Source: a virus. From it: 64,000 nt of DNA. The notes below the pieces were generated by a model, which saw only the letters and a program-made list of their open reading frames with translations, was not told the DNA's origin and did not search any database. The stretch spans positions 1-64,000 of the IMG/VR virus record IMGVR_UViG_3300027806_000001. The stretch is one strand, 5' to 3'. Each line of letters starts with the position of its first letter. Positions within the stretch are counted from its first letter, which is position 1. The position numbers were made by a program, and so were the translations under genes. Shown here piece after piece: positions 1 through 64,000 of the stretch.

Positions 1-523
1 GGGTGACGGGGATGAAGCTCTCGGCGCCGAACTCCTCGGCGAAGAACGCCTCCGGCGTGGTGTAGTCGTCGAAGTCGGGCCCGAGGTTGCCGATGCGGTA
101 GCCCCTGCCGAGCGAGGTGTAGCCGCAACCCGTCTTCACCAGGGGGTTGCTGGTGCCGCCGCCGAGCCACGGCGGGGTCTTCAGGGTGAGGTTCAGCCGC
201 GGAAGGCAGGCGTCGCCGGCGATGTAGTCGACCGTGCCCTCGAGCCTCAGGCTCTGGTCCTCGTCCTCCGGCTCGACCGGCTGGTTGCTCACGTCGACCG
301 TCACGGGGCTGCAGCCGGTCTCGGCCGGCGGCGGGCTCGGCCACGGCCGGCGCACGTTGTCGTTGACGCAGCGCTGGCCCGGCGGATCGACGATCACGGG
401 AGGGCACAGGCTCACGCCGACGCAGGAGGTCGAGCAGCCGGGATCGACCTCGTCGTCGGCGCAGCCGCCGCAGACCACCGGCCTGACGGGGATGCAGGGA
501 TCGAGGATGTTAGGAATCGGCAT
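1..523 (-). CDS. Cys-rich virion-type protein, 3' end cut by window edge
   Basis: An open minus-strand frame starts at ATG 523 (MPIPNILDPCIPVRPVVCGG) and runs off the window edge without a stop, so at least 174 residues are coded. The N-terminal 60 residues are rich in Cys and Pro, with CGGC and CSTSC clusters. The following part looks beta-rich (TVDYIAGDACLPRLNLTL). The start overlaps the end of the 510-764 gene by 14 bases, as expected for translational coupling. It follows a run of cysteine-containing structural paralogues, so a virion surface or baseplate-periphery role is inferred. I do not recognise a family. Confidence 0.6.
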   Translation of the reverse strand, partial: MPIPNILDPCIPVRPVVCGGCADDEVDPGCSTSCVGVSLCPPVIVDPPGQRCVNDNVRRPWPSPPPAETGCSPVTVDVSNQPVEPEDEDQSLRLEGTVDYIAGDACLPRLNLTLKTPPWLGGGTSNPLVKTGCGYTSLGRGYRIGNLGPDFDDYTTPEAFFAEEFGAESFIPVT

Positions 524-764
524 CCCCGTCCTCCTTCAGCCTGATCGTGCCGGGCTGCGGCTCCGGGGTCGGGTCGTCGCGCCGGCCCTGCAGGACGATG
601 TAGTCGTCGTAGGTGTCCTCGGGATTGCGGGAGGCGCGGCGCCTGGCCTCCTCGACCTCGTGGGCCGTGAGCAGCAGCTCCCAGACCACGCCTTCCGAGG
701 TCACGTGCGTGCAGAAGAAGTACTCGGACGCCTCGCTGTGCTTGCGGTTCCTGTTCTCCGCCAT
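510..764 (-). CDS. small hypothetical protein (84 aa)
   Basis: A short, charged protein starting MAENRNRKHSEASEYFFCTH. The middle is probably helical (VVWELLLTAHEVEEARRRA) and the tail is acidic and Pro-rich. It begins one base after the stop of the 766-1704 gene and overlaps the next gene by 14 bases, so it is part of the same operon. No signal peptide, membrane segment or recognised motif is visible. The function is unknown; a structural or assembly accessory role is only a guess from position. Confidence 0.55.
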   Translation of the reverse strand: MAENRNRKHSEASEYFFCTHVTSEGVVWELLLTAHEVEEARRRASRNPEDTYDDYIVLQGRRDDPTPEPQPGTIRLKEDGDADS

Positions 765-765
765 G

Positions 766-1704
766 TCACACCCCCTCGCAGTCGAAGACGCTCGCGTTGT
801 TCGGCCCGGCGGGCAGCCCCACGTGGATGACGAACAGGACCTCGGGCGGGACGGTCTGCATGACGCCGGCGAAGTCGGCCGACTTCTCGAGCAGCTGCTC
901 CCGCGACAGCGTGCCGACCGCCAGGGGCTGCTCCGTGGAGATCCGCAGGTTGCCGCCCGAGTCGGGGACGGCTCCGGAGATGCCGTAGACGACGTCTCCG
1001 CAGAGGACGTCCTTCGGTCCGACGGAATCGGCCCAGGCTCCGCACCGCTCCGCCTGGGTGTCGTTCACCAGGGGCTGGGGAGAGATCGAGATCAGGTTGG
1101 AGACGTCCTGGACGGATATCGAGCAGTTGGCGCCCGCGACGAGCTTCACGTGCCCGTCGATGACGGCGCTGGTGGCCTGGTACCGGCTGCCCGCGGTCTG
1201 CATCAGCAGCGGCTTGGCGTTGCGGCAGCGCAGGCCGGAGACCTTGTGCATCGAGAAGACCGAGACGGTGGCCGGCTCCAGCTCCAGGGAGAACGCGGTT
1301 CCGCTCAGGATCGCGGCGAACACGGCCACGAGGTCGGTCAGCTCGTCGGTGCAGATCCAGCCCTCGAGCGCCAGGCCCGGCGCGACGTAGGCGAAGTCCG
1401 AGGTGTCGAAGTGGTACCGGACCAGGTTCTCCGAGGCCGGGGTCGTCGGAGTCAGGACGAGGTATTCGGCCCGGGCCAGCTCGACCAGGCCGTCCATGAC
1501 CACCAGGCCGATCTTCAAGGCGCCTGCGTCGTGGAAGATCCGGGTGACCGTGGCGCGCGGGTGGCCCGACAGGGCCGCCGGCGAGTGGACCTGCAGCCTG
1601 AAGTCGACCAGGCAGCGCCTCAGGACGTCCCTGGTGTTTCCGGAGGCCTGGACATGCGGTATGTCGATGAACGGGTAGGAGATGGACTTCAGGGTCTCGT
1701 ACAT
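766..1704 (-). CDS. virion structural protein, member of tandem NYP-type paralogue family (312 aa)
   Basis: Start ATG 1704 is preceded by a good GGGAGG ribosome-binding site. The N-terminal part, with YPF and then LVDFRLQVHSPAALSG, aligns by eye with the 5959-6936 product (YPL, then LVDLKLHVPYIAALSP). A later segment (GISGAVPDSGGNLRIS) resembles the INGVPGDVIGNVNL segment of the same paralogue. This is one of four or five neighbouring genes that seem to derive from duplication. The fold appears beta-rich with no membrane segments. A role in the baseplate periphery or short fibres is inferred from its place after the baseplate genes. Confidence 0.5.
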   Translation of the reverse strand: MYETLKSISYPFIDIPHVQASGNTRDVLRRCLVDFRLQVHSPAALSGHPRATVTRIFHDAGALKIGLVVMDGLVELARAEYLVLTPTTPASENLVRYHFDTSDFAYVAPGLALEGWICTDELTDLVAVFAAILSGTAFSLELEPATVSVFSMHKVSGLRCRNAKPLLMQTAGSRYQATSAVIDGHVKLVAGANCSISVQDVSNLISISPQPLVNDTQAERCGAWADSVGPKDVLCGDVVYGISGAVPDSGGNLRISTEQPLAVGTLSREQLLEKSADFAGVMQTVPPEVLFVIHVGLPAGPNNASVFDCEGV

Positions 1705-1705
1705 G

Positions 1706-2548
1706 TCATCCTCCCGCCATGCTGAAGACGAGCGAGTTGTCCTCGACCGTGATGCGGAACGCCGGCCTGAAGTCCAGGGCGGTGGTGCCCGCCGGCAGCG
1801 GGTCCGGCATGCCCTGGGTCCGCAGCACCAGGGCTATGGATCCGTCCGGGCGGGACTGCAGCCTGCTGGCGAACGGGCCGACGAGCTGGCCCTGGGCGTT
1901 CTTGACGTAGTGCACGACGGTCAGCTGCTGCAGGAACGTGCCCTGCAGGTCCAGCGCCTGGTTGCCCTCCGAGGACGGCTCCTCCTGGATGCAGTCGTAC
2001 CTGGTCGGATGCGGGTCTCCCACGATGTCGACCCTGAGCGTCGAGGAGTCGACCCGGGTCAGCGAGATGCCCTCCGAGGCCGAAAGCAGCACGTCGCCCG
2101 AGGCTCCGCCCAGAGACGTCACCTGGGGGTAGGGCATGGCCTCGACGCAGCAGGACAGGAAGTCGGCGGTGCCGGGCGGCAGCTCGTACTCGCCTTCGTC
2201 GATGGCCTGCAGGAACTGGGTCCGCGCCGGGTCGACGACCAGGCAGCCGGCGGGGACCGCTCCAGCCAGCACGGTGATTAGCGAGTCCTGGCCTCCGAGC
2301 AGGATCCTGGCCGTGCCGACGACGACCGAGCCGGTGACCAGCTCGAGCACGACCGCGTCGTAGGCGCGGATCAGCCGGCCGATGCGGCAGGGCTCCTCGG
2401 CCTGGTACTGGCCCCGGGGGTAGACGCGGGCGTCCAGGATCCAGCCGGTCGGCAGGGCTCCTCCGTCGAAGAACAGGCTGGATCCGTCCGTGAACGGATG
2501 CCTGCGCAGGGAGTTCAGGTTGCGCCACTCGAGGTTCTGGATGCTCAT
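1706..2548 (-). CDS. virion structural protein, NYP-type paralogue (280 aa)
   Basis: The start is ATG 2548, which overlaps the upstream stop as ATGA. A much longer open frame exists upstream in this phase, but it is the shadow of the neighbouring genes. The N-terminus has LNSLRRHPFTDGSSL, matching LNENAYRNYPVDDAAT and LNSNLLRNYPLSQSAT in the neighbouring paralogues. Beta-rich segments follow. The end (FRPAFRITVEDNSLVFSMAGG) is only one base from the next start. A structural role near the baseplate is inferred from context; no named family is recognised. Confidence 0.5.
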   Translation of the reverse strand: MSIQNLEWRNLNSLRRHPFTDGSSLFFDGGALPTGWILDARVYPRGQYQAEEPCRIGRLIRAYDAVVLELVTGSVVVGTARILLGGQDSLITVLAGAVPAGCLVVDPARTQFLQAIDEGEYELPPGTADFLSCCVEAMPYPQVTSLGGASGDVLLSASEGISLTRVDSSTLRVDIVGDPHPTRYDCIQEEPSSEGNQALDLQGTFLQQLTVVHYVKNAQGQLVGPFASRLQSRPDGSIALVLRTQGMPDPLPAGTTALDFRPAFRITVEDNSLVFSMAGG

Positions 2549-4092
2549 GACTGCACCGCCGATACTCCGATGGTGCGGATGGACGATTCGCCGGAGGGTC
2601 CGACGTACTGCTGCACCTGGGTGCCCACGCCGTCGGGCTGGATCGGGCCGGCCGCCAGGACCTTGCCGCCCTGGAGGATGGCCCAGGAGGAGTCGGGAGA
2701 TCCGCGCAGCTGCAGCTCGTAGGACTGGTCGGTCGACAGGAGGTAGCGCCGGTATCCGACGCGGTCGTAGGTTCCCGCAAACGGGAAGGCGTCCGCGGCG
2801 TCCACGGCGACCAGCAGCTGGGAGACTCCCTGGAGGTCGTAGGCGGTCGGCAGGCCCAGCTCGAGCCGGTGCTGGTTCGCCAGGTACTCCACCGTGCGGG
2901 ATCCCCTGAAGTTGGAGTCGACCGGCCCGTAGGCCAGCAGGCTGGCCCCCTGGCCGCTGTACAGCTGCCACTCCTTGGACACCTGGTCGATCTCCAGCCG
3001 GGTGAACATCTCGCCCAGGGCGGAGACGGGCAGCCCGGACTCGAACACCGCGATTCCCGGCCGGCCGGCCTTCTGGCTGACGTAGGTGAACACGCCCGAG
3101 GCGCAGCCCGAAGGGCCGCAGGACTCGAAGTAGAGCGCCGCTCCCAGCGAGGGTGGCTGCACGTCGCCCGTGCCCGAGACGGGGGATATGGCCTGGCCGA
3201 CGTCCGACGTCTCGCAGCCCGAGGGCGGCCGGGGCCGGCCTGCGCAGAACCGCTCGAGCGGAATGTCGGACGACACCTGCAGGCTCTCGGAGCCGCCGGA
3301 GCCTGCGATGGTGGCGTAGAAGGGGCGGTCGAGCACGACCACGATCTCGCTGGCGGGGCCGGCGGGGTACACGCCGTTGATCCTGCGGATGGGGTCTCCG
3401 CCGCACGATCCGGCCTCGGGCCGGCCTCCGCACTCCCCGACGTACTGGGCCAGGTTGCGCCTGACGGTGGTGGAGTCTCCGGAGAACTGCAGCCGCAGCT
3501 CCGACGGACCGGCCTGGACGATCTCGAGGCCCTGCTGGCCCTCGAGCAGCACCGCGCCGTCGAGCGCCGTCTCGAATCCCTGCCTGCCGATGCTGAGCAC
3601 GCCGGAGTAGTCCAGCCTGGTGACGCAGCGGTCGGAGAGCATGGAGGCCGAGGGGCCGGAGAAGTGCCAGGAACCGGCCTCGAGGATGCCCGGGCCGAAG
3701 ACGACCCAGCCGCCGACGCCCGGCTCCACCGGGATCAGCGGGACGACCGCGCCGGGAAGGACGTCGTCGCGCAGCGCCTGGACCCGGGCCAGGACGATGG
3801 CCCCCAGCGCCGCGTAGTCGGCCGAGTGCAGGGTCGTCGCAGGGGCTCCCTGCATGAAGGGATGGGTCGCCGAGCCCATGATGGTCATGGTGACCAGGCG
3901 GTCGGTCACGTTGATGCTGGACACGAAGGCGCACGCCGCGGCGGCCTTGGGGATGCACATGCTGAGGTCGGCCAGCAGCGAGCTGACGCGCTCGAGCAGG
4001 GGCCCGGAGTAGGGCTCCATCGTGGCCGCGTCGTCCACCGGGTAGTTCCGGTAGGCGTTCTCGTTGAGGAAGTCCTTGGTGACGACTCGCAT
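2545..4092 (-). CDS. virion structural protein, NYP-type paralogue (515 aa)
   Basis: The N-terminus MRVVTKDFLNENAYRNYPVD carries the clearest version of the shared R-N-Y-P motif. A middle segment (RRINGVYPAGPASEIVVVLD) resembles the RTINGVPGDVIGNVNL segment of the 5959-6936 product. The rest is beta-rich, with scattered Cys and many Gly/Ser turns. It sits 3 bases downstream of the 4096-5955 gene and overlaps the next start by 4 bases. A repeated-module fibre or baseplate-periphery component is likely, but the precise role is unknown. Confidence 0.5.
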   Translation of the reverse strand: MRVVTKDFLNENAYRNYPVDDAATMEPYSGPLLERVSSLLADLSMCIPKAAAACAFVSSINVTDRLVTMTIMGSATHPFMQGAPATTLHSADYAALGAIVLARVQALRDDVLPGAVVPLIPVEPGVGGWVVFGPGILEAGSWHFSGPSASMLSDRCVTRLDYSGVLSIGRQGFETALDGAVLLEGQQGLEIVQAGPSELRLQFSGDSTTVRRNLAQYVGECGGRPEAGSCGGDPIRRINGVYPAGPASEIVVVLDRPFYATIAGSGGSESLQVSSDIPLERFCAGRPRPPSGCETSDVGQAISPVSGTGDVQPPSLGAALYFESCGPSGCASGVFTYVSQKAGRPGIAVFESGLPVSALGEMFTRLEIDQVSKEWQLYSGQGASLLAYGPVDSNFRGSRTVEYLANQHRLELGLPTAYDLQGVSQLLVAVDAADAFPFAGTYDRVGYRRYLLSTDQSYELQLRGSPDSSWAILQGGKVLAAGPIQPDGVGTQVQQYVGPSGESSIRTIGVSAVQS

Positions 4093-4095
4093 GGA

Positions 4096-5955
4096 TCAGG
4101 GGCCTGCTGTGAACGACGAGGAGACCTTGAACGGCACGGCGGGGATGTCCACGGGATCGTCGATCGCTCCGTCCACCGCCCTGCACCTGGATGCCAGTCC
4201 GCCGGACGGCGGCAGCACGTACTCGGCCACGGCCTGGTAGGTGCCCGAGTAGCCGCTCGGGATGGATCCTAGCGAAATCTCGGATTCTCCGGCCGCGGTG
4301 ACCGACGCCGTCGACGAGCCGACCTCGATCCACTGGCCGTCGACCAGCCTGCGGTAGGAGATGAGCAGCTGGGCGGATCCGTAGACCGCGTCGTTGAACT
4401 TCATCTTGAGCTCGCCGCCGGAGTACGAGACGTACGAGCCGCGGACGGACGGGCATGGATTGACAGACTGCCGGTTCGGGCCGATCTTGGCCGTGCGGCT
4501 GGTGACCTGGATCTGGCGGTCGGTGGCCGGGCCGCAGGCGGGCAGGCCGGGCTCGGTGCCGCGGTACGAGAGCTCCATGCCGACCGTCAGGTCGACCGGC
4601 TCGTTGCGCAGGTGGACGATCTTGCGGAAGATGGGGTCGACGATCATGGCGCCGGCGGTCATCATGGCGTAGCCGGTGCACGGCTCGAGCTCGTTGGGGC
4701 TCTCGCCGGTCTGGCCGCAGGCCGCCACGCCCTCCAGCTGGGTGAAGTCCACCGAGGTGTCCATCCGGCCCTGCTGGGACGACTCGAAGGCGATGCCCTT
4801 GGTCGTCGGGTTGAGGTTCTTGAAGTAGAGGTACGAGGCGTCCGCCATCGGCAGGATGGCCACCGGCTGGCCTGCCGCCATGGAGTAGGTGACCTGCTGG
4901 TCGCCGGTGCCCTCGGTGGCCGTCAGGGCCGTGGAGGTGCTGAACCGGGCGGTCAGGTTCATGGAGTCGATGCGGATCTTCTCGCTCGTGTTGTTCTCGA
5001 CCATGGCCTGGACCTGCAGCTTGAAGTTCTGCTGCGGCCAGAGCCTGAACCGGGGGTTTAGCGTGTTGGAGGTCGGGCAGCAGGCCTGCCTCGCGGCGAA
5101 CCTGCCGGCGATCGAGTTGTAGCTGCGGGCCGCGGTGTTGAAGTCCGTGGCCGAGGAGTGGTGGCCGACGGCCAGGCCCTTGATGTAGTCCGAGGCGGCC
5201 TGGTAGTCGCCGCACCTGCAGCAGGGGGCGCAGTGCGCGTCGATCTTGACGGTGTTCTCCGCCGGCAGGGCGTCGATCGCGATGCAGTCGCCGGGCGGGG
5301 ACTTGAGCAGGATGTTGCCGCGCTCGTCGGCTCCGGCGCCGGAGATGGTCCTGACCACGCCGGACGGGCCCGACGAGTCGCCGTCGCAGGGCTCCAGGCC
5401 CGCACCGGCGCCGGCCTCAACGGACAGGGCCAGCGAGGAGGCGGCGGGAGCCGCGGCAAGGACGTAGTTGTAGCCTGGGAGCACCAGCACCTGGCCGGTC
5501 AGGGTCGTGCCGCCGACCGACAGGTCGACCGAGCCTCCGTCAAGCTCCAGGCAGCACGGGGCCAGGCGGAAGACCGCCGACGGATCCGACTCGTAGGACG
5601 CGTCCGACGGGAAGACGTAGGTGAGGAACAGGTTCCTGGCAGGCACGGCCAGGGATCCGTGGACGTAGCCGCCGTGCTCGCTCTCGACCACGTGGGCGAC
5701 TTCGGGCAGCCCGACGTAGGCGACGAAGTCCGACGGGGAGGCCAGGATGGATCCGTCGCAGTCGACGGTGCACTCCAGCCGCGGGGAGGTGGGCTTGATG
5801 CGGATGCCTCTCAGCGAGACGTTGCAGGACGGCAGGGGCGCCGAGATGCGGATCGCCGCGATCGGAGGCACGGCCTGGGCGGCGGGCGCCGGCAGGAAGG
5901 GCATCCCCGACCCAAGAGCCTCCTCGAGGAATCCTGCGCCGTAGCTGCTCTGCAT
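4096..5955 (-). CDS. large Cys-containing virion protein sharing a module with its neighbours (619 aa)
   Basis: The product begins MQSSYGAGFLEEALGSGMPF and is beta-rich throughout. Around residues 200-250 it carries VRTISGAGADERGNILLK followed by a GDCIAID segment and CAPCCRCGDY. This parallels RTINGVPGDVIGNVNL, GGDCVEVSP and CAKPCCGCNEL in the next-upstream gene, so the two proteins share a module of about 70 residues ending in a double-Cys cluster. The C-terminal half is probably an additional receptor- or baseplate-facing domain. No enzyme motif is seen. A structural role is inferred from composition and position. Confidence 0.5.
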   Translation of the reverse strand: MQSSYGAGFLEEALGSGMPFLPAPAAQAVPPIAAIRISAPLPSCNVSLRGIRIKPTSPRLECTVDCDGSILASPSDFVAYVGLPEVAHVVESEHGGYVHGSLAVPARNLFLTYVFPSDASYESDPSAVFRLAPCCLELDGGSVDLSVGGTTLTGQVLVLPGYNYVLAAAPAASSLALSVEAGAGAGLEPCDGDSSGPSGVVRTISGAGADERGNILLKSPPGDCIAIDALPAENTVKIDAHCAPCCRCGDYQAASDYIKGLAVGHHSSATDFNTAARSYNSIAGRFAARQACCPTSNTLNPRFRLWPQQNFKLQVQAMVENNTSEKIRIDSMNLTARFSTSTALTATEGTGDQQVTYSMAAGQPVAILPMADASYLYFKNLNPTTKGIAFESSQQGRMDTSVDFTQLEGVAACGQTGESPNELEPCTGYAMMTAGAMIVDPIFRKIVHLRNEPVDLTVGMELSYRGTEPGLPACGPATDRQIQVTSRTAKIGPNRQSVNPCPSVRGSYVSYSGGELKMKFNDAVYGSAQLLISYRRLVDGQWIEVGSSTASVTAAGESEISLGSIPSGYSGTYQAVAEYVLPPSGGLASRCRAVDGAIDDPVDIPAVPFKVSSSFTAGP

Positions 5956-5958
5956 GGA

Positions 5959-6936
5959 TCAGTCTCCGTCCTGGGCGCAGCTGCTGGGGTCGAGCGAGGA
6001 GCCGAGGCAGTTCTGCTGCAGGCTGCTCATGCCCGAGCTCAGCTGGGAGATCTTGAGGGCCAGGTCGTTCTGCTGGGTGCGCATGGCGTCGACGTCGTCG
6101 ACCACGACCTGCAGCTCGTTGCAGCCGCAGCAAGGCTTGGCGCAGGAGTCCGAGATCGAGATGCCGGTGTTTCCGTCGGCCGGGGAGACCTCGACGCAGT
6201 CGCCGCCCACCAGGTTGACGTTGCCGATCACGTCGCCCGGCACTCCGTTGATCGTGCGGATGCAGGGGGGCAGCTCGATGCCGCTGCAGGCGCAGCTCTC
6301 GGCCAGGCCGCTGCCGTCGATGGCGTTGAGGGTCAGGGAGTAGCCCGCGCCGCCCGACAGCGTGGTCACCTGGATGGAGTGGTTGGAGCCGCTGGCCAGC
6401 GACACCTGGCCGGACAGCACCGAGGTGATGCCCGACTGGTTGGAGACGCGGAGGCCGCTGACGCGCCGCGGGCCGAACGAGACGGTGCAGGACTCGAGCC
6501 GGCCGCCGTCGACGTCGAAGTCGGCCGTGCCGTACGTCGGCTGGATGCCGGAGACCCGGCCGACGACGGCCATGCCGTTGGCCTGGGACAGGTCGTAGCC
6601 GCCGGACGACAGGACTCCCTTGAGCTGGACGGTCGAGTATTCGGAGAAGGTCGAGAAGGTCACCGGGCTCGACACCGCCACCACGGGGATGGTCAGGTCG
6701 TCGTCCGCGTAGCCGATCGAGAAGACCAGGCCCTGGGGGTAGACCGTGATGGAGCTGACGTGGAACTTGGCCGGGGACAGCGCCGCGATGTACGGCACGT
6801 GCAGCTTGAGGTCGACCAGGAAGTCGTCCGGGATACGCAGCGTGGAGTTGTAGGACTGCAGGGTCGCCGACTGCGACAACGGGTAGTTGCGCAGCAGATT
6901 GGAGTTGAGCCAGCCTGTTCCTACGGTCTGGGGCAT
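5959..6936 (-). CDS. virion structural protein, NYP-type paralogue with C-terminal Cys cluster (325 aa)
   Basis: It starts MPQTVGTGWLNSNLLRNYPL, with the family motif within the first 25 residues. The central part is beta-rich. RTINGVPGDVIGNVNLVGGD lies near residue 230, followed by CAKPCCGCNEL. The last 60 residues look like a short coiled coil (VVVDDVDAMRTQQNDLALKI), which could trimerise the protein. It lies between the 739-residue fibre-like gene and its paralogues with gaps of only 3-10 bases. A short-fibre-like component is the best guess. Confidence 0.5.
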   Translation of the reverse strand: MPQTVGTGWLNSNLLRNYPLSQSATLQSYNSTLRIPDDFLVDLKLHVPYIAALSPAKFHVSSITVYPQGLVFSIGYADDDLTIPVVAVSSPVTFSTFSEYSTVQLKGVLSSGGYDLSQANGMAVVGRVSGIQPTYGTADFDVDGGRLESCTVSFGPRRVSGLRVSNQSGITSVLSGQVSLASGSNHSIQVTTLSGGAGYSLTLNAIDGSGLAESCACSGIELPPCIRTINGVPGDVIGNVNLVGGDCVEVSPADGNTGISISDSCAKPCCGCNELQVVVDDVDAMRTQQNDLALKISQLSSGMSSLQQNCLGSSLDPSSCAQDGD

Positions 6937-6946
6937 GGGTCACCTG

Positions 6947-9166
6947 TCAGCTGATGTTCCGGACGAACCTGTAGCGCATGGAGAGGATCCCGAGCTTGCC
7001 GGGGTATCCGTCGGTCGCCGAGCGCAGCAGGTTGAAGAAGAACGATCCGTCGTTCGTGAGGGTCGTGAGCGGGGTGGCCGTGATCTTGAAGAACGTCCTG
7101 GCGGGCTGGCTGAGGGGCAGCGTCAGGCTGCTCGATCCCTCGACGACGTTCGTGGCCGACGCCAGGCTGCCCGGCGGGGTCTTGATCCAGGTCCAGTTCA
7201 GGCTCAGCGGGGGCGTGTTCTCGCTGCCCGAGGCGTGCAGGGCCACGAAGACGAACTCGAGCTGCACCGTGTAGGTCGCCGGGCTGGCGACCAGGTAGGC
7301 CGGCACGTCGATCTTGCCGAGGATCGACGAGTTGCGCCCCTGGGGCATCGAGTAGTAGAAGATGGCCTTCTGCGGGTCGCGCTCGACCAGGACGTCGTCC
7401 ACGGCGAGGATGTCGGGGGATCCCTCGAGCTTGCCGTCCAGGCCCTGCACCGAGAGCGTCACCGAGCCCTTGCCGCCCAGGACGGACGACTGGACCAGGA
7501 TGTTGTCCCCGGCGAGGATCTTCTCGACGACGTGGCCGCGCTTCATCACGAAGCCGGTCACGTCCTTGACGACCAGGGAGCCCTCTTCGGTCGAGGTGCC
7601 CTCGAGCACGTCGAAGCCCGCGCGCAGGACGAGCGGGCCGGTGGTGGCGGCGTTGCCCTCCGGGTCGGTGAGGAGCAGCGCGCGGCTCGAAGGGTCGACC
7701 TCCAGGCTGGTGACGACCGCCACTCCGCCGCTGACGAGCTTGGCGTAGCAGAGGCTGAGCTCCGCGGGCTCGACGATCGAGCCGGCCGTGGCGACGGTGA
7801 AGTCCGTGTAGGTGACCTGCGGGTTGGGCAGGATGTCCGAGGCGCCGGCGGTGTTCCACGGCAGCTGGTTCAGGCCGTCGAACCACCAGATTCCGTTGCT
7901 GTCGACCCTGGCGACGTCCGGAGACAGCGCCACGCCGTTCTTGTGCAGGACGTAGGCGCTGACGACGCCCTCGGGGAACAGCTGCCCGAGGAGCGGATCC
8001 CGCTTGAAGTTGTAGCCGTACCGGGCGCCGGCCGGGATGGTGACGCCTGGGAAGTACGTGCCGGTGGCCGGCAGCCAGCCCGGGAGGGTGTCGCTGACGA
8101 GGCCGGTCAGCCCGCTGGCCGTGGTGACGAGCTGTCGATGGGTCGAGCTGGCGTTGATCAGAGGGACGTACGAGGACGTGGAGGAGAGGGTGTTGCCTCC
8201 GGACGGTCCGATGTTCAGCGCCTCGCCGCCGGTGGTCGCGCCGAAGGCGCGGATGACGATCGCCTTGGTGGCGTCCGACTTGAAGACGTCCGCGTAGGTG
8301 GCCTTGCTGGCCAGCCTGGAGACGAGGCCCGGGGCCACGGTCAGGTTCACCAGGGCCACCGTGCCGGGCGACGTGCCGACGAAGGCCCTGACGGTGCCGG
8401 TCAGCAGCAGGGTCTCCGGCGTGTTCAGCGTACCGGCCACCGAGGTGTAGACGTCCACCTTGGAGCCGACCGCGAAGGTCGCCGAGAAGCCTGCCGCGGC
8501 GTCGCTGACCACCTTGGTCAGGATGATCTCGGGCATCGCAGGCTGGGTGGCCAGCTCGAACCTGAGGGCCTGGGTCTCGAGGGCGCCGGCGATCGGCGGC
8601 CGGACGATCAGGTGCCCGCCCTGGCCCGTGGAGTAGTCGGTCAGGTTGCAGACCGGCGCGTTGACCAGCCCTGGCCGGGACGTCAGCCTGCCGGCGTTGG
8701 CGGCGCCCGACGCCAGGTAAAGCACGCCCCGCTCCGAGGAGTCGAGCAGCATGTTGACCGTGATGTCGATGCCGAAGCAGTCGTCGCCGGTGTACTTGGT
8801 CGGGTCGATCAGGCCCTCGATGACGATCGTGCCCGAGTCGGCGGTGTCCTTGGCGACCACGATGCCGACCACGCCCGAGGTCTTGCTCGGCCGCAGGTAG
8901 CCGTCGACGTAGTCGAAGGCGGCGTAGGCCGGGGCGAACTTCAGGACGTCGTCGTCGAAGTAGACCGCGTTGCCGGTCGCCACCGTCGAGGTCAGCGGGG
9001 CTCCGGTCACGACCAGCGCCTGCGCGTAGTCCTGGGAGTCCTGCCGGGTCTTGAGGTGGTCGGTCCGCTGCGCCAGCTGGTAGATGGCGCGGTTCGCGAC
9101 CTCGGCCGTGACCGGCTCTCCGTTGCGAACTGCCTCGATGATGTTCTGCCAGGGCTGGATGGGCAT
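6947..9166 (-). CDS. tail fibre or baseplate-periphery structural protein (739 aa)
   Basis: The protein starts MPIQPWQNIIEAVRNGEPVT. The first 60 residues are helical (NRAIYQLAQRTDHLKTR), which suits attachment to the particle. The remainder is a long Gly/Ser/Thr/Val-rich beta region without Cys clusters or membrane segments. It directly follows the J-like baseplate gene and two smaller structural genes. In many myoviruses such N-terminally helical, otherwise beta-rich proteins form fibres or fibre connectors. That family-level assignment is inference, as I recognise no catalytic residues. Confidence 0.45.
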   Translation of the reverse strand: MPIQPWQNIIEAVRNGEPVTAEVANRAIYQLAQRTDHLKTRQDSQDYAQALVVTGAPLTSTVATGNAVYFDDDVLKFAPAYAAFDYVDGYLRPSKTSGVVGIVVAKDTADSGTIVIEGLIDPTKYTGDDCFGIDITVNMLLDSSERGVLYLASGAANAGRLTSRPGLVNAPVCNLTDYSTGQGGHLIVRPPIAGALETQALRFELATQPAMPEIILTKVVSDAAAGFSATFAVGSKVDVYTSVAGTLNTPETLLLTGTVRAFVGTSPGTVALVNLTVAPGLVSRLASKATYADVFKSDATKAIVIRAFGATTGGEALNIGPSGGNTLSSTSSYVPLINASSTHRQLVTTASGLTGLVSDTLPGWLPATGTYFPGVTIPAGARYGYNFKRDPLLGQLFPEGVVSAYVLHKNGVALSPDVARVDSNGIWWFDGLNQLPWNTAGASDILPNPQVTYTDFTVATAGSIVEPAELSLCYAKLVSGGVAVVTSLEVDPSSRALLLTDPEGNAATTGPLVLRAGFDVLEGTSTEEGSLVVKDVTGFVMKRGHVVEKILAGDNILVQSSVLGGKGSVTLSVQGLDGKLEGSPDILAVDDVLVERDPQKAIFYYSMPQGRNSSILGKIDVPAYLVASPATYTVQLEFVFVALHASGSENTPPLSLNWTWIKTPPGSLASATNVVEGSSSLTLPLSQPARTFFKITATPLTTLTNDGSFFFNLLRSATDGYPGKLGILSMRYRFVRNIS

Positions 9167-9180
9167 CGGGGACTACCGGA

Positions 9181-9660
9181 TCAGGATGCGGTGCTGCTGA
9201 AGGTGAACGTGACGAAGATCTCGGAGCTGGCGCTCTTGACCAGCTGGTCGGCCACGAAGTAGGACCTGGCCAGGACGAGATCCTTGGTGGCGTCCGCGGG
9301 ATCTTGCGCCAGCACCAGGGCGGCGCCGTAGCAGCTGGCGTTGGTGCCGAAGGCGGCGCCCCCCGAGTTCATGGGCACGTACGGCGAGGCCGACTGGCCG
9401 AAGAACCGGATGGCCGTCGAGTAGGTGGGGGTTCCGGAGGACGTGTCGGTGCGCACCGGGTCGGCGATGGCCGGCACCCGGAGGTAGTTCAGGGTCGATC
9501 CGAGGCCCGTGTAGTAGGCCCGCGGATCGGCCAGGACGCCGGTCGGCGCCGCGACCACCGGGCTGCCGGCCGCGGTGTACTCCAGGTAGAGGTACATGTC
9601 CGACTTGGAGAGGGCCTCGGCCAGGGCCTTGGGAAGAGCGGATGTCTGCAGAATCGACAT
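9181..9660 (-). CDS. hypothetical structural protein (159 aa)
   Basis: It starts MSILQTSALPKALAEALSKS. A short helical N-terminus precedes a beta-rich body rich in Ala, Ser and Thr, ending SSEIFVTFTFSSTAS. It is 3 bases from the 383-residue baseplate-region protein and 14 bases before the 739-residue fibre-like gene. Size and position fit a small baseplate or fibre-attachment protein, but no family is recognised. Confidence 0.45.
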   Translation of the reverse strand: MSILQTSALPKALAEALSKSDMYLYLEYTAAGSPVVAAPTGVLADPRAYYTGLGSTLNYLRVPAIADPVRTDTSSGTPTYSTAIRFFGQSASPYVPMNSGGAAFGTNASCYGAALVLAQDPADATKDLVLARSYFVADQLVKSASSEIFVTFTFSSTAS

Positions 9661-9663
9661 TTT

Positions 9664-10815
9664 TCAGTATCCGGCGTGCTTGTGCTTCTTGGACGAGGTG
9701 GACAGGACCGCCGCGGTCACCCCGGTCAGGCTCGGGACGGCGCACTTGCCCGCCTTGGCCGAGCCGCCGAACGTGCCCAATTGTAGCGGCTGCGTGTCGA
9801 CGGTGGTCAGTACCAGCAGGCGTACGTCGGCCGGGAGGACGTCCGGCAGGACCTTCAGGGCGGCGGATGCCTCCCCCTTCACGGCGGCCTTGACGATGAT
9901 CAGGGAATTCCCCTGGGCGTACTCCGAGCCGAACCTCAGCAGGTTGCCGGACCGGTAGGCGGCCGGGACCAGCTCGGAGACGTACTGCTGCTTGTCGTGC
10001 AGGACCTGGATCGTGGAGAAGACAGGGGTGCCCTGGGGCAGGACCTGGCCGCGCGCCAGCGGCAGGGAATACGAGGACGGCCCCACGTGGACCGACTTGT
10101 CCGTGTAGACGGTGGCGACGGCCCGGTCGACCACTACCAGCTCCACGGTCTCGTCCTGCAAGGTGACCGGGGTGCCGGAGGCGCCTCCCAGGATACGCAT
10201 CGTGTCCAGCCAGGTGGCGCCGTAGGTGTACATGCGCCAGATCGCGTCGAACGGCACCTTGCGGTAGATCCTGTCGGCGAGCTGCAGGTTCAGGACGTAG
10301 CCGAGCCGTGAGGTCACGAAGCCGGACTCGCGGAGGACCTTCCTGGCGTGGAAGACCGCGGTCTGGCCGTCGACGTAGGTCAGAGGGGTCCTGAAGACGA
10401 TCTTGCCAGGCAGGACCTTGTAGTCGATGCCCTCGCAAAGGATCCTGGTCGGCTTGACCGGGTCGTCGTAGAGGAACGCCACGGAGATGATCGTCGGATC
10501 GCAGTAGTACTCGCCCTCGTTGGAGGAGTCCTCGCCGTACATGTAGCTGGTGCCGTAGCGGCTGGCGAGGTCTCCGTACTCGAACTTCGCCCGGTTGTTG
10601 GAGGCGAAGACGAACCTCTCCCAGGCGGTCGTGCGGCCGGCCGGCACCTCCTTGGCGGAGACCGAGGAGACCAGTTCGTCGGCGGAGATCTCGGACTGGC
10701 CGTGGACGGACAGCACGCCGCGGAGGAGCTGCCGCAGCAGGGCCGCCGAGCGGAACACCGTGGTCCAGAAGGAGCCGATCAGCGAGAGGAGGGTGCGTGG
10801 GAGGATCTGGTTCAC
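9664..10815 (-). CDS. baseplate-region structural protein (383 aa)
   Basis: The N-terminus MNQILPRTLLSLIGSFWTTV is hydrophobic and looks like a packing helix rather than a secretion signal. The middle has many aromatic residues (SRYGTSYMYGEDSSNEGEYY). The C-terminus is basic (SSKKHKHAGY). The start overlaps the end of the J-like gene by 4 bases, so the two are translationally coupled. In contractile tails the gene after J often encodes an I-like or wedge partner. Sequence similarity to that family is not evident, so this is contextual inference. Confidence 0.45.
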   Translation of the reverse strand: MNQILPRTLLSLIGSFWTTVFRSAALLRQLLRGVLSVHGQSEISADELVSSVSAKEVPAGRTTAWERFVFASNNRAKFEYGDLASRYGTSYMYGEDSSNEGEYYCDPTIISVAFLYDDPVKPTRILCEGIDYKVLPGKIVFRTPLTYVDGQTAVFHARKVLRESGFVTSRLGYVLNLQLADRIYRKVPFDAIWRMYTYGATWLDTMRILGGASGTPVTLQDETVELVVVDRAVATVYTDKSVHVGPSSYSLPLARGQVLPQGTPVFSTIQVLHDKQQYVSELVPAAYRSGNLLRFGSEYAQGNSLIIVKAAVKGEASAALKVLPDVLPADVRLLVLTTVDTQPLQLGTFGGSAKAGKCAVPSLTGVTAAVLSTSSKKHKHAGY

Positions 10816-12494
10816 GGGCAGTCGAGGACGCTGATGTCGACCATGGAGGTCTCGAGGAAGAACGCGCAGGTGTTGGCCGTGACGCCCTTGGCCGGGTTGT
10901 CGGGGGCCTTGAGCGCGTCGGAGGAGTAGACGACGCTCTTGGTGAGGTCGGGGTTGATGACCACGCCGTACATGTGGATGGGCAGGTCGACGCTGTAGCC
11001 GTCAGGGATGTTCTGGTAGGCGACGTGGACCAGCGCCGAGCCGAACACCGGTCCTCCCACGGGCGCCGAGTTGAACTTGGACACCAGGGCGGACTTCAGG
11101 GCGGCCAGGTCGGGGTCCTGGGCCCCGGAGGGCTTGATCAGGCGCAGCTGCAGGGAGCAGAGGACCGGGACCGGCGCCCGGACCAGCATGTCGGCGGTGA
11201 GGCTGCGCTCCGCGGCCGAGTCGACGTAGGCCTGGATCTCCCGGATGTTGGGCATCTTCAGGTAGTCGACGTAGAACTGCAGCAGTCCGGCGACGTTCAG
11301 CACGCCCACGGGCGGAGCCGACGTGTCGGAGGTCCAGGTCGACATCGCGCTGTTTCCCGCCTCGGTGCCCGACTCCTTGATGTTCGCGTAGGGCACCAGG
11401 AACCGGAAGGTCGCGCGCTGGTAGGCGGTGAACGGAGGAGGATTGCCTCCCACCTCGTGCATGGTGTTGTTCTCCATGGTCCGGGCGTCGGACACGATGG
11501 CGAACGAGGTCAGCTGCACCTGGGGGTTGGACCGGACGGCCTCGATCAGGTAGAGCCCGGCGGCGCGGTCGGAGCCCATCGAGATCTCGACGGTGCCGAG
11601 CCTGGTGGCCGTGTCGTAGGAGACGAGGACGGCCGGCAGGCGCTCGGAGAGCCTGGAGGGGTAGCTGGCCGACTTGACGTGCAGGTCGACGCGGTTGCCG
11701 GTGTGGACTCCGTCGACCAGGTCCCTGGACATCTCGGGATCCAGGAAGCCGACCACGCCGACGTCCTTGATGCCCGGGAACTGGGTCTTGAGCTTGGCCC
11801 GGATGTGCTCCCGGCCTGACAGCGCCTTGCCGACCACGCCGTCCTTGGCCTTGGCCAGCAGGACCGTGTTGTCGTCGGCGTCGGCTCCGCCCGTGAAGTC
11901 GGAGTCGGCATTGACGGTGACCTGGCCGGGGATGGTCGGAGCCACCGCGGTCGCCTTGGTCGAGGCGCGGATGTTGCCGGCGGAGCCTGGCGAGAGCGCG
12001 GTCACGGGGATGACCGCGCTGAACAGGCTGCCGCTGGGCTCGAGGATCCTCTGGTTGGCCAGGCCGGTGTAGAGCGACTCGGCGACCAGCACGTAGGATC
12101 CGTCCGGGGAGTACCGCACCCCTCCCAGGGTGAAGACCACCGAGGGAGGGATGCTGGCGGTCGCGGAGGAGGACATGAAGATCCGCAGGAGGCCCGACGC
12201 GGTCGAGCCCTCGGACCTGGTGACGTTGTAGTTGGACAGCACCCGCTCGAGCTGGACCGGGTCGACCGCGGACGGATCCTTGGAGATCTCGGACAGCGAG
12301 CTGGACACCAGGGCCAGGTCGATCTGCTCCTGGATCCGGGTCTCGAGGTGGGCGTAGATGCGCACGACCAGGTCGCGCAGGGCGGTGCCCGGGGACAGGT
12401 CCAGGGTCGGATAGGCAGCCTGCACGAAGGCCACGATCTGCTCCTCCTTGGAGTAGACCGTCGATGCGGACTGCGATGCCAGCGGGGTTTCCAT
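10812..12494 (-). CDS. baseplate wedge protein, J-like (T4 gp6 / Mu-P2 J family)
   Basis: This 560-residue protein has the typical baseplate J layout. A helical N-terminus (KEEQIVAFVQAAYPTLDLSP, then GTALRDLVVRIYAHLETRIQ) is followed by beta-rich segments. The family signature FTGGADADDNTVLLAKAKDG lies near residues 200-220. The next segment (REHIRAKLKTQFPGIKDVGV) fits the J fold. It is preceded directly by a gp25/W-like gene, the usual order in contractile tails. In such phages J proteins dimerise to form the wedge ring that transmits the contraction signal. The family call is fairly secure. Confidence 0.75.
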   Translation of the reverse strand: METPLASQSASTVYSKEEQIVAFVQAAYPTLDLSPGTALRDLVVRIYAHLETRIQEQIDLALVSSSLSEISKDPSAVDPVQLERVLSNYNVTRSEGSTASGLLRIFMSSSATASIPPSVVFTLGGVRYSPDGSYVLVAESLYTGLANQRILEPSGSLFSAVIPVTALSPGSAGNIRASTKATAVAPTIPGQVTVNADSDFTGGADADDNTVLLAKAKDGVVGKALSGREHIRAKLKTQFPGIKDVGVVGFLDPEMSRDLVDGVHTGNRVDLHVKSASYPSRLSERLPAVLVSYDTATRLGTVEISMGSDRAAGLYLIEAVRSNPQVQLTSFAIVSDARTMENNTMHEVGGNPPPFTAYQRATFRFLVPYANIKESGTEAGNSAMSTWTSDTSAPPVGVLNVAGLLQFYVDYLKMPNIREIQAYVDSAAERSLTADMLVRAPVPVLCSLQLRLIKPSGAQDPDLAALKSALVSKFNSAPVGGPVFGSALVHVAYQNIPDGYSVDLPIHMYGVVINPDLTKSVVYSSDALKAPDNPAKGVTANTCAFFLETSMVDISVLDCP

Positions 12495-12498
12495 GGGG

Positions 12499-12954
12499 TT
12501 ACACCGTAGAGATTGACACTGGGGCCAGGATGGTCGAGGAGTCGGCGAAGGTCAGCCGGATGCGCATGACGGCGGAGTCGAGGCGGACGGAGAACGACTC
12601 CAGCCTGGCGCCGCGGATGCGCTCGTCGTCCGGAGCATCCGAGAACGCGTTCGACAGGTAGTTCAGGATGTCCGGCAGGTCGCGGTGGAACTCCTGCAGC
12701 AGCCTGACCTCGGTCGAGATGGATCCGCCCAGCAGGTTCGAGGCAAACCGCGTGCCGTAGTTCGGCTCGGCGGCCACGGAGCCCCTGGCCGTCATGAGCA
12801 GCTTGAGGAACGCCTGCGCGGCCTTCCAGGGGCCCGAGGAGACTGTGCCGGACCCGGAGATGCCGACGAACACGGCCGCCGCGCCGGGATCGGCCGACGT
12901 CTCGAGGATGCAGAGGTCGACGTTGCGGCCGACGTAGTCCTGGCTGATGGTCAT
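12499..12954 (-). CDS. baseplate wedge protein, gp25/W-like
   Basis: This 151-residue protein has features of the gp25/W family: a region with AAQAFLKLLMTARGSVAAEP, a conserved-looking NYGTRFASNLLGG turn and a helix near LLQEFHRDLPDILNYL. It ends in beta strands that handle a derivative-type component. It lies immediately upstream of the J-like gene, the canonical pairing. In contractile tails this protein links sheath and wedge. The start ATG overlaps the preceding stop (ATGA). Confidence 0.6.
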   Translation of the reverse strand: MTISQDYVGRNVDLCILETSADPGAAAVFVGISGSGTVSSGPWKAAQAFLKLLMTARGSVAAEPNYGTRFASNLLGGSISTEVRLLQEFHRDLPDILNYLSNAFSDAPDDERIRGARLESFSVRLDSAVMRIRLTFADSSTILAPVSISTV

Positions 12955-13358
12955 GATGGCCCCGCGGCGGCGTCGAGCGCCAGGAAGGAGGCGATGCGGG
13001 TCTCGATGGAGTCGGCGAGGCCGGTGGCCTGGCGCGCGATCGACTTCCTGCGGGCGGTCTCCTCGGCGATCCGGCGGATCCGGGAGGAGTACCTGAAGGC
13101 GGCGTCCCGGTGGATGGCGGCCACGAGGTCGTTCTGCACCTGGTTGCGCATCAGGTCGAAGTCCTTGACGCGGTCCTTGGCGGCCTCCTCCAGGTAGGCC
13201 TGCTCGAGCTCGTTGCGGTCGAAGGCCTCGGCCAGGCCCTGCCGGGTGTTGTCGCCCTCGGTCGGCTCGAACGGGGCGCGGAACACCTTGCCCTCGGACG
13301 AGGAGTCCTTGGCAGCCTTGCGCAGCAGGTCGATGGCCTTGCGGGTCGCCTCGTTCAC
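12951..13358 (-). CDS. hypothetical helical protein (135 aa), GTG start
   Basis: The frame opens upstream, but the most plausible start is GTG 13358 (VNEATRKAIDLLRKAAKDSS). It overlaps the stop of the sigma-factor gene as GTGA. The product is almost entirely charged helix (RRIAEETARRKSIARQATGL), ending DAAAGPS, with no Cys. It is coupled on one side to the sigma factor and on the other to the gp25-like wedge. It could be a baseplate component or a sigma-associated protein; the sequence alone does not decide. Confidence 0.5.
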   Translation of the reverse strand: MNEATRKAIDLLRKAAKDSSSEGKVFRAPFEPTEGDNTRQGLAEAFDRNELEQAYLEEAAKDRVKDFDLMRNQVQNDLVAAIHRDAAFRYSSRIRRIAEETARRKSIARQATGLADSIETRIASFLALDAAAGPS

Positions 13359-14107
13359 TGCATGCTCCTGTTGATGGCGGCGTACTCGTCGAGCTTGGCC
13401 GCCAGGCCTGCGGTGAGCTGGCTGACGCGGCCCGGGCTGATCTTGAGCCGGGCGGCGACCTGGGTGTTGCTCAGCAGCGGCTTGCCGTTGTAGCCCAGGC
13501 GGTGGTCGAGGATGACCTGCTCGGTCGGGCTGAGCGACGGGTACATCGTGGCGAGGACGTCCTTGTTGAAGCCGAGGTTCTTGACCGCGGTCATCTCCTG
13601 GGAGCTGGCCGGGGTGTCGCCGCCGGCCACGACCGCGCTCTCGCTGAAGGTGCGCTTGTCCAGGCCGCGGATCTTGCCCAGCTGGCGGACGGACATGCCG
13701 GTCAGGTCGGCCAGCTCCTGCTCCGACGGCGGCCTGCCCTTGTTCTCGTAGAAGTCGGCCTCCTGGCGGCGCAGGGCGCTCAGCTGCTGGTAGACCCGCT
13801 CGGGCATCGGGGACGGCATGATGTCGCGGGCGTACCTGGAGATGGGCTGGAGCTGGGTGTAGACCCAGCTGCGCAGGGCCGAGCCGGAGTCGGGGGAGTA
13901 GTTCTTGATGGCCTTGACGGCCAGGAGCTTGGCCTTGCTGCGGACGGCCGGGCCGGCGTTCATCCCCGAGTAGGCGTAGACCGCCTTGTCCAGGTCCGGC
14001 GACAGGGCGTCCAGCATCTGGTTCATGTACTGCGGATCCTGGGTGCGCGTCCACTGGGCGTGGACGTCGTTCAGGGTGGTCTTCTTGATGGCCGGGGCCG
14101 GGGTCAT
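13355..14107 (-). CDS. sigma-70-family RNA polymerase sigma factor
   Basis: This 250-residue protein has recognisable sigma regions. Region 2 spans roughly residues 30-97 (AIKNYSPDSGSALRSWVYTQ, then LQPISRYARD, comparable to the KFDPxRGxKFSTYAxxxIRQAI pattern). Region 3 is near 108-150 (GRPPSEQELADLTGMSVRQL). Region 4 is near 190-240 (SLSPTEQVILDHRLGYNGK, then a helix-turn-helix SNTQVAARLKISPGRVSQL). Region 1.1 is absent, as in alternative sigma factors. The gene lies inside the baseplate operon and overlaps the next start by 4 bases. It should direct an RNA polymerase (host core, or the phage enzyme implied by the beta-prime-like gene) to phage promoters. Confidence 0.8.
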   Translation of the reverse strand: MTPAPAIKKTTLNDVHAQWTRTQDPQYMNQMLDALSPDLDKAVYAYSGMNAGPAVRSKAKLLAVKAIKNYSPDSGSALRSWVYTQLQPISRYARDIMPSPMPERVYQQLSALRRQEADFYENKGRPPSEQELADLTGMSVRQLGKIRGLDKRTFSESAVVAGGDTPASSQEMTAVKNLGFNKDVLATMYPSLSPTEQVILDHRLGYNGKPLLSNTQVAARLKISPGRVSQLTAGLAAKLDEYAAINRSMQ

Positions 14108-14121
14108 TCCTGGATTGTACC

Positions 14122-15762
14122 TCAGGGGGAATATAGGCCGGTTGAAAAGTCGTACTTATAGTCGAACAGCGTCTGGAACGGAGCGCTGCCGGCCCCGTCG
14201 CCCAGGTCGTCGAACAGCTTGACGTCCGCGTCGTTCATGACGTGCCGCATGCGGAGGATCGTGTTGACGACGGCGCTCTCGGCCGAGAAGTTGTAGGTCA
14301 CGCTCTCCACGATCCCGACGCAGGCGTTGGAGGAGTTGAGGCCCGAGATCTTGTTCGCCGGGAATGTGTACTTCAGTCGCATGCCGGGGGCGAAGTCCAG
14401 GGCGAATCCGAAGATCACGTCCTGGGTCTTCGAGGAGTAGACGGTGTTGAAGTAGGCCTGCTTGGCCAGGGCGTCGCCCAGGGGCTTGACCGAGGCCAGG
14501 TTGGACGCCAGGGCGGCCGAATTTGAGGTCGGAGGCTGGGAGATGGGGAAGAGGCCCTGCCTGGCGTCGAATTCAAAGCCCCCGAAGCCGGGCAGCATGG
14601 TGTTGTACAGATAGGGCGGCGTTGGTATCACAAGCCACCCGCCGTAGGCTTCCTCGTCGCCAGCTGGCACCTTCAGGTTGTACTGTCCTACGAAGCGGGT
14701 CTCTATCTTCGTAGGTTCCTGGGGCGTGTTCGCGACCGACACCCTGCCGGACCCTCCGTACATGATGGTCCCGATCGGAAGCCTGACGGGGTTGGGCGAC
14801 GCGGCCCCCAGGTCGAACGCCGTTGCGTCTATCGTCATGTCGACCTCGCCGACGGGCCTGTAGGGCATCAACTCCGCAATGCTTGCTGAGGAGTTGAGGG
14901 GAGGACGGGGAGACAGGACGACTCCGAACGGAGAAAAGAGCATCAGCAGCTTCTCAAAGGCTGTGGCTCCGCCTTGGCCTGCCGAGATCAAGCTGACGAA
15001 CTGATCGTGCATTTGCGTCAAGACGCCTGCCACTCCGAACGCCGGCTTTACGGAATCCAGCAGCTTCAGGTTTTCCGAACCGATCCGCTCAAGGCCGGAT
15101 TCAACCCTGTCGTTGTTCGAGTCGACGCTCTGACCTCCGAAGAAGTTCGCCAGAGGCGACGTCGCCGCAGTGATCATCGCCGGCTGCAGAATGTCAGTCC
15201 ACCAGTTCGAGCTCAGGTACTCGTCCGTACGGACGATCTTTCCTTCGTTGGGCTCCCTGTAGAGTGCAAACCCGGTCCCCTCGACGTTTCTCTTGACCCT
15301 GGTGGTGAACCAGTCGGAAGGCGTCGACCGGTCGAAGTCACCCGAGCCGAAGGCCGTGATGTCCAGGTCGCTGAGTCTGCCGACGAGGGAGATGACCGTG
15401 CTGGATCCTCCGGTGCTGACGCTGACGGAGGCGCTCTGGATGTAGCCGTCGAACAAAAGCTCCCGGTAGGCGGGAGCCGACGGCTTCAGCTTTATGCCCT
15501 GGGGGTGCGGGTCTCCGGCCTGGCCGATCACGTAGAGCCGGGCCCTTTTCCGGCCCTGCAGGTCTTCCGGCGTCAACAGCACCTCGTTGCCGCTCAGGTC
15601 CGCGGTGACGCCCGACGGTATCTTCACCGTGGCGGAGGGGATCTGGTTCAGCACGTACTCGGCCATGGCTGCGACGACCGGAATCTTCTTGTCGCCCAGC
15701 TCCAGCACCACCTGCAGCTGGTGGATGGTCGCGTTTCTGGGGATGTAGGAGGGGGCCGACAT
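14122..15762 (-). CDS. putative baseplate/tail hub protein (546 aa)
   Basis: The start is ATG 15762 (MSAPSYIPRNATIHQLQVVL), overlapping the upstream stop by one base as TGATG. Open frame continues further upstream, but that is the shadow of the 245-residue gene. The segment FDGYIQSASVSVSTGGSS followed by STVISLVGRLSDLDI resembles the beta-rich hub domain of late-control D / gp27-type proteins. A hub role is inferred from that and from its position after the tape measure and before wedge genes. Codon use in the middle (around 14560-15320) looks less GC-biased than in neighbouring genes. Confidence 0.45.
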   Translation of the reverse strand: MSAPSYIPRNATIHQLQVVLELGDKKIPVVAAMAEYVLNQIPSATVKIPSGVTADLSGNEVLLTPEDLQGRKRARLYVIGQAGDPHPQGIKLKPSAPAYRELLFDGYIQSASVSVSTGGSSTVISLVGRLSDLDITAFGSGDFDRSTPSDWFTTRVKRNVEGTGFALYREPNEGKIVRTDEYLSSNWWTDILQPAMITAATSPLANFFGGQSVDSNNDRVESGLERIGSENLKLLDSVKPAFGVAGVLTQMHDQFVSLISAGQGGATAFEKLLMLFSPFGVVLSPRPPLNSSASIAELMPYRPVGEVDMTIDATAFDLGAASPNPVRLPIGTIMYGGSGRVSVANTPQEPTKIETRFVGQYNLKVPAGDEEAYGGWLVIPTPPYLYNTMLPGFGGFEFDARQGLFPISQPPTSNSAALASNLASVKPLGDALAKQAYFNTVYSSKTQDVIFGFALDFAPGMRLKYTFPANKISGLNSSNACVGIVESVTYNFSAESAVVNTILRMRHVMNDADVKLFDDLGDGAGSAPFQTLFDYKYDFSTGLYSP

Positions 15763-16499
15763 CAGAAGGAGTCCACCGAGAGGATGAATGCCGCGACCGC
15801 GTCCTCGGCGATGTCGCCGGCGACGGCGTCCAGGTACTCCTGGGCGGGCTGCATGCGCAGCAGGAAGTCCTTGTTGGCCTGCACCGCGGCAAGGATGCCC
15901 GAGAAGTCGCCGGAGTACGGGATGCGCAGCTCGGCCGACCACGAGACCGTCGACACGGAGGACGAGGCCACGATGCTGCGGCCCGAGCCGGGGACCGGCG
16001 TGGCCGGAAGGGGCGTCGAGGTGGAGAACGGCGATCCGACCGCGACTCCGTCCACCCTGAGCTGCAGGTTGGGGCTGGTGCCCGAGATGGAGATGCGCCA
16101 GCTGGACCTGTCGGGATCGACCGAGCCGCCCAGCACCAGCCTGACGTTCAGGCCGGAGACGGCGCCCTCGACGTCGACCAGGCCTTCGGGCTCGTCGAAG
16201 ATGGGCGCCAGGGAATCCAGCGCCCCGAGGCCCGACCTCCAGGAGATCCTGTCGGAGAACCGGCTCGAGCGCAGGATGTAGCCCAGGTGCCGGACCCTGC
16301 GCGCCACCTGGCGGGAGTCGGCCGAGTCCAGGCCGAGGATCGCCGCGGCGCGGAGGTAGGTCTCCAGCTTGTCGGAGGGGTAGGAGCCCTGCGATACGGG
16401 CGGGATGCCGGCGATGTCCGCCAGGCCTTGCCTGCCGTGGAGCAGCTTGGCGAACGGACGGTCGACCGGAACCGGATTGGCCGAAGAGTAGGTGCTCAT
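15762..16499 (-). CDS. tail/baseplate structural protein (245 aa)
   Basis: The start ATG 16499 (MSTYSSANPVPVDRPFAKLL) overlaps the upstream stop by 4 bases. The first 110 residues are mixed helix (KLETYLRAAAILGLDSADSR). The rest is beta-rich (LNVRLVLGGSVDPDRSSWRI), ending with a helix that contains YLDAVAGDIAEDAVAAFILS. It lies between the 172-residue tail protein and the hub candidate. No family is recognised. A hub, tail-completion or wedge accessory role is likely from context. Confidence 0.45.
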   Translation of the reverse strand: MSTYSSANPVPVDRPFAKLLHGRQGLADIAGIPPVSQGSYPSDKLETYLRAAAILGLDSADSRQVARRVRHLGYILRSSRFSDRISWRSGLGALDSLAPIFDEPEGLVDVEGAVSGLNVRLVLGGSVDPDRSSWRISISGTSPNLQLRVDGVAVGSPFSTSTPLPATPVPGSGRSIVASSSVSTVSWSAELRIPYSGDFSGILAAVQANKDFLLRMQPAQEYLDAVAGDIAEDAVAAFILSVDSF

Positions 16500-17014
16500 G
16501 AATCCCTCACGGGCGGTATGACGGTCAGGGTCATGGTGAACTTGGCCCAGCCGAACGTCGCGGCGTCGGAGGAGATCTGCAGGGTCATGCCGTCGATGAA
16601 CCCCTTGATGGTGACGGGGGGCATGACCACGCTGACGGGATCCTGCAGCCGCTTGAAGCTGGAGGCCCTGTTCTGCTCGTAGAAGTCGAGGATCGTCTGG
16701 GCGCCGTTGTACTGCCGGGGATCCCCGCGGGTGGGTCCGACGAAGTTGCATGCCTGCGACGGGAGGGCGACTCCTGAGATCTGGCACTTCGAGACGTCGT
16801 TGCCCAGCGGGTAGATGTACAGGCTGTCTCCGATGGTCGGGAAGTAGGCCATCTTGATGGCCTGCGACATGGCTACCGACGAGATGAGCATGGGGAACTC
16901 GCCGCCCAGCAGCGAGGTGCCGCCGGCATCCTGGATGTCGACGCTGACCATGCCCTGCTGCGCGCCCTGGACGATGGCGTAGGAACCTTGGGGAGCTGGG
17001 AAGAGGTCCGGCAT
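16496..17014 (-). CDS. tail structural protein downstream of tape measure (172 aa)
   Basis: It begins MPDLFPAPQGSYAIVQGAQQ and is beta-rich (MVSVDIQDAGGTSLLGGEFP). It lies 2 bases after the tape measure stop and overlaps the next gene by 4 bases. In myoviruses this slot often carries a tail-tube initiator or hub-associated protein such as a LysM or gp53-like protein, but no LysM repeat is visible. The function is therefore left as structural, unassigned. Confidence 0.45.
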   Translation of the reverse strand: MPDLFPAPQGSYAIVQGAQQGMVSVDIQDAGGTSLLGGEFPMLISSVAMSQAIKMAYFPTIGDSLYIYPLGNDVSKCQISGVALPSQACNFVGPTRGDPRQYNGAQTILDFYEQNRASSFKRLQDPVSVVMPPVTIKGFIDGMTLQISSDAATFGWAKFTMTLTVIPPVRDS

Positions 17015-17016
17015 GG

Positions 17017-19764
17017 TCAGTTTCCGTTCGCCTTCGCGAGGGCAGCCTCTACGGTCTTGTTCAGCTTCTCGATGCTTGCATTCATCTTCCTGACCTCCTC
17101 GAGCAGCTCCTGGTTGACCACGGCAGAGCCGGTGCCGGTCGCCGCGCCCGCGGCCGTCGGGTTGGGAGTGCTCTGGGCGCCGCCTCCGGCCGCAGCGCCT
17201 GCCGCAGCGCCCACCACGGGCGTGGAGGCGGAGGTTCCGGCGTTCGTTCCTGGAGCCGCCGCGCCTGACGAGGTTCCGGTCGCGTTGGGGGTGTTCGCCG
17301 GATTGGGCGACGTGGACGAGGGAGTCTGCTGCGCGCCCAGCTTGCTTTTGGCGGCCTCGACCTTCGCCAGGGCGTTGTCGATTATCGCCAGTTCCCTGTC
17401 GTCCGCGGTCGCCGCCTTGTCGCTCTCAAGCTGCTTCTGAGTCTGGTCCAGCAAGCCGCTCTGCTCTTCCGGCGACAGGCCCTGCAGGAGCTTGACCATG
17501 TCCTCCAGGTTCATCTCCGTACCGCCCATGGCCCTGATCTTTTCGGCCAGGTTGCCCTTGGGGGCCAGCTTCGTGAAGACGTCCTTCATGCGCTCCAGGC
17601 CGGCTACATGAAGTCTTGCGTCCTGCTCCGGGACGAACACGGCGCGAACATCGTCGCCTGCCACCTTTATCTTTTTGTTTATGTCGAAGAAGACTCCGAG
17701 GGCAGCGCTCCTGGAGGTGTCTCCCAAGGCGCCTTGAAGCTGCGTCAGCTGGCTTTGGTCCAGTTTCAACAGCTGAGAGACGAACTCCTCGTCGGTCTTC
17801 GCGTTCTTCAGGGCGTCGAACTGGGAGCCGGCCAGTCCTCCGACCGCCGACCTGACGTCGGCGAGACCCGCCCCGCTCTTGCCCATGTACCGGTCGATGA
17901 CCCTGGTCACGTCCGCGCGGGCGCTTGCCCGGGAGGCCTCGCCGAAGACCTGAGGATTGGCCTCAAATCCCATCGCGGCGTTGCTGGAGCCCATGTAGTC
18001 CGACATCATGGCCTGGTTGACGCCGTGCTGCGCCAGGAAGTCCTGCACGTCCTGCTGACCCTTGGTCCCGTTCTTGAGACCCTGCACGAGCTCGGCGTAT
18101 CCGGGCTGCTGCTCGAGCTGCTTGGCCGACAGCTCCCTGGTCGCCTTGAGCAGGTTGCCGAGGCCCATTCCCGAGGACGTGTTCATGTAGACCTGGGAGG
18201 TGTCGACGGCCTGCGCCAGGGCCGCGCCCGGATCCATGGAGATGCCCATGGTCCTCATCCCATGCACCATCGCGCTGGCGGACGTCATGATCTCCACGCC
18301 TGCGCGGCCGCCCAGCCCTATGCCTTTGGCCATGTCGGTGGCGGCCATGATCATGCCCATGGACTGCTTCGAGTCCAGCCCTATCAGGCCTCCGATGGAG
18401 ATGGCCTCGGCGATCGGCTGGAACATTTCCCTGTTGGCGCGCCGGTTGGCCTCGTCGCGGAAGAACCGATCGCTCTGGCTCGCGTTGGTCGGATCGGCCC
18501 GCAGGGCGCGCTCGGCCTCGCCGACCGCCGATCCCAGCTGGCGGCCGAAGTCGTTGCCGTAGACCTGCTTCATCGAGGCCACGGTCTCGGCGATGGTCAT
18601 GTTGACCCGCTTGCTGAGGTCGGAGATGCCCTTGAAGTTCTCGAGCTGCTTGGCGATCGTGTCCTCGAGCTCCTTGACCTGGTTCGTGTCCAGGTTGCCG
18701 AAGGTGTCGACCCCTCCGGTCGTGAGCATGCCCTGCCTGGCCAGCTCGCGGGTCAGCGTCATGCCGCGCACCATGTCCAGGCCCTGGATGTCGCCCTTCA
18801 CCATCCGGTCGGCCAGGCCCATGGCGACGCTTTCGGCCGCGAAGCCCTTGCCTCCGGAGAATCCGGCCATGTTGAGGCCCCCCAGCATCGCCAGGGACTG
18901 GGAGGCCGCGGGCGCGAACAGACGCGGGTCGCTGTCGGCGCCGGTGGCGTTCAGGGCGACCTCCAGCAGACCTCCGACCACCGGGTTGTCCACCGAAATG
19001 CCTGCGCCCATCAGCATCGGAGCCACGGTGGTGGCGAACGCGTTCATCCCGGAGGCGTTGTTCGCGGCCCGGATCGCCTTGTCGACCTCGGCCTGGTTCT
19101 GCTTCATGAACGCGTCGGCCGCGGCCGAGTCTCCGGTCCTGCCGAGCTTGATCGCCTGCTGCAGCACGGGATCGTCCATGTTGACGCCGGAGATGGCGCT
19201 CATGGTGTCGAAGGCGCCCTTGAACCTTGCGTCCTGCCGCAGGGTGTCGGCGTTGGCCAGGCCCTGGAGCATGCGCAGGGACTCGGCGCTGTCGCCGGCG
19301 GTCAGCTCCATGAGCGTCGGCATCGGCGCGTTGCTGAAGTTGGCCTGGTACTGCATGGCGGCCTGGTTGAAGGCCTGGGCCTGCTGGATGTTCACGAAGT
19401 CCGACGGCAGGCTCTGATACGGGGTCATTCCGACCCCCATCTGGCCCATCATCCGGGAGACCATGAAGTTGCCGACGTCCTGGTTCATGCCGATCGGCAT
19501 GGTGCCCATCATGTTCGTGACGGCGCCGCTGAGCCCGGGCATGAGGTTCTTGATGGCCGGATTTTGCGCCATCGCCCCCAGCATGTTCACGATCTGGGCG
19601 GCGCTGTCACCGCCGACCGCCCCCGCCAGGCCCGCGATCTGCCCGAACATGCTCGGGTTCTGAGGCACGTAGGGCGAGAAGTAGCTCCCCTGGTTCAGGC
19701 CGTACCGCTGCATGGCCGCATCGGCCTGGCTGCGCATGGAGAAGTCTGGAGGGAAGGAAGACAT
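17017..19764 (-). CDS. tape measure protein
   Basis: At 915 residues this is a long, Ala/Met/Gly-rich helical protein immediately downstream of the frameshifted chaperone pair, the canonical tape measure position. Most of it is helical (for example EVDKAIRAANNASGMNAFA). There are hydrophobic Gly-rich stretches (FGQIAGLAGAVGGDSAAQIV). Near the C-terminus an Ala/Pro/Gly/Thr linker of about 80 residues precedes a final coiled coil (LLEEVRKMNASIEKLNKTVE). Tape measure proteins set tail length and can assist DNA entry. I saw no lytic transglycosylase or peptidase motif. Confidence 0.75.
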   Translation of the reverse strand: MSSFPPDFSMRSQADAAMQRYGLNQGSYFSPYVPQNPSMFGQIAGLAGAVGGDSAAQIVNMLGAMAQNPAIKNLMPGLSGAVTNMMGTMPIGMNQDVGNFMVSRMMGQMGVGMTPYQSLPSDFVNIQQAQAFNQAAMQYQANFSNAPMPTLMELTAGDSAESLRMLQGLANADTLRQDARFKGAFDTMSAISGVNMDDPVLQQAIKLGRTGDSAAADAFMKQNQAEVDKAIRAANNASGMNAFATTVAPMLMGAGISVDNPVVGGLLEVALNATGADSDPRLFAPAASQSLAMLGGLNMAGFSGGKGFAAESVAMGLADRMVKGDIQGLDMVRGMTLTRELARQGMLTTGGVDTFGNLDTNQVKELEDTIAKQLENFKGISDLSKRVNMTIAETVASMKQVYGNDFGRQLGSAVGEAERALRADPTNASQSDRFFRDEANRRANREMFQPIAEAISIGGLIGLDSKQSMGMIMAATDMAKGIGLGGRAGVEIMTSASAMVHGMRTMGISMDPGAALAQAVDTSQVYMNTSSGMGLGNLLKATRELSAKQLEQQPGYAELVQGLKNGTKGQQDVQDFLAQHGVNQAMMSDYMGSSNAAMGFEANPQVFGEASRASARADVTRVIDRYMGKSGAGLADVRSAVGGLAGSQFDALKNAKTDEEFVSQLLKLDQSQLTQLQGALGDTSRSAALGVFFDINKKIKVAGDDVRAVFVPEQDARLHVAGLERMKDVFTKLAPKGNLAEKIRAMGGTEMNLEDMVKLLQGLSPEEQSGLLDQTQKQLESDKAATADDRELAIIDNALAKVEAAKSKLGAQQTPSSTSPNPANTPNATGTSSGAAAPGTNAGTSASTPVVGAAAGAAAGGGAQSTPNPTAAGAATGTGSAVVNQELLEEVRKMNASIEKLNKTVEAALAKANGN

Positions 19765-19779
19765 GGATTTTCCGCAATT

Positions 19780-20918
19780 TTACCCGAACAGGGCCTTCCA
19801 CTCCTCGACGAGGGCTTGGTCCGACTGCAGCCTGGAGACGGGCTCCTCCGGCTGCCGCATGTCCATCCTCGCGACGTAGACCTGGGTGGCGTTGTTGAAG
19901 GCGGTCTCGACGTCCCGGTAGATGCCCGCCGCGACCTGGGCCCGGGTGTTGTCCAGGTAGGCCTCGGCGACCGCCCTGTTGCGCAGCTCGAGCCTGTACG
20001 CGATCCTGACGTGCTCGGCAGCGATGCCGAGCCTGGACTTCACGTCATGCGGCCTGGAGAACAGCTGCCGCTCGTACGCATCGGTCAGGATGAGGGACCA
20101 GCGCCCCCATTTGTAAAAAAATCAGGGTTGGCCGCCTCGCTCTGCATCTTGGCCATCTCGGAGTCGAACCGCTGGTACAGGAAGAACAGCATGTTGTACA
20201 GGGGGGCCGAGATGTCCGAGAACTTCTCGACGGCGGCCCACAGCACCCTCTGGCCGGGAACGGCCGGCAGGACGCTCTCGCGGAGCTGCATGCTGCCGTC
20301 CTTCTCCTTGACGTAGTAGGTGTCGCGCTTGGACTGGATGTCGTACATCGACAGCACCGAGTCCCAGCCCTGGCCGCGCATGGTCACGCCTTCCTTGGAG
20401 TGGAACTCCAGGCCGGTCAGCGAGCAGGCCATGCAGAAGCGCAGGTGGGCGCCGGCCACGGCCGTCATGCCGGCGTACGGCACGCGGCCGCTCTGGATGA
20501 CGATCGCCTCGGCGACGGCGTCCAGCTCCGCCATGTTCAGGGACTTGAAGGTCGCCTTGACCGAGCCTCCGAAGAGGTCGAAGCGCTTCGTGTAGGGGTC
20601 GCCCGAGAGGATGGCGCGCAGGAAGTTCTGGCGGTCCTCGTCGCTGACCTGGATCTGCGGCATCGAGGTCGTGGCGCCCAGGTTGTCCTTCAGGGCCTCC
20701 TGCACCTGCCTGAGGTTCTCCACGACGGCCTTGGCGGTGTCCGGCTTGGGCTCCTTGGCGGCGTCCGGCTTGGCCCCGGGCCTGAGGTCCGGAGGCAGGT
20801 CGTCGTCCGGGACCGGGGTCGCGGATTCAGGGGCCGGGGGATCCACCTCGACGAACTTCCCGGACTCGGAGAGCCGGTACGTCCTGCCTGGGGTCAACGG
20901 AGTGATGTCCTCGCTCAT
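19780..20918 (-). CDS. tail assembly chaperone GT-type fusion made by -1 ribosomal frameshift (about 379 aa)
   Basis: The first 268 codons are those of the 20085-20918 gene, up to the codons GAT TTT TTT. A -1 slip on T TTT TTT (20121-20115) continues as TAC AAA TGG GGG into an open frame that ends at 19780. This adds 111 residues (YKWGRWSLILTDAYERQLFS at the junction). The downstream frame has only a weak internal GTG (20043) and no good ribosome-binding site, but it is open and protein-like right up to the slip site. The pair sits directly before the tape measure, exactly where lambda G/GT-type chaperones occur. The long form would recruit tube subunits. Confidence 0.8.
20085..20918 (-). CDS. 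tail assembly chaperone, G-type short form (277 aa)
   Basis: The start is ATG 20918 (MSEDITPLTPGRTYRLSESG), overlapping the spike gene stop as ATGA. A Pro/Lys/Ala-rich linker covers residues 20-75. Then comes a helical domain (FLRAILSGDPYTKRFDLFGG; LNMAELDAVAEAIVIQSGR). Without frameshifting, translation ends FFTNGGAGPSS after the run of seven T. The short form is expected to be the majority product. In well-studied phages these chaperones bind the tape measure and are absent from virions; that is family knowledge applied by position and slip site. Confidence 0.75.
   Translation of the reverse strand: MSEDITPLTPGRTYRLSESGKFVEVDPPAPESATPVPDDDLPPDLRPGAKPDAAKEPKPDTAKAVVENLRQVQEALKDNLGATTSMPQIQVSDEDRQNFLRAILSGDPYTKRFDLFGGSVKATFKSLNMAELDAVAEAIVIQSGRVPYAGMTAVAGAHLRFCMACSLTGLEFHSKEGVTMRGQGWDSVLSMYDIQSKRDTYYVKEKDGSMQLRESVLPAVPGQRVLWAAVEKFSDISAPLYNMLFFLYQRFDSEMAKMQSEAANPDFFTNGGAGPSS
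20115..20121 (-). promoter_or_regulatory. -1 frameshift slippery heptamer T TTT TTT
   Basis: Read on the minus strand in the zero frame, the codons are GAT TTT TTT ACA. This gives a perfect X XXY YYZ heptamer made of T only. It is an unusual homopolymer for such GC-rich coding DNA. The -1 frame downstream is open for 111 more residues. A short potential GGG/CCC pairing lies just downstream but is weak. Confidence 0.8.
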
Positions 20919-23659
20919 GTCGTGCTCCTCACCTGGTTTCTGACCGGGATGGTGTACGCGCCCTCGAAGCTCGACGGCGCGCCGATCGGGGCCAGCGCCT
21001 GGCCGAACCCCTCGGACTTCAATCTTAGCTTCTCGTCGACCAGCCTGCCTTCCCCGGCTTGCAGCTGGGCGAACTTTCCCGCCAGGGCACGCGCGCCGGG
21101 CCAGAAGTAGGTCGCCGTCTCGCTGACGCCCGGGGGAGCGGCCCCGGCAGGCATGGATGGGTCGACCCCGCGCAGGATCATGGGGGTGCCGGCGCCCTGC
21201 AGCCGGTACTGCTGCTGCCACTCGCTCTCGAGCAGGGCGTACTGCGTCGAGTCCGGGATGCCGCGGTCAGGCGAGTCCGGGTAGCAGAAGGTCAGGTTGG
21301 CCAGGGACGACCTGGCCGTCTTGAGGACCGACCTGTCGAAGTCCTTGCCGGACGCGGCCGCAGCCTTGGTGACCTGCCCCAGCGCGGTCTGCTGCTGCGT
21401 GATGCCGGTCGTGACCGCCTCGAGCTGGCTGCCGATGCCTGCGGCGTCCAGGACCCCCACCGTCTGCTCCGGGCCGCTGAAGCCCGAGACCGCCGAGACG
21501 GACGTGGAGAAGATGGCGTCGCCCTTGACCCTCAGGGAGATGGTCGACGAGTTGGCCCCCGACGCCAGGATGGACTGGCCCTCGAAGAAGAACGACCCGC
21601 GGCTCTTCATGTAGACGCCGCCCTGGGTCAGGGACATCGACGTCGAGAGCTCGGGCCTGGCCCGGTCGCTGATGAAGGTCGTGGTGGCCGCCTCGAAGAC
21701 CGCCTGGGTGCCTGCGGCCGTGAGGGTTCCCGCGCCGGAGTCCAGGCGGACCGTGGCCGCGTCGGAGGCGTTGCCGGCGTAGACCTCGCGGCCCACCGCG
21801 TAGAAGCCCGACTCCCTGGCCTTGATCCAGACGCCTCCGTAGGCGTTGGCGTTGCTCCTGGGGGCCTTGAACCGCGGCGAGCCCGACTCGTTCTGGCCGG
21901 ACAGGATGGACCCCTGGGCCTTGGTCTCGAGCAGGATGCCGCCTGCGCCGTCGTTGCCGGACAGCACGGAGACGTTCCGGTCGGCATGGACGCGCACGTC
22001 GCCCTGGGTCGCCGCCAGCTCGACGTCGACTCCTCCGACGCACGACACGGACGCCCCGGCCACGACGGCCAGGTTGCGGCCGGGCCGCAGGGTGATGTCC
22101 CCGGGGCACGAGATGTCGATCGAGCCGGCGCGCATGCTGATGCAGCCGCCGTAGCCGTCCTGCAGGTGGACGGAGCCGTCGTCGTTCAACAGGACCATGG
22201 CCCGGCTGGCGTAGTACCTGGCGTCCTGGCCCTCGGAGATGCGCAGCAGGGCCACCTTGGGCAGCCTGGCGTGCATCCGCTGTTCGGAGACGTTCTCGGA
22301 GGCCGGCAGCATGCCGGAGGCGTCGATGCCGGGCTTCAGGCCGGCCAGGTCGACCTCCTCCATGCCCCAGACGGTCCAGTCGTCCTTGCGCACCTTGAAG
22401 TTGACCGTGGCGCGGTGGTTCCTGAAGGCGACCGAGTCGGACGAACTCGCCGCGTAGGCCAGGGCGGCGCCGTCCAGGTTCTCCTCGGCGCCTTCGATCT
22501 CGTAATCTGCCAGTTCTGGCACTATGGCGGCCCGGTCGGCCTCCAAGGTGACGGACTTGGCACCTCTGCTGTCGTCAGGACGCTTGAGCTCCCTGGGGAC
22601 CGGGATCAGGCAGTCCTTGACCAGGGCGATCGACTTGGCCGACACCACGGTGTAGGCGCCGGTGGCGTCCAGATGCTGGCGGAACACGCCGGCCTCGTCG
22701 GGCTCCTCGGCCTTGTCCGCAGTGCGCACCGCGGTCAGGGAGGGCACGGCCACGTAGGTGGAGCTCAGGTTGGGCAGGAAGCCGTCGAAGTCCAGCCGGC
22801 GCCACCAGCCCTGCTGCTCCGGCTCCTGCAGGGCGTAGACACCGGTGTCGTCCTTTTCCTCCGAGTCCGGCCCGCGGGGCGTGCCCGCCTTCAGCGGCAG
22901 GGCTCCGTACTGGTACGGGGCGCCCAGGGACTCGAGGACGTAGGGATTGCGCCGGCGGACCTCGGTGTAGTCGCCGCCGTCGGCGAACATGAGGGTCTCG
23001 GAGCCTGCCGTGGTCTGCTCGAAGTTGTAGGAGTTCAGCCGGACCAGGTCGTCGATGTAGTGGCACTCGATGGAGCAGCCGTAGCCCGAGACCAGGGAGG
23101 CGTGCAGGGCTCCCACCACCAGGCCGCACCCCAGCATGTTCACGGCGTGGTGGTCGCCAGCGTAGGCGTCCAGCATGTGGCCGTTGTTGAAGTTGACCAG
23201 CGGGGAGTTCAGCTGGCCCTGGTCCGAGATGGCGTCCTTGTAGGATCCCGCGGGCGATCCGGGGAACAGCTCGGGGATGCTGGGCAGCACGGTGGGTCCC
23301 ATGGGGTCCGGCAGCCGGCCCAGGATGACCGCCCGGCCAGGCCCCAGCTCGGGGGTGTGCATCACCATGACGGTGCTGCCGACGCCGTACATGGGGATGG
23401 ACCCCACTCCGCAGCCCAGGCCGATGCCCATCGGGCTCAGCGGCACGGCGAGCATGGGGGGCATGCCCTGGACCGACGTCAGGTAGCAGCCCAGCTGCTG
23501 GTTGATCTCCAGGACCTTGGCCACGAAGACCATGCTCGTGACCCGGCTGTTGTCGTGCAGCTCGGACCGCCGCTGGAGGTAGTCGTAGTGCCTGTCCAGG
23601 CCCAGCGGATGGCCTGCCGAGGACGATCGTACCGTGGAGTTGGGATTGGGGATGGCCAT
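20915..23659 (-). CDS. baseplate spike-like protein: N-terminal OB-type domain plus beta-helix (914 aa)
   Basis: Residues about 40-120 (MVFVAKVLEINQQLGCYLTS, GVGSTVMVMHTPELGPGRAV) look like the OB-fold of gpV/gp5-type spike proteins. Residues about 510-760 form short repeating beta segments (ISMRAGSIDISCPGDITLRP; VELAATQGDVRVHADRNVSV), as in a spike beta-helix. The protein is long for this family and has a 350-residue middle part of unknown fold. It lies between the tail tube and the chaperone genes, an unusual place for a spike. No lysozyme motif is visible. The assignment rests on pattern, not alignment. Confidence 0.5.
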   Translation of the reverse strand: MAIPNPNSTVRSSSAGHPLGLDRHYDYLQRRSELHDNSRVTSMVFVAKVLEINQQLGCYLTSVQGMPPMLAVPLSPMGIGLGCGVGSIPMYGVGSTVMVMHTPELGPGRAVILGRLPDPMGPTVLPSIPELFPGSPAGSYKDAISDQGQLNSPLVNFNNGHMLDAYAGDHHAVNMLGCGLVVGALHASLVSGYGCSIECHYIDDLVRLNSYNFEQTTAGSETLMFADGGDYTEVRRRNPYVLESLGAPYQYGALPLKAGTPRGPDSEEKDDTGVYALQEPEQQGWWRRLDFDGFLPNLSSTYVAVPSLTAVRTADKAEEPDEAGVFRQHLDATGAYTVVSAKSIALVKDCLIPVPRELKRPDDSRGAKSVTLEADRAAIVPELADYEIEGAEENLDGAALAYAASSSDSVAFRNHRATVNFKVRKDDWTVWGMEEVDLAGLKPGIDASGMLPASENVSEQRMHARLPKVALLRISEGQDARYYASRAMVLLNDDGSVHLQDGYGGCISMRAGSIDISCPGDITLRPGRNLAVVAGASVSCVGGVDVELAATQGDVRVHADRNVSVLSGNDGAGGILLETKAQGSILSGQNESGSPRFKAPRSNANAYGGVWIKARESGFYAVGREVYAGNASDAATVRLDSGAGTLTAAGTQAVFEAATTTFISDRARPELSTSMSLTQGGVYMKSRGSFFFEGQSILASGANSSTISLRVKGDAIFSTSVSAVSGFSGPEQTVGVLDAAGIGSQLEAVTTGITQQQTALGQVTKAAAASGKDFDRSVLKTARSSLANLTFCYPDSPDRGIPDSTQYALLESEWQQQYRLQGAGTPMILRGVDPSMPAGAAPPGVSETATYFWPGARALAGKFAQLQAGEGRLVDEKLRLKSEGFGQALAPIGAPSSFEGAYTIPVRNQVRSTT

Positions 23660-23668
23660 AAGCAGACC

Positions 23669-23694
23669 GGGCTCCGGAGGTCAGTCCGGAGCCC
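23669..23694 (-). terminator. GC-rich hairpin after the tail-tube gene
   Basis: A perfect 10-base inverted repeat (GGGCTCCGGA / TCCGGAGCCC) with a 6-base loop fills the gap between the tail-tube and spike genes. There is no U-tract after it on the minus strand. It is more likely a partial terminator or mRNA-stabilising/processing hairpin that raises tube output over downstream genes. Confidence 0.55.
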
Positions 23695-23722
23695 AGTATA
23701 GTGACACGGAAGGAGGTGGGCC

Positions 23723-24193
23723 TTACTGGAGCTCCATCGTCGCGAACCGCATGGCGCAGTTCTCGGCGATGAGGGCGGTGTCGACGTTCATGCTGATGCC
23801 GACCTGCACGACGACCGGCTCGCGGATCGTGATGGTCTTGCTGCCGACCGCGGTGCTCGAGCAGCCGCCGAGCCCCTGGAGCTCCATGGCGGTGCCCTTC
23901 ACCTTGCAGACGTCGCCGAAGGTCTTGTAGAACTGGGTCAGGATGCCGGACGAGCCCACCATCTTGCCCATCGAGATGCTGCCCTCGGTGCGGCCTGCGA
24001 TGTAGTAGACGTCGTCCGCCTTGGCCAGGTCGTAGACGAAGCTGATCTGCTGCTGGTAGGCGATCTGCACGTTCTGGACGAGGAGACCGCTGCTGCTCAG
24101 GCCGGGGACGCTGGGAAACTGGATCGTGGCCTTGTCGACGCTGAAGGCGCCGGCCACGTTGCGGGGAGTCTTGTTGAAGATTTCGGTCGCCAT
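23723..24193 (-). CDS. tail tube protein candidate (156 aa)
   Basis: It starts MATEIFNKTPRNVAGAFSVD. A compact beta-rich protein of tube size (SFVYDLAKADDVYYIAGRTE; KTITIREPVVVQVGISMNVD) follows the sheath gene by 13 bases, the standard order sheath then tube. A strong GC hairpin follows the gene, consistent with high expression. No family motif is decisive, so the call rests on size, predicted strand content and synteny. Confidence 0.65.
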   Translation of the reverse strand: MATEIFNKTPRNVAGAFSVDKATIQFPSVPGLSSSGLLVQNVQIAYQQQISFVYDLAKADDVYYIAGRTEGSISMGKMVGSSGILTQFYKTFGDVCKVKGTAMELQGLGGCSSTAVGSKTITIREPVVVQVGISMNVDTALIAENCAMRFATMELQ

Positions 24194-24206
24194 CTAGGGG
24201 TTCCTC

Positions 24207-27020
24207 TCAGATTACGAGCGTGATGTCGATGATGTTCATCGGGAGCGGGACCTCGATCTGGATCTTGACGACCAGGGTGTCCTTGGCTGTCGCCGGGACG
24301 GTCACCGACACCAGGGTGTAGGAGAGCAGCTGGGGACCGGTCGTGACCGCGCCGTTGGTCGCCGTGAACTGGCCGAGGATCTGGCGGATGGTCGCCTCGA
24401 CCAGGCCGCGGGTGCCCTCGGTGATGTTCACGCGGCCGACCAGGTTGCGCAGGCCGTCGGCCAGGGCGAACGCGATCGAGTCGACGTTGGTCGTGACCGA
24501 CTGCTCCTTGCGGTAGATGTCGAGGGTCGAGGTCGACAGCTGGCGCTCGGAGTAGATGCGGCCGTCGTCGCCCTTGCGGACGACCCAGACGCCGCCGTCG
24601 CGGAGGATGTCGAGGTCCGGCTCGTCGAAGAGCTGGTCGACGGTCGTGAGGCCGTCGAAGCCGACGAGCTCCACGTTCGAGAGGGGCTGCTGCGGCACCG
24701 AGCCGGAGCGGAGGCCTGCGAAGGCGCAGGCGACGTACCAGTTGCGGACCGGCACGCCGTCGACGCGGAGGCCGTCGATGCCGCGGTCGGGGACGACCGC
24801 GTAGACGCGCTCCGACGAGAACCCGCCGGCGACCTGGACGTACTTCTGCGCCAGGGCTGCCGACGTGAGGTCGCGGTAGACCTCGATGCGGTCCTGGTTG
24901 ATGAGAGGGTCGGTGGTCGTGTTCAGGAGCAGCGTAGAGTTGTCAAGCACCGCGGCGACCTTGTACTCGACGTAGGTCGAATTGCCGAACTTGTCGAAGG
25001 AGATCTGGGTGCGGACGAAGTCTCCGGGCTGGACGGTCTGCGTGAAGTTAGCCGAGGACACGCCTCCAAGGGCGGTCCTGGCCGCCAGCTGGTACTTGCC
25101 GCTGCCGTGCAGGGACGACACGCCGAAGATGTCGGCGTTGAAGATGTCCTTGTCGAGGGACTTGAAGTGCTGCTCGACCTCGGGTGCGAACCAGAAGATG
25201 CGGAACCGGCCGACGGTCGGATCCGACTCGTCCTTCACATGGCCGGCGAAGGCCGACCAGATCTCGGACGAGGTCGTCAGCGGGACGAGGCCGTAGCAGT
25301 TGCGGTTGCCTTGGGCGAGAGCGAGGGCGTCGGCGAACCCGCGGTAGCCGTTGAGCTCCTGCGAGACGGTGCCGATGTAGTGGACCGTGGCGCCGTTGGC
25401 GTTGGACCAGGCCTTGTAGACGCCGTAGGCCAGGGGATTGTCGGGATCGATCGTGCCGAGCTGGGTGGTGATGTCCGAGAGGGACAGCACCGAGCCGACC
25501 TCGCGGGGGAGCTCGCGGAAGGCCCGGTACTCGAGGTAGAACTTGCCGGCGGTGAGGTTACCCTCGGCGATGCCGGTGACGGCAGGGTCGCTGACCCTGA
25601 TCGAGTTCTCGATGACCAGCTTTCGAAGGTCGGAATCGGAGCCGTTGGTGATCGACCAGTTCGGAGTCGACGCATTCGCCCAGTACTTGGGCAGCAGCAG
25701 GCTGCCGACCTTCTTCGAGAGCCGGACGTAGGTCACCGCGATTCCGAGACCAGTGGAGGGGGTGGGGTCGGCGAAGACCACCTTGTCAAGGTAGGGCACC
25801 GACGCCCCGGTGAGGGTGATCGTGAAGAACTCGCCCTTGACGAAGCCCTTAGCCTTGGTCGCATCGGTCGTGGTCCAGTTGAGCGACAGGTTGTAGCTGC
25901 CGAACGGCACCGCGGCGCCGGTCGGACCGACGGTGATGGTGCTGACGATGTCGGCGCCGTTGGCGGTCGATACTCGGAACTTGGGCTGGAAGTCGGCCGT
26001 CGTGTTGCCCGTCGAGAAGCTGCCGCCGGCGATGCAGGTGAAGATGTAGGTCGTGGTCGGGGCCGTCGAGGTCGGAGTGCCGGTGAAGGTGAGGACCGAG
26101 CCGGCGAGCTGAGGGGTGTGGGCCGCGGCGTAGGTCATCGTGCCGGACAGGGCCGAGGTCAGGGTCGGAACCGAGGCGAAGGTGACGGTGAGCTGGTTGC
26201 CGCTGGGCAGCACAGCGACGCCGGTCGTTGCGACGCCCGTGAAGGTGCCGTCGTCGAGGCCGGTGTCGGAGGTGACCGTGAAGTTGATGGTCGAGGCGCT
26301 CGGCGTTCCGGTGATGGTGACCGTGTAGACCGTCGACTTCTTGCCCACCCGGCGAGGATCCGCGGCGTACTGCGCAGCGGTCGACAGGTAGTTGGTGGCG
26401 GAGAAGGTGAAGGTGACCGTGCTGAGGACGAGCGGCGAGGGGGCGGATGCGCTCTGACTGGTGCTCTGGCCGGAGGTGACCGGCGAGCCGAGCGAAGCCG
26501 ACACGACGCTGCCGTCGAAGCCCGTGACCGTGCTGGAGTGCGCAAGGCCGCTGCTGGTGTAGAGCTGGATGACGTCGCCGACGGCGACATCCTGAGGAAT
26601 GCTGGCGTGGCGGCCGGTGCCCTTCCAGGCGTTGTTGGCGACCAGGGTCAGCGAGTTGGACGAGGTGGCAAGGTTGCTGAACGTGCCGGCCAGGAGGAAT
26701 CCGGTGGGCGCCACGTGCGAATAGGTCAGGCTGGCGTCCTCGACGTAGACCTTGCAGTACGACTCGTCGAGCAACGAGGTGTAGTCGATGCTCGGAATCG
26801 AGTAGAGGAGATCGGCGGCTCGAAGTCGTGGGGTGGCCGTGTTGTCGACGGGATCAGACGCCAGGTCGGCGACCAGGCCCTTGGACTTCTCGCCAGACTG
26901 GCCGTAGCGGACGAGCTGAGCCGACGGGCCGACGATGCACGCCCTCAGCTGCTGGCTGACGACGTCAGGGGTGGCCTCGAATTCGCGGCGGACGATGACT
27001 GCGGGCTTGGGACTGGCCAT
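24207..27020 (-). CDS. contractile tail sheath protein with large inserted domain(s) (937 aa)
   Basis: The N-terminus (MASPKPAVIVRREFEATPDV) and the C-terminal domain fit tail sheath proteins. The C-terminal domain runs IAFALADGLRNLVGRVNITE, then a helix VEATIRQILGQF and strands ending IEVPLPMNIIDITLVI. Between roughly residues 190 and 430 lies a Thr/Ser/Gly-rich region of Ig-like strands (VYTVTITGTPSASTINFTVT). It is probably exposed on the sheath surface. At 937 residues it is much longer than T4 gp18 (about 660). A tube candidate follows directly. The presence of a sheath identifies the particle as contractile. Confidence 0.75.
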   Translation of the reverse strand: MASPKPAVIVRREFEATPDVVSQQLRACIVGPSAQLVRYGQSGEKSKGLVADLASDPVDNTATPRLRAADLLYSIPSIDYTSLLDESYCKVYVEDASLTYSHVAPTGFLLAGTFSNLATSSNSLTLVANNAWKGTGRHASIPQDVAVGDVIQLYTSSGLAHSSTVTGFDGSVVSASLGSPVTSGQSTSQSASAPSPLVLSTVTFTFSATNYLSTAAQYAADPRRVGKKSTVYTVTITGTPSASTINFTVTSDTGLDDGTFTGVATTGVAVLPSGNQLTVTFASVPTLTSALSGTMTYAAAHTPQLAGSVLTFTGTPTSTAPTTTYIFTCIAGGSFSTGNTTADFQPKFRVSTANGADIVSTITVGPTGAAVPFGSYNLSLNWTTTDATKAKGFVKGEFFTITLTGASVPYLDKVVFADPTPSTGLGIAVTYVRLSKKVGSLLLPKYWANASTPNWSITNGSDSDLRKLVIENSIRVSDPAVTGIAEGNLTAGKFYLEYRAFRELPREVGSVLSLSDITTQLGTIDPDNPLAYGVYKAWSNANGATVHYIGTVSQELNGYRGFADALALAQGNRNCYGLVPLTTSSEIWSAFAGHVKDESDPTVGRFRIFWFAPEVEQHFKSLDKDIFNADIFGVSSLHGSGKYQLAARTALGGVSSANFTQTVQPGDFVRTQISFDKFGNSTYVEYKVAAVLDNSTLLLNTTTDPLINQDRIEVYRDLTSAALAQKYVQVAGGFSSERVYAVVPDRGIDGLRVDGVPVRNWYVACAFAGLRSGSVPQQPLSNVELVGFDGLTTVDQLFDEPDLDILRDGGVWVVRKGDDGRIYSERQLSTSTLDIYRKEQSVTTNVDSIAFALADGLRNLVGRVNITEGTRGLVEATIRQILGQFTATNGAVTTGPQLLSYTLVSVTVPATAKDTLVVKIQIEVPLPMNIIDITLVI

Positions 27021-27027
27021 GACTGGG

Positions 27028-27711
27028 TCATGCTCCTAGTTGGATAATCTCGGTTCCGGTGTCCTTCATTATAGCACTTACGACGATTTGCCTCAGGAGC
27101 CTCGAGACCGCAGGCTTCAGCTCCCAGGCGTAGACCATCTCGTAGGACACGACGATCTGGACGATGGCGTTCTCCGACTGCTCCTCGACCTCCTCGGGGG
27201 CGGACATGACGGGTACCTCCCAGCGGTCCACCCCGATCCACTCCCTCAGGAGGGGGCCGAAATGGCTCAGGTAGCCATGGACCTCCCGGGCGATCAGCTC
27301 GGCCTGGGAGACGGTCTTTCCGACCACCTTGACCGTATGGCTGCCCTTGATCCGCTTGTGGTAGAGGTCTCCGACCATCCCGCCGTCGCCGATGCCCATG
27401 CGACCCTCGGTCCACTGGCCGGCCTCGACCAGGATGGCCGGCCGGATGCCGTCCTTGGACAGGTCGAACTTGAATCCGTCCTCGATGACGAGCTGGTAGG
27501 GGGCCTTCAGGGGGTCCGAGGCCATCTCGGGGGCCCAGAAGTACCCCTCCAGCTGGGGGTGCATGATGTTCGAGGAGACGGAGAAGATCTGCCGGACGCA
27601 GTCCAGGATCACCCCCGTGAAGGCCAGCCTGTTCGGAAACTGGTTGCCCATCTCGGCGGTCTGCTGGAGGATCTCCGGCTTGTCGATCTCGGTGACGCCT
27701 GGTTCGGCCAT
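27028..27711 (-). CDS. tail terminator/neck protein candidate (227 aa)
   Basis: It begins MAEPGVTEIDKPEILQQTAE. A mixed alpha/beta protein follows, with RPAILVEAGQWTEGRMGIGD and a hydrophobic strand NAIVQIVVSYEMVYAWELK. It is the gene immediately before the sheath. In contractile phages this slot usually holds the tail or sheath terminator, and the size fits. No residue motif confirms it. A TATAAT box lies 7 bases before the start (27718-27723) and another inside its 3' end (27068-27073), but neither has a good -35. Confidence 0.45.
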   Translation of the reverse strand: MAEPGVTEIDKPEILQQTAEMGNQFPNRLAFTGVILDCVRQIFSVSSNIMHPQLEGYFWAPEMASDPLKAPYQLVIEDGFKFDLSKDGIRPAILVEAGQWTEGRMGIGDGGMVGDLYHKRIKGSHTVKVVGKTVSQAELIAREVHGYLSHFGPLLREWIGVDRWEVPVMSAPEEVEEQSENAIVQIVVSYEMVYAWELKPAVSRLLRQIVVSAIMKDTGTEIIQLGA

Positions 27712-27718
27712 GGGCGGA

Positions 27719-28057
27719 TTATAGCGCCGGAGGCCAGATCACCGCCTGAACGGCGTCGCAGGCCGCTGCGCGGGAGGATTCCTGCCCATCCCAGGTCACG
27801 GCCTCGACCTGCTGCTCGAGCAGATTGGACTGAGCGCGCACCTGGTCTATGTGGGCCTTCAGCGCAGCCGTCTCGGCCGGCGGCAGCAGGCCCAATGCGG
27901 CGTTCATCTGGCGGTACTCCGGAGCCGCGGCCAGGATGCGGCGCCGGGCCTCGGCCCGGATGGCCGCCAGCTGAAACTCCTTCACGCCGGCGAAATCCCG
28001 GTCGTCGACGATCTCGACGGTCCCGTCCAAGGCGTGGTTGATCTCTCGGAAGATCAT
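27719..28057 (-). CDS. fibre-associated small protein (tail fibre assembly type, 112 aa)
   Basis: The start ATG 28057 (MIFREINHALDGTVEIVDDR) overlaps the stop of the fibre-like gene as ATGA. The segment IRAEARRRILAAAPEYRQMN matches the R-R-I-L-A-x-x-P-x-(W/Y)-x-Q-x-N pattern common in small proteins encoded after tail fibres. The remainder is helix (ETAALKAHIDQVRAQSNLLE). It probably acts as a chaperone or cap for the 254-residue fibre-like product. That role is inferred from the pattern and the tight coupling. Confidence 0.5.
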   Translation of the reverse strand: MIFREINHALDGTVEIVDDRDFAGVKEFQLAAIRAEARRRILAAAPEYRQMNAALGLLPPAETAALKAHIDQVRAQSNLLEQQVEAVTWDGQESSRAAACDAVQAVIWPPAL

Positions 28058-28818
28058 AGGAAGCTCACGCAGATGCCTGGAATGCTGTTTCCGCCGGCCC
28101 GCATCCTGGGAGTCCCGATGGAGGTGGGCAGGGCGTAGCTGCCGGCGTCGACGTAAAGGGCCTGCAGCCCCTCGCCAAGCGAGTAGAAGTCCACCATGCC
28201 CAGCTTGCGCATGTTTCCGGTGGCGCTGGAGTAGCAGTGAACGCTGGGGGTGGCGCTGAAAACAGCGGCAAGCCAGTACCATCCGCGGTCAGGTAGGGTG
28301 TAGTTCAAGGTCACGTTCTGGTACGTAAACCCGCCTGTGAAGACCGCGGTGCTGGCGGTCTGGGCGAGCCTCGTGCCGGGGCCGTATGCTCCGTCGTTGG
28401 CATAGACGCCCAGCGTGAAGTTGCTGGCCGGATTCACCGCAGCCGTGACTATCTGGATCTTGTCGATCGTGCGTCCTATTTCCTCGACGTGAATAGGGAC
28501 CAGGTACACCCTGTTGGCGACCGCATTGGTGGTTCCGCCGGCAAGAATGTTGTTCTCATGGGTGTAGAAGACCGTCTTGCCGGTCAGGACAGTACCGTTC
28601 TGGTCGTAGGTGGCGTTGGTGTCGGTGATGATCTTCGGCCTGGTGCCGGACAGGCCGGAATGGGCCGACAGCAGGACCACCTGGCCGGACGAGTTCTTGG
28701 AGTACAGCCTGCGGTCGGCCAGGTTGACGGCCAGCTCGCCCTGCAGGACCTCGACCGGGTCGGGCACCAGGCCCGCCGTCGATGACTGCCTGAGGATGAC
28801 GCTGTTGAACTCGGGCAT
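28054..28818 (-). CDS. tail fibre-like protein (254 aa)
   Basis: The first 50 residues (MPEFNSVILRQSSTAGLVPD; GELAVNLADRRLYSKNSSGQ) match the attachment motif seen at the start of many tail fibre proteins. The motif is usually a K/R-x-S-x-x-G-x-x-P then GELAxNxxDGxLY. The rest forms a single beta-rich domain (FTYQNVTLNYTLPDRGWYWL) that may be the receptor-facing head. It is short for a fibre, so it is probably a short appendage. The 112-residue small protein follows with a 4-base overlap. Confidence 0.6.
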   Translation of the reverse strand: MPEFNSVILRQSSTAGLVPDPVEVLQGELAVNLADRRLYSKNSSGQVVLLSAHSGLSGTRPKIITDTNATYDQNGTVLTGKTVFYTHENNILAGGTTNAVANRVYLVPIHVEEIGRTIDKIQIVTAAVNPASNFTLGVYANDGAYGPGTRLAQTASTAVFTGGFTYQNVTLNYTLPDRGWYWLAAVFSATPSVHCYSSATGNMRKLGMVDFYSLGEGLQALYVDAGSYALPTSIGTPRMRAGGNSIPGICVSFL

Positions 28819-28829
28819 GGACTACCTGA

Positions 28830-28991
28830 TCAGTACCAGGTTCCGGACGGCCTGATGAACGGCGTGGCGAGCTTCCAGACGCCGCCGTCCTTGAAGTAGA
28901 CCGTAGCAAGCTGCCAGGCCCCCGACACCTTGATGTAGGCCAGGGTGCCTGCCGGAGGCGCGCCCTGGTTGGACAGAATGGTCAGGAACAC
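28830..28991 (-). CDS. very small GW-type repeat protein (53 aa)
   Basis: A GTG start at 28991 lies 3 bases after the upstream stop. The frame reads VFLTILSNQGAPPAGTLAYI and ends FIRPSGTWY. It contains a repeated pattern: KVSGAWQLATVYFKDGGVWK, then LATPF. Such G-x-W-x-x-A-T-x-(Y/F) repeats are common in phage virion accessory proteins. It fills an otherwise empty gap between two operon genes, which supports expression. The function is unknown. Confidence 0.5.
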   Translation of the reverse strand: MFLTILSNQGAPPAGTLAYIKVSGAWQLATVYFKDGGVWKLATPFIRPSGTWY

Positions 28992-28994
28992 GGA

Positions 28995-29177
28995 TCAGCC
29001 TCCCTGGTTTTCCTGCAGCTGGTGGGTGAGCGAGGCGATGGTGGCCTCGGTTTCGGCCACCTCGTTGTCGATCGCCACCACCTCGTTCAAGTCCCCGAGC
29101 TGATGAAGCACGACCCTCTTGCTCTTGAGGGCCGCGACCTTGTTTTTCAGAATGTCGATCAGCTTGGGTATGGTCAT
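28995..29177 (-). CDS. small coiled-coil protein (60 aa)
   Basis: MTIPKLIDILKNKVAALKSK is followed by an uninterrupted heptad-like helix (EVAETEATIASLTHQLQENQ). It lies 4 bases after the 877-residue gene and 3 bases before the 53-residue gene. It could be a trimerisation or chaperone peptide for neighbouring fibre proteins. No membrane segment is present. Confidence 0.5.
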   Translation of the reverse strand: MTIPKLIDILKNKVAALKSKRVVLHQLGDLNEVVAIDNEVAETEATIASLTHQLQENQGG

Positions 29178-29181
29178 GGTA

Positions 29182-31815
29182 TCACCAGAAGAGCAGGCAC
29201 CTGAAGCACTCGGCGAAGGAGGCGCGGTTCAGCCACAGGTACTTGAGGCCGTCCTTGGTCTCGAAGATCTCCATCCTGTTGCCGAGGATCGCCGTGGGAG
29301 CGGCGTACGGGTAGATCGTGGCGCCGTTGACGTTGGCGGTCACGACGTTGAGGCTGTAGACGCGCTGCGTGTTGTCCTTGTGGAAGTAGATGCGGTCGCG
29401 GCCGTCGTAGGCCGTCATGGTGCCAGTGGTCAGCGTTTCCGTCAGCGGGGACGTCGGCATCAGGGCGAACCGGTCGGTCGTGACGTCCCAGCGGTCGAAT
29501 CCGGTGACAGCGCCGCCGCGGGTGCAGTACATGTACCTGCCGCGGTACTCCGGATCCGAGGTGCCGAAGGCCCAGTTGGCGTTTGCGCCGGTACCCTTGG
29601 CCGTTGGCTCCAGGATGACGTACGTCGTCGCGTTGGCCGTCGGAGCCGTGATCGTTCCGACGGTCAGGGTGTTGCTGGTGTTGGAGGCGATGGCCACCTC
29701 GATCGGACCGCCGGTCGTGCTGGTGATGCGGCAGCGCTTGCCGGCGTGGATGTTGACCACCCAGTTCTTGGTGGTGTCGATCACCGTCGTGGTGGTGCCG
29801 CCGGTCGCGACGCCGGAGTCGGTCGCGCCGATCGCGCTGGTGGAGCAGATGACGTACCTGCTGATGCCGTTGGCGGAGGTCGTGACAGTGTTGGCGAAGG
29901 TGAGCGTGGTCGCCGTGTTGCTGGCGATTCGAACAATCTGGCCTGTAGTGGCGCCTGAGGCCGCCGTCGGCGTCGCGGTGTACATGTAGACCAGGCGGCC
30001 TGCATGTTCGTTCGTACCCCAGGCCTTGCTGGCGTCGGTAAGCGTGGTGGTGGTCTGCGTACCGGGAATGGTCGTGGCAGCCGGAGTGCCGGCCATGGTG
30101 TAGGTGAAGGTGGTGGCCGACGGAACCGTGGCGATCGCAACGTTGGTGACGTTGAAGTTGGCGTCGGTGGCGCCGCGGACCGTGACGAGCTCGCCGACTC
30201 GGAACTGGTGGGGATGAGCGGTCGTGACCGTGGCCGTGGTGGTGGCGTTGGCCAGCGTGGTGATGGCGATCGGCTGGTATCCGGCGACCGAGGCCGAGGC
30301 GCTGCGGGCGATGCCCCAGTCCAGCTGGCGGCCGAAAGTCTGCACCTGGGACGAGAAGTTGATGATCGGAACGGCCGCGATGCCGCCGGTAAAGAGATAC
30401 GCCTTGTCAGGGTCGCCCTGAATGGCATAGATCGAGGTGTTGTCCGGGTTGGTCGCCCAGGCTCCGACCACGGTGATGGCTGTGGATGTGTTGCTGGCGA
30501 TGGGCAGCACCTGGCCGGCGCCGGTGCCGGCGAGGATTCGCACGGCATAGTTGGCCCAGCGGTTGACGCTCCAGCTCTTGGTCGAATCGGTCAGCGTGGA
30601 GGCGCCGCCCGAAGTGGCCGTGCCTGCGTCGAATCCGACGATGTGGTATCGGGTGGTCTCCGTGGGGGCGGTTCCTGCCGTGAGCCAGGTCAGCGTGGTG
30701 CCGGTGTTGCTCGAGATCTCCCTAATCTGGCCTGCGCCGGTGCCGGAGTAGAGGTAGACCCAGTAGCCTGCCCACTCGTTCGTGTCCCATGCCTTTCGGT
30801 CGACACCCATGGAGGCGTCGATAAGCGTGGTGGTGGTGCCTCCGGTGGCCATGCCGTTCGCCCAGATGCTGGCGTTCTCCGACGTGCGCTCCAGCGACAG
30901 GTCGGTGGCGGCGGCGGCCAGGATGTTGGTCATCGTGGGCAGGATGTACCAGGTATCGCGAAGGATGTCGTAGAGCTGGATCGTGTAGAACGGGGCCGTG
31001 GCCGTCGCCGCGTTTGCGGTCGTCAGCATGATCATTCCGGACTGGATTCGGAAGACCGAGGTCGTGTCGGGCGTGACCGCCCACGGCGAGTCGACGGTGA
31101 CGACCTGGGACTCGATCGCGTAGGTCGACTGGGCGCCGACCGCCACGCCGATGGCGGGATTGAAGACGGCCGGGTTGTTGAGACGCATGTTCATCTGCGT
31201 CGAGTCGCCCATGACAATGTTGTTCGAGGTGTTCGACAGGATCTGCCGGTACTGGCCGACGCCGGCGTTCGCGGTGATGCGAAGGTTGTAGCCGGCCCAC
31301 TGGTTTACGGCCCAGGTCTTGACCGTGTCCTGCATGGTTATGTTGCCGAGGACGTTCGACACGGCGGTCGCGATTCCGCTGTCGTGCACGACCGGTTCCG
31401 CCACGTTGACGATCTTGCGGCGCTGGCCTGCGCCGGTGCCGGAGACGATGACGACGTCGTAGTCGAGCATCGCCTCCATGAAGACGGCAGGGACCGTCAC
31501 GGTGCTGGAGCCCGCGGCAATGACCTTACCCTCAGGGCCGTACGCGCCCGCCAGCTTCATGGCCGAGAAGTTGAACGGCGCCAGCGGGGGAGGCGTAAGG
31601 AGCTGGTACATGTCCGTCCACGTGTCGTACCGGACGAACTGCGTCGCACTGATCAGGTAGTAGAGGTATCGCCCGTGCTCGGTCTGCAGGAAGTCGGGGT
31701 TGTCTGCGGAGCAGGTCGAGGACACGGCCGAGGAGACCGCCGGGGCAAAGCGGCACCACTCCCACACGGGGAGATCGACCTGCTTTACGAGAGTGTTGGA
31801 AGTCAGGGCGGGCAT
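29182..31815 (-). CDS. repeat-module virion protein, probable fibre/appendage (877 aa)
   Basis: The protein carries about six diverged copies of a module whose core is a TGAGQ-type turn followed by I(A/S)SNT. Examples are YSGTGAGQIREISSNT, LAGTGAGQVLPIASNT and TTGQIVRIASNT. Most copies are preceded by a conserved W-x-x-N-x-(W/H)-A-G stretch (KAWDTNEWAGYWVYL). The modules are Thr/Ala/Gly-rich beta structure. The N-terminal 90 residues (MPALTSNTLVKQVDLPVWEW) and the C-terminus (FETKDGLKYLWLNRASFAEC) differ and may attach or cap the repeats. A long appendage protein is likely; no enzyme motif is seen. Confidence 0.5.
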   Translation of the reverse strand: MPALTSNTLVKQVDLPVWEWCRFAPAVSSAVSSTCSADNPDFLQTEHGRYLYYLISATQFVRYDTWTDMYQLLTPPPLAPFNFSAMKLAGAYGPEGKVIAAGSSTVTVPAVFMEAMLDYDVVIVSGTGAGQRRKIVNVAEPVVHDSGIATAVSNVLGNITMQDTVKTWAVNQWAGYNLRITANAGVGQYRQILSNTSNNIVMGDSTQMNMRLNNPAVFNPAIGVAVGAQSTYAIESQVVTVDSPWAVTPDTTSVFRIQSGMIMLTTANAATATAPFYTIQLYDILRDTWYILPTMTNILAAAATDLSLERTSENASIWANGMATGGTTTTLIDASMGVDRKAWDTNEWAGYWVYLYSGTGAGQIREISSNTGTTLTWLTAGTAPTETTRYHIVGFDAGTATSGGASTLTDSTKSWSVNRWANYAVRILAGTGAGQVLPIASNTSTAITVVGAWATNPDNTSIYAIQGDPDKAYLFTGGIAAVPIINFSSQVQTFGRQLDWGIARSASASVAGYQPIAITTLANATTTATVTTAHPHQFRVGELVTVRGATDANFNVTNVAIATVPSATTFTYTMAGTPAATTIPGTQTTTTLTDASKAWGTNEHAGRLVYMYTATPTAASGATTGQIVRIASNTATTLTFANTVTTSANGISRYVICSTSAIGATDSGVATGGTTTTVIDTTKNWVVNIHAGKRCRITSTTGGPIEVAIASNTSNTLTVGTITAPTANATTYVILEPTAKGTGANANWAFGTSDPEYRGRYMYCTRGGAVTGFDRWDVTTDRFALMPTSPLTETLTTGTMTAYDGRDRIYFHKDNTQRVYSLNVVTANVNGATIYPYAAPTAILGNRMEIFETKDGLKYLWLNRASFAECFRCLLFW

Positions 31816-31824
31816 CTGTTTGTC

Positions 31825-32292
31825 CTATGAGAAGATGAGCTTCGAGCGAATGCCGTTTGCGTAGGCGTTCCTGGCGATGTTGATGTACTGCTCGCGGTCC
31901 ATGCCGGCGACGGTGGTCAGGTTGGTAACGGTGGTGACGCCGGCCAGAATTCCGGTCGAGTCCGTGGGCATGGTGACTCGCAGGACGCCGGCCGTAGTGC
32001 CAGCTCCCGTGAGGGTAAAAGGGGCGTAGCCGGCGGCGTCAACGTTGACTCGCTGCCGCTGGGCGGAGTCCACCGTGGCGTTCGACTCCAGGAGCTTGAC
32101 GATGCGACTCAGCATGACCAGGAGGTTGTCCGTCCGATCGGCCACGGCCGGCATCGGGTTGGCCGAACTGACGTCGACGGCAGTGCCGTCGGGGCCCACG
32201 CCGACCTTGATCCGCTGGTGCAGGACGCCGCCGATCTCGTCTGCCGCGACCGTCGCTCCTGATCCTGGTGTATATCCGACATTATCGGCCAT
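31825..32292 (-). CDS. virion structural protein (155 aa)
   Basis: It starts MADNVGYTPGSGATVAADEI, then GGVLHQRIKVGVGPDGTAVD. This kind of N-terminus recurs in small phage appendage or capsid-surface proteins. A central helix (NLLVMLSRIVKLLESNATVD) is followed by a beta segment and a C-terminal helix with YINIARNAYANGIRSKLIF. It is placed between the 1402-residue fibre and the 877-residue repeat protein with 9-base gaps, so it may join those appendages. Confidence 0.5.
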   Translation of the reverse strand: MADNVGYTPGSGATVAADEIGGVLHQRIKVGVGPDGTAVDVSSANPMPAVADRTDNLLVMLSRIVKLLESNATVDSAQRQRVNVDAAGYAPFTLTGAGTTAGVLRVTMPTDSTGILAGVTTVTNLTTVAGMDREQYINIARNAYANGIRSKLIFS

Positions 32293-32301
32293 GGTTCATT
32301 C

Positions 32302-35300
32302 CTAGTACTTGAAGTAGAGGTCGCCGTCGGACCCCAGGCCGGCGCCGGGGGTGGTGGTGCCGCTGAAGACCTTTGGAATCCTGTTTCCGTTGTTGTTGAT
32401 ATTACCCGAGGCGCTGACCAGGTTCAAGTCGCCTGCCCCGGTCTCGATGACGCCGTTCGTCGTGTCGTGGTTCAACCGCATGAAGTGGTTGGCATTCGAG
32501 CTGCCCCGGCCGTAGAGGTAAAGCGTCGGGTCGGCGTGGTCGATCGTTGGAACACGGTTCGCGCCTCCTCGCTCGTTGTTCTGAACGATAACGAGCGCGC
32601 CACTGCTTCCTGCGTTCTGACTGCCAAGGAGCAGACCAATCGTCATGCACCCTTGACTGCTTGCCTCTTGATATGAGAGCGTGTACCAGTTCGCGCCGCC
32701 CAAAGCAAAGTCAATCGCGTTTCCCATTCTCCATGGTGTGTTACAAAGGAAGCCACCAGCGGTTGTGCTGCCATCGGAGTTCCTGCGCGTTCCGAGAGTG
32801 ACACCAGAACCCCAGGATGTACCGTCAACCGTCATGGCGAAGTCGGTCGATGCAGTCCCGTTCGTACCGATGCGCACCGTGCCGTTGGTCGAGTTGCTCA
32901 GAAACTCGCCGTTCCCCATCACGATCGCGCCGCTGCCCGCCGTGCCGACCGTGAGGGTTTCGGTCGCAGAGTCGTATGTCAGCCCCGCGTCGCCCGCGAA
33001 CGCACCGGCGTTGTTGAACTGGATCTGCCCGCTGCTGCCGCCAGGGCTGCCGCTGCCGCCGGAGACCGTGGCCCACTGCAAGGTGGCATCGTTTCCGGTC
33101 ACTGATGCGATCTGCAGCACCTGGTTGGCCGTGCCGACGGCAGCAGGCATGGTGTAGATGTTGCTGTTCGTGACCGAGGAGGGGGACCGCAGGGCGACGT
33201 AGGTCGAGGTGCTGCTACCGAGGCGGAGCTGGCCCTGGGAGCCGACCTGCAGGTGACTGCCATCGAAGGTGAACGCCGAGGACGCCGCCAGGGCGCCCGA
33301 GGAATTGTACTGGACCTGGTTGGTCGATCCGGCCACCAGGCCCACCGTGCCGCTGGCGTTGGGCAGGGTGATGGTGCGGTTGGCGCCAGGGTCGGCTGCC
33401 TGCAGCCTGGTGGTGAAGGAATTGGCCGTAGCTCCCTCGAACAGGATGCCGACGTCCAACGAGTCGGTTCCGTCCGTGCTGTAGGTGCCCAGGTAGAGGT
33501 TTCCACCGGTGACGCGAACCTGCCCAGCGCCATCCACAGCGTTGGTGACCTGCAGCTGAGCCATGGTTCCGCCCAGGCTGCCCAGCGAGGTGGTAGGGGC
33601 GATCGTCAGGTTTCCGCCCGGCGAGATCGTCAGGCTGTTTGTCGAGCCGCTGTTGGTGGTGATCGACGAAGTCGTGTTGCCCAGCCGGAGCGTCGGATTG
33701 CGCAGCGCCGCGGTGCCGGTCGTGGCCCCGAGGGTAAGGGCGGTGGCGGCTCCTCCGATGTTCAGATTGGTTACGAACGTGTTGAACAGGTTGCCAAGGC
33801 CGGACGTGACCGTGGTGGCAAGGGTGGCGGTGCCCAGGGAGTTGGCCCGGATCGTCAGCGTAGAGTCGCCGGAGGTCGTGCCGATGTTGACCGATGCCGC
33901 GGCTCCGCCCAGGTTGATGGTGGAGGCGCCGCCGGTGGCCATGTTCAGGGTGCCGGTGGTGATGCCGGTGAACAGGTTGACTATGCCGGTGGTGACGTTG
34001 ACGTCCAGGTTCGACGTGCCTGCGGCGATGCCGTTCAAGGTTACCGTGTTGCCGGTAATGTTCGTGCCCAGCCTGATGGTCGGGGCCGCGGCCGCGGCCG
34101 CGGCGATTCGCACGTCTACCGAGGTGGCAGCAAGATTGAAGTTCGACGAGGAGCTGGTGATGTCTCCGCCGTTGACCGCCAGGTCGCCCGCGACGGTCAG
34201 CTCGGACGTGCCGCTGTTGTAGGTCAGGCCGGAATGCCCTCCCAAAGCGCCGCCGTTGTTGAACTGCACCTGGGTCGTGGAGCCGCTGGCTGTGACGGCC
34301 AGGGTGCCGGCGGACAGCGACAGGTTGGATCCGACGGAGATCTCCTCCACCGAACCTGCGGCAGCCGTGGTCCGGCCAAGGATCCTCGCCGTGTTGATGT
34401 TCTGGAACTTGGCGAAGGTGACGGCCTGGTTGGCGATCGTAGTCGTGTTGGAATTGACGCTGGCGGTGACATCGCCGCTCAAGGCTGCCCGCTCGAACGA
34501 CACCTGGCCGGCGGTCACCCAGTTGGCCGAGACAGTGTTGGAGTTGCCAACCACCCGTTCGTTGGTCAAGGTGGCATCCGCGGTGCGAACCAGGTAGTCG
34601 ACCGTGGTGGGGGCGCCGCCGCCTCCGCCGGAGACCGTGGCCCACTGCAGGGTGGCGTCGTTGCCGGACACCGAGGCTATCTGCAGCACCTGGCCGTTGG
34701 AGCCCACCACATCCGGCAGCGTGTAGATGTTGCTGTTCGCAACGCTGGACGGCGAACGGAGCGCGACGAACGTGGCTCCGCTGCTGCCGAGGCGGAGCTG
34801 GCCCTGGGAGCCGACCTGGACATTGGAGCCGTCGAAGGTGAAGACCGAGGAGGCTGTCAGGGCGTTCGAGGAGTTGTACTGGACCTGGCCCGTCGAGCCG
34901 CTGGCCGTGACGGCCAGGGTGCCGGCGGACAAGGACAGGTTGGCTCCGGCCGACAGCTCCTCGACCACCCCGGCGCCTGCCGTGGTCCGGCCCAGGATCC
35001 TGGCCGTGGCAACGTTCTGGATCTTGGCGTAGGTGATCTGGCTGTCGCCGATGCCGGCGGTCGCGAGGGTGCCGAAGCCAAGGGTGGTGCCGCTGAGCCT
35101 GAGCACCTGGCCGTCGACCGTGGCCTGAATGTCGGCCGGATCTCCAGCAGTGGCTGCAGCGCGCCCGATGACCGAATTTGCAGCGCTGTCTCGGATCGCA
35201 GTATTGGTGACGGCATTGGCGGCAATTCCGGGATCGGGGTAGGTGCCGGTCAGAGAGCCGCCGGCCGCCCCGGTCGGCGTCCTGGAATTGGTGAGCCTGC

Positions 35301-36510
35301 TGTCGTTGCCCTCGCAGAAAGTTCCGGTCGTGGAGCCGAAGGATCCGGCCTGCAAGACGCCGCCGGTGCCGGTGATGATCGGCAGGCTGGCGGTCGAGCC
35401 GATGGCGCCGGCATTGGTGATGTTGCCGTGCGTGTGGCTGGATGCGGCAAGACCGGCCTCGGCCGCGGTCTGGTTCTTCCAGAGGCCGCTCGAAAGGTCG
35501 TAGGCCAGCAGGTCGTTGTCCGCCGGCGAAGCGCCGATCAGGACGTCGTGCAGCTCGTCCAGCTCCTGGCCGTTGATGACCTTGACGTAGGCTCGGCCAG
35601 CTGCGCCGTTGCTGGCGTCTTGCACCCAGCCGAGGAACACCAGGTGCGCGGGCTGGACCGGCTTCGTGGTCGTCCAGTTTCCGGCCGTCTGCGAAAGCCA
35701 CAGCGCGTTGCCGTTGACGAACGTGCCAGTGGGCAGGTTGCTCAGGCCGGTCAGCAGGCCCTGGGTGATGATGTAGCCGCTGACGGTGTTCGTGATCGTC
35801 TCGGCCGCCACGCCGATGGTGGTGGCTGCGGTCAGCTCGCTGTCCGCGTCCGCCAGCTCGACCGTCAGGTGGGTGCCCTGGCTGCCGACGATGTAGACGA
35901 CCTGGCCCTTGGTGATGGTGCCGGCGCTGGCCTTGCGCACGATCTTCATCAGGGCCTCGTTGGCCGGGCTCTGGTAGGTGCCGGTGACGACGTTGACGCC
36001 GGAGATCGTGCCGCCGGTCAGGGCGACGGCGTTGGCGTCCTGGGTGGCGACGGTGCCAAGGCCGAGGGTGGTCCTCTGGGCGACGTTGTCGAGGTCGTCC
36101 AGCAGGGCCTTGCCTGCCGCGGTGATGTCCCCGCCGAGCTTGCTGGTGCCGATCGCACCCGGGGCGACCGTCGGATTGGGGTAGTTTCCGCTGAGGTCGC
36201 CGCCGGCTGCGCCGCTAGGGGATCCGCCGGCGGTCGAGTTGACCCACTTCTGCAGGCTGGCGTTGTAGACCAGGGCCTGGCCGTCGGCCAGGGTGCCGAG
36301 GTTCAGCTGGACGTCCTTGAGGGAGGCCAGGAACGCTTCGGCGTCCATGTAGTCGAGGTCACGCCACGCCGTGATGCCGTCGCCGACCTTGAGCAGGTCG
36401 TTGGTCTCGTCGTAGACAGGCTCTCCCCGCCCGTACACCCGGTTGGTGGCGTACAGGTTGGCGTAGGTGTCCCTGCGGATTCGCAGGCGGGCCAGCAGGG
36501 TGGTCGGCAT
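32302..36510 (-). CDS. long tail fibre protein (1402 aa)
   Basis: The N-terminal domain (RIRRDTYANLYATNRVYGRG; VGDGITAWRDLDYM) is the virion-binding domain seen in many fibres. Next comes AAGGDLSGNYPNPTV. A long Thr/Ser/Gly-rich shaft contains repeats: ARILGRTTA plus LSLSAGTLAVTASGST occurs twice, and QVGSQGQLRLGSS with NDATLQWATVSGG occurs twice. The final 200 residues (TPWRMGNAIDFALGGANWYT) are less repetitive and coded with noticeably lower GC. They are probably the receptor-binding tip. No C-terminal autoprotease motif is evident. A receptor-binding role is inferred from the fibre family. Confidence 0.7.
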   Translation of the reverse strand: MPTTLLARLRIRRDTYANLYATNRVYGRGEPVYDETNDLLKVGDGITAWRDLDYMDAEAFLASLKDVQLNLGTLADGQALVYNASLQKWVNSTAGGSPSGAAGGDLSGNYPNPTVAPGAIGTSKLGGDITAAGKALLDDLDNVAQRTTLGLGTVATQDANAVALTGGTISGVNVVTGTYQSPANEALMKIVRKASAGTITKGQVVYIVGSQGTHLTVELADADSELTAATTIGVAAETITNTVSGYIITQGLLTGLSNLPTGTFVNGNALWLSQTAGNWTTTKPVQPAHLVFLGWVQDASNGAAGRAYVKVINGQELDELHDVLIGASPADNDLLAYDLSSGLWKNQTAAEAGLAASSHTHGNITNAGAIGSTASLPIITGTGGVLQAGSFGSTTGTFCEGNDSRLTNSRTPTGAAGGSLTGTYPDPGIAANAVTNTAIRDSAANSVIGRAAATAGDPADIQATVDGQVLRLSGTTLGFGTLATAGIGDSQITYAKIQNVATARILGRTTAGAGVVEELSAGANLSLSAGTLAVTASGSTGQVQYNSSNALTASSVFTFDGSNVQVGSQGQLRLGSSGATFVALRSPSSVANSNIYTLPDVVGSNGQVLQIASVSGNDATLQWATVSGGGGGAPTTVDYLVRTADATLTNERVVGNSNTVSANWVTAGQVSFERAALSGDVTASVNSNTTTIANQAVTFAKFQNINTARILGRTTAAAGSVEEISVGSNLSLSAGTLAVTASGSTTQVQFNNGGALGGHSGLTYNSGTSELTVAGDLAVNGGDITSSSSNFNLAATSVDVRIAAAAAAAPTIRLGTNITGNTVTLNGIAAGTSNLDVNVTTGIVNLFTGITTGTLNMATGGASTINLGGAAASVNIGTTSGDSTLTIRANSLGTATLATTVTSGLGNLFNTFVTNLNIGGAATALTLGATTGTAALRNPTLRLGNTTSSITTNSGSTNSLTISPGGNLTIAPTTSLGSLGGTMAQLQVTNAVDGAGQVRVTGGNLYLGTYSTDGTDSLDVGILFEGATANSFTTRLQAADPGANRTITLPNASGTVGLVAGSTNQVQYNSSGALAASSAFTFDGSHLQVGSQGQLRLGSSTSTYVALRSPSSVTNSNIYTMPAAVGTANQVLQIASVTGNDATLQWATVSGGSGSPGGSSGQIQFNNAGAFAGDAGLTYDSATETLTVGTAGSGAIVMGNGEFLSNSTNGTVRIGTNGTASTDFAMTVDGTSWGSGVTLGTRRNSDGSTTAGGFLCNTPWRMGNAIDFALGGANWYTLSYQEASSQGCMTIGLLLGSQNAGSSGALVIVQNNERGGANRVPTIDHADPTLYLYGRGSSNANHFMRLNHDTTNGVIETGAGDLNLVSASGNINNNGNRIPKVFSGTTTPGAGLGSDGDLYFKY
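33061..33318 (-). repeat. intragenic repeat, copy 2 of fibre shaft module
   Basis: This stretch of about 258 bases is a diverged direct repeat of 34629-34888. Both code for the VQYNSSxALxASSxFTFDGS to NDATLQWATVSGG module of the long fibre. Alignment by eye shows long identical blocks separated by mostly synonymous differences. Confidence 0.6.
34629..34888 (-). repeat. intragenic repeat, copy 1 of fibre shaft module
   Basis: This is the partner of 33061-33318 within the long-fibre gene. A second, shorter pair codes for ARILGRTTA plus LSLSAGTLAVTASGS and lies near 34880-35030 and 34270-34410. The repeats could allow shaft shortening or lengthening by recombination. Confidence 0.6.
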
Positions 36511-37814
36511 CAGGCGGCTCCTCCGTCTATGTCCGGAACGTCGTCGACGGTAAAGGCGTCGCCGCCATCGAGATCCAGATCACCGGGGATAAGTATTGTA
36601 CTTGGAACCCAGGTGGAGGTCGCCGAATCCCACGTCAGGGTCTGCCCCTGGGTCGGAGCGACGGCCGACACCGAGCGGTTCTGTATCTTCGCCACCGTGG
36701 GGTTCGGATAGGTGCCGCTGAGGTCGCCTCCGGCCGTGCTCGGAGGAAGCACCGGAGCGGCGGGAACCCAGGACAATCCGTTCCAGGTCAGGACGTTGTC
36801 GACCGCCGGTGCCGTGGGGGACACCAGCCGGCCCTGCAGGCCCACCACGGTCGGATTCGGGTAAGTGCCGCTGAGATCTCCTCCTGCGGCTCCGGAACTA
36901 CCTCCCCCTCCTCCGCCTGTGCCAGGAGTGAACGGCACCTGCGGAGGAATGACCGAGATGCCGGTGGGGCCTGGCAGCGGGGCGGGCTTGATGACGTCGA
37001 CCGAGATGTCCGGATCCCTGGTCGACGAGATGATCAGCGAGATGGTGTCGGTGAGCGGCAGCTCCCGCATCTGCAGCTTGGCCGCCACGGGGTAGTAGGC
37101 CATGCGGCCCACCACCGAGTACTCCCTGACCTCGTAGGCCCGGGACGTGTCGGCCTCGAGCCAGATGTCCTTGGCCTCCGCCACGGGATTGGCCAGGCAC
37201 CGCACCACCAGCTCGCGCACGTCCGCGGTGCCTATCTTGGTAATATTGGCGTGCCTGGTCTCCTGGTTCTCGATCAGCACCGGGAAGGGTACACCGGGGA
37301 AGTACCCGTCGACGTACCCGGTGCCGGCGCACTTCAGGCAGGCCGAGCTGACCAGGATGCCGGTGTTCTTGTCGGTGCACTCGCAGGTCGGGCCGTAGTA
37401 CCTGCGCTTGAACAGGTAGCCCTGGACTCCGCCCCGCTCCTTGCGCAGGGCAAGGTTCTCCTTGCGGACGAGCTCCTTAAGCAGGCCGGCGTTGATCCCG
37501 GGGATGTTGCCCTCGAGGCCCTTGTTCCTCGAGACGTACTCGCCGGCCGGGGTCTTCAGGCGGACCCGATAGTAGGCCTGGCTGGCAATCGACGCATCGC
37601 GGAAGACGCGGTCGGTAAGGAAGGGGACGCGGTCGCCCTCGTCCAGGACCTGGAACTCGCCGGTATCAAAGCCGGACTGGCTGCGGGCGAACTCGAGGCT
37701 GAAGACGTGGGGGAACGGATCGTCGAACCGCGGGTCCAGCTTCCACGAGACCATCGTGCGGCCGAGGCCGTCGTACGAAACCGACAGGTCTTGGAAGGGC
37801 TGGCCCTGGATCAT
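36510..37814 (-). CDS. neck/appendage protein with FnIII-like domain, 4-Cys zinc motif and fibre-type tail (434 aa)
   Basis: Residues 1-100 (VSYDGLGRTMVSWKLDPRF; YYRVRLKTPAGEYVSRNKG) look like a fibronectin type III-type domain. Residues about 144-162 hold C-x-C and C-x-x-C pairs (CECTDKNTGILVSSACLKC), a probable zinc ribbon followed by AGTGYVDGYFPGV. After about residue 300 there is a Gly linker, then two copies of AGGDLSGTYPNPTV, the same shaft motif as in the adjacent long fibre. The gene overlaps the fibre start by one base. It probably anchors fibres to the neck or tail, which is inference from the chimeric layout. Confidence 0.5.
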   Translation of the reverse strand: MIQGQPFQDLSVSYDGLGRTMVSWKLDPRFDDPFPHVFSLEFARSQSGFDTGEFQVLDEGDRVPFLTDRVFRDASIASQAYYRVRLKTPAGEYVSRNKGLEGNIPGINAGLLKELVRKENLALRKERGGVQGYLFKRRYYGPTCECTDKNTGILVSSACLKCAGTGYVDGYFPGVPFPVLIENQETRHANITKIGTADVRELVVRCLANPVAEAKDIWLEADTSRAYEVREYSVVGRMAYYPVAAKLQMRELPLTDTISLIISSTRDPDISVDVIKPAPLPGPTGISVIPPQVPFTPGTGGGGGGSSGAAGGDLSGTYPNPTVVGLQGRLVSPTAPAVDNVLTWNGLSWVPAAPVLPPSTAGGDLSGTYPNPTVAKIQNRSVSAVAPTQGQTLTWDSATSTWVPSTILIPGDLDLDGGDAFTVDDVPDIDGGAA

Positions 37815-38671
37815 ACGTCGCTATACGGTCCCGGCAGCCAGACGAAGCCGCCCATGATGTTCGCCTCGAACTTGCGCTCCATGCAGAAGCGTTCGAAGTT
37901 GGCCAGGGCCTGCTCCCCCATCTGGATGTAGGCAGGCCCCTTGTTCTTGTCGTCGACCGAGAGGCCGCCCGAGCTGTAGGCCAGCTGGTTGCGCACGTAG
38001 CTGCGGCCGGCCAGGATCAGCAGGTGGCCGATCGTGGCGGAGATGTGCTGCTGCCTCCAAGGGAAGTCTGCGATGTCGTACTGGCCGACGTCCGGGGTCA
38101 TCTCGTTCCAGATCTCGACGGGCTTGGAGATGCAGTAGGCGATCTCGTTGTCCGAGAACTCCACGTCGCTCAGCAGGCTGTTCAGCTCGGGGTAGTCCCT
38201 GAGGTTGAACCGCACCTCGGCGACCGTGACCGGGCGCTTGACCGAGGTGATCCTGGGGCTGATCTCGAGGTACCGCGGCGACTGGTAGAGCAGCTTGCCG
38301 TCGAGGTTGTACACCTGGATGGCGGCCAGGTGCAGGCCCGGGGCCTGCATGATGCCGTCGGGGATGAAGACCTCGATCTCGCCGTAGTCCGGCCGGACCA
38401 CCGAGCAGTCGACCTCGGCGTAGTCCGCCGAGAACAGGGAGGCCCGCACCACGTAGACGATCCGCATGTCCACGATGTTGAGCGGGTTGTTGTCCGGGGT
38501 GAAGACGTGGGTGCGGAAGAAGGCCGGGCCGTTCTCCGGGACCTGGTCGACCGGAAGCTGGTTGGACTTGGACCGGTAGGGGCTGGCCGGGATGCGGTGG
38601 CGGTTGGCGCCGACCACCACGGCCACCGGGCCCAGGATCACGCTGCTCTGTGTGCTTGGGTACTGAGGCAT
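37811..38671 (-). CDS. head-tail connector/neck protein candidate (286 aa)
   Basis: The N-terminal half is beta-rich (RIVYVVRASLFSADYAEVDC; IEVFIPDGIMQAPGLHLAAI). The C-terminal half is helical (VRFNLRDYPELNSLLSDVEF; AYCISKPVEIWNEMTPDV; NFERFCMERKFEANIMGGF), a pattern seen in connector/adaptor proteins. It overlaps the next gene by 4 bases. Its position after the capsid block and before fibre and sheath genes fits the neck. No named family can be confirmed. Confidence 0.45.
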   Translation of the reverse strand: MPQYPSTQSSVILGPVAVVVGANRHRIPASPYRSKSNQLPVDQVPENGPAFFRTHVFTPDNNPLNIVDMRIVYVVRASLFSADYAEVDCSVVRPDYGEIEVFIPDGIMQAPGLHLAAIQVYNLDGKLLYQSPRYLEISPRITSVKRPVTVAEVRFNLRDYPELNSLLSDVEFSDNEIAYCISKPVEIWNEMTPDVGQYDIADFPWRQQHISATIGHLLILAGRSYVRNQLAYSSGGLSVDDKNKGPAYIQMGEQALANFERFCMERKFEANIMGGFVWLPGPYSDV

Positions 38672-38683
38672 GGCGAACCCGGG

Positions 38684-39202
38684 TCAGACGGTGAGGTTTG
38701 CGGAGGTGAGGACCTTGGCCTGGCAGTTGGCGTCGCCGGGGTAGAAGTTGCCGTCCCAGGTCGGGAACCCCAGGTTGGCCGAGGTGGACGCCGAGGCGGT
38801 GGCCGGGGCCGGGTCGAGCCTAAGCAGGTCTCCGGTCTCGGCTCCGCCCACGGTCAGCTCGGCGTAGCCGTAGAGCTCGCCGCGGAAGACGCTGGAGGTG
38901 GACCCCGGGCGGGCGGCCTCGTAGGCGTCCAGGGCCGAGGAGTAGATCTGGATCGAGATGGACGAGGTGCCGATGGAGAACCTGGCCGGGGTGACGGAGT
39001 AGGTCACCGTCTCGATGATGGCGTTGGGGTTCGGATTTCCGACATTTCCGATCAGCCTGGCGTCATAGAGCTTGAAGACGACGTTCAGGACGTCCGCCGG
39101 CACGATCGTGTGGAAAAAGCGCTCCGTCGAGAAGGACATCTTGAAGTCCTCCCCGACGGGGATCGCCTGAAAAACGGTGTTGCTGGAATTTCCGGCGGAC
39201 AT
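38684..39202 (-). CDS. structural protein of capsid-neck region (172 aa)
   Basis: It begins MSAGNSSNTVFQAIPVGEDF. The fold appears beta-rich with short Ser/Thr loops (VTYSVTPARFSIGTSSISIQ). A TATAAT box (39215-39220) lies 13 bases before the start without a convincing -35. It is preceded by a 42-base gap and followed after 12 bases by the connector candidate. The function is not recognised. Confidence 0.4.
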   Translation of the reverse strand: MSAGNSSNTVFQAIPVGEDFKMSFSTERFFHTIVPADVLNVVFKLYDARLIGNVGNPNPNAIIETVTYSVTPARFSIGTSSISIQIYSSALDAYEAARPGSTSSVFRGELYGYAELTVGGAETGDLLRLDPAPATASASTSANLGFPTWDGNFYPGDANCQAKVLTSANLTV

Positions 39203-39244
39203 GAGCAGGCCCCCATTATAGCAGCCCCGGCCGGTTGTTTCGGA

Positions 39245-40297
39245 TCAGTGCAGCGGGTGGACCAGGACCTCGATCGACCAGTCTGAGCTGCCGGCCGCGG
39301 TGAACGAGATGCACCGGTACGGGGCGCTGCCCTGGTTGAAGTCCGGCCTGTGCTCGAAGGTGTAGTTGCAGTTGTACCGGGTGGCGGGCGTGCCTCCGTC
39401 AAGCTGGACGTACATCTGACGGCCGTTGGCGGCCAGGGCCGCCGACGAGGTGATGAGCGTGCTCGACGGGTTGATCAGGCCTGCGGGCTTGGGGTCGGAG
39501 CCGGAAGGATCCGGAACGAAGAGTCCGGCCGGGTTGGCCGTCGGGTACGACAGGTTCACGGCAGCCGACAGTGCCGCGGTCCAGTTGCTTGCCGACGACA
39601 CCTGCACCTGCAGGCGGTTGAATGAGAGGCCGACGGGATTGGTGGCCGCACCTGGGGAGGCTCCGGCGAAGAACACCAGGTCGTAGGCCGGCCAGTTGCC
39701 TGAAGTACCTGTGCGGTATCCCTGCACGGCCGTGGTCACGATCGGAACGCTGAACTCGATCACCAGCCGGTCTGGACCGCCCTTCTGCCGGACCGCCGTG
39801 ACGACGGCCACCGAGGTGAAGCCGGCCGCATCGCCGATGTTGCTGCCGACGGTGGCCGCCTGCACCGGATTGGTGAAGGTGAACGTGTCGCCAGGACGAA
39901 CCCAGTAGTTGTTAGACGAAGCGGCCCTGGCCGTGCTCGGCTGGACGTTCTCCAGGGTGGCCGAGTAGACCACGTGGATGCCGAGAGCCGGGGTGGCGTT
40001 GTTGGCGTAGACCGAGTTGCCGCGCAGGAAGATGTAGCTGTCGGCGTCGGACAGGCAGACGTTCGGAGCAGCGACCAGGTTGTTGGGGCTGGCCGTGGTC
40101 TGACCCTTCACTTCGACCTTGTGGCTCGCCGTGGGCCAGCCTGGGGTCTCGAAGAACACCGTGACGTTTCGGCCCAAGGCCTGGCCTGTGGCGGCCGGGT
40201 AGACGCCTGTGGCAGGGACCACCGGAACAGCCGCCGAGGTGGTGTCCCTGGCGACAAGACGAATGAACCTGGCAATAGGCGCCTGGTAGAAATTCAT
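39245..40297 (-). CDS. structural protein of capsid-neck region (350 aa)
   Basis: It starts MNFYQAPIARFIRLVARDTT. It is Ala/Thr/Ser/Pro-rich and predicted beta-rich (VVYSATLENVQPSTARAASS; RLVIEFSVPIVTTAVQGYRT), with two Cys near the C-terminus (YRCISFTAAGSSDWSIEVLV). A ribosome-binding site lies about 8 bases before the ATG (AGGAGG in AAGGAGGAGCTCC). It may be a decoration, head-surface or neck protein. No family is recognised. Confidence 0.45.
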   Translation of the reverse strand: MNFYQAPIARFIRLVARDTTSAAVPVVPATGVYPAATGQALGRNVTVFFETPGWPTASHKVEVKGQTTASPNNLVAAPNVCLSDADSYIFLRGNSVYANNATPALGIHVVYSATLENVQPSTARAASSNNYWVRPGDTFTFTNPVQAATVGSNIGDAAGFTSVAVVTAVRQKGGPDRLVIEFSVPIVTTAVQGYRTGTSGNWPAYDLVFFAGASPGAATNPVGLSFNRLQVQVSSASNWTAALSAAVNLSYPTANPAGLFVPDPSGSDPKPAGLINPSSTLITSSAALAANGRQMYVQLDGGTPATRYNCNYTFEHRPDFNQGSAPYRCISFTAAGSSDWSIEVLVHPLH

Positions 40298-40326
40298 GGA
40301 GCTCCTCCTTCAAGGACGGGTCAGGA

Positions 40327-40719
40327 TCAGCTGACGGCGTCGATGTAGGCGACGAGCTCTTCGTCCGAGACGCCTCCGGCGAGGTCGGCCGCGGCCGCCT
40401 TGTTCATCGGGGCGACAGGGATGCCTGCTGCAGTGAGGCCGCCGTCGAGCGAGTGGTTCATCGCGGCGAGCGAGATCTTGATCTGGCCCTCGCTCGCGTG
40501 CTTGACGTTGAGGCCGGAGACGATCGTGTCGACGAGAGCGTCGATCGAGACGCCGGTCGAGACCATCGCCGCGAACTTGCCGTTGAGCTGCAGGGCGTGC
40601 GCAAGGTCCTCGGCGCTTTCGAACTTGAGGCCGTGGTCGGCGCAGGCCTTGACGAAGGCCGGGACGTAGTAGGTGCCAACGAGGGTCTGAACAGCTGCGA
40701 TCTTGGTGGTGTCGGGCAT
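40327..40719 (-). CDS. small helical protein after capsid gene (130 aa)
   Basis: I chose ATG 40719 (MPDTTKIAAVQTLVGTYYVP) because AAGGAA lies 6-7 bases upstream; the longer upstream frame lacks such a site. The protein is helical and acidic (GVSIDALVDTIVSGLNVKHA), ending VSDEELVAYIDAVS. It is the first gene after the hairpin that follows the capsid gene and has its own promoter candidate at 40761-40788. High expression is plausible. It could be a decoration or assembly factor. Confidence 0.5.
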   Translation of the reverse strand: MPDTTKIAAVQTLVGTYYVPAFVKACADHGLKFESAEDLAHALQLNGKFAAMVSTGVSIDALVDTIVSGLNVKHASEGQIKISLAAMNHSLDGGLTAAGIPVAPMNKAAAADLAGGVSDEELVAYIDAVS

Positions 40720-40760
40720 CTTGGATTCCTTGTAGGGGCGCATCGGGCGCCGGAGAGTGC

Positions 40761-40788
40761 ATTGTAGCCGGAATGCACGATGCTGCAA
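40761..40788 (-). promoter_or_regulatory. sigma-70-type promoter, TTGCAG-N16-TACAAT
   Basis: On the minus strand TTGCAG (40788-40783) and TACAAT (40766-40761) are separated by 16 bases. The promoter lies in the 135-base gap between the capsid gene and the 130-residue gene, after the hairpin at 40806-40833, and would restart transcription for the neck and fibre genes. The same TTGC/TANAAT pattern occurs at 44518-44546 and 62092-62120. Confidence 0.5.
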
Positions 40789-40805
40789 AATCCGGATGGC
40801 AAGGA

Positions 40806-40833
40806 CAAGGGGCCCCCTTGCGGGAGCCCCTTG
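40806..40833 (-). terminator. hairpin after the major capsid gene
   Basis: The inverted repeat CAAGGGGC / GCCCCTTG has an 8-base stem with a GC-rich 12-base loop. It begins 22 bases past the capsid stop. The following U-tract is poor on the minus strand, so it may act as a partial terminator or an RNA-stability element. Confidence 0.55.
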
Positions 40834-40854
40834 CGGTTCAGGTCAGGTCACCGA

Positions 40855-41832
40855 TCAGGTGAAGTCGACGCGGGAGAGGGCCGCGACGTTCGCGATGCCG
40901 CCGCCGAGCATCTCGTAGGCGTACCACGAGAGCATCGGACCCTTGCGCTCGACGAACATGGTCGTGTCCTCGAGGAAGTACAGGCGACCGAGGTACTCGG
41001 GCGAGCTGAAGAGGAACATCGTGTTGTCGCGGACGAGGTCGTCCTTGATCGTGGTGATCCAGTTGAGGGCGCACCACTTGTTCGCCTCGCCGGCCCAGCC
41101 GTTGACCATGATGTCCTGCGACATATCGCCGCCGACCTCTTCACGGGTCCACTTCTCGAACTCGAGCGCCGTCTTCTGGTTGACGAGGGCCGTCTGCGGG
41201 CGCAGGCGGGCGTTCGCAGCCATCATGATCTTCTTCGCCTCGACGACGTTCTCACGGGTGAGGCCGCCGGAAAGGGTGCGCCAGAGCTTGATGTTCGAAC
41301 CGTTCGGGCCGAACGGAAGGTCGACGTCCGCGACCATCGTGTCGTTCGAAAGGAGCGAGTTGCAGGTCTGGATGAACTTGCCGTCCTCCTCAGCCTGGAG
41401 GTCCTTCAGCGAGTTGTCGCTGATGACCTGGCGGATGTCGAGGTCGTAGTCATGCAGCTCCGCGACGTCCTTGTTGAACATCGGGGTCGCGATGCGGGCG
41501 AAGGTCACGAGCCAACGCTTGCCGTAGATGTAGGTGCCGGTCGGGAACTCGCCGAACGGGATCGACATCGCGCCAGGCGAATCGGGCTCGAGCTCGATCA
41601 CCTTCGACGGCTTGTCGGTCGAGACCTGCTTGGTGAGGTCGTCGCCGGTGATGGTCTGCGCCGGAAGGATCTTCCGGAGGAAACCCTCTTCGCGGAGACG
41701 CATGCGGATGAAGTCGGAAGTCGCCCGGCTGACCTTGATGGCCGACTCGGGGTTGAATTCCATGTCCTGGATGTGCTGGCGAACGACCTGGTTCGCGCGC
41801 TTCTCCATGTCTGTGAGATGCTCAAGGGCCAT
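40855..41832 (-). CDS. major capsid protein
   Basis: This 325-residue product begins MALEHLTDMEKRANQVVRQH, then SRATSDFIRMRLREEGFLRK and ILPAQTITGDDL. This N-terminal helix and loop pattern occurs in HK97-fold capsid proteins of several large myoviruses. The rest has mixed strands and helices (YIYGKRWLVTFARIATPMFN). A strong ribosome-binding site (AGGAG, 9-base spacing) and a downstream hairpin fit very high expression. It follows the protease, scaffold-like and 225-residue genes in classical head-gene order. Confidence 0.7.
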   Translation of the reverse strand: MALEHLTDMEKRANQVVRQHIQDMEFNPESAIKVSRATSDFIRMRLREEGFLRKILPAQTITGDDLTKQVSTDKPSKVIELEPDSPGAMSIPFGEFPTGTYIYGKRWLVTFARIATPMFNKDVAELHDYDLDIRQVISDNSLKDLQAEEDGKFIQTCNSLLSNDTMVADVDLPFGPNGSNIKLWRTLSGGLTRENVVEAKKIMMAANARLRPQTALVNQKTALEFEKWTREEVGGDMSQDIMVNGWAGEANKWCALNWITTIKDDLVRDNTMFLFSSPEYLGRLYFLEDTTMFVERKGPMLSWYAYEMLGGGIANVAALSRVDFT

Positions 41833-41868
41833 CTGGTGGTACTCCTGTGTGGATTCGTGGTTGGGGGA

Positions 41869-42546
41869 TCAGATCGCCGGCCACCAGTTGACGTAGAAGT
41901 ACAGCATGGGGACGCCATACTGGTTCTTGACGCCGCCGGAGCTGGTCGCGATGCCGATGACTTGGTTCGTGTTCTTGGCTCCGGTCACCGCGTATCCGTA
42001 CGTGGCATCGGCGCCTGCCGAAGCAGCCCACTGACGGATCTTGCCGCGGCCCGCCGTGGCGATCGCGCCAGTCGAGTCGAACGAGCTCGAGGTGTCCGCC
42101 ATGAGGAGGTCGCCGGCGGCGATTGCCGAGGCTGCAACCTGGAAAGCGGTCGTGCCGAGCTCGTAGGCGCCGGTGCCGACGAGGCACGAGATGCCGACGT
42201 TGCCTGCGTCCGCGTCCGCGCCGGTGCCGCCGGTCAGGGCCGGGGTGCCCTGGGTGCGGGTAGCGCGCTGCGAGGCGAAGTTGCCCTCGTAGCGGACGGC
42301 GTCGTTGTCAAGCGAACCGCCGCGGGCGAAGAGCGGGATCTTGTTGACGCTCGCAGCGCTGACGTTGCCTGCAGCGAAGCGGTTGCTGGAGTCGAGGAAG
42401 CCGACCATGCCGGCCGTGACGGCGTCGACATCGGCCTGGCTGGCGCCTGCCACCGGGCAAACGCGCGAGAGCTGACGCTCGTCCCACCATCCGCGGACGG
42501 GGTCGAGCATGTTCCTGGTCATCTGGGTGAGTGTCTTGTAGGGCAT
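41869..42546 (-). CDS. capsid decoration/head-associated structural protein candidate (225 aa)
   Basis: The N-terminus (MPYKTLTQMTRNMLDPVRGW) is helical. The rest is Ala/Gly/Thr-rich and beta-like (TGAYELGTTAFQVAASAIAA), ending YGVPMLYFYVNWWPAI. It lies between the scaffold-side genes and the capsid gene and has its own good ribosome-binding site (GGAG). The small-sidechain-rich beta composition fits a head decoration protein, but no family is recognised. A TAAAAT box lies near 42572 upstream. Confidence 0.45.
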   Translation of the reverse strand: MPYKTLTQMTRNMLDPVRGWWDERQLSRVCPVAGASQADVDAVTAGMVGFLDSSNRFAAGNVSAASVNKIPLFARGGSLDNDAVRYEGNFASQRATRTQGTPALTGGTGADADAGNVGISCLVGTGAYELGTTAFQVAASAIAAGDLLMADTSSSFDSTGAIATAGRGKIRQWAASAGADATYGYAVTGAKNTNQVIGIATSSGGVKNQYGVPMLYFYVNWWPAI

Positions 42547-42605
42547 TTCTGGATCTCCGAATCAAAGGATTCGATGGATTTTACCGGAAAACGATTTTGT
42601 TCTCC

Positions 42606-42986
42606 TCAGCCGAGGAGAGCCTCGCACCACGCGGCCGAGGACTGCTTGTCGCCGGCCGAGGCCGTCTTGCGAGAGGGAAGGGAGCCGGGACCGCCGACCG
42701 AGAGGTTGCGAGCAGAGTTGAGCTCGGCCTGGAGGCTAGCGATCTTGTTGGTGAGCGAGCCGATCGTCTTGATGGCGCCTTCGTCGGTCTGGATGAACGC
42801 CGCGAACTCATCGCAGCGGTTCGGGTCGAGGCCGGCGTGCTTGACGAGCTCCTGGGCGCAGGCAGCCGCCTGCTTGCGAGTCTCGGGCTTCGCCGGCGCC
42901 GAGATGGCGCTGACGACCGAGGGGACGCTTTCCAGGAAAGAAGCGATCTTCTCAATGGTGGAAGCGGGGATCTGGATCTTGGTCAC
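42606..42986 (-). CDS. small helical head-assembly protein (126 aa)
   Basis: MTKIQIPASTIEKIASFLES opens a helical protein with Cys at two positions (KQAAACAQELVKHAGLDPNR) and a coiled-coil-like C-terminal part (SLTNKIASLQAELNSARNL). It overlaps the scaffold-like gene by 4 bases. Size and context suggest a scaffold or head-assembly accessory. No enzymatic motif. Confidence 0.45.
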   Translation of the reverse strand: MTKIQIPASTIEKIASFLESVPSVVSAISAPAKPETRKQAAACAQELVKHAGLDPNRCDEFAAFIQTDEGAIKTIGSLTNKIASLQAELNSARNLSVGGPGSLPSRKTASAGDKQSSAAWCEALLG

Positions 42987-44494
42987 GACTGGATTCCTTT
43001 GTGGATCAGATTGAGTTCGTTGCGGAGCCGGCTGGCCGAGCGAAGGGTCTGGAACTTGGCCCCTGCCCGCTTGACCGCGCCGTCACAGGTCTGGAGGAAC
43101 GCGGCCTGGGCTGCCGAGAGCCTGCTCGGATGCAGCTTGCCGGACGCCAGGAGGCTGGACACCTTGGCGAACGAGCGGACGTCGGAAGCCTTCATGCCCT
43201 CCTGCTGCAGGAGAGCCATGAGAGCGGCCTCCTCCTCAGGGGCGAGGGCAGGAGCGCCCTCAGGGCCCATGCCGGCCATTTCGGCGTCAGGAGCTCCGCC
43301 GCCGGCCGGCATGGCCGCCATGTCGGCAAGCACCTGCTCGGCGTCGTCCGAGGCCTCCTGGCCACCCTCTTCGGGCGACTCGGCGGTCTCTTCGGCGTCT
43401 TCGTCCTCCGAAGGATCCTCGTCTACCGAGTCTTCTTCGGCGCGCTTACGAAAGGTGCCACCCTTACGGGCAGCAGCTCCCTTCTTCTTGAGGGCCTCGT
43501 TCTCGGCCGCGAGCTTGGCGATGAGACGGATGGCCGCCTCCTTCTCGCCTTCGTCGGCCCAGTCCGGAACGCCGTCGCCGTCCGCGTCGGGCTTCTTGTT
43601 GTCGTCCTTCTTCTTGGCCTTCGGCGGCATCGGGGCCGAACCGCCGGCGCCGCACATCTCGGCGAACTTCGGCATGCCCTCGCGCTCGGCGAGGAGGTCG
43701 TAGAGGGCGATCTTGGTGATCGTGTCGTTGAGTTCGGCGCGCTCCGCGGCCTGCTTCTGAGCCTGGATGGCCGGGAGGACGTGCGGAGCCGCGAACTTGT
43801 CCATGACCAGGGTGACGGTCTGAACGAACGACTCCGCGTCGCGCTCGGCCGCCGACTTCATCTCCTCGCGGGTCGCGACGAGCTCGGCAGTGGCCTGGGC
43901 GCGGAGGGCGGCGAGGTGCTCGGCCGCCATCTTGCCCTCTTCCTCGCTCGAGTCGCCCTCAGGGAGACCGCCGCCGTCGCCGCCGCCGGCCTCGTCGTGA
44001 GGAAGCTTGTTCTTGGCCTTCTCGGGAGCCTTGCCCTGGACGTACGAGTCGCCCTCGGCAGCCTGCTTCACGAGGTTGCGAAGCTCCGCGGCGATGCCGC
44101 TGGCCTGCGCGAGGAAGTCCGCCGCGGCCTTGCCGCTCGGATGCGAGGTGCCCGGGTCGTTGTGGTCGGCGAGGTTGTACTTGCGCTCGACCTCCGGAGC
44201 TCCGCCGGTCGGACGCGGATGAAGACCCTTGTTGTTGCCCGGGTCGCTTTCCTGCGTCCCGTTCTGGATCTTCTTCGCGCTGTCGGTGCCCTTCGGATAC
44301 ATCGTCCGGTTGGCCGACGAGTTCTCGTCGTAGCGCGTGCCGGTCGAGACCGACCGGGTCTGGTCGTCGTCGCCCGAGTCGCTGCCACTGGGGTGAGTGG
44401 TCTTGAGGATCTGCTCACCGGGATTCTCAGCCCGCTTCTGGTTCATGCTGCGGAGCTGCTCGACGAGCGCACGGTGTTCGATGCTGGTTGCCAT
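42983..44494 (-). CDS. scaffold-like (prohead core) protein with acidic tracts and a TSP3-type calcium motif (503 aa)
   Basis: The product is highly charged and low complexity, with an Asp/Ser-rich N-terminal part (residues 35-100). A long helical region follows (LAALRAQATAELVATREEMK; AELNDTITKIALYDLLAERE). Strong acidic stretches lie near 350-385 (EEDSVDEDPSEDEDAEETAE). Residues 303-314 read DADGDGVPDWAD, the thrombospondin type 3/EF-hand-like calcium-binding pattern. The gene lies between the putative prohead protease and the capsid gene, as scaffolding proteins usually do. Cleavage by the protease would be expected. Confidence 0.55.
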   Translation of the reverse strand: MATSIEHRALVEQLRSMNQKRAENPGEQILKTTHPSGSDSGDDDQTRSVSTGTRYDENSSANRTMYPKGTDSAKKIQNGTQESDPGNNKGLHPRPTGGAPEVERKYNLADHNDPGTSHPSGKAAADFLAQASGIAAELRNLVKQAAEGDSYVQGKAPEKAKNKLPHDEAGGGDGGGLPEGDSSEEEGKMAAEHLAALRAQATAELVATREEMKSAAERDAESFVQTVTLVMDKFAAPHVLPAIQAQKQAAERAELNDTITKIALYDLLAEREGMPKFAEMCGAGGSAPMPPKAKKKDDNKKPDADGDGVPDWADEGEKEAAIRLIAKLAAENEALKKKGAAARKGGTFRKRAEEDSVDEDPSEDEDAEETAESPEEGGQEASDDAEQVLADMAAMPAGGGAPDAEMAGMGPEGAPALAPEEEAALMALLQQEGMKASDVRSFAKVSSLLASGKLHPSRLSAAQAAFLQTCDGAVKRAGAKFQTLRSASRLRNELNLIHKGIQS

Positions 44495-44515
44495 GGATTG
44501 GTGTCCTTGAAAAGC

Positions 44516-45868
44516 CTATTGTAGTTGGTTCTGGCATATCCCGCAAAAGATCATCTCGTCCAGGTCCGCGGCCTCGCACGAGGCCTTGATGCTCCTGAAC
44601 GCCTCCAGCTGGTACCGGAAGTACTCCCGGTGCCACCCCGAGTCGACCCCGCAGGCGGTCTTGGTCTGAGCGCCAGGCGCCGTCGCCTGGCCTACGATCC
44701 TGCCCATGATGGGCTGCACGACGCTCCGATAGGGCCTGAGCCTCGAGCAGAGCTCCGCGATCTTACCTGAAACCTTCATTTCCGAGGGCTCGTACAGCGA
44801 GCTGGAGACCAGCTCCTCGGACTGGAAGGCGGCCGAGCCGCGGTCCATGGCGGCCTTGTCGAAGGACGAGGCCTCGCCGGCCGGGATGCGGTTGCCGGTC
44901 ATCAGCAGGTGCAGCTCGGACGGCCGGAGCACGACGCCGTTGTCCGAAAGGCCCCTCATGACGGAGTCCAGGTGGACGGGGACGTAGGACGCCAGCTTGG
45001 CGACCGTGTCCTCGACCTCGTCGCAGGAATCCAGGAGGACCGGCTTGGCGATTCCCTCGATCTTCTTCTCCATGCGGGAGAGCTTCTCGAGGATCCGGCG
45101 CTTCTGCTCGGAGTGCTTGACGTTCGAGACCAGGGTGGCCTCGAGGAAGGGAATCTGGTCCGCCGAGTAGCCCAGCTCCTCGGCCAGGGCGGCTCCGCCG
45201 ATCGGGCCGGCGCTGGCCGTCTTCAGGGTGTAGGCCACACGGTCGGCCGGGCGGACCACCCTGGAGATGTCGAAGAAGGTCGAGTTGGGGTTGTCCACGC
45301 CGACGATCTTGCCGTCGTCCATGATCTTGCCCAGGGCCTCCTTGACGTGCCAGCAGTACTCCCTGGGGGTCTTGGCCTTGTTCTCGCAGATGGAGCAGAC
45401 GTCGTGGGCGATCTTGCAGGCCATGGAGACCGGGTAGCTGCCCTTCCTCTCCAGGAGGGAAAGCTCCTCGGCGCACTTGGTGTTGTCGAGCTCCATGAGC
45501 AGCTCGACCCGGTCCATGTCGTCGTTGTAGAGGGCGGCCTTGACCGTGCCGTAGCTGGGGTCGAGGGAGGTGTTCTTGTGATGCCGGAAGACCTTGGCGT
45601 GGCTGATGAAGGTCGGATGGTCCCTGAGCAGGTTGGCGCGCTTCCAGCCGTCGCCGTTGCGGTTGAAGCCGAAGCGCTCCGAGGCCGTCATGGCAATCGT
45701 GTGCACGGCGGTCTTGTCCCGGCCGGGGGTGTAGCCGTCGATCAGGCGGGAGAACATGTTGGCCCGCTTGACCTGGCCGGAGTCGAGGCCCCGCGAGGAG
45801 AACCTGAGGATCTCCGACTGGGCCTCGTCGCCGAGGTTGAAGTGGTCCGGGCTGAATGCCTTGATCAT
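44516..45868 (-). CDS. putative prohead (capsid maturation) protease with Cys/His insertion (450 aa)
   Basis: Residues 60-215 contain a His-rich strand (HPTFISHAKVFRHHKN, His 90/96/97), then YGTVKAALYNDDMDRVELLM. Next comes GSYPVSMACKIAHD, with Ser148 as candidate nucleophile in the G-x-x-x-x-S pattern of prohead proteases. Between the Ser and the next conserved-looking part (FFDISRVVRPADRVAYTL) lies a Cys/His cluster (C158, C161, C172, H174) that could bind zinc. The gene precedes the scaffold-like and capsid genes, the normal order. The 240-residue C-terminal part is of unknown fold. The call is plausible but not proven. Confidence 0.55.
   Translation of the reverse strand: MIKAFSPDHFNLGDEAQSEILRFSSRGLDSGQVKRANMFSRLIDGYTPGRDKTAVHTIAMTASERFGFNRNGDGWKRANLLRDHPTFISHAKVFRHHKNTSLDPSYGTVKAALYNDDMDRVELLMELDNTKCAEELSLLERKGSYPVSMACKIAHDVCSICENKAKTPREYCWHVKEALGKIMDDGKIVGVDNPNSTFFDISRVVRPADRVAYTLKTASAGPIGGAALAEELGYSADQIPFLEATLVSNVKHSEQKRRILEKLSRMEKKIEGIAKPVLLDSCDEVEDTVAKLASYVPVHLDSVMRGLSDNGVVLRPSELHLLMTGNRIPAGEASSFDKAAMDRGSAAFQSEELVSSSLYEPSEMKVSGKIAELCSRLRPYRSVVQPIMGRIVGQATAPGAQTKTACGVDSGWHREYFRYQLEAFRSIKASCEAADLDEMIFCGICQNQLQ
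44518..44546 (-). promoter_or_regulatory. promoter, TTGCGG-N17-TACAAT, before the scaffold-like gene
   Basis: TTGCGG (44546-44541) and TACAAT (44523-44518) are 17 bases apart on the minus strand. They overlap the last codons of the protease gene. The -10 ends 23 bases before the scaffold-like ATG. This would give capsid and scaffold genes extra transcription. Confidence 0.45.
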
Positions 45869-45877
45869 GGTTGACCT

Positions 45878-46951
45878 CTATCGCCTGATGACGTTGCGGT
45901 TGTCTTGGGTCGCCTCGCCGCCGAGCAAATAACCAGCTCCAAATCCCGCCGCCGGAATCCCGATGTCAATGCCAAAGTTCAAAAGGCGTCCCGCTGTGCC
46001 GCGAGGTATAGCCCGATTGATCCGTCTGGGATCAAGAGCGTAACCACCTGCAGGGTAACCAGGCCTGAATACGCCGGCCCCGCCTGGCGTGGTTACGGAG
46101 ATACGACCGACATCGGGATTGCTCATATCTCGCACGAATCCCTCGGCAGCATCCGGGACCTTTCCTTGAACCAGGTCCTCGCCAATCACGCCTCCACTCT
46201 GGTTCTTGCTCTCCAAGGAGACGCTGCTATCCGCATCAGGGTTGCCCATCAGCCGAAGAGCTGCAACTCGGCCCGCAGGGCCTCTAGCGGAGGGTGGGGC
46301 CGCCGGAATAGGAGCCGCAGCGCCCTCGCCTGCCAGAGCGGCCAGACTTCCCGGCTGAGGCCGTCCGGGCTCACCATAACCATACATCCAGGCATTCTGA
46401 TCGTCGGCAATCGGGATGGGTCCAGCTGGAGATGAAGGCGGTGGAAGAGGAATGGAGTCCGGCGGCAGGACCGGCACCAGCGAAGGAGCCTTGGAAGCCG
46501 AAATGACCGACGGAGCCCGACCTCCGCTGACCGTAGAGTTGGTGGCTTGCGCAATCAGGTTGCTGAGGAGCGAACGCCCGGTCGGAGATCCAGGGATGCG
46601 GCCAGCTGTTTCCGCCGGAGAGGCGGCAGCGACCGGAGGTTGATCCGTGAAAGCCTCCCTTATCGGCTTCCGCGAAAACGAATTCCTACCCAGGGCCCTA
46701 TTCGTACCGACCCGATGAATCTGCTGTCCCAGGGCTCTGCCTAAGCCTGCGCCCCCTAGTCCGAAACCCCACTGCGCCCACGGGTTCTCCGACCCGGGGA
46801 CAGCCTCTTGCGTCACCGCAAACTCGCCAGGTTTTGGATCGGCTCCAACCCGGCCCTGACTCACGGGAATAGTGCGCCGGCCCTCCTGGGCCCGCTTCGT
46901 GCGGGCCTGGGCGTACTTGGCCATGATGTCGGAGATGTCGTGTCGGCTCAT
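45878..46951 (-). CDS. Pro/Gly-rich head-region protein (357 aa)
   Basis: The start ATG 46951 (MSRHDISDIMAKYAQARTKR) overlaps the upstream stop as ATGA; open frame beyond it is a shadow of the next gene. The N-terminal 26 residues form a basic helix. The middle is Pro/Ala/Ser-rich and disordered-looking (VLPPDSIPLPPPSSPAGPIP). The C-terminus contains a Gly-rich hydrophobic stretch (FGIDIGIPAAGFGAGYLLGG) that could insert in a membrane or bury in the virion. Codon choice and GC are visibly more relaxed than in flanking genes. An internal or ejected head protein is a reasonable guess. Confidence 0.45.
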   Translation of the reverse strand: MSRHDISDIMAKYAQARTKRAQEGRRTIPVSQGRVGADPKPGEFAVTQEAVPGSENPWAQWGFGLGGAGLGRALGQQIHRVGTNRALGRNSFSRKPIREAFTDQPPVAAASPAETAGRIPGSPTGRSLLSNLIAQATNSTVSGGRAPSVISASKAPSLVPVLPPDSIPLPPPSSPAGPIPIADDQNAWMYGYGEPGRPQPGSLAALAGEGAAAPIPAAPPSARGPAGRVAALRLMGNPDADSSVSLESKNQSGGVIGEDLVQGKVPDAAEGFVRDMSNPDVGRISVTTPGGAGVFRPGYPAGGYALDPRRINRAIPRGTAGRLLNFGIDIGIPAAGFGAGYLLGGEATQDNRNVIRR

Positions 46952-48237
46952 CGCGGGGACTCCTTGGCTGAATCGAGGCCGGTAAGCTTCGGCACGACCG
47001 AGTACTCCTTGCGCTGGTCGCGGATCCTGTCCTCCATCGTCAGCATCTGGTTCAGGGAGAAGTCGTCGATCTGCTGGCCGGCCTCGAGCCTGCGGCGAAG
47101 CATGGAGCGGAGCAGGGGCTCGTGCTTGGCGGCCTCCGGGGCGATCGAGACGATCTCCTGGAAGGACTGCTCGATGTCGTTCGGATTGCGGCCGGCCACG
47201 ATCGGATCGGTCTTGATCAGCTTGTGCAGCAGGCGGGCCTTGTCTATCCGCTCCAGCTGGTCCTTGAAGTCGGGCTCCATCAGGCTCTCGAGCACGCCCT
47301 TGCGGATCGCGTCGGAGGACGAGCCATGACTGGGAAACGCCGTCTGGATGGCCGAGCTGGCGGCCTCGGGGGCGATCATGTCCTTGATGCCGGACCGCTT
47401 CACGCCGGCCGCCTGGTCCAGCAGCTCCTGCCGCTCGATGCCGTTGACGTAGGCGTCGTGCTCGGCCTGGGCCACCTTGAGGGACAGGTTCCTGCAGTGG
47501 TCGAGGGTGCCGACGATCGCTCCGAGGGAGTTGACCTCCTCGACTCCGACCGAGAAGACTCCCAGGCGGCTCGAGGCCAGCTTGACGCACTCGTCCTCCG
47601 AGATCCCGGTGGCCAGGGCGACCGCGTCCGCGGCCTCCTTGCCGTGGCGTTCCAAGGCCTCGCGGGCCCACTGGGCCTTGCGGGTCCGGGAAACCGACGA
47701 GGTCTTGCTGCGGAAGTCCTCGACGGACTTGGCCAGGCTGGCCAGGGCCGACTCGTGGGCCGACCTGGCCTGCTCGACGGCAAGGCGCTCGGAGCGGTCC
47801 AGCATCGACGCCTGCCGCTGCATCTGGGCGAAGTCGGGCGCCGACGCCTGCTTGGACTGCAGGACGACGTCCTCGTTCCAGTTCGGATCCTCGAGGTAGC
47901 TGCCGAGCTCGACGGCCGACGCCAGCGGGTCCGACGCGACCTTGGACGGCAGGCTGACCGAATCGACCACCCTGCGCACCGCCTCCTGGGCGTCGATGAG
48001 CGGGAAGGAGTTGCCCCTCGAGTCCGTCGACGCGTGCTTGAAGTGGGCCAGGTGCGCCGCGCCGTTGTACGACTCGGCGGCCCGGAGGATGTACTCGGCC
48101 GGGTATTCGCCGTCGGATGCGGCCTTGACCAGGGCGTCCGTGGGGGCCACGCCCTGGTTGACCAGGGAGGCGGTCTTGCGGACCAGGCCCATGAGGCGCT
48201 CCTTGTTTGCCGAGGAGATGTGCTTCAGGTCGCTCAT
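46948..48237 (-). CDS. helical head-region protein (429 aa)
   Basis: It starts MSDLKHISSANKERLMGLVR. The sequence is almost entirely helical, with several charged heptad-like segments (MLDRSERLAVEQARSAHESA; HCRNLSLKVAQAEHDAYVNG). A Ser-rich hinge lies near residue 290 (SHGSSSDAIRKGVL). There is no Cys motif apart from isolated residues. It is coupled by 4-base overlaps on both sides. It could be a core, internal or portal-associated protein; the sequence does not show which. Confidence 0.4.
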   Translation of the reverse strand: MSDLKHISSANKERLMGLVRKTASLVNQGVAPTDALVKAASDGEYPAEYILRAAESYNGAAHLAHFKHASTDSRGNSFPLIDAQEAVRRVVDSVSLPSKVASDPLASAVELGSYLEDPNWNEDVVLQSKQASAPDFAQMQRQASMLDRSERLAVEQARSAHESALASLAKSVEDFRSKTSSVSRTRKAQWAREALERHGKEAADAVALATGISEDECVKLASSRLGVFSVGVEEVNSLGAIVGTLDHCRNLSLKVAQAEHDAYVNGIERQELLDQAAGVKRSGIKDMIAPEAASSAIQTAFPSHGSSSDAIRKGVLESLMEPDFKDQLERIDKARLLHKLIKTDPIVAGRNPNDIEQSFQEIVSIAPEAAKHEPLLRSMLRRRLEAGQQIDDFSLNQMLTMEDRIRDQRKEYSVVPKLTGLDSAKESPR

Positions 48238-49127
48238 TGGCCGTCCATTTTACCTTTGTGCTGGTTTTCCACGAACCGGGGCGGGTTGTCCCCATACAGG
48301 GCAAGCATCTTGGCGTCGTCGGTGCCGGCCCGGAGCGGATCGGCCGGCATGGAGTTCTGGGTCATCAGGCCGTAGGTGAACGACTTGAGCATCACCGACA
48401 CGACCTGGGAGGCGAAGCCGTCCTCCTCCTTCTGGGGACCGGCCAGGGCCTCGATCTTCTTGCGCTCGTTGATGTTGTCCTTGGCCAGGCCGATCAGCTC
48501 GACCGCGTTGCGGGCGTTCGGCGTGACGCCGTTGGCCGCCTGGATGCCCTTGGAGAGGACCAGGTTGTTGAACACGGTCTCGAACATGGACTGCAGCTGG
48601 TGCTCCGAGCAGCGCTCGAGGGCCTCCAGCATCTTCCGGCCGCCGAAGACTGCCATGCGCTTCCACATCGCCTCCGTGCTGAACGGAGCGGACCTCAGGG
48701 TGGGCTCGATGACCCACCGGTTGATGTAGCCGTGGTTGCCCAAGTTGTCCTGGACGTCGAAGAAGCACTTCACGTACTGCTCGATGACCTCGGCCCTGTG
48801 GCCGACCACCGACGCCACCTCGGAGTAGGAGTAGCCGGCCAGGATCCGGGTGTCGACGTCGGTCCGGTAGGCCGGCCCGTGCTCGAACATCATCATGGCG
48901 TCGGCGACGTCCGGGTGCTCGTCCTTGTAGGCCTCGACCTCGTCGACGGGGGCCTGCCGGATCTTCTTCATCAGGTCGAACAGCCCGCGGACGTAGGAGT
49001 CGTCCTCCTTGCGGGGCTCGCGCCACTCGTCCAGGAGCTTGGAGACGTAGACATACCGCCAGTCGGGGCTCTTCAGCCTGCGCGGGGCGGGAGTCTTGTC
49101 GGAAAGCGGGACCTTGGCCTTGCGCAT
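48234..49127 (-). CDS. helical protein with possible HTH, head/packaging region (297 aa)
   Basis: It starts MRKAKVPLSDKTPAPRRLKS. A helical body includes RILAGYSYSEVASVVGHRAE, then VIEQYVKCFFDV, which reads like a helix-turn-helix of the sigma region 4 or small-terminase type. The C-terminal half is helical with KDNINERKKIEALAGPQKEE. Its start shares one base with the stop of the 726-residue gene. The HTH suggests DNA binding during packaging or regulation, but this rests on pattern only. Confidence 0.4.
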   Translation of the reverse strand: MRKAKVPLSDKTPAPRRLKSPDWRYVYVSKLLDEWREPRKEDDSYVRGLFDLMKKIRQAPVDEVEAYKDEHPDVADAMMMFEHGPAYRTDVDTRILAGYSYSEVASVVGHRAEVIEQYVKCFFDVQDNLGNHGYINRWVIEPTLRSAPFSTEAMWKRMAVFGGRKMLEALERCSEHQLQSMFETVFNNLVLSKGIQAANGVTPNARNAVELIGLAKDNINERKKIEALAGPQKEEDGFASQVVSVMLKSFTYGLMTQNSMPADPLRAGTDDAKMLALYGDNPPRFVENQHKGKMDGQ

Positions 49128-51307
49128 CAGAACATTTGGTTGAGGTCGGTCTCGACCGCCGAGCCAGCGTCGGACTGGATCTTGCGTTCCTTGAACTTCA
49201 GGATGAGCTCCCCGAGGCTGAGGAAGACGGTGCGGACCGACTCCTCCATGCTGGGCAGGTCTTCCTGGCTGAACCTCTCGGCGAACTTGTCGCCGTGGAA
49301 CAGGATAAGGAAGTAGATCCGGCCGAGGCGGTCGAGGGAGGTCGTGAGGTCCGCCATGTACTGGTCGAGCGGGGTGTCGATGTCCGTCCGGCTGATCAGC
49401 TCGGAGATGTTGGCGACGTCGAACACGTCGCGGTCGCCCGACTGGGCGGCCTGCATGATCGAGTCGACCGACTCCTGGGGCAGGGCCGGCTGCGTCTGGG
49501 CCATGCCGCTCAGGCTGTTCATGATCATCTGGTTCTGGATGTTGCCCGGCTGGCCCGTCGAGGCGCTCATGGTCTGCGCCTGCGGGTACTGCTCCGGCAC
49601 GCCCAGGACGGGGTTCATGCCCATCGGGACCGGCGGGATGTCAGGAGTGGCGACCATGCCGGGGGCGAAGAACGGCTGGGCGCGCTTCTCGTAGCGGGCG
49701 ACCGGCGCCTCCTTGGCGGCGGCCTTGGTCAGCAGCCCGCGGGCGTCCTCGCTCGAGAGGCCGACGTCGCGCACCAGAGCCACGTAGGCCTGCTTCCTGG
49801 GCAGCTGGCTGAAGGCCACCTTGCCGTTCAGCACGGCGGTGAAGCCCAGGGGGTCCGAGGCCATCTTGACCTCGTCGTAGCTGTGAAGGATCTTGTGGTC
49901 GATGTCGCGGGCGGTGCCCAGGCGAAGCTCCGGATCGCCGTAGTCGTGCTTGTAGCTCTTGGCCTTGGCGGTCTCCGGGACGTAGAGGACCCGGTCGACG
50001 ATCTTGATCCGGCGGTGGGCCGGAGAGACGACGACCTCCTCGATGTCGAGGTCCCAGCAGCCATCGGCCTTGTAGGTCTTCGAGCCGCCGGAGCTGACGC
50101 CGGGACTAAGCTTGATGGGACCGATGGCCTGGCTGCCGTCGGCCTCGATGAAGATCGTCCGCTTGGTCTTGGAGTCGGAGGGGTAGGGGTAGCTGGCGTT
50201 GACCTGAGCCTCGCCGGCCGGCTTGAGTCCGTTCAGGAACTTCTGGAAGGCGTCCTTGTCGCCCAAGGTGCCGAGCGTGAACATCTCGGTGCTGGGCGCC
50301 TTGACCGGAGCCTTGGAACCCTCGAGCGGGAAGAAGAACTGGACGGTCGACTGCGGGGTGCTGCCGAAGTTGGGTCCGTGGCCCAGGCTGGAGTCGGTGC
50401 CGGGGGTCTTGCACAGGCGCATGCACTGGATGACGGCGCCCTTCATCAGGTCGCCGCCGCGGACGAGCACGTCGTAGACGCCTGCGCAGTCGCAGACGTT
50501 GAAGGCCATGGGGGCCTGCATCTTGTACGGGATGCGTGGGCCGTTGTCGCGGTTGTCGCGGACGACCACGCCCTCGAAGAGCAGGTCCTTCTTCTGGGAC
50601 TCGGTCAGGGTGTCGAGCACGTCCTGCTCGCAGCAGGCGTCGATGACCTCGACGTCGACCTTCTTCTCGGTGTCGAGGAGGATGTTCTCGGCCTCCTTGC
50701 AGCCGTCGAGGGCCTCGTACAGCCCCGGGCCATACATGTCGGAGGCCAGCTTGTGCAGCTCGGGATGCGCCATCAGGGTGCCGATGTAGGCCTGGGAGAA
50801 CCGGCAGTCGGCCTGCTTGATGAACGACAGGAAGGAGAGCGGCGGGAAGTCCGGCATCTCCATCATCCGGTCCATGCCCAGCTTGGTGTTCATCGTGGGG
50901 TTGTAGATCTTGTTCAGATCCGCCCCGCCCTGCATGTTGGTGAACAGCTGGCCCCGGGTCAGCTCGGACGGGACGCCGAGCTCGGCCGGGTTCGTGTTCA
51001 GCAGGCTGTCGACCCAGTTCTCCTTGTTGGGGACGAACAGGTCCTGGTCCTGGTTGTAGAGCAGCTCGGCGCCCTTGAGCTCGCCGTTCTTGTAGAACAC
51101 CGGCACGTAGAGGGACCTGCCGTTGACGTCGAAGCGGAAGAGGCCGACGGCCTGGGTGCCGTCGTCGTTCTTGTTGACGACCTCGAAGCCCAGCATGTAG
51201 TCCATCAGGTTGGGGATCTTGTCCCTGATGTACGCGAAGGCGAGCTGGAAAAAGTTCTGCTCGAACGTGGCGTCATCAGCCAACTTGATGGAGGTCTTTC
51301 GGGGCAT
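49127..51307 (-). CDS. large virion/head-region protein (726 aa)
   Basis: I chose ATG 51307 (MPRKTSIKLADDATFEQNFF), because the 15-residue upstream extension overlaps the terminator hairpin. Residues 10-110 are mixed (YIRDKIPNLMDYMLGFEVVN). A middle Cys-containing part (VIDACCEQDVLDTLTESQKK; FNVCDCAGVYDVLVRGGDLM) is followed by a Pro/Met/Gln-rich linker near residues 560-620. The end is helical (LDRLGRIYFLILFHGDKFAE). A portal would be expected in this slot, but I see no portal-like stem or clip pattern, so I leave it unassigned. Confidence 0.4.
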   Translation of the reverse strand: MPRKTSIKLADDATFEQNFFQLAFAYIRDKIPNLMDYMLGFEVVNKNDDGTQAVGLFRFDVNGRSLYVPVFYKNGELKGAELLYNQDQDLFVPNKENWVDSLLNTNPAELGVPSELTRGQLFTNMQGGADLNKIYNPTMNTKLGMDRMMEMPDFPPLSFLSFIKQADCRFSQAYIGTLMAHPELHKLASDMYGPGLYEALDGCKEAENILLDTEKKVDVEVIDACCEQDVLDTLTESQKKDLLFEGVVVRDNRDNGPRIPYKMQAPMAFNVCDCAGVYDVLVRGGDLMKGAVIQCMRLCKTPGTDSSLGHGPNFGSTPQSTVQFFFPLEGSKAPVKAPSTEMFTLGTLGDKDAFQKFLNGLKPAGEAQVNASYPYPSDSKTKRTIFIEADGSQAIGPIKLSPGVSSGGSKTYKADGCWDLDIEEVVVSPAHRRIKIVDRVLYVPETAKAKSYKHDYGDPELRLGTARDIDHKILHSYDEVKMASDPLGFTAVLNGKVAFSQLPRKQAYVALVRDVGLSSEDARGLLTKAAAKEAPVARYEKRAQPFFAPGMVATPDIPPVPMGMNPVLGVPEQYPQAQTMSASTGQPGNIQNQMIMNSLSGMAQTQPALPQESVDSIMQAAQSGDRDVFDVANISELISRTDIDTPLDQYMADLTTSLDRLGRIYFLILFHGDKFAERFSQEDLPSMEESVRTVFLSLGELILKFKERKIQSDAGSAVETDLNQMF

Positions 51308-51327
51308 CGTGGGTTCCTGGCGGGAAA

Positions 51328-51357
51328 CCCCCGGGCCGGCTTTCGCCGGCACGGGGG
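51328..51357 (-). terminator. strong GC hairpin after the 398-residue structural gene
   Basis: The stem is CCCCCG-t-GCCGGC, the loop GAAA, and the return arm GCCGGC-c-CGGGGG, followed by TTT on the minus strand. It begins 14 bases past the stop of the 51371-52567 gene. It should terminate or attenuate transcription before the 726-residue gene, implying that the upstream product is needed in excess. Confidence 0.7.
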
Positions 51358-51370
51358 AGGAGAGAAGGGA

Positions 51371-52567
51371 TCAGACCGAGAAGCGGGCGACCGCGAACGT
51401 CACGCGGGCCGCGGAGAGGGGGCCGCCGCCGGCCAAGGTGGCACTCAGACGGCCGCCGGGGAGGATGTCGCACGGATGCATCACATCGATCGAGCGGATG
51501 CGGCCCGAGGTGATCGCCGCGGCGTAGATCGGAGTGCCGACGGCGCCCGAGGTCGTGCCGAGGGTGACCGTCGGCGCAGTCAGGTAGCCGCAGCCCTGGC
51601 TGGCAAGGTTGATCTTCACCGGGGTGATGCGGGTCGAGCCCGAGACGACGTCGGTCGAGAACGTGCCGGTGACCGTGGCGGTCGGCGAGGTGAGGCCGGA
51701 GGCATCGCCGAAGGCTGCGTTCGGAGCAATGACGGTCACGACCGCGCTGGAGGCCGACTGAGCGCCGCCGGTGCCAGCAAGGGCGGCCGCCTGCGTCAGG
51801 TGGATGGTGAAGGTGGTGTTGGCGCCGCTGCGGGTGATGTTGCCAAGGAAGACCACGGTCGTACCCGACGTCACGCCGGTGATCGTACCGGTCGTGTAGG
51901 TCAGGATCACCGCGTCGCCGTTAACGAACGGAAGCGGATCGGTGACGGTGACGACACCCGGGGTCGCATTGGTGACCGCGTAGGTCTTGCCGGTGATGTT
52001 GGCAGGGGCCGAAAGCGTAACCGAGCCGCTCTGGGTGGCGAAGTACGCGGCGGACGGCAGCAGGCCGCTGAGATCCGTCTGCTCGGTTCCGGTGATGATG
52101 CCGTTGGCCGCCGAAATGACGTCCGTGGCGGTGTTCAGAATCGACGAGCCGAGGGTGTTGGCCGCGGCAATGCGGTTCTGAACCTGAAGCGACGCGCGGG
52201 CATCGGCTGGAGTCGGACCGGTGACGTTGAGGTTCTCAGGCTGGTCGACGAAGACGCCGACGAGACGACCCGGGTAAAGGAAGTCGTTCGTGTTCCACGC
52301 AGTGCCCTGGACGACGCGGTTCGAGATGAATTCGATGCCGAAGTTGCCGTACTTCAGGTCGCTGTTGGCGATGTCCCGGAGAATGGCTGCGCGGGTAAGG
52401 AGACCCTGCGGGTGGACGAAGGTGTCCTGGAACGTGGTGCACTCCTTCGGGCCGAGCGTGCGGCCGTTAGGGCCGACGTAGCCGAAGAAGCGCGTCGCGC
52501 CCTCGTTCTTGTAGGAGTGGGTGGCGAGGAGCAGCGAACGGTAGTAGGGCAGTGCGTTGAGTGACAT
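51371..52567 (-). CDS. abundant virion structural protein candidate (398 aa)
   Basis: The first 130 residues are mixed alpha/beta (MSLNALPYYRSLLLATHSYK; NFGIEFISNRVVQGTAWNTN). From about residue 160 to 360 the protein is Thr/Ser/Ala/Gly-rich beta structure resembling Ig-like domains (GVVTVTDPLPFVNGDAVILT; SSAVVTVIAPNAAFGDASGL). A short end domain includes HPCDILPGGRLSATLAGGGP. Its ribosome-binding site is AGGAAAAAG. The strong terminator after it suggests high copy number, perhaps as a head surface protein. Confidence 0.45.
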   Translation of the reverse strand: MSLNALPYYRSLLLATHSYKNEGATRFFGYVGPNGRTLGPKECTTFQDTFVHPQGLLTRAAILRDIANSDLKYGNFGIEFISNRVVQGTAWNTNDFLYPGRLVGVFVDQPENLNVTGPTPADARASLQVQNRIAAANTLGSSILNTATDVISAANGIITGTEQTDLSGLLPSAAYFATQSGSVTLSAPANITGKTYAVTNATPGVVTVTDPLPFVNGDAVILTYTTGTITGVTSGTTVVFLGNITRSGANTTFTIHLTQAAALAGTGGAQSASSAVVTVIAPNAAFGDASGLTSPTATVTGTFSTDVVSGSTRITPVKINLASQGCGYLTAPTVTLGTTSGAVGTPIYAAAITSGRIRSIDVMHPCDILPGGRLSATLAGGGPLSAARVTFAVARFSV

Positions 52568-52618
52568 GGTGTCTTTTTCCTAAAAAGGGGTGAGAGACGG
52601 GTATGAGCTCGTCCTGGA

Positions 52619-53332
52619 TCAGCCCAGGACGTTCTGTGCGGAGGTTCGGGCCGAGTCCGGCAGGTAGCCGAGGCCCTTGTCGATCATGTTCTTGCCGCCC
52701 TCGGTGCCGTAGGCTCCGCGGAGGCCTGCGCCGGCCAGGCCGCCGACGCCGCCGCCGATCAGGGCGCCCTTGAGGGCCGTCATGAGGTAGCTGGGAAGAT
52801 CCGAGTCCTCCTCATCCTGGGAGAACAGGGCGCGGGCCAGGAGGGCGATCGGAATGCCCGCGAGGGCGCCTGCGCCGGCGCCGTAGCCGATGGACTGGCC
52901 GTAGGAGCCGGTGTTTCCGGTCCAGGGCTCCCCGCCTTCGCGCAAGCCTGCTCCGGTCATTGCCGCCGAGTCGGTCATGGAGCTGGAAACCGAAGGATTG
53001 TTCCTGGTGTCGGTTTCTCGGGCTTTCAAGCGAGCACCGGCGTTGTCGGCGTTGACTCGGGCCTGTGCGGCTTCCAAGTTAGCCCGGTTGACTCTCTCCC
53101 GGGACGAGGTGTTTCGAATGTTTTCGACGTCGTCGTAGCTGCGGTCTGCAGGCGTACCAAGCATCCCCTGGAGCTGCTTTTGCAACTGTGCTGCCTCGCG
53201 CGCCTTCTGGTAGTCCTGTCGGGTACCAATAGGCGCCATACCGGGAGGGAGCGTCTGTGCGATCTTGACCAGGAGGGCCGGCTTGCGGGCCTCTGCGGCC
53301 TTGCTGAGCTGGAGGATGGTTTCACGGAGCAT
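52619..53332 (-). CDS. putative internal/ejected virion protein with hydrophobic Gly-rich segments (237 aa)
   Basis: The N-terminus MLRETILQLSKAAEARKPAL, then LVKIAQTLPPG, resembles the start of the 318-residue protein (FLLKLAQTVPAS). Residues 45-105 are charged helix (LEAAQARVNADNAGARLKAR). Residues about 145-215 contain two Gly/Ala-rich hydrophobic segments (GYGAGAGALAGIPIALLARA; ALKGALIGGGVGGLAGAGLR) separated by an acidic loop. These could span a membrane. Such proteins are often packaged in heads and ejected with DNA; here that is inference. Confidence 0.45.
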   Translation of the reverse strand: MLRETILQLSKAAEARKPALLVKIAQTLPPGMAPIGTRQDYQKAREAAQLQKQLQGMLGTPADRSYDDVENIRNTSSRERVNRANLEAAQARVNADNAGARLKARETDTRNNPSVSSSMTDSAAMTGAGLREGGEPWTGNTGSYGQSIGYGAGAGALAGIPIALLARALFSQDEEDSDLPSYLMTALKGALIGGGVGGLAGAGLRGAYGTEGGKNMIDKGLGYLPDSARTSAQNVLG

Positions 53333-53371
53333 GTTGGATTCCTAGGTTGCCCAGAATTGTAGCATTTGGGT

Positions 53372-55231
53372 TCAATAGGTGCCCTTCGGTCCCTTAGAGA
53401 TCTCGCCCGAGGCGAGGGCCGGGATCCACGACGTGCCGTGCAGCTGGGACGTCGAGCCCCGCTGGACGTTCTCGAGGAAGGTCTTCTTGAGGTTGAAACC
53501 TCCGAGCTGCACCATCCAGTCGCGGTCGCCCACCAGGGACTCCATCGCCCTGGTCATGGTCGGCTTGAACGGCGGCGGGTTCGGATGGGCGATCACCTCG
53601 TTGAAGCCGCTGTCCTTGAGTTCCTTGACGACCGACGGCGTGAGCCTGGTGCCGATCGAGTAGTGCATGACAGGCTTCTCCAGGTACTGGCCCTGGAACT
53701 TGCCGGGCTCGCCCACCTGGAATCCCTTGCGTGGCTCGTACTTGGCCGCCACGTAGTCGTAGCTGACGATGTCCTCGGGGTAGGCCCCTGGGATGGCGTC
53801 GGGCTCGGTGACCTCGACCTGGTTGATCAGGCCGCGGGCCACGACCTCGACGTTCCGCCGGTGGACCGGCAGGCCGTTCTCCTGGAGGGCGGACTTGAAC
53901 TGCTGGACGAACCGGCGCCGGGCCTCGCCGATGCCCTTGAGGTCGGCGATGTCCTTGGGGTTGATGACGCCGTCGGACAGGGCGTCGCCCGCCTCCAGGG
54001 TCTGGCCGGGCTTGACCGTGACGGCCTGCTCGGCCGGCACGTAGTAGCGCTCGTTGTTGACGTAGACGTAGTTGCCGCCCTGGGGAGCCGGCTCGATCTT
54101 GCCGACCGATCCGTCCACCTTGGACACGGGGGCGCCGTCGGTGAAGGTCTTGGGAACCTCGACCAGCTGGTTCAGGTACGCGAAGCCGGTGACGGTCCGC
54201 TTGGCCTTGCCCTTGGCGACGCCGCCTCCGTGCTTCGAGTTGAGCATGCCCTGGCTTACAGGTTCGGCGATGGCCTGCGCCGCGGTGATGCCGACGTTCA
54301 TGCCGGTCTCGGCCAGCTTGCCGTGCTCCCGTATGCCAGCGGCGATCCTGGGCAGGCCTCCCATGGCGCTTACCGCGGCGATCGGGGAGTAGACGAAGGC
54401 GCGCTTGACGCCCTTGGCGTTTAGCGCCTTGAGGACCTTGGAGTCGATGTAGGTGCCGCGCTTGAACTCGCCTTCGTCCCGGGCCAGCACCGAGCCGATG
54501 CTGTCAGGGTCGTCGGTCTCGACCATCAGGCCCTGGCCGTCCGGAATGTCCTCGTCGGTGGCCACCAGGCGGTGCGCGGCGGCGGTGAGGCGCTTGGCGA
54601 AGTAGCCCGCCTCGCCGACCGCCAGCTTGACGTCGATCGAGCCGGCCCGGGCGCCGTAGGATCCAGCCCAGTACTCGACCGGGTCCACGCCCTCGGCGTA
54701 GGAGTTGAGCACGGGAATCGGCACCGGCCGGCCCTTGTTGTCCGAGTAGAGCAGGTCCGTGCCGATCATGGACGCCAGCTGGTTCTTGTTGCCGCGGGCG
54801 CCCGCGAAGACCTGCATGGCGAATGGGTTGTCGTTCTTGAGCGCCTCCTGGTAGACGCCGTCGACCAGGTCGCCCTGGTACTTCAGGGCTGCATCGACGA
54901 TGCGTTCGTTCCGGATCTTCGGGTTCTGCTCGGAGCGGACGATCGCCCGGACCTCCTTGCGGAGCTCGTCGGCCAGCTTCTGCTTGATCTTCGGCGGCTT
55001 CAGGTCCTCGAGCGTGAAGCTGGACCTGGTGGACTGCCGGGCGCTCTTGAGGCCGGTCAGGGTCAGGCGATGGATCATCTCCCGGTACTCGTCCGGGTTC
55101 ATCTTCTGCGCCATGTCCGTGAGGAACTTGCGCATGGACGACTTGTCCCAGACGCGCTCGTAGTCGCGGTGCTCCTCCGGCAGCACGGAGTTGATCACGA
55201 GCTGCCCGACGGTGGTCAGCTTCGGTTCCAT
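53372..55231 (-). CDS. RNA polymerase beta-prime subunit, C-terminal half (phage-encoded)
   Basis: This 619-residue protein aligns by motif with the C-terminal half of bacterial RpoC. TTVGQLVINSVLPEEH starts the homologous part. AGARGN at 143-148 matches SGARGS. EGVDPVEYWAGSYGARAG at 180-197 and AGYFAKRL match the bridge-helix region (REGLxVLxYFISTHGARKG; SGYLTRRL). NVGITAAQAIAEP at 312-324 matches AVGVIAAQSIGEP. A trigger-loop His (H334, in SKHGGG) is kept. NVEVVARGLINQVEVTEP at 460-477 matches HIEVIVRQM. The Cys residues of the second RpoC zinc site are absent. The half with the catalytic NADFDGD loop is not in this window. It lies among head genes and overlaps the next gene start by 16 bases. 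Confidence 0.85.
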   Translation of the reverse strand: MEPKLTTVGQLVINSVLPEEHRDYERVWDKSSMRKFLTDMAQKMNPDEYREMIHRLTLTGLKSARQSTRSSFTLEDLKPPKIKQKLADELRKEVRAIVRSEQNPKIRNERIVDAALKYQGDLVDGVYQEALKNDNPFAMQVFAGARGNKNQLASMIGTDLLYSDNKGRPVPIPVLNSYAEGVDPVEYWAGSYGARAGSIDVKLAVGEAGYFAKRLTAAAHRLVATDEDIPDGQGLMVETDDPDSIGSVLARDEGEFKRGTYIDSKVLKALNAKGVKRAFVYSPIAAVSAMGGLPRIAAGIREHGKLAETGMNVGITAAQAIAEPVSQGMLNSKHGGGVAKGKAKRTVTGFAYLNQLVEVPKTFTDGAPVSKVDGSVGKIEPAPQGGNYVYVNNERYYVPAEQAVTVKPGQTLEAGDALSDGVINPKDIADLKGIGEARRRFVQQFKSALQENGLPVHRRNVEVVARGLINQVEVTEPDAIPGAYPEDIVSYDYVAAKYEPRKGFQVGEPGKFQGQYLEKPVMHYSIGTRLTPSVVKELKDSGFNEVIAHPNPPPFKPTMTRAMESLVGDRDWMVQLGGFNLKKTFLENVQRGSTSQLHGTSWIPALASGEISKGPKGTY

Positions 55232-56172
55232 CGCTCAAGCACCTCCGCCCCGCAGGGCATCGTGGCGACGCGCCGGTAGTGGGAGTACGGGTCGACCCTC
55301 GCCGACGCAGGCTTCTCCGTGCCGTAGGGCTGGCCGTTGACCAGGAAGCTGGGCGCCGTGTTGAACTGGATGTTCCCCATCGGCCCGCTTTTAGGCCGGT
55401 CAGGGGTGAAGGAACCCAGCAGGCTGCTGAATCCTGGCACCTTGCTGATCATGGTCAGCAGCCACTGCATGAAGTTGTTGGCCGGCTGGGCAAACCCGCC
55501 GAGGCCGGACGTCCAGTCCTTGAACGTGTTCGACAGGTAGTTCTTCGCGCCAAGGTCCTTGTAGTACCTCATGGCCGGAGAGTTAGGATCGAGGACCTTT
55601 TCCTTCAGCCGGGCTGTCATGGCCTCATGGGTGGCTGCGTTCATGCCGCCCAAGCCAAATGCTTTACCTGCGCGAAGCAGCGCCTGCTCACCCCAGCCTC
55701 TGTCGCCGAGGTCGATCGTCGCCTGCACGTCCAGCTTTTCATTGGGATTCAACGCCACCTGGCGGGCCAGGCCCCCCAGGGCCCTGACGCGGGCGGCACG
55801 GTCGGGATTCAGCCGCTCGAAGAGCCTGAAGCCCGCGTCGTCGTTCTCCAGACGACCTCCCCAGTACTTGAAGTCGGCCGCGGTATCGTCGACGAACTTC
55901 TCCATGCCCTGCCGCCCATCCCAAATTGAGACGTTAAAGTCGCGGGCAGGAATATTAAGGCCATAGACTCTAGGAGCCTGCGGAGCCTGCTGGGCCTGCG
56001 GAACCTGCGGAGCCTTCGGGGCCTGCTGAACCTTCGGGGCCTGCTGGACCTGAGGAGCCGGAACCTGCGGAGCCTGCTGGGCCTGAGGAGCCGGAACCTG
56101 CGGGGCCTGCTGAGGCGAAGCCGGTACGGTCTGGGCCAGCTTGAGGAGGAACGTCCGGGTAAGGTCATCCAT
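55216..56172 (-). CDS. virion protein with N-terminal Pro/Gln repeat (318 aa)
   Basis: After a short hydrophobic helix (MDDLTRTFLLKLAQTVPAS) comes a roughly 50-residue low-complexity repeat based on QQAPQVPAPQ. A folded, mostly helical domain follows (FVDDTAADFKYWGGRLENDD; LFERLNPDRAARVRALGGLA), ending RVATMPCGAEVLERWNRS. Its end overlaps the beta-prime-like gene by 16 bases. The leader resembles that of the 237-residue protein, which hints at a shared head-targeting or cleavage site. An internal head protein is the working guess. Confidence 0.45.
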   Translation of the reverse strand: MDDLTRTFLLKLAQTVPASPQQAPQVPAPQAQQAPQVPAPQVQQAPKVQQAPKAPQVPQAQQAPQAPRVYGLNIPARDFNVSIWDGRQGMEKFVDDTAADFKYWGGRLENDDAGFRLFERLNPDRAARVRALGGLARQVALNPNEKLDVQATIDLGDRGWGEQALLRAGKAFGLGGMNAATHEAMTARLKEKVLDPNSPAMRYYKDLGAKNYLSNTFKDWTSGLGGFAQPANNFMQWLLTMISKVPGFSSLLGSFTPDRPKSGPMGNIQFNTAPSFLVNGQPYGTEKPASARVDPYSHYRRVATMPCGAEVLERWNRS

Positions 56173-56404
56173 TCTTCAGGTCCACCACGTGAAGCTTTGC
56201 GTCGTCGACGGCCATGCCGGTGATGCGGCGGACCTCCGCGGCGAACTCGGGCTGGCCGACGTGGGTGAAGGAGTAGGTGCCCGCAGGGGTCAGCGTGACG
56301 GCGAACAGAACCCGGTCCTGGTCGTCGTAGACCAGCACCGAGCCGACGTCCTTCTCGTACTTCGGCGGAACGAGGATGTTGGCCTTCTGCGTCCTGACTC
56401 TCAT
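56165..56404 (-). CDS. small beta protein (79 aa)
   Basis: MRVRTQKANILVPPKYEKDV leads into a single compact beta domain (LVYDDQDRVLFAVTLTPAGT), ending DDAKLHVVDLKNG. Overlaps on both sides (4 and 8 bases) tie it to the operon. No Cys, no membrane segment. The family is not recognised. Confidence 0.5.
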   Translation of the reverse strand: MRVRTQKANILVPPKYEKDVGSVLVYDDQDRVLFAVTLTPAGTYSFTHVGQPEFAAEVRRITGMAVDDAKLHVVDLKNG

Positions 56405-56931
56405 CGGAGGAAGTCCATGGCGGCCCTGACCAGGCTGGCCGCGTCGTCGTCGCCTTCGAAGGAAGCCTGGGCGACCATTCCCGGCGGGGGAGCCGCCGGC
56501 AGGCCCATCATCGAGGGATCCATGGGCATTCCCTGCGGGGGAGCGCCCGGGGGCGGACCCATGGGGGGCATGCCGGCGCCCGGCGGCATCATGGTCTGCA
56601 TCATGGCCATCTGGGCGTCCATGAGCTGCTGGACCATCTGCTTGAGGGACTGGACCTCGACGAACAGGTCGGCCGGAGTGGGCTGAGGAGCCCCGCCGCC
56701 CATCATCGAGGGATCCATGGGCATTCCCTGCGGGGGAGCGCCCTGGGGAGGCATTCCGCCCATCATCGAGGGATCCATGGGCATTCCCTGCGGGGGAGCG
56801 CCCTGCGGGGGAGCGCCCTGCGGGGGAGCGCCCTGCGGGGGAGCGGCTGGGACGCCGCCCGGCGCCGCCACGACGGCCTGCTTGAAGGGACCGCCCGGGC
56901 GAAGCATGTGTTGCGTGAAGAAGTCGGGCAT
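56401..56931 (-). CDS. Pro/Gly/Met/Gln low-complexity virion protein (176 aa)
   Basis: A short N-terminus (MPDFFTQHMLRPGGPFKQAV) is followed by repeats of PPQGA and PMDPSMMG. A 30-residue helix (DLFVEVQSLKQMVQQLMDAQ) lies between two repeat blocks, and the acidic C-terminus is EGDDDAASLVRAAMDFLR. The composition resembles head-internal or linker proteins of large phages. The repeats are encoded by near-perfect tandem DNA repeats. The function is unknown. Confidence 0.5.
   Translation of the reverse strand: MPDFFTQHMLRPGGPFKQAVVAAPGGVPAAPPQGAPPQGAPPQGAPPQGMPMDPSMMGGMPPQGAPPQGMPMDPSMMGGGAPQPTPADLFVEVQSLKQMVQQLMDAQMAMMQTMMPPGAGMPPMGPPPGAPPQGMPMDPSMMGLPAAPPPGMVAQASFEGDDDAASLVRAAMDFLR
56786..56845 (-). 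repeat. four perfect tandem copies of a 15-base unit
   Basis: The unit CCCTGCGGGGGAGCG (plus-strand reading) is repeated four times and encodes PPQGA repeats. A larger unit of about 43 bases (starting CATCATCGAGGGATCC) recurs at 56506, 56701 and 56761. The array is inside a coding region and keeps the frame. Confidence 0.75.
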
Positions 56932-56980
56932 GGTCGCGCCATTCTACCCTTTTCCCGCAAATGGCCCCAACACGAAGCCG

Positions 56981-57769
56981 TCAGGCGGTTCCCGAGAGCG
57001 GATTGTAGGGATTCAAGGGTCCGTCGATCGGGATGATCGACTCGCCCTCGTCCCCCGGGAGCAGTCTGGCGACCTTGAAGTCCGAGACGCAGACGCGGGT
57101 CGAGCATCGGATGGAGACCGGACCGGCCTCCATGCGGATCTCAGGGACGATGAGTCCGGAAAGGTCCCCTGGCCTGGTGGACCTGTCGAAGGCCTGGACC
57201 GAGAGCTGGGCGCCTCCGGCCAGACCCTGGCCTGCATCGAGCGCGGCGCCGGAAGTGGCAAAAGAGAGCCGGCAGGAAGGAGGCCTGTCGGAGAACAGGG
57301 ACTTGGCCGTGCCCAGCGGCGGCCGGGCGGGGGCGGTGGAGCCCGTGTCCAGCGAGGCTGCGGCAGACCCCTGAAGGAAGCAGGGCAGCTCCAACTCGGG
57401 AGCGGAGCCCGGCGGACCTACCTCCAGGCAGCCGTACGGCGTGTCGCAGTCGGCTCCGCCCCGGATGTCCAGCGCCGCGGCGGCCGGATCCGGAGAAATC
57501 GGGAACGCCATCCAGGCGCGGACCTTGGCCGTCTCGAGCTCGGCCCTGGCGGGAGCCGGGATCAGGTTGAACGTGACGAATCCCAGTTCGGCCCGGCCGG
57601 TCGCCGGCAGAGTCTGGGACCCGGTGAAGAGGACGATCTGGGCGGAGCCGTAGAACCCCATGTGGGCCGGGCCCGCCTGGAAGGACACGGTCGCCGTGCC
57701 GTTGAATCCATGCATCGGCCCGGCGGACATGGAGATCGAGGCGTTGGCGAAGAGCGGGATCGTCGGCAT
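56981..57769 (-). CDS. beta-rich structural protein with scattered Cys (262 aa)
   Basis: It starts MPTIPLFANASISMSAGPMH and is almost wholly beta-rich with Ala/Gly/Pro turns (AELGFVTFNLIPAPARAELE). Cys pairs occur at ADCDTPYGC and RCSTRVCVSDF. Its ribosome-binding site is normal for the window, and it follows the 136-residue zinc protein by 9 bases. The repeating strand pattern suggests a fibre- or capsid-surface protein. No family is recognised. Confidence 0.4.
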   Translation of the reverse strand: MPTIPLFANASISMSAGPMHGFNGTATVSFQAGPAHMGFYGSAQIVLFTGSQTLPATGRAELGFVTFNLIPAPARAELETAKVRAWMAFPISPDPAAAALDIRGGADCDTPYGCLEVGPPGSAPELELPCFLQGSAAASLDTGSTAPARPPLGTAKSLFSDRPPSCRLSFATSGAALDAGQGLAGGAQLSVQAFDRSTRPGDLSGLIVPEIRMEAGPVSIRCSTRVCVSDFKVARLLPGDEGESIIPIDGPLNPYNPLSGTA

Positions 57770-57778
57770 CGGTCGTTC

Positions 57779-58189
57779 CTAGGAGTGCCATCGGCCCTGG
57801 GGACAGGTGGCGGCGGGCAGCCGGGCCTTGCGGGAGAGCTCGGCTGCCGGCGAGTCGCCGCAGCCGCACTTGGTGCAGTGCCCGACGGGATCTCCGGGCT
57901 TGCGGTACTCGCACGTCATGCAGGCCGAGATCCGGGCCTGGATCTGCTCCTCCGTGATGGAGGACACCAGGGCGCTGGCCTCGGCCTTTGCCCAGGACGC
58001 CGCGCGCGCAGGCAGGGAGGGGACGGGACGCGGCACCGGCTGGGGCCGGGGGACGCCCTGGTCGCACTCGGAGCAGTTCATGGGGTCGACGCCCAGCCGG
58101 CACAAGGGGGACGTTCCGGCAAGGGACCAGTGCACGCAGTCCGCGCAGTCGACCAGGGTTCCGTTGATGCTCAGCTGGACGATCCTCAT
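57779..58189 (-). CDS. small Cys-rich zinc-binding protein (136 aa)
   Basis: The start ATG 58189 overlaps the adhesin-like stop as ATGA; upstream open frame is a shadow. The N-terminal part has CADC, C and CSEC groups (TLVDCADCVHWSL; MNCSECDQGV). After a Pro-rich linker and a helix comes ISACMTCEYRKPGDPVGHCT, then KCGCG and ATCPQGRW. The C-x-x-C...C-x-x-C-G-C...C-P-x-G-x-W arrangement is a known small zinc-binding pattern in phage and bacterial proteins. It may help fold or attach the upstream adhesin. Confidence 0.55.
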   Translation of the reverse strand: MRIVQLSINGTLVDCADCVHWSLAGTSPLCRLGVDPMNCSECDQGVPRPQPVPRPVPSLPARAASWAKAEASALVSSITEEQIQARISACMTCEYRKPGDPVGHCTKCGCGDSPAAELSRKARLPAATCPQGRWHS

Positions 58190-60705
58190 GTCACGGTTAC
58201 CGTAGAAGGGGGAGTCCAGGCGTTGAAGCAGCCGCAAGCCATGAAGGACCCGTAGCCGGTAAGCGGATCGTAGAGGGAGTTGTCCCAGGCGAGCGGACCC
58301 ATGGACGCCAGAGGCAGCGGCGTTCCGTACACCTCGACCGACGTCGGACCGATGTAGGCCGTCGCGACGGCCCGGCAGGCGTCCACCGAACTGCACGAGC
58401 ACCCCGCAGGCCCGTTGAACTCTCCTCCGTAGCCTGTCCAGTCGGACTCCAGATTCCAGGCAGAGGAGTGCCTGCAGTAGATCTGGGAGACGGTGGTGCT
58501 GACGGGTACGACCTGAACCTCGTCCCCGGGCGCAACGCCGCTCCAGTCGCAGCAATCGGCTCCCGGAGGCAGCGACCTGTAGCGAGGTCCCCACCAGAAG
58601 TTGCCGGCAGCCGAGGCGGTCACCCTGTCGCCCAGGACCTCGTTGATCCTGGCGGCGAACGAGGAGACCCTGCCGCTGCCGTAGAACCTGCAGCCGCTGG
58701 AAAGAGTCGACGAGCCGTCGGCTATCACCACCTCGCCCTCACCGCTGGCCGAGAGCCAGTTGTCGTCGTCGGCAGGGCACGTCCTGGTTATGGTCATGGC
58801 CAGGCTGAAGGAACCCGACGGGACGGCCTGCACGAGGCGCAGGTTGGACTCGATGAGCCGCTTAGGGCAGGTGCAAGGCCAGGTGCACGGATTCGGGTTG
58901 CCCGGTTGGGCGCATATTCCGATCGAGGTGCTGGCCCGGGGAAGATCGCACGGAGGCCCCAGTCCGTTGGCGCAGCCGCACTTGGGGTGGTTGCCGAAGC
59001 ACTGGGGGTGGGACTTGTCGCCTATGGGCGTGCCGTAGAGGCAGGGAGTGCGGTAGACGTGGGGAACAGGACCAGGGGTGACGTTTGGAACGCAGGCCTG
59101 GAACCCGGCTCCGCACCACGGATAGGCTGAGGCGTCCCAGGTGACGGTGCACGAGTCGCCCAGCTGCAGGCCTCCCACGAAGACCTCCGGCCCGACCTCC
59201 CACTCGTTGGGTTCCGCGGACGGGAAGCAGTCCTTGAGCTCCCAGCCTGTGCCGACGTTCCTGGGCAGCGTTTCCGAGGCGGCAGGGCACTCGGCGTTCA
59301 ACGACAGCGAGGTGTACAGGTAGTCGCAGCCCTGGTACTGGACGAAATAGCATTTGCCGGGGTCCGGGGTGCAGACGGGACTGGGAGGCAGCGCCAGGTC
59401 GCGACGGTACTTGTCGCACATGTAGATGAACGGAGGGCAGTTCCCGGAGTCGCATCTGCGGGTGCATAGCCCGGTGCTCGGGGTGGCCTTGGGCAGTTTC
59501 CAGACCCGGCAGCAGTAGTCGCTGAACGAGGTCCAGAATCCGCCGGATAGGTCGCTGGAGGTCACGACGCGGCTGCAGGGCCTCGGAGGCTCGATCTGGG
59601 AGCCCTGGGGATTTATGTAGAACGGCCAGTTCTTGTAGTTGAAGGCTATGAACTGAGGGTTGATGGGATCCGGAACGCAGGGATTGCTCCCCGCCGCGGC
59701 CAGCAGGTTGTCCAGCTGGGTCTGGGTCAGGCAGATGTGCAGGGCGGGCGGAACGCCTGCCGGCATCTCCGGACACGGGCAGTTTCCGCACGCCCTCCAC
59801 TCGAACACGACCCTGCCGTCGAAACCGGAGGTCAGGCCTCCGTCGCCTGTTCCGCGCTGAAGGTTCTTGGAGGTGAACGGACTGGCCTGCGCGTAGCTTG
59901 AAAATCCCTCGTGAGCAAGAAAGATGTTGTTGGTGAGCGAGGAACCCCCCGTCCCGGCTCCCCCATAGGTGACGGCGCCGACGGTCCTGGTGCCGCCTCC
60001 ACCTCCGCCAGCCTGGCCACCTCCGCCTCCGCCTCCGCCTGTAGTCGATCCGCTGGCGCCCGTTCCACCTGAGCCAGGGCTGGGCAGGTTTCCAAGAGAG
60101 CCTGTGCCTCCGAAATCGATTCCGCCTGCGCCTCCGTTGGTGGTCGTGGATCCTCCGGCGACGGCGATGTCGGTGGCAGGTCTTGCCGATGCGGAGATGC
60201 CTGCGTCGCCACCGCGGGATGTCTGGGACGTCTGGCTGGTGAAGTTGGGCGACCCTGCGGCACCGCCTCCCCCGGCGACGAAGTCCGTCGAGGTGTTCAA
60301 CCTGAAGGCGCTGGCTCCGCCGCCCCACCTGGTGTTGGACGCACCCGACGCCCCTCCAAACGGAGCTCCGCCGGAGGTGTTGTCGACCGGCCCGCCCTTC
60401 GCCACCCGCACAAACATCGACGTGGCCGGAAAGGTGACCTGGCTTTCCACGTATGCCCCGGCGCCGCCAGGGTCCGTTCCGTTGCCTGCTCCTCCTGCTC
60501 CAATCAAAACCACCCTGGATACCGTTCCCGAAGGAGGGTTGCTGTCGTCGGTCGAGGCTCCGCTGGCTATGAACGTCTGCGCGTTCCCCGGATTCTGACT
60601 GTTTATGAAGAACGTCCGCTGCTGCCTGTTCCAGCAGGGGTAGGCGATGTACATCTGCTCCGGACCCCCGCAGCAGCAGGGGGCGGCCATGATGGTCTGA
60701 GGCAT
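58186..60705 (-). CDS. glycine-rich, Cys-rich adhesin-like tail fibre protein (839 aa)
   Basis: Residues about 60-260 are strongly Gly-rich (LIGAGGAGNGTDPGGAGAYV; STTGGGGGGGGQAGGGGG). This resembles the polyglycine-helix domains of gp38-type fibre-tip adhesins. Residues 300-839 carry dozens of Cys (RACGNCPCPEMPAG; HPKCGCANGLGPPCDL; TCPKRLIESNLRLV). This is very unusual for a phage protein and suggests disulfides or metal binding. The N-terminus has CCC (APCCCGGPEQM). It is followed by the small zinc-binding gene. A receptor-binding role is inferred from the glycine domain. Confidence 0.5.
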   Translation of the reverse strand: MPQTIMAAPCCCGGPEQMYIAYPCWNRQQRTFFINSQNPGNAQTFIASGASTDDSNPPSGTVSRVVLIGAGGAGNGTDPGGAGAYVESQVTFPATSMFVRVAKGGPVDNTSGGAPFGGASGASNTRWGGGASAFRLNTSTDFVAGGGGAAGSPNFTSQTSQTSRGGDAGISASARPATDIAVAGGSTTTNGGAGGIDFGGTGSLGNLPSPGSGGTGASGSTTGGGGGGGGQAGGGGGGTRTVGAVTYGGAGTGGSSLTNNIFLAHEGFSSYAQASPFTSKNLQRGTGDGGLTSGFDGRVVFEWRACGNCPCPEMPAGVPPALHICLTQTQLDNLLAAAGSNPCVPDPINPQFIAFNYKNWPFYINPQGSQIEPPRPCSRVVTSSDLSGGFWTSFSDYCCRVWKLPKATPSTGLCTRRCDSGNCPPFIYMCDKYRRDLALPPSPVCTPDPGKCYFVQYQGCDYLYTSLSLNAECPAASETLPRNVGTGWELKDCFPSAEPNEWEVGPEVFVGGLQLGDSCTVTWDASAYPWCGAGFQACVPNVTPGPVPHVYRTPCLYGTPIGDKSHPQCFGNHPKCGCANGLGPPCDLPRASTSIGICAQPGNPNPCTWPCTCPKRLIESNLRLVQAVPSGSFSLAMTITRTCPADDDNWLSASGEGEVVIADGSSTLSSGCRFYGSGRVSSFAARINEVLGDRVTASAAGNFWWGPRYRSLPPGADCCDWSGVAPGDEVQVVPVSTTVSQIYCRHSSAWNLESDWTGYGGEFNGPAGCSCSSVDACRAVATAYIGPTSVEVYGTPLPLASMGPLAWDNSLYDPLTGYGSFMACGCFNAWTPPSTVTVT

Positions 60706-60866
60706 CAGAAGAACCTGGGAATGGCCTTCTCGGCCACGGGCGGCTGCGCTTCGGGCGCCGGGAGGCTGTCAGGAACCTGCACCTGTTCCTCTGACACGGA
60801 GGCGGTCTCCGGAGGCTGCTCCGGAACATCGACCTGATCTTCGGGATTCTGCTTCTTCTTGGCCAT
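60705..60866 (-). CDS. small acidic/Pro-rich protein (53 aa)
   Basis: ATG 60866 (MAKKKQNPEDQVDVPEQPPE) reads through to a TGA that shares one base with the adhesin start (TGATG). The C-terminus is EKAIPRFF. It has a basic head, a Pro/Glu/Val-rich middle and no Cys. The AGGAGACGC sequence before the start fits a ribosome-binding site. The function is unknown. Confidence 0.5.
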   Translation of the reverse strand: MAKKKQNPEDQVDVPEQPPETASVSEEQVQVPDSLPAPEAQPPVAEKAIPRFF

Positions 60867-60885
60867 GCTGCGTCTCCTCATGACA

Positions 60886-60909
60886 AGGGCCGCACCTGCG
60901 TGCGGCCCT
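60886..60909 (-). terminator. 10-base GC hairpin between small genes
   Basis: AGGGCCGCAC / GTGCGGCCCT pair perfectly around a 4-base loop. It lies between the 42-residue membrane protein gene and the 53-residue gene. A U-run is lacking, so it may attenuate rather than stop transcription. Confidence 0.55.
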
Positions 60910-60940
60910 GTGTTCGTTCAAGGCCGGAGGCCTGGTCCTG

Positions 60941-61069
60941 TCACTTCTTGTTCCACGGAAGCTTCGGCGAGATCCAGTCGTACAGCGGACGGCCTGCGAA
61001 GCCGCCGGCGATGAAGACGACGGCTGTGTAGAAGATGGTTCCGAGGATCGACGAGAAGAAGAGTTCCAT
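60941..61069 (-). CDS. small single-span membrane protein (42 aa)
   Basis: MELFFSSILGTIFYTAVVFI, then AGGFAGRPLYDW and SPKLPWNKK, reads as one N-terminal membrane segment with a basic C-terminal tail. This 42-residue product is too short for most gene finders. It lies next to another membrane protein gene (61129-61362). A holin, antiholin or membrane anchor is possible, but no family is recognised. Confidence 0.5.
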   Translation of the reverse strand: MELFFSSILGTIFYTAVVFIAGGFAGRPLYDWISPKLPWNKK

Positions 61070-61128
61070 TGCTGTTTTCTCCAGTGAACCGGTCCGCTCC
61101 TGCCGCGCAGGCCGCGGGTGCCGGGGTG

Positions 61129-61362
61129 TCAGTTCTTTTTCTGCTCCAATGCTCGAAGACGGATCTCGAGCTCCCGATACTCCCCCTCGAGCCTGGTGAC
61201 CCTGCCGTCGGTGTTGTTCTGGCCCTGCTGGATGGTGCCCAGGATGCCCTTCAACTCCGCGATCTCCAGCTGGATCGAGGTGGCGATACGCCCCAGCTTC
61301 CAGCCGACGCCCAGGATGGCGCCAACGATCGCGACAAGGGATCCGAACTGCTCAATCGACAT
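61129..61362 (-). CDS. membrane-anchored coiled-coil protein, possible holin/lysis accessory (77 aa)
   Basis: I start it at ATG 61362 (MSIEQFGSLVAIVGAILGVG) because AGGAG lies 7 bases upstream; a TTG 18 bases earlier lacks such a site. Residues 6-30 are a hydrophobic span. Residues 30-77 form a coiled coil with heptads (EIAELKGILGTIQQGQNN; RVTRLEGEYRELEIRLRALE) and a basic end. The membrane span plus coiled coil and small size resemble XhlA-type or other holin-associated proteins, with the order reversed. A fibre-associated role is an alternative. Confidence 0.45.
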   Translation of the reverse strand: MSIEQFGSLVAIVGAILGVGWKLGRIATSIQLEIAELKGILGTIQQGQNNTDGRVTRLEGEYRELEIRLRALEQKKN

Positions 61363-61376
61363 CGCATTGCTCCTGA

Positions 61377-62063
61377 TCAATCGAGGGTGATGACGACCGC
61401 CTGGCTCGTGAACGACGGGGTGTCTCCCTGGGAGACGGTGCGGGCGAAGCTGAGGTCGCCGTATGCCAGGATGGTGGGGATGCCGGGGCTGCCGGTGACC
61501 ATCTGCGTGGCGCTGGTCGGAACGCTAGGGTTTCCGGCCGACGCGGCGTTGGCGGTGACGCACCAGCCCCAGATGTGAATGGCGGTGCTTCCATTGAAGG
61601 TCGGGAAGGTGATCGGGCCGTTGTTGACCGCCTGACCCTTGTTGCTAACAGTGCTCAGGGTCCAGCCGTTCCAGTTTCCCGCGCCCGAGTTCATGGCGAC
61701 ATTTCCGCCGTTGGTGCCCGAAAGAGCCAGGTATTTGACGTTGGTGCAGAACTCCAAGGTGCCTGCGCTTGGCGTGGGCGTGCCGGCGGCCAGGGTGTTG
61801 GCAAGAACGTGGGTGTCGTTCAGACCAACACCTGGAGCCGGATTGCCCGTGGCCGAGGTGCTGCCGGCGATGAGGGTCATCTGATGGATGACGTTGGACG
61901 TCACCCTGGAGTAGATGCCGACGGTGTCCGCCGACGTGGTGTTGTAGATCCGCAGACTGCCGGCGGTAGCACCTCCTCCGGTGATCGGGGCAAGGCCGGT
62001 GATCGAAGCCGGAAACAGGGCCTGCATGATGTTGAGGGAGGCGGTGTTCGTCAGGGAACCCAT
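61377..62063 (-). CDS. Gly/Ala/Thr-rich structural protein (228 aa)
   Basis: The start ATG 62063 has GGAG 10 bases upstream and lies just after the promoter at 62092-62120. The protein (MGSLTNTASLNIMQALFPAS) is beta-rich and Asn/Thr/Gly-rich (GGNVAMNSGAGNWNGWTLST), ending VSQGDTPSFTSQAVVITLD. It resembles capsid-decoration or fibre-knob domains in composition. It is the first gene of a new transcription unit after the strong terminator, so it may be needed in quantity. Confidence 0.45.
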   Translation of the reverse strand: MGSLTNTASLNIMQALFPASITGLAPITGGGATAGSLRIYNTTSADTVGIYSRVTSNVIHQMTLIAGSTSATGNPAPGVGLNDTHVLANTLAAGTPTPSAGTLEFCTNVKYLALSGTNGGNVAMNSGAGNWNGWTLSTVSNKGQAVNNGPITFPTFNGSTAIHIWGWCVTANAASAGNPSVPTSATQMVTGSPGIPTILAYGDLSFARTVSQGDTPSFTSQAVVITLD

Positions 62064-62091
62064 GTGGTGTCAACTCCAGGTTTGGAACTCG

Positions 62092-62120
62092 ATTCTAGCA
62101 AAAGGTGCCCCGGCGGGCAA
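62092..62120 (-). promoter_or_regulatory. promoter, TTGCCC-N17-TAGAAT
   Basis: TTGCCC (62120-62115) and TAGAAT (62097-62092) are 17 bases apart on the minus strand. They lie between the terminator at 62171-62201 and the 228-residue gene whose start is 29 bases on. The pattern agrees with the other two promoter candidates. Confidence 0.5.
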
Positions 62121-62170
62121 CTGAAGGCGGACAAAGGAGAAATCAACGTGATCCAGGGACCTGACGGCTA

Positions 62171-62201
62171 AGAAAAAGGCCAGGGCCCCGAAGGGCCCCG
62201 A
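62171..62201 (-). terminator. rho-independent terminator with UUCG tetraloop
   Basis: On the minus strand a 9-base stem (TCGGGGCCC, two G-U pairs) closes on a TTCG loop and returns GGGCCCTGG, followed by CC and TTTTTCTT. It begins 12 bases past the stop of the 124-residue gene. This is the clearest intrinsic terminator in the window. Confidence 0.8.
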
Positions 62202-62212
62202 CCCGGAGGAAA

Positions 62213-62587
62213 TCACGCTTTCCTGAACCCGCGCTCCCGGAGGACCCGGGCGACGGCCTCGAGGGACGCCTCGACGTTCCGCTCCATGGCCTTGCTGTCC
62301 TGCAGCTGCTTGCGCGCCGCCGCCGCCAGCACCGGGTCTTCCTGCTCCATCGCCAGGGCCACGTTGACCAGGGACAGAGATCCACTGACCTGGTTCAGCA
62401 GGGCGTAGCAGGCCAGCAGGTCGTTGAACCGCTGCAGGTACGCCCACTCGGCCGTCACCGGCCTGAGGTGCAGCTCCAGCAGGACGGTCAGCTCCGGCCG
62501 GCCCGAGACCTCCTCGATCCTTCCGTCCTTGAGGACCACGGTGCAGTCCTCCTGTGCGCCCTTGGGCAGTTTCTTCGTCCTCGGCAT
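62213..62587 (-). CDS. hypothetical protein (124 aa)
   Basis: I chose ATG 62587 (MPRTKKLPKGAQEDCTVVLK); upstream open frame has no protein-like content. A small beta unit (DGRIEEVSGRPELTVLLELH) is followed by three helices (LLACYALLNQVSGSLSLVNV; RNVEASLEAVARVLRERGF). It is the last gene before the strong terminator. No family is recognised. Confidence 0.45.
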   Translation of the reverse strand: MPRTKKLPKGAQEDCTVVLKDGRIEEVSGRPELTVLLELHLRPVTAEWAYLQRFNDLLACYALLNQVSGSLSLVNVALAMEQEDPVLAAAARKQLQDSKAMERNVEASLEAVARVLRERGFRKA

Positions 62588-62673
62588 TCCAGCTCCAATC
62601 CGAATTCCACGATCATCTCGTCCATGTGCTCGGCCAGCGCGGCGTGCAGCCCCTCGAGATCCTCGGTCATCAT
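62488..62673 (-). CDS. possible small overlapping gene (61 aa)
   Basis: A double ATG at 62673 (MMTEDLEGLHAALAEHMDEM) follows a strong AAGGGGG ribosome-binding site and fills an otherwise empty 110-base gap. The first 30 residues look like a real acidic helix. From there the frame overlaps the 124-residue gene by 100 bases and becomes Arg-rich and shadow-like. Either it is a short gene with a long overlap, or a small sequencing error hides an earlier stop or an in-frame join. Confidence 0.35.
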   Translation of the reverse strand: MMTEDLEGLHAALAEHMDEMIVEFGLELECRGRRNCPRAHRRTAPWSSRTEGSRRSRAGRS

Positions 62674-62697
62674 AGCCCCCTTGGTTGAAAAGTCCAG

Positions 62698-63024
62698 TCA
62701 CGCGTTCGAACCCTTGGACGGCCCTCCCCGACGCAGGGCGCCGTCCGCCAGCTTCCACTTGACGAACTCCTGGATCATCCGCTCGGCCCGGACCAGATGG
62801 TCGGCCTGGGCCTGCGGCTCCAGGGCGTGGAATGGCACGAAGAGCTTCCTGAGGGGCTCGACGTACTCCTTCGCGATCACGCCCTGGTCGATCATCGAGG
62901 CCGCCCACTCGGCCCACATGCCGTGGATCTCCGCGGCGACGGTCTGCCTGAGGATGTCGTGCTGCAGCCTGTCCCGGACATGGGGATCCCTGGGGTCGTA
63001 GAGGTCCTTCGGATCATGCTTCAT
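62698..63024 (-). CDS. hypothetical helical protein (108 aa)
   Basis: MKHDPKDLYDPRDPHVRDRL starts a mostly helical protein (AEIHGMWAEWAASMIDQGVI; RAERMIQEFVKWKLADGAL), ending RGGPSKGSNA. It overlaps the zinc-ribbon gene by 11 bases. No motif is recognised. It lies in an accessory cluster upstream of the first strong terminator. Confidence 0.45.
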   Translation of the reverse strand: MKHDPKDLYDPRDPHVRDRLQHDILRQTVAAEIHGMWAEWAASMIDQGVIAKEYVEPLRKLFVPFHALEPQAQADHLVRAERMIQEFVKWKLADGALRRGGPSKGSNA

Positions 63025-63286
63025 CCGGCGATCCCCCTGCCATCCGCTGAACCGCGGCCATCGACCGCTCCGGAGTCATGCCGCCGAACGGGTCGGGCGT
63101 GGCTCCGCTGTCGGCGAACTGGTAGCCCTGCCTCTGCGGCGAGTACGAGGGAGTCCTGCCCTGCAGGCCCTCCGTCCAGATGCAGCCGCAGCACGCGCAC
63201 CTGTAGGCCCGCCGTCCATCGGTGGCCCTGCCCTTGTCGTAGGACCTGGCCCGGCACTGCCCGCAACTCCGCCTATCGCTCGTCAT
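63014..63286 (-). CDS. small zinc-ribbon protein (90 aa)
   Basis: The first 35 residues hold CGQC (C8, C11) and CACC-G-C (C30, C33, C35), a zinc-ribbon layout. The segment reads RSCGQCRARSYDKGRATDGR, then RAYRCACCGC. The rest is Gly/Pro/Ser-rich without structure. It overlaps the phosphoesterase gene by 14 bases. Such mini zinc ribbons are common in phage accessory regions and often bind nucleic acids or partner proteins. Confidence 0.55.
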   Translation of the reverse strand: MTSDRRSCGQCRARSYDKGRATDGRRAYRCACCGCIWTEGLQGRTPSYSPQRQGYQFADSGATPDPFGGMTPERSMAAVQRMAGGSPDEA

Positions 63287-63851
63287 TCGTCCTCTCCTTT
63301 CGAAACGGCTTGAAGTCCTTCCCCGCCATGATCTGCCGCACCTTGGCCAGAGACACCGGGGCGTAGCCGTTGCAGTCGACCCCGACGTCCCAGGACAGAG
63401 CCTGGGGATCGTCAGGCAGCCTGCCGTGGCTGTGCCCGTACAGGTGCCAGGAGCCGTAGTGGGACTTGTTCCACCTGCGCATGGCGTAGTGGCACAGCAC
63501 CACCGGCTGCCGCCTGCCGTCGACCGTCAGGTTCCGCTCGACCAGGGGGCAGACCTCCGTGAACAGCCCGGCGAAGGCCTTGCCCCTCGAGTTGCCCGCC
63601 GGCCACGGATCGTGGTTGCCGGGCACCAGCACGATGTTTCGGCACCGGATCCTGTTCCGGTAGTCCGCGGCCTGCTCCGGCCTGAAGCAGAAGTCGCCCA
63701 GGTGGAACAGCACGTCCTCCTCCCTGACGGACCTGTTGATCGAGTCGATCAGCGCGGCGTCCATCTCCTCTGCCGACGTCCACGGCCTCGAGCAGTGCCT
63801 CAGGATGTTGGCGTGACCGAAGTGCGTGTCCGCTGTGAACCAGTAGGCCAT
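63273..63851 (-). CDS. calcineurin-like metallophosphoesterase (192 aa)
   Basis: All the metal-binding motifs of the family are visible: DTHFGH (D8, H10), GDF (D53), GNHD (N79-D81), H121 in CHYAMRRW and GHSHG (H140, H142). The length of 192 residues fits small phage and bacterial phosphoesterases. AAGGAGG lies 12 bases before the ATG. The substrate is unknown; related enzymes act on phosphodiesters such as nucleotides or RNA ends. It opens the leftward gene series next to the AT-rich region. Confidence 0.85.
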   Translation of the reverse strand: MAYWFTADTHFGHANILRHCSRPWTSAEEMDAALIDSINRSVREEDVLFHLGDFCFRPEQAADYRNRIRCRNIVLVPGNHDPWPAGNSRGKAFAGLFTEVCPLVERNLTVDGRRQPVVLCHYAMRRWNKSHYGSWHLYGHSHGRLPDDPQALSWDVGVDCNGYAPVSLAKVRQIMAGKDFKPFRKERTNDER

Positions 63852-63891
63852 GGGTGCAGTGTACCTCCTTCGAACCCGGCTCGAAACCGTG

Positions 63892-64000
63892 CTATTTCTT
63901 TTAAGAAATAGGCCTCGACTCCTGCGTACGTTAGATGGCCTCTATATACCTAGGGGTTCTACCTATGGGTATACCTATTAGGTTAAACAATCATCTAACG
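63892..64000. promoter_or_regulatory. AT-rich region with inverted repeats and TACCTA iterons
   Basis: The stretch is far more AT-rich than the rest of the window. It holds a 9-base palindrome arm pair around TT (CTATTTCTT/AAGAAATAG, 63892-63911). It also holds a 9-base inverted repeat CGTTAGATG (63929-63937) / CATCTAACG (63992-64000), with 54 bases between. Inside this lie three TACCTA copies at 63947, 63960 and 63972, spaced 12-13 bases. It lies upstream of the first gene of the leftward series. It may be an operator, promoter or origin; the right edge is cut by the window. Confidence 0.5.

Follow-up and report, generated by a model that had tools for sequence, protein, structure and literature searches.

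The window analysed here, a stretch of 64,000 nucleotides, corresponds to bases 1–64000 of a 183,468-bp phage record (IMGVR_UViG_3300027806_000001) with 66% G+C and a 127-bp direct terminal repeat, whose minus strand holds nearly all genes. The genes of the locus, together with the capsid and RNA polymerase genes referred to below, are the following:

10812–12494, minus strand: gp6/Baseplate_J-like wedge protein, 560 aa (PF04865, 1.8e-9; phrog_6, 1e-17)
12499–12954, minus strand: gp25-like baseplate wedge protein, 151 aa, with weak family-profile matches in the PDB
12951–13358, minus strand: all-helical protein, 135 aa, GTG start at 13358; syntenic with Gp11 of Salmonella phage Arash, a virion protein
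13355–14107, minus strand: sigma-70-family factor, 250 aa, running from an ATG at 14107 to a stop that ends at 13355; region 2-like part at about aa 53–96, region 3 at about aa 105–155, region 4 helix-turn-helix (HTH) at about aa 192–240
14122–15762, minus strand: hub-side protein of 546 aa (g14), directly upstream of the sigma gene, where it is conserved in window-type and related phages
40855–41808, minus strand: major capsid protein homologue, among the 13 genes whose homologue in Arash can be detected
53372–55231, minus strand: C-terminal half of RNA polymerase beta' (beta'C), 619 aa (Rpb1_5, PF04998, 6e-21)
91779–97883 of the genome, outside the window, minus strand: fused beta/beta'N RNA polymerase gene, 2034 aa (Rpb2_6, 9e-43; Rpb1_2, 6e-23)

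By sequence homology, the product of 13355–14107 is a sigma-70-family protein with regions 2, 3 and 4 in order, which agrees with a preliminary description of this DNA whose coordinates proved exact. In single-sequence Pfam searches, the window protein passed the cut-off for Sigma70_r3 only (1.1e-5), with a weak match to Sigma70_r4 (0.025) and none to Sigma70_r2, while PHROG_351 (‘RNA polymerase sigma factor’) was matched at 1.3e-10 over residues 64–241. The search with region 2, 3 and 4 profiles that the description had suggested was carried to ten members of the family: Sigma70_r3 was matched by 10/10 and Sigma70_r2 by 5/10, with E-values up to 0.1 and a best value of 0.0036. At E<=0.1, a profile made from 10 relatives matched 67 PDB sequences, of which each of the 60 listed was a sigma factor; the best matches were SigA (1.2e-13) and RpoD (around 5e-11), with alignments running from region 2.2 to 4.2 of these proteins. 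The AlphaFold model (pLDDT 84) gave 122 Foldseek matches in the PDB at E<=1e-3, the top ones being nearly all sigma or RNA polymerase entries, with a low global TM because the domain arrangement is uncertain.

The placement of the gene within a baseplate operon also stands, as it is followed on the same strand by the 135-aa gene, the gp25-like gene and the Baseplate_J gene. The sigma stop and the start of the helical gene share 4 bp (GTGA), in keeping with the claimed coupling by overlap to a helical gene that precedes the wedge, and this helical gene in turn overlaps the gp25-like one. The gp25-like label is the weaker part of that claim: all five PDB matches of the family profile are gp25-type wedge proteins, but at E-values of 0.017–0.9, and one relative matched phrog_43 at 3.7e-5. 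For the helical protein we obtained no meaningful PDB profile match, and its AlphaFold model (pLDDT 65) was too poor for use. On the upstream side of the sigma gene, Arash-type phages carry a lysozyme-bearing structural protein (gp8) and a small gene. Elsewhere in the window, positions 32302–36510 of the minus strand encode a tail-fibre-like protein of 1402 aa that carries an Mtd_N domain together with DUF5907 repeats.

When viral contigs were searched with a single sequence, either the sigma or the wedge protein, no relatives were returned, and the genome collection yielded none either. Retrieving sigma relatives from IMG/VR required a three-member alignment; alignment-based searches there recovered 14 loci and, in a second round, 49, some of them near-duplicates (34 distinct sigma sequences besides that of the window). 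Although these relatives diverge to around 20% identity, the gene occupied the same operon slot in the first 14 loci and in 49/49 of the second set, where it was followed by a gp25 relative and then by a wedge relative unless the contig ended. Almost every locus that extended far enough had a g14-type or gp8-type gene upstream. The same slot holds gp10 of Arash, which is annotated as a sigma factor, and gene 11 of Vibrio phage D69, annotated as hypothetical. Since the loci were retrieved by sigma sequence patterns alone, their neighbourhood counts as independent evidence.

Regarding the RNA polymerase, the whole record gave one Rpb2_6 and one Rpb1_5 match, that is, a single detectable enzyme, and the sigma factor is likewise the only one detectable. 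The nearest annotated relatives are Arash and Vibrio phages D69, D181 and D148; along its length, beta'C shares 25.9% identity with Gp216 of Arash. The fused beta/beta'N gene retains an intact NADFDGD catalytic motif. An intein with splicing and LAGLIDADG domains lies inside the beta part of that gene, and the terminase large subunit gene (genome 171430–174339, plus strand) also has a LAGLIDADG domain, probably belonging to a second intein.

Sigma and polymerase genes co-occurred in both directions. The beta subunit was present in 23/23 sigma-bearing records of at least 150 kb (two pairs among them being near-duplicates), and the sigma-bearing records lacking a polymerase were shorter fragments. 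Starting from the polymerase, we found the sigma factor (E<1e-30) in 15 of 16 records of at least 150 kb, the exception being a 170-kb polymerase-bearing record with no detectable sigma. In 10 of those 15 records the g14, gp25 and wedge genes were recognised around the sigma gene, and three more had a gp8 relative upstream of it. When the window phage was compared with Arash outside the 94–110 kb stretch of the latter, only 13 BLAST homologues were shared: terminase, portal, capsid, wedge and further genes of the virion region, the two polymerase genes and sigma. This set of virion and packaging, polymerase and sigma genes indicates that the sigma and polymerase genes are carried along with the virion module.

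Arash (OQ632216; PMC10585845) resembles the window phage in having a syntenic homologous sigma factor, Gp10, and the same fused beta/beta'N and beta'C subunits (Gp206 and Gp216). It differs in that Gp10 is only about 22% identical and in its second, non-virion sigma factor (Gp196) and TATAAG motifs, both of which escaped detection in the window phage. Particle data come from this one relative. In the published mass spectrometry of Arash virions, Gp10 was detected with 100% coverage, 24 unique peptides and 467 spectra, alongside both polymerase subunits, with 3516 spectra for Gp206 (beta), the most-detected virion protein, and 1210 for Gp216 (beta') (PMC10585845). From these counts, which are semi-quantitative, we calculated 2.31 spectra per residue for Gp206, 2.00 for Gp216 and 2.00 for Gp10, with 1.21, 1.51 and 0.98 for the baseplate neighbours Gp11, Gp12 and Gp13, respectively. 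At that resolution, the values are compatible with sigma and polymerase subunits being roughly equimolar. With 10.3 unique peptides per 100 aa, Gp10 also ranked first in peptide density among 17 virion proteins, and Gp196 is absent from the virion protein table (PMC10585845). The same proteome lists probable non-structural enzymes (ribonucleotide reductase, primase and ligase), so that carry-over is possible, as its authors state; they reported the virion sigma factor without generalising (PMC10585845). The product of Arash gp217, directly after beta'C, is an SNF2-type helicase abundant in virions (2.43 spectra per residue); it is reminiscent of the RapA-like helicases associated with polymerase genes of phiKZ-group phages.

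We propose, with a probability of about 0.72, that the gene at 13355–14107 encodes the sigma subunit of a virion-packaged multisubunit phage RNA polymerase, made late and used early in the next infection. The factor would be synthesised late together with the baseplate proteins, would enter the particle with the polymerase (the beta/beta'N fusion and beta'C), and both would be delivered with the DNA. At the start of infection, it would then bind the phage polymerase and direct it to phage promoters, so that the particle probably brings a transcription machine ready for use into the cell. The suggestion in the preliminary description that the factor serves the phage polymerase implied by a beta-prime-like gene is thus well supported, given that beta'C is real and has a fused beta/beta'N partner, and that the polymerase and sigma nearly always occur together and are both present in virions of Arash.

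Bacterial sigma region 2 docks on the beta' clamp helices. In the phage sigma family, R91, R125 and E131 are invariant (35/35 sequences) and the region 2.2–2.3 signature YDP..G..L.THV is preserved. On the polymerase side, the clamp-helix segment aligns with bacterial beta' and recurs across the phage family as D.NYLYKEL..N..L.., although from our reading of the alignment only E295 appears to be kept in the window phage among the equivalents of the beta' residues R275, E295 and A302, which are important for sigma-70 binding. The -10 melting aromatics of sigma-70 (F427, Y430, W433 and W434), which are typical of primary sigmas and do not define the family, are not conserved in the 35 sequences: the F427 position is L, that of Y430 holds H in 28/35 and otherwise W or Y, and the W433/W434 pair is replaced by N/T followed by Q/Y/H/W. 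Because the tryptophan pair is replaced, promoter recognition is probably unlike that of the host sigma-70, as this divergence within region 2 suggests. The region 4 HTH is good in window-type members, while the second half of region 4 is poorly conserved in Arash-type ones.

One could argue that the protein is instead a late sigma factor that redirects the host RNA polymerase to phage late promoters, its presence in virions being carry-over. The sigma-family late factors T4 gp55 and SPO1 gp28 redirect the host polymerase in this way, and to our knowledge their phages encode no multisubunit polymerase. The location of the gene within a late operon fits such a role, as does the literature, where large phages with a recognisable sigma usually have no polymerase of their own and the sigma is believed to recruit that of the host (PMC7598289, PMC7824862). 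We nevertheless consider it unlikely in view of the near-universal two-way co-occurrence with a phage polymerase, the baseplate slot, which a factor of this kind does not need, and the top rank of Gp10 in peptide density among the Arash virion proteins compared. It is also quite improbable that the protein, though sigma-like in fold, now serves as a structural part within the baseplate and has lost its role in transcription. The fixed slot between hub-side and wedge genes, the presence in Arash virions, the lost tryptophan pair and the poorly conserved end of region 4 in Arash-type members would suit such a part, but the region 2–3 signature is conserved, with its three invariant residues, window-type members keep a good region 4 HTH, and the near-obligatory partner of the gene is the polymerase, not the baseplate genes alone. 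Least probable by our estimate is a sigma factor of the phage polymerase acting only after its synthesis in the infected cell, at late or middle times, with a passive virion signal: likely carried-over enzymes in the Arash proteome and the one detectable polymerase with one detectable sigma in the window phage agree with it, but the slot lies within the virion module, spectra per residue about equal those of both polymerase subunits, and the second sigma of Arash, for which a non-virion role is more plausible, is missing from the virion list.

In order to place the packaged sigma–polymerase pair that we favour among known systems, we compared it with other phage polymerases. The phiKZ/AR9-type phages are alike in having a multisubunit polymerase with split beta/beta' genes and a virion-packaged form that starts early transcription. 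They differ in encoding two polymerases (vRNAP and nvRNAP) and no sequence-recognisable sigma, their gp226 and gp68 being sigma-like by structure only and belonging to the non-virion enzyme; the window phage has one polymerase, not two separate ones, and a recognisable sigma-70 factor. Thermus phage P23-45 also has a tail-linked virion polymerase gene, but there it is the polymerase that forms a fusion with the tail tape measure protein, and no sigma-70 partner is mentioned in the abstract (PMC10770324). Moraphages have a sigma factor and lack a polymerase. According to reviews, large phages have either their own multisubunit polymerase without a recognisable sigma or a sigma that borrows the host polymerase (PMC7598289, PMC7824862, PMC13282480). 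The window lineage breaks this division, as it encodes both, apparently paired in the virion. How phiKZ-type virion polymerases find their first promoters is an open question; in the window lineage it becomes directly testable, since the specificity factor can be recognised from its sequence and an isolate is available (Arash, on Salmonella).

A further likeness is with the mReC phages (multimeric-RNAP-encoding Caudovirales), metagenomic tailed phages whose beta and beta' are recognisably similar to the cellular ones (PMC7481178). The window phage combines Rpb2_6, Rpb1_2 and Rpb1_5 matches with terminase, portal, capsid and baseplate genes, and the mReC lineage is of the same kind as the phages described here. 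The word sigma is absent from the main text of the mReC paper (PMC7481178; Weinheimer and Aylward 2020). If the window phage belongs to that lineage, its sigma/core pair comes from a polymerase reported as deep-branching relative to cellular enzymes. As a tentative extension, to which we give somewhat less than an even chance, an old and large lineage may package a complete sigma-dependent holoenzyme (beta/beta'N, beta'C and a true sigma-70-family subunit), with sigma entering by way of the tail/baseplate module, arriving in the cell with the first DNA and loading the polymerase on early promoters independently of the host sigma. Within the open-licence literature, three points are new here: the slot fixed across the lineage, the co-occurrence of sigma and polymerase seen from both sides, and the hint of stoichiometry.

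Finally, we searched for promoter motifs. The structural operon of the window phage yielded no sigma-70-type promoter and no promoter-like motif, and the other role first proposed for the gene, linking late structural expression to its own transcription, gained no support, its place in the operon being better explained by a virion component. In Arash-type phages, k-mer and dyad searches revealed enrichment of a bipartite motif, TCAATAA-N13-(T)G[G/T]TATAAG, with a strong bias to the strand that carries the non-structural genes (Arash, 27 vs 2 sites; D69, 21 vs 3). The same bias was seen in records G007 (32 vs 1) and G031 (45 vs 7), while shuffled-letter controls were unbiased, and these searches detected no such motif in G010, G022 or the window phage. 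The window phage showed another motif, GGCTAAACA-N11-CGnGTTAnAAT, at 13 minus-strand intergenic sites located at 70–132 kb and 174.5 kb of the genome and absent from the structural region. These sites score 22–34 against a null maximum of 5.7, values that are inflated because the motif was derived from the same sites. On the minus strand its half-site CTAAACA is found 11 times, nine of them intergenic, and on the plus strand it is absent. A second sigma of the gp196 type was found neither in the window phage nor in members other than the Arash-type ones; as the latter also carry that second factor, no motif can be assigned to the virion sigma, and it is possible that a host sigma uses either motif.

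We also considered TAATAGGTAGAAC as a promoter class and rejected it, since it mainly reflects a duplicated 108-bp hairpin element. This non-coding element is found in two intergenic copies, 97% identical, at 63913–64020 (63913–64000 in the window) and 165838–165944 of the genome, and the window copy had no match in Rfam. Its 82-nt core carries a perfect 14-bp inverted repeat, GCGTACGTTAGATG...CATCTAACGTACGC, that encloses spaced AATAGGTA/CATAGGTA/CTAGGTA repeats; the DNA fold z-score is -6.0. Besides, clusters of diverged repeats with paralogous small genes are present at 80–82, 84.9–87.5 and 104.7–109.8 kb of the genome.

Follow-up and report, generated by a model that had tools for sequence, protein, structure and literature searches.

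A candidate -1 ribosomal frameshift cassette of the tail assembly chaperone type in a lineage of uncultured tailed viruses

Introduction

The making of two tail assembly chaperones by a -1 frameshift is a device well known in phages. In lambda, G forms a coat on the tape measure protein, and contact with the tail tube subunit is made by the T part of GT (PMC5009743). Phage P2 uses TTTTTTG at the corresponding place (PMC3091744), and SPP1 is predicted to use UUUUUUC there (PMC6316719). Known tail assembly chaperones themselves have little sequence in common, and in E. coli A_AAA_AAG is more shift-prone than U_UUU_UUU (PMC5009743).

We analysed positions 1 to 64,000 of the 183,468-base virus record IMGVR_UViG_3300027806_000001 (the window, which means this whole stretch of DNA). 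On its minus strand lie two overlapping reading frames, named here E and E', which in our judgement probably form a ribosomal -1 frameshift cassette of the G/GT (P2 E/E+E') type making two tail assembly chaperones. The locus is similar to P2 E / E+E' (T_TTT_TTG), where the tail is contractile, the first ORF ends in a T-rich heptamer used for a -1 shift and the tape measure gene lies downstream of the chaperone pair. Unlike in P2, E has 277 amino acids instead of 91, the heptamer consists of seven T, a 914-aa spike-like gene is placed between the tube gene and E, and sequence similarity is undetectable. With lambda G / GT the locus shares the predicted common N-terminus of the two products and the place of the predicted -1 shift, which precedes the tape measure gene closely, whereas lambda has a G_GGA_AAG heptamer, a non-contractile tail and no sequence similarity to it. 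SPP1 17.5 / 17.5* likewise has a Phe-Phe heptamer, a -1 frame and then the tape measure gene. Unlike here, the last base of the predicted SPP1 site (U_UUU_UUC) is C, where four lineages have T, and SPP1 is a siphovirus without sequence similarity to the window.

Results

Organization of the E-E' locus

The features of the locus and its surroundings are listed in Table 1. The start of E overlaps the preceding gene by 4 nt, and its 3' end reads CCT GAT TTT TTT ACA AAT GGG GGC GCT GGT CCC TCA TCC TGA. An earlier note, made from the letters of the window, had pointed to the T TTT TTT heptamer in GAT TTT TTT ACA without naming the strand; the heptamer is present at that place on the minus strand. 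The note also described the -1 frame as open for 111 residues with no good start codon. This is correct: E' has 113 codons with the two Phe codons of the heptamer included, and its first ATG, GTG or TTG is a GTG at codon 27. E and E' overlap by 37 nt, and T_TTT_TTT is the sole X_XXY_YYZ heptamer inside the overlap. A TGA of the -1 frame abuts the T run, and therefore a shift into E' is confined to these 37 nt. The arrangement is that of a G/GT-type cassette, with two overlapping ORFs, of which the second is in the -1 frame without a start of its own, and with an in-phase slippery heptamer of the form X_XXY_YYZ within the overlap in all four lineages described below. The note placed the tape measure gene next, and a tape-measure-like ORF, named by its position and length, begins 15 nt beyond the E' stop codon.

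Table 1. Positions of the features discussed in the text (window coordinates unless stated otherwise)
Feature	Position	Strand	Remarks
Baseplate J / baseplate wedge protein	10812..12494	-	Baseplate_J 37.7 bits, cut-off 21.1; baseplate wedge PHROG
Tape-measure-like protein, 915 aa	17017..19764	-	Position and length; relatives 27-29% identical
E', -1 frame extension, 113 codons from heptamer	19780..20121	-	TAA stop at 19782-19780
Dual-coding overlap 3' of heptamer	20085..20114	-	Contains near-palindrome GGGGnCGnTGGTCCC
E, zero-frame ORF of 277 aa, tail assembly chaperone-like	20085..20918	-	ATG start, TGA stop
Slippery heptamer T_TTT_TTT (GAT TTT TTT)	20115..20121	-	Same sequence and phase in all four lineages
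-1 frame TGA directly 5' of TTT TTT	20122..20124	-	5' limit for shift
SD-like GCGAGG	20135..20140	-	Ends about 13 nt 5' of heptamer; possible weak stimulator
VgrG/gp5-like spike protein (DUF2345-like), 914 aa	20915..23659	-	Between tube and E; orthologues 46-49% identical
Tail-tube-like protein, 156 aa	23723..24193	-	Position; fold gave no confirmation
Tail-sheath-like protein, 937 aa	24207..27020	-	Position; weak similarity to phage structural protein
RNA polymerase beta-prime-like domain (RNA_pol_Rpb1_5)	53372-55231	-	75.5 bits
RNA polymerase beta-like domain (RNA_pol_Rpb2_6)	record 93414-94385	-	151.8 bits; 2040-aa open frame

Conservation of the heptamer in related lineages

Four proteins of the window, the tube-like and sheath-like ones, E and E', served as queries against IMG/VR, and each returned the same three other lineages. 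These are represented by contig 3300032233_002605 (L003), by four contigs that are identical across the region and count as one lineage (L004-L007), and by two contigs of one lineage with 3 nt of difference between them (L009 and L010). Contig L002 is also highly similar to the window and stops before E. Between lineages, E is 46-56% identical over its full length and E' 40-53%, and the loci of the relatives have a G+C content of 42-49% compared with 66% in the window.

Comparison with related genomes had been proposed as a check. In each of the three other lineages the two frames are intact and the heptamer is present in phase, as GAT TTT TTT CTA, AAT TTT TTT CCA and GAT TTT TTT CAA. This retention of both frames and the heptamer is what is expected of a G/GT-type cassette, and it extends over four lineages that share ancestry, are all uncultured and do not represent four independent origins. 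We looked in the three other lineages for a disrupted heptamer with both frames conserved and saw none.

Homopolymers are prone to sequencing error, and the window's own copy of the locus is covered by one record alone, so that an error of sequencing or assembly might have split one continuous gene. The relatives contradict this explanation, which is almost certainly wrong and was rejected: exactly seven T stand in the same frame relation in seven more contigs of three lineages, the zero-frame end of E is conserved and the overlap evolves as dual-coding sequence.

Evidence for translation of both frames

The best conserved part of E' in the four lineages is formed by its first residues, FFxxWGRW, which begin at the heptamer, and LLILDAY comes after this motif in three of the four. 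The -1 frame has no ATG, GTG or TTG before codon 27, 29, 30 and 78, respectively, in the four lineages. In principle, ribosomes could start inside the locus, or re-initiate once they have reached the stop codon of E, and so make E' as a protein of its own. Phages often have overlapping genes with coupled starts, and E itself overlaps the gene before it. However, no start codon lies ahead of the residues that are conserved best. We therefore rejected internal initiation, and a separate E' is very unlikely.

Codon composition agrees with translation in the -1 frame. E has a GC3 of 0.97, and E' read as the -1 frame has one of 0.96, compared with 0.66 and 0.41 when that stretch is read in either of the remaining frames. 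Identity between lineages at zero-frame wobble positions is 22-48% over the 27 codons that precede the heptamer and 62-100% over the eight codons that follow it. Such a jump in wobble identity inside the overlap is as expected with translation of both frames.

The DNA antisense to the tail genes also has long open frames, of 902 codons (17608-20316, plus strand) and 880 codons (21059-23701, plus strand). These are probably a by-product of the high G+C content.

Codon usage and rarity of the T run

The earlier note regarded the run of seven T as conspicuous in GC-rich coding DNA. The G+C content of the 64-kb window is 66.4%, and the heptamer is the only T7 on its two strands. Dinucleotide shuffles of the window contain 0.39 T7 on average, and 27% of them contain at least one, and thus the run by itself is not significant. 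The record as a whole has one further T7, which lies in a gap between two ORFs and on the strand opposite both. What is unusual is the place of the run in the codons. Among 34 genes of the window, a rough and provisional set, TTT accounts for 26 of 513 Phe codons, so that TTC is about 19 times commoner, and GAT for 97 of 869 Asp codons. Only one of the 23 Phe-Phe pairs is written TTT TTT, and this is the heptamer itself. By these figures, Asp-Phe-Phe would be written NNT TTT TTT in roughly 3 of 10,000 cases. In the AT-richer relatives, codon use alone gives the heptamer a probability of 0.17-0.39. Since it is not improbable there, the weight of the argument rests on the GC-rich window, on retention in all four lineages and on the dual-frame tests.

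Ribosomal or transcriptional slippage

The same run could be read by another mechanism, in which RNA polymerase adds one U at the T7 in some transcripts and normal translation of these gives the E-E' fusion. With E. coli RNA polymerase, slippage requires a run of seven T or more, and rescue by insertion was about 5% and 10% on poly(T7/8) (PMC6260861). The run here thus has the minimum reported length. The record contains RNA polymerase beta-prime-like and beta-like domains, and the virus probably encodes its own multi-subunit RNA polymerase; the tail genes may therefore be transcribed by an enzyme with slippage properties of its own. Retention of the last T, in spite of the strong preference of the window for TTC, would also suit a polymerase, and the junction peptide predicted for the two mechanisms is identical in four of four lineages. 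In contrast, each of the four lineages has exactly seven T and never more, which is just the lower limit. The run sits in the one phase of three that is suited to tandem tRNA slippage, and the same cassette of P2 functions with six T and a G (PMC3091744). Transcriptional slippage is a serious rival explanation, though unlikely to be the source of the fusion. We give slightly less credence still to the more specific proposal that the virus's own multi-subunit polymerase slips on T7, instead of or besides the ribosome, to make the chaperone fusion. We favour the ribosome, since the heptamer is of a form suited to tandem slippage with re-pairing on identical UUU codons, and since P2 and, as predicted, SPP1 use similar sites at the same gene position. 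The insertion of one base at T7 would yield the same peptide, DFFYKWGRW, and therefore detection of this peptide would show the fusion and not ribosomal slippage.

Candidate stimulatory elements

Three of the four lineages have an SD-like sequence (AAGGAG, AAGGAG and, in the window, GCGAGG) that ends 13-14 nt 5' of the heptamer and has a strength reached by 2.5-5.5% of random positions. The element of L010 is weak, at the 13% level, and unremarkable. On the 3' side, the conserved GGGGnCGnTGGTCCC might form a short stem starting 6 nt after the heptamer, and RNAalifold also selects this stem. It can form in three of the four lineages and is broken in L010, and no covariation was seen in it among the four. 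Folding of the stem region in single sequences gives no or slight gain over shuffles (z of 0.78 to -1.67). Conservation of GGGGnCGnTGGTCCC could be explained by dual coding alone. In P2-like phages a downstream hairpin was likewise not found (PMC3091744).

Neighbouring tail genes and identity of the products

All four lineages have their genes arranged as sheath-like, tube-like, spike-like, E, E', tape-measure-like. The pair therefore lies between the tube and tape measure genes, as in G/GT-type cassettes, with these neighbours named by position and length and with the spike-like gene intervening. The matches to Baseplate J and to a baseplate wedge PHROG indicate that the tail module is contractile. 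In relative L016, the spike-like protein has a DUF2345 match (5.2e-6) that narrowly misses the Pfam cut-off. For the tape-measure-like protein, family searches gave no match. For the tube-like protein, the AlphaFold model (pLDDT 32) was too poor for a fold search, and a profile search of its alignment against the PDB matched laccases (E 0.002) over a short stretch; we treated this match as chance.

The sheath-like protein has weak similarity to a structural protein of Salmonella phage Arash. Arash and the Vibrio phages D181 and D69 are the isolated phages with a distant sheath relative, and their gene order beyond the sheath differs from that of the window. In Arash (L036), two stretches of about 1 kb each shortly downstream of the PAAR spike tip gene (15558-16461 and 17347-18342) carry no annotated genes. 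The DNA of L002 is 95-96% identical to the window where aligned, and its tube-like protein is 100% identical. Within the sheath-like protein of L002 (4563-7412), alignment columns of about 61-540 are only 37-73% identical to the window, and form a sharply bounded variable region.

Three further genes of the window, all on the minus strand, have recognizable relatives. A 1402-aa protein (32302-36510) has an Mtd_N domain and DUF5907 repeats, and is likely a receptor-binding or adhesin protein. A 254-aa protein (28054-28818) resembles long tail fiber distal subunits in their N-terminal part (PHROG 1699, 4.1e-9). A 450-aa protein (44516-45868) has a match to PHROG 2774 (4.6e-12) and a weaker one to a PHROG of head maturation proteases, and is possibly a capsid protease.

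E and E' have no match in Pfam, PHROGs, PDB sequences and known tail chaperone families, and nothing was found for them in isolated phages and genome contigs. The AlphaFold model of E, with a mean pLDDT of 48, was too poor for a fold search. The chaperone role of the two proteins is accordingly inferred from synteny and position. The proposal of the earlier note that the heptamer produces G/GT tail chaperones is supported by the heptamer and frames kept in relatives, and the name G/GT applies by gene order and not by similarity. It is also conceivable that the frameshift is real and that its products serve otherwise, for example as a structural baseplate protein in two lengths. The lack of sequence or fold matches to chaperones and the spike-like gene directly upstream speak for this. 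However, E and E' stand right next to the tape-measure-like gene, on its 5' side, and have a conserved two-product layout, as in the cassettes of lambda and P2, and a non-chaperone function is rather improbable.

Discussion

Our data establish the cassette anatomy of E and E', the conservation of two frames, the dual-coding overlap and the retention of the heptamer and its phase. From these features we infer that slippage occurs and that it is ribosomal, as well as its efficiency and the chaperone role of the products. In the proposed mechanism, most ribosomes would translate E and terminate at 20087-20085. In a minority, tRNA-Phe in the P and A sites on U_UUU_UUU would slip one base back and re-pair with identical UUU codons, and translation would go on in the -1 frame. 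The resulting fusion protein would have some 380 residues and about 42 kDa, and its junction would read ...NPDFF-YKWGRWSL.... If the products act as in lambda, E would form a coat on the tape measure protein, tube subunits would be brought in by the E' part, and the ratio of the short to the long product would govern tail assembly.

What appears to be new, as judged from the sequences compared, is a probable frameshift pair in a lineage of bacterial viruses whose proteins resemble no known chaperones. With an all-T heptamer and its own RNA polymerase subunits, the virus would offer a clean natural case for separating ribosomal from transcriptional slippage. If the polymerase did slip, this would be an unusual means of setting the chaperone ratio in a tailed phage. 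A ribosomal cassette would extend the tail-assembly device to divergent large contractile-tailed viruses. In these viruses the chaperone and the tape measure are unrecognizable by sequence, and position together with the frameshift signal may be a way to annotate them.
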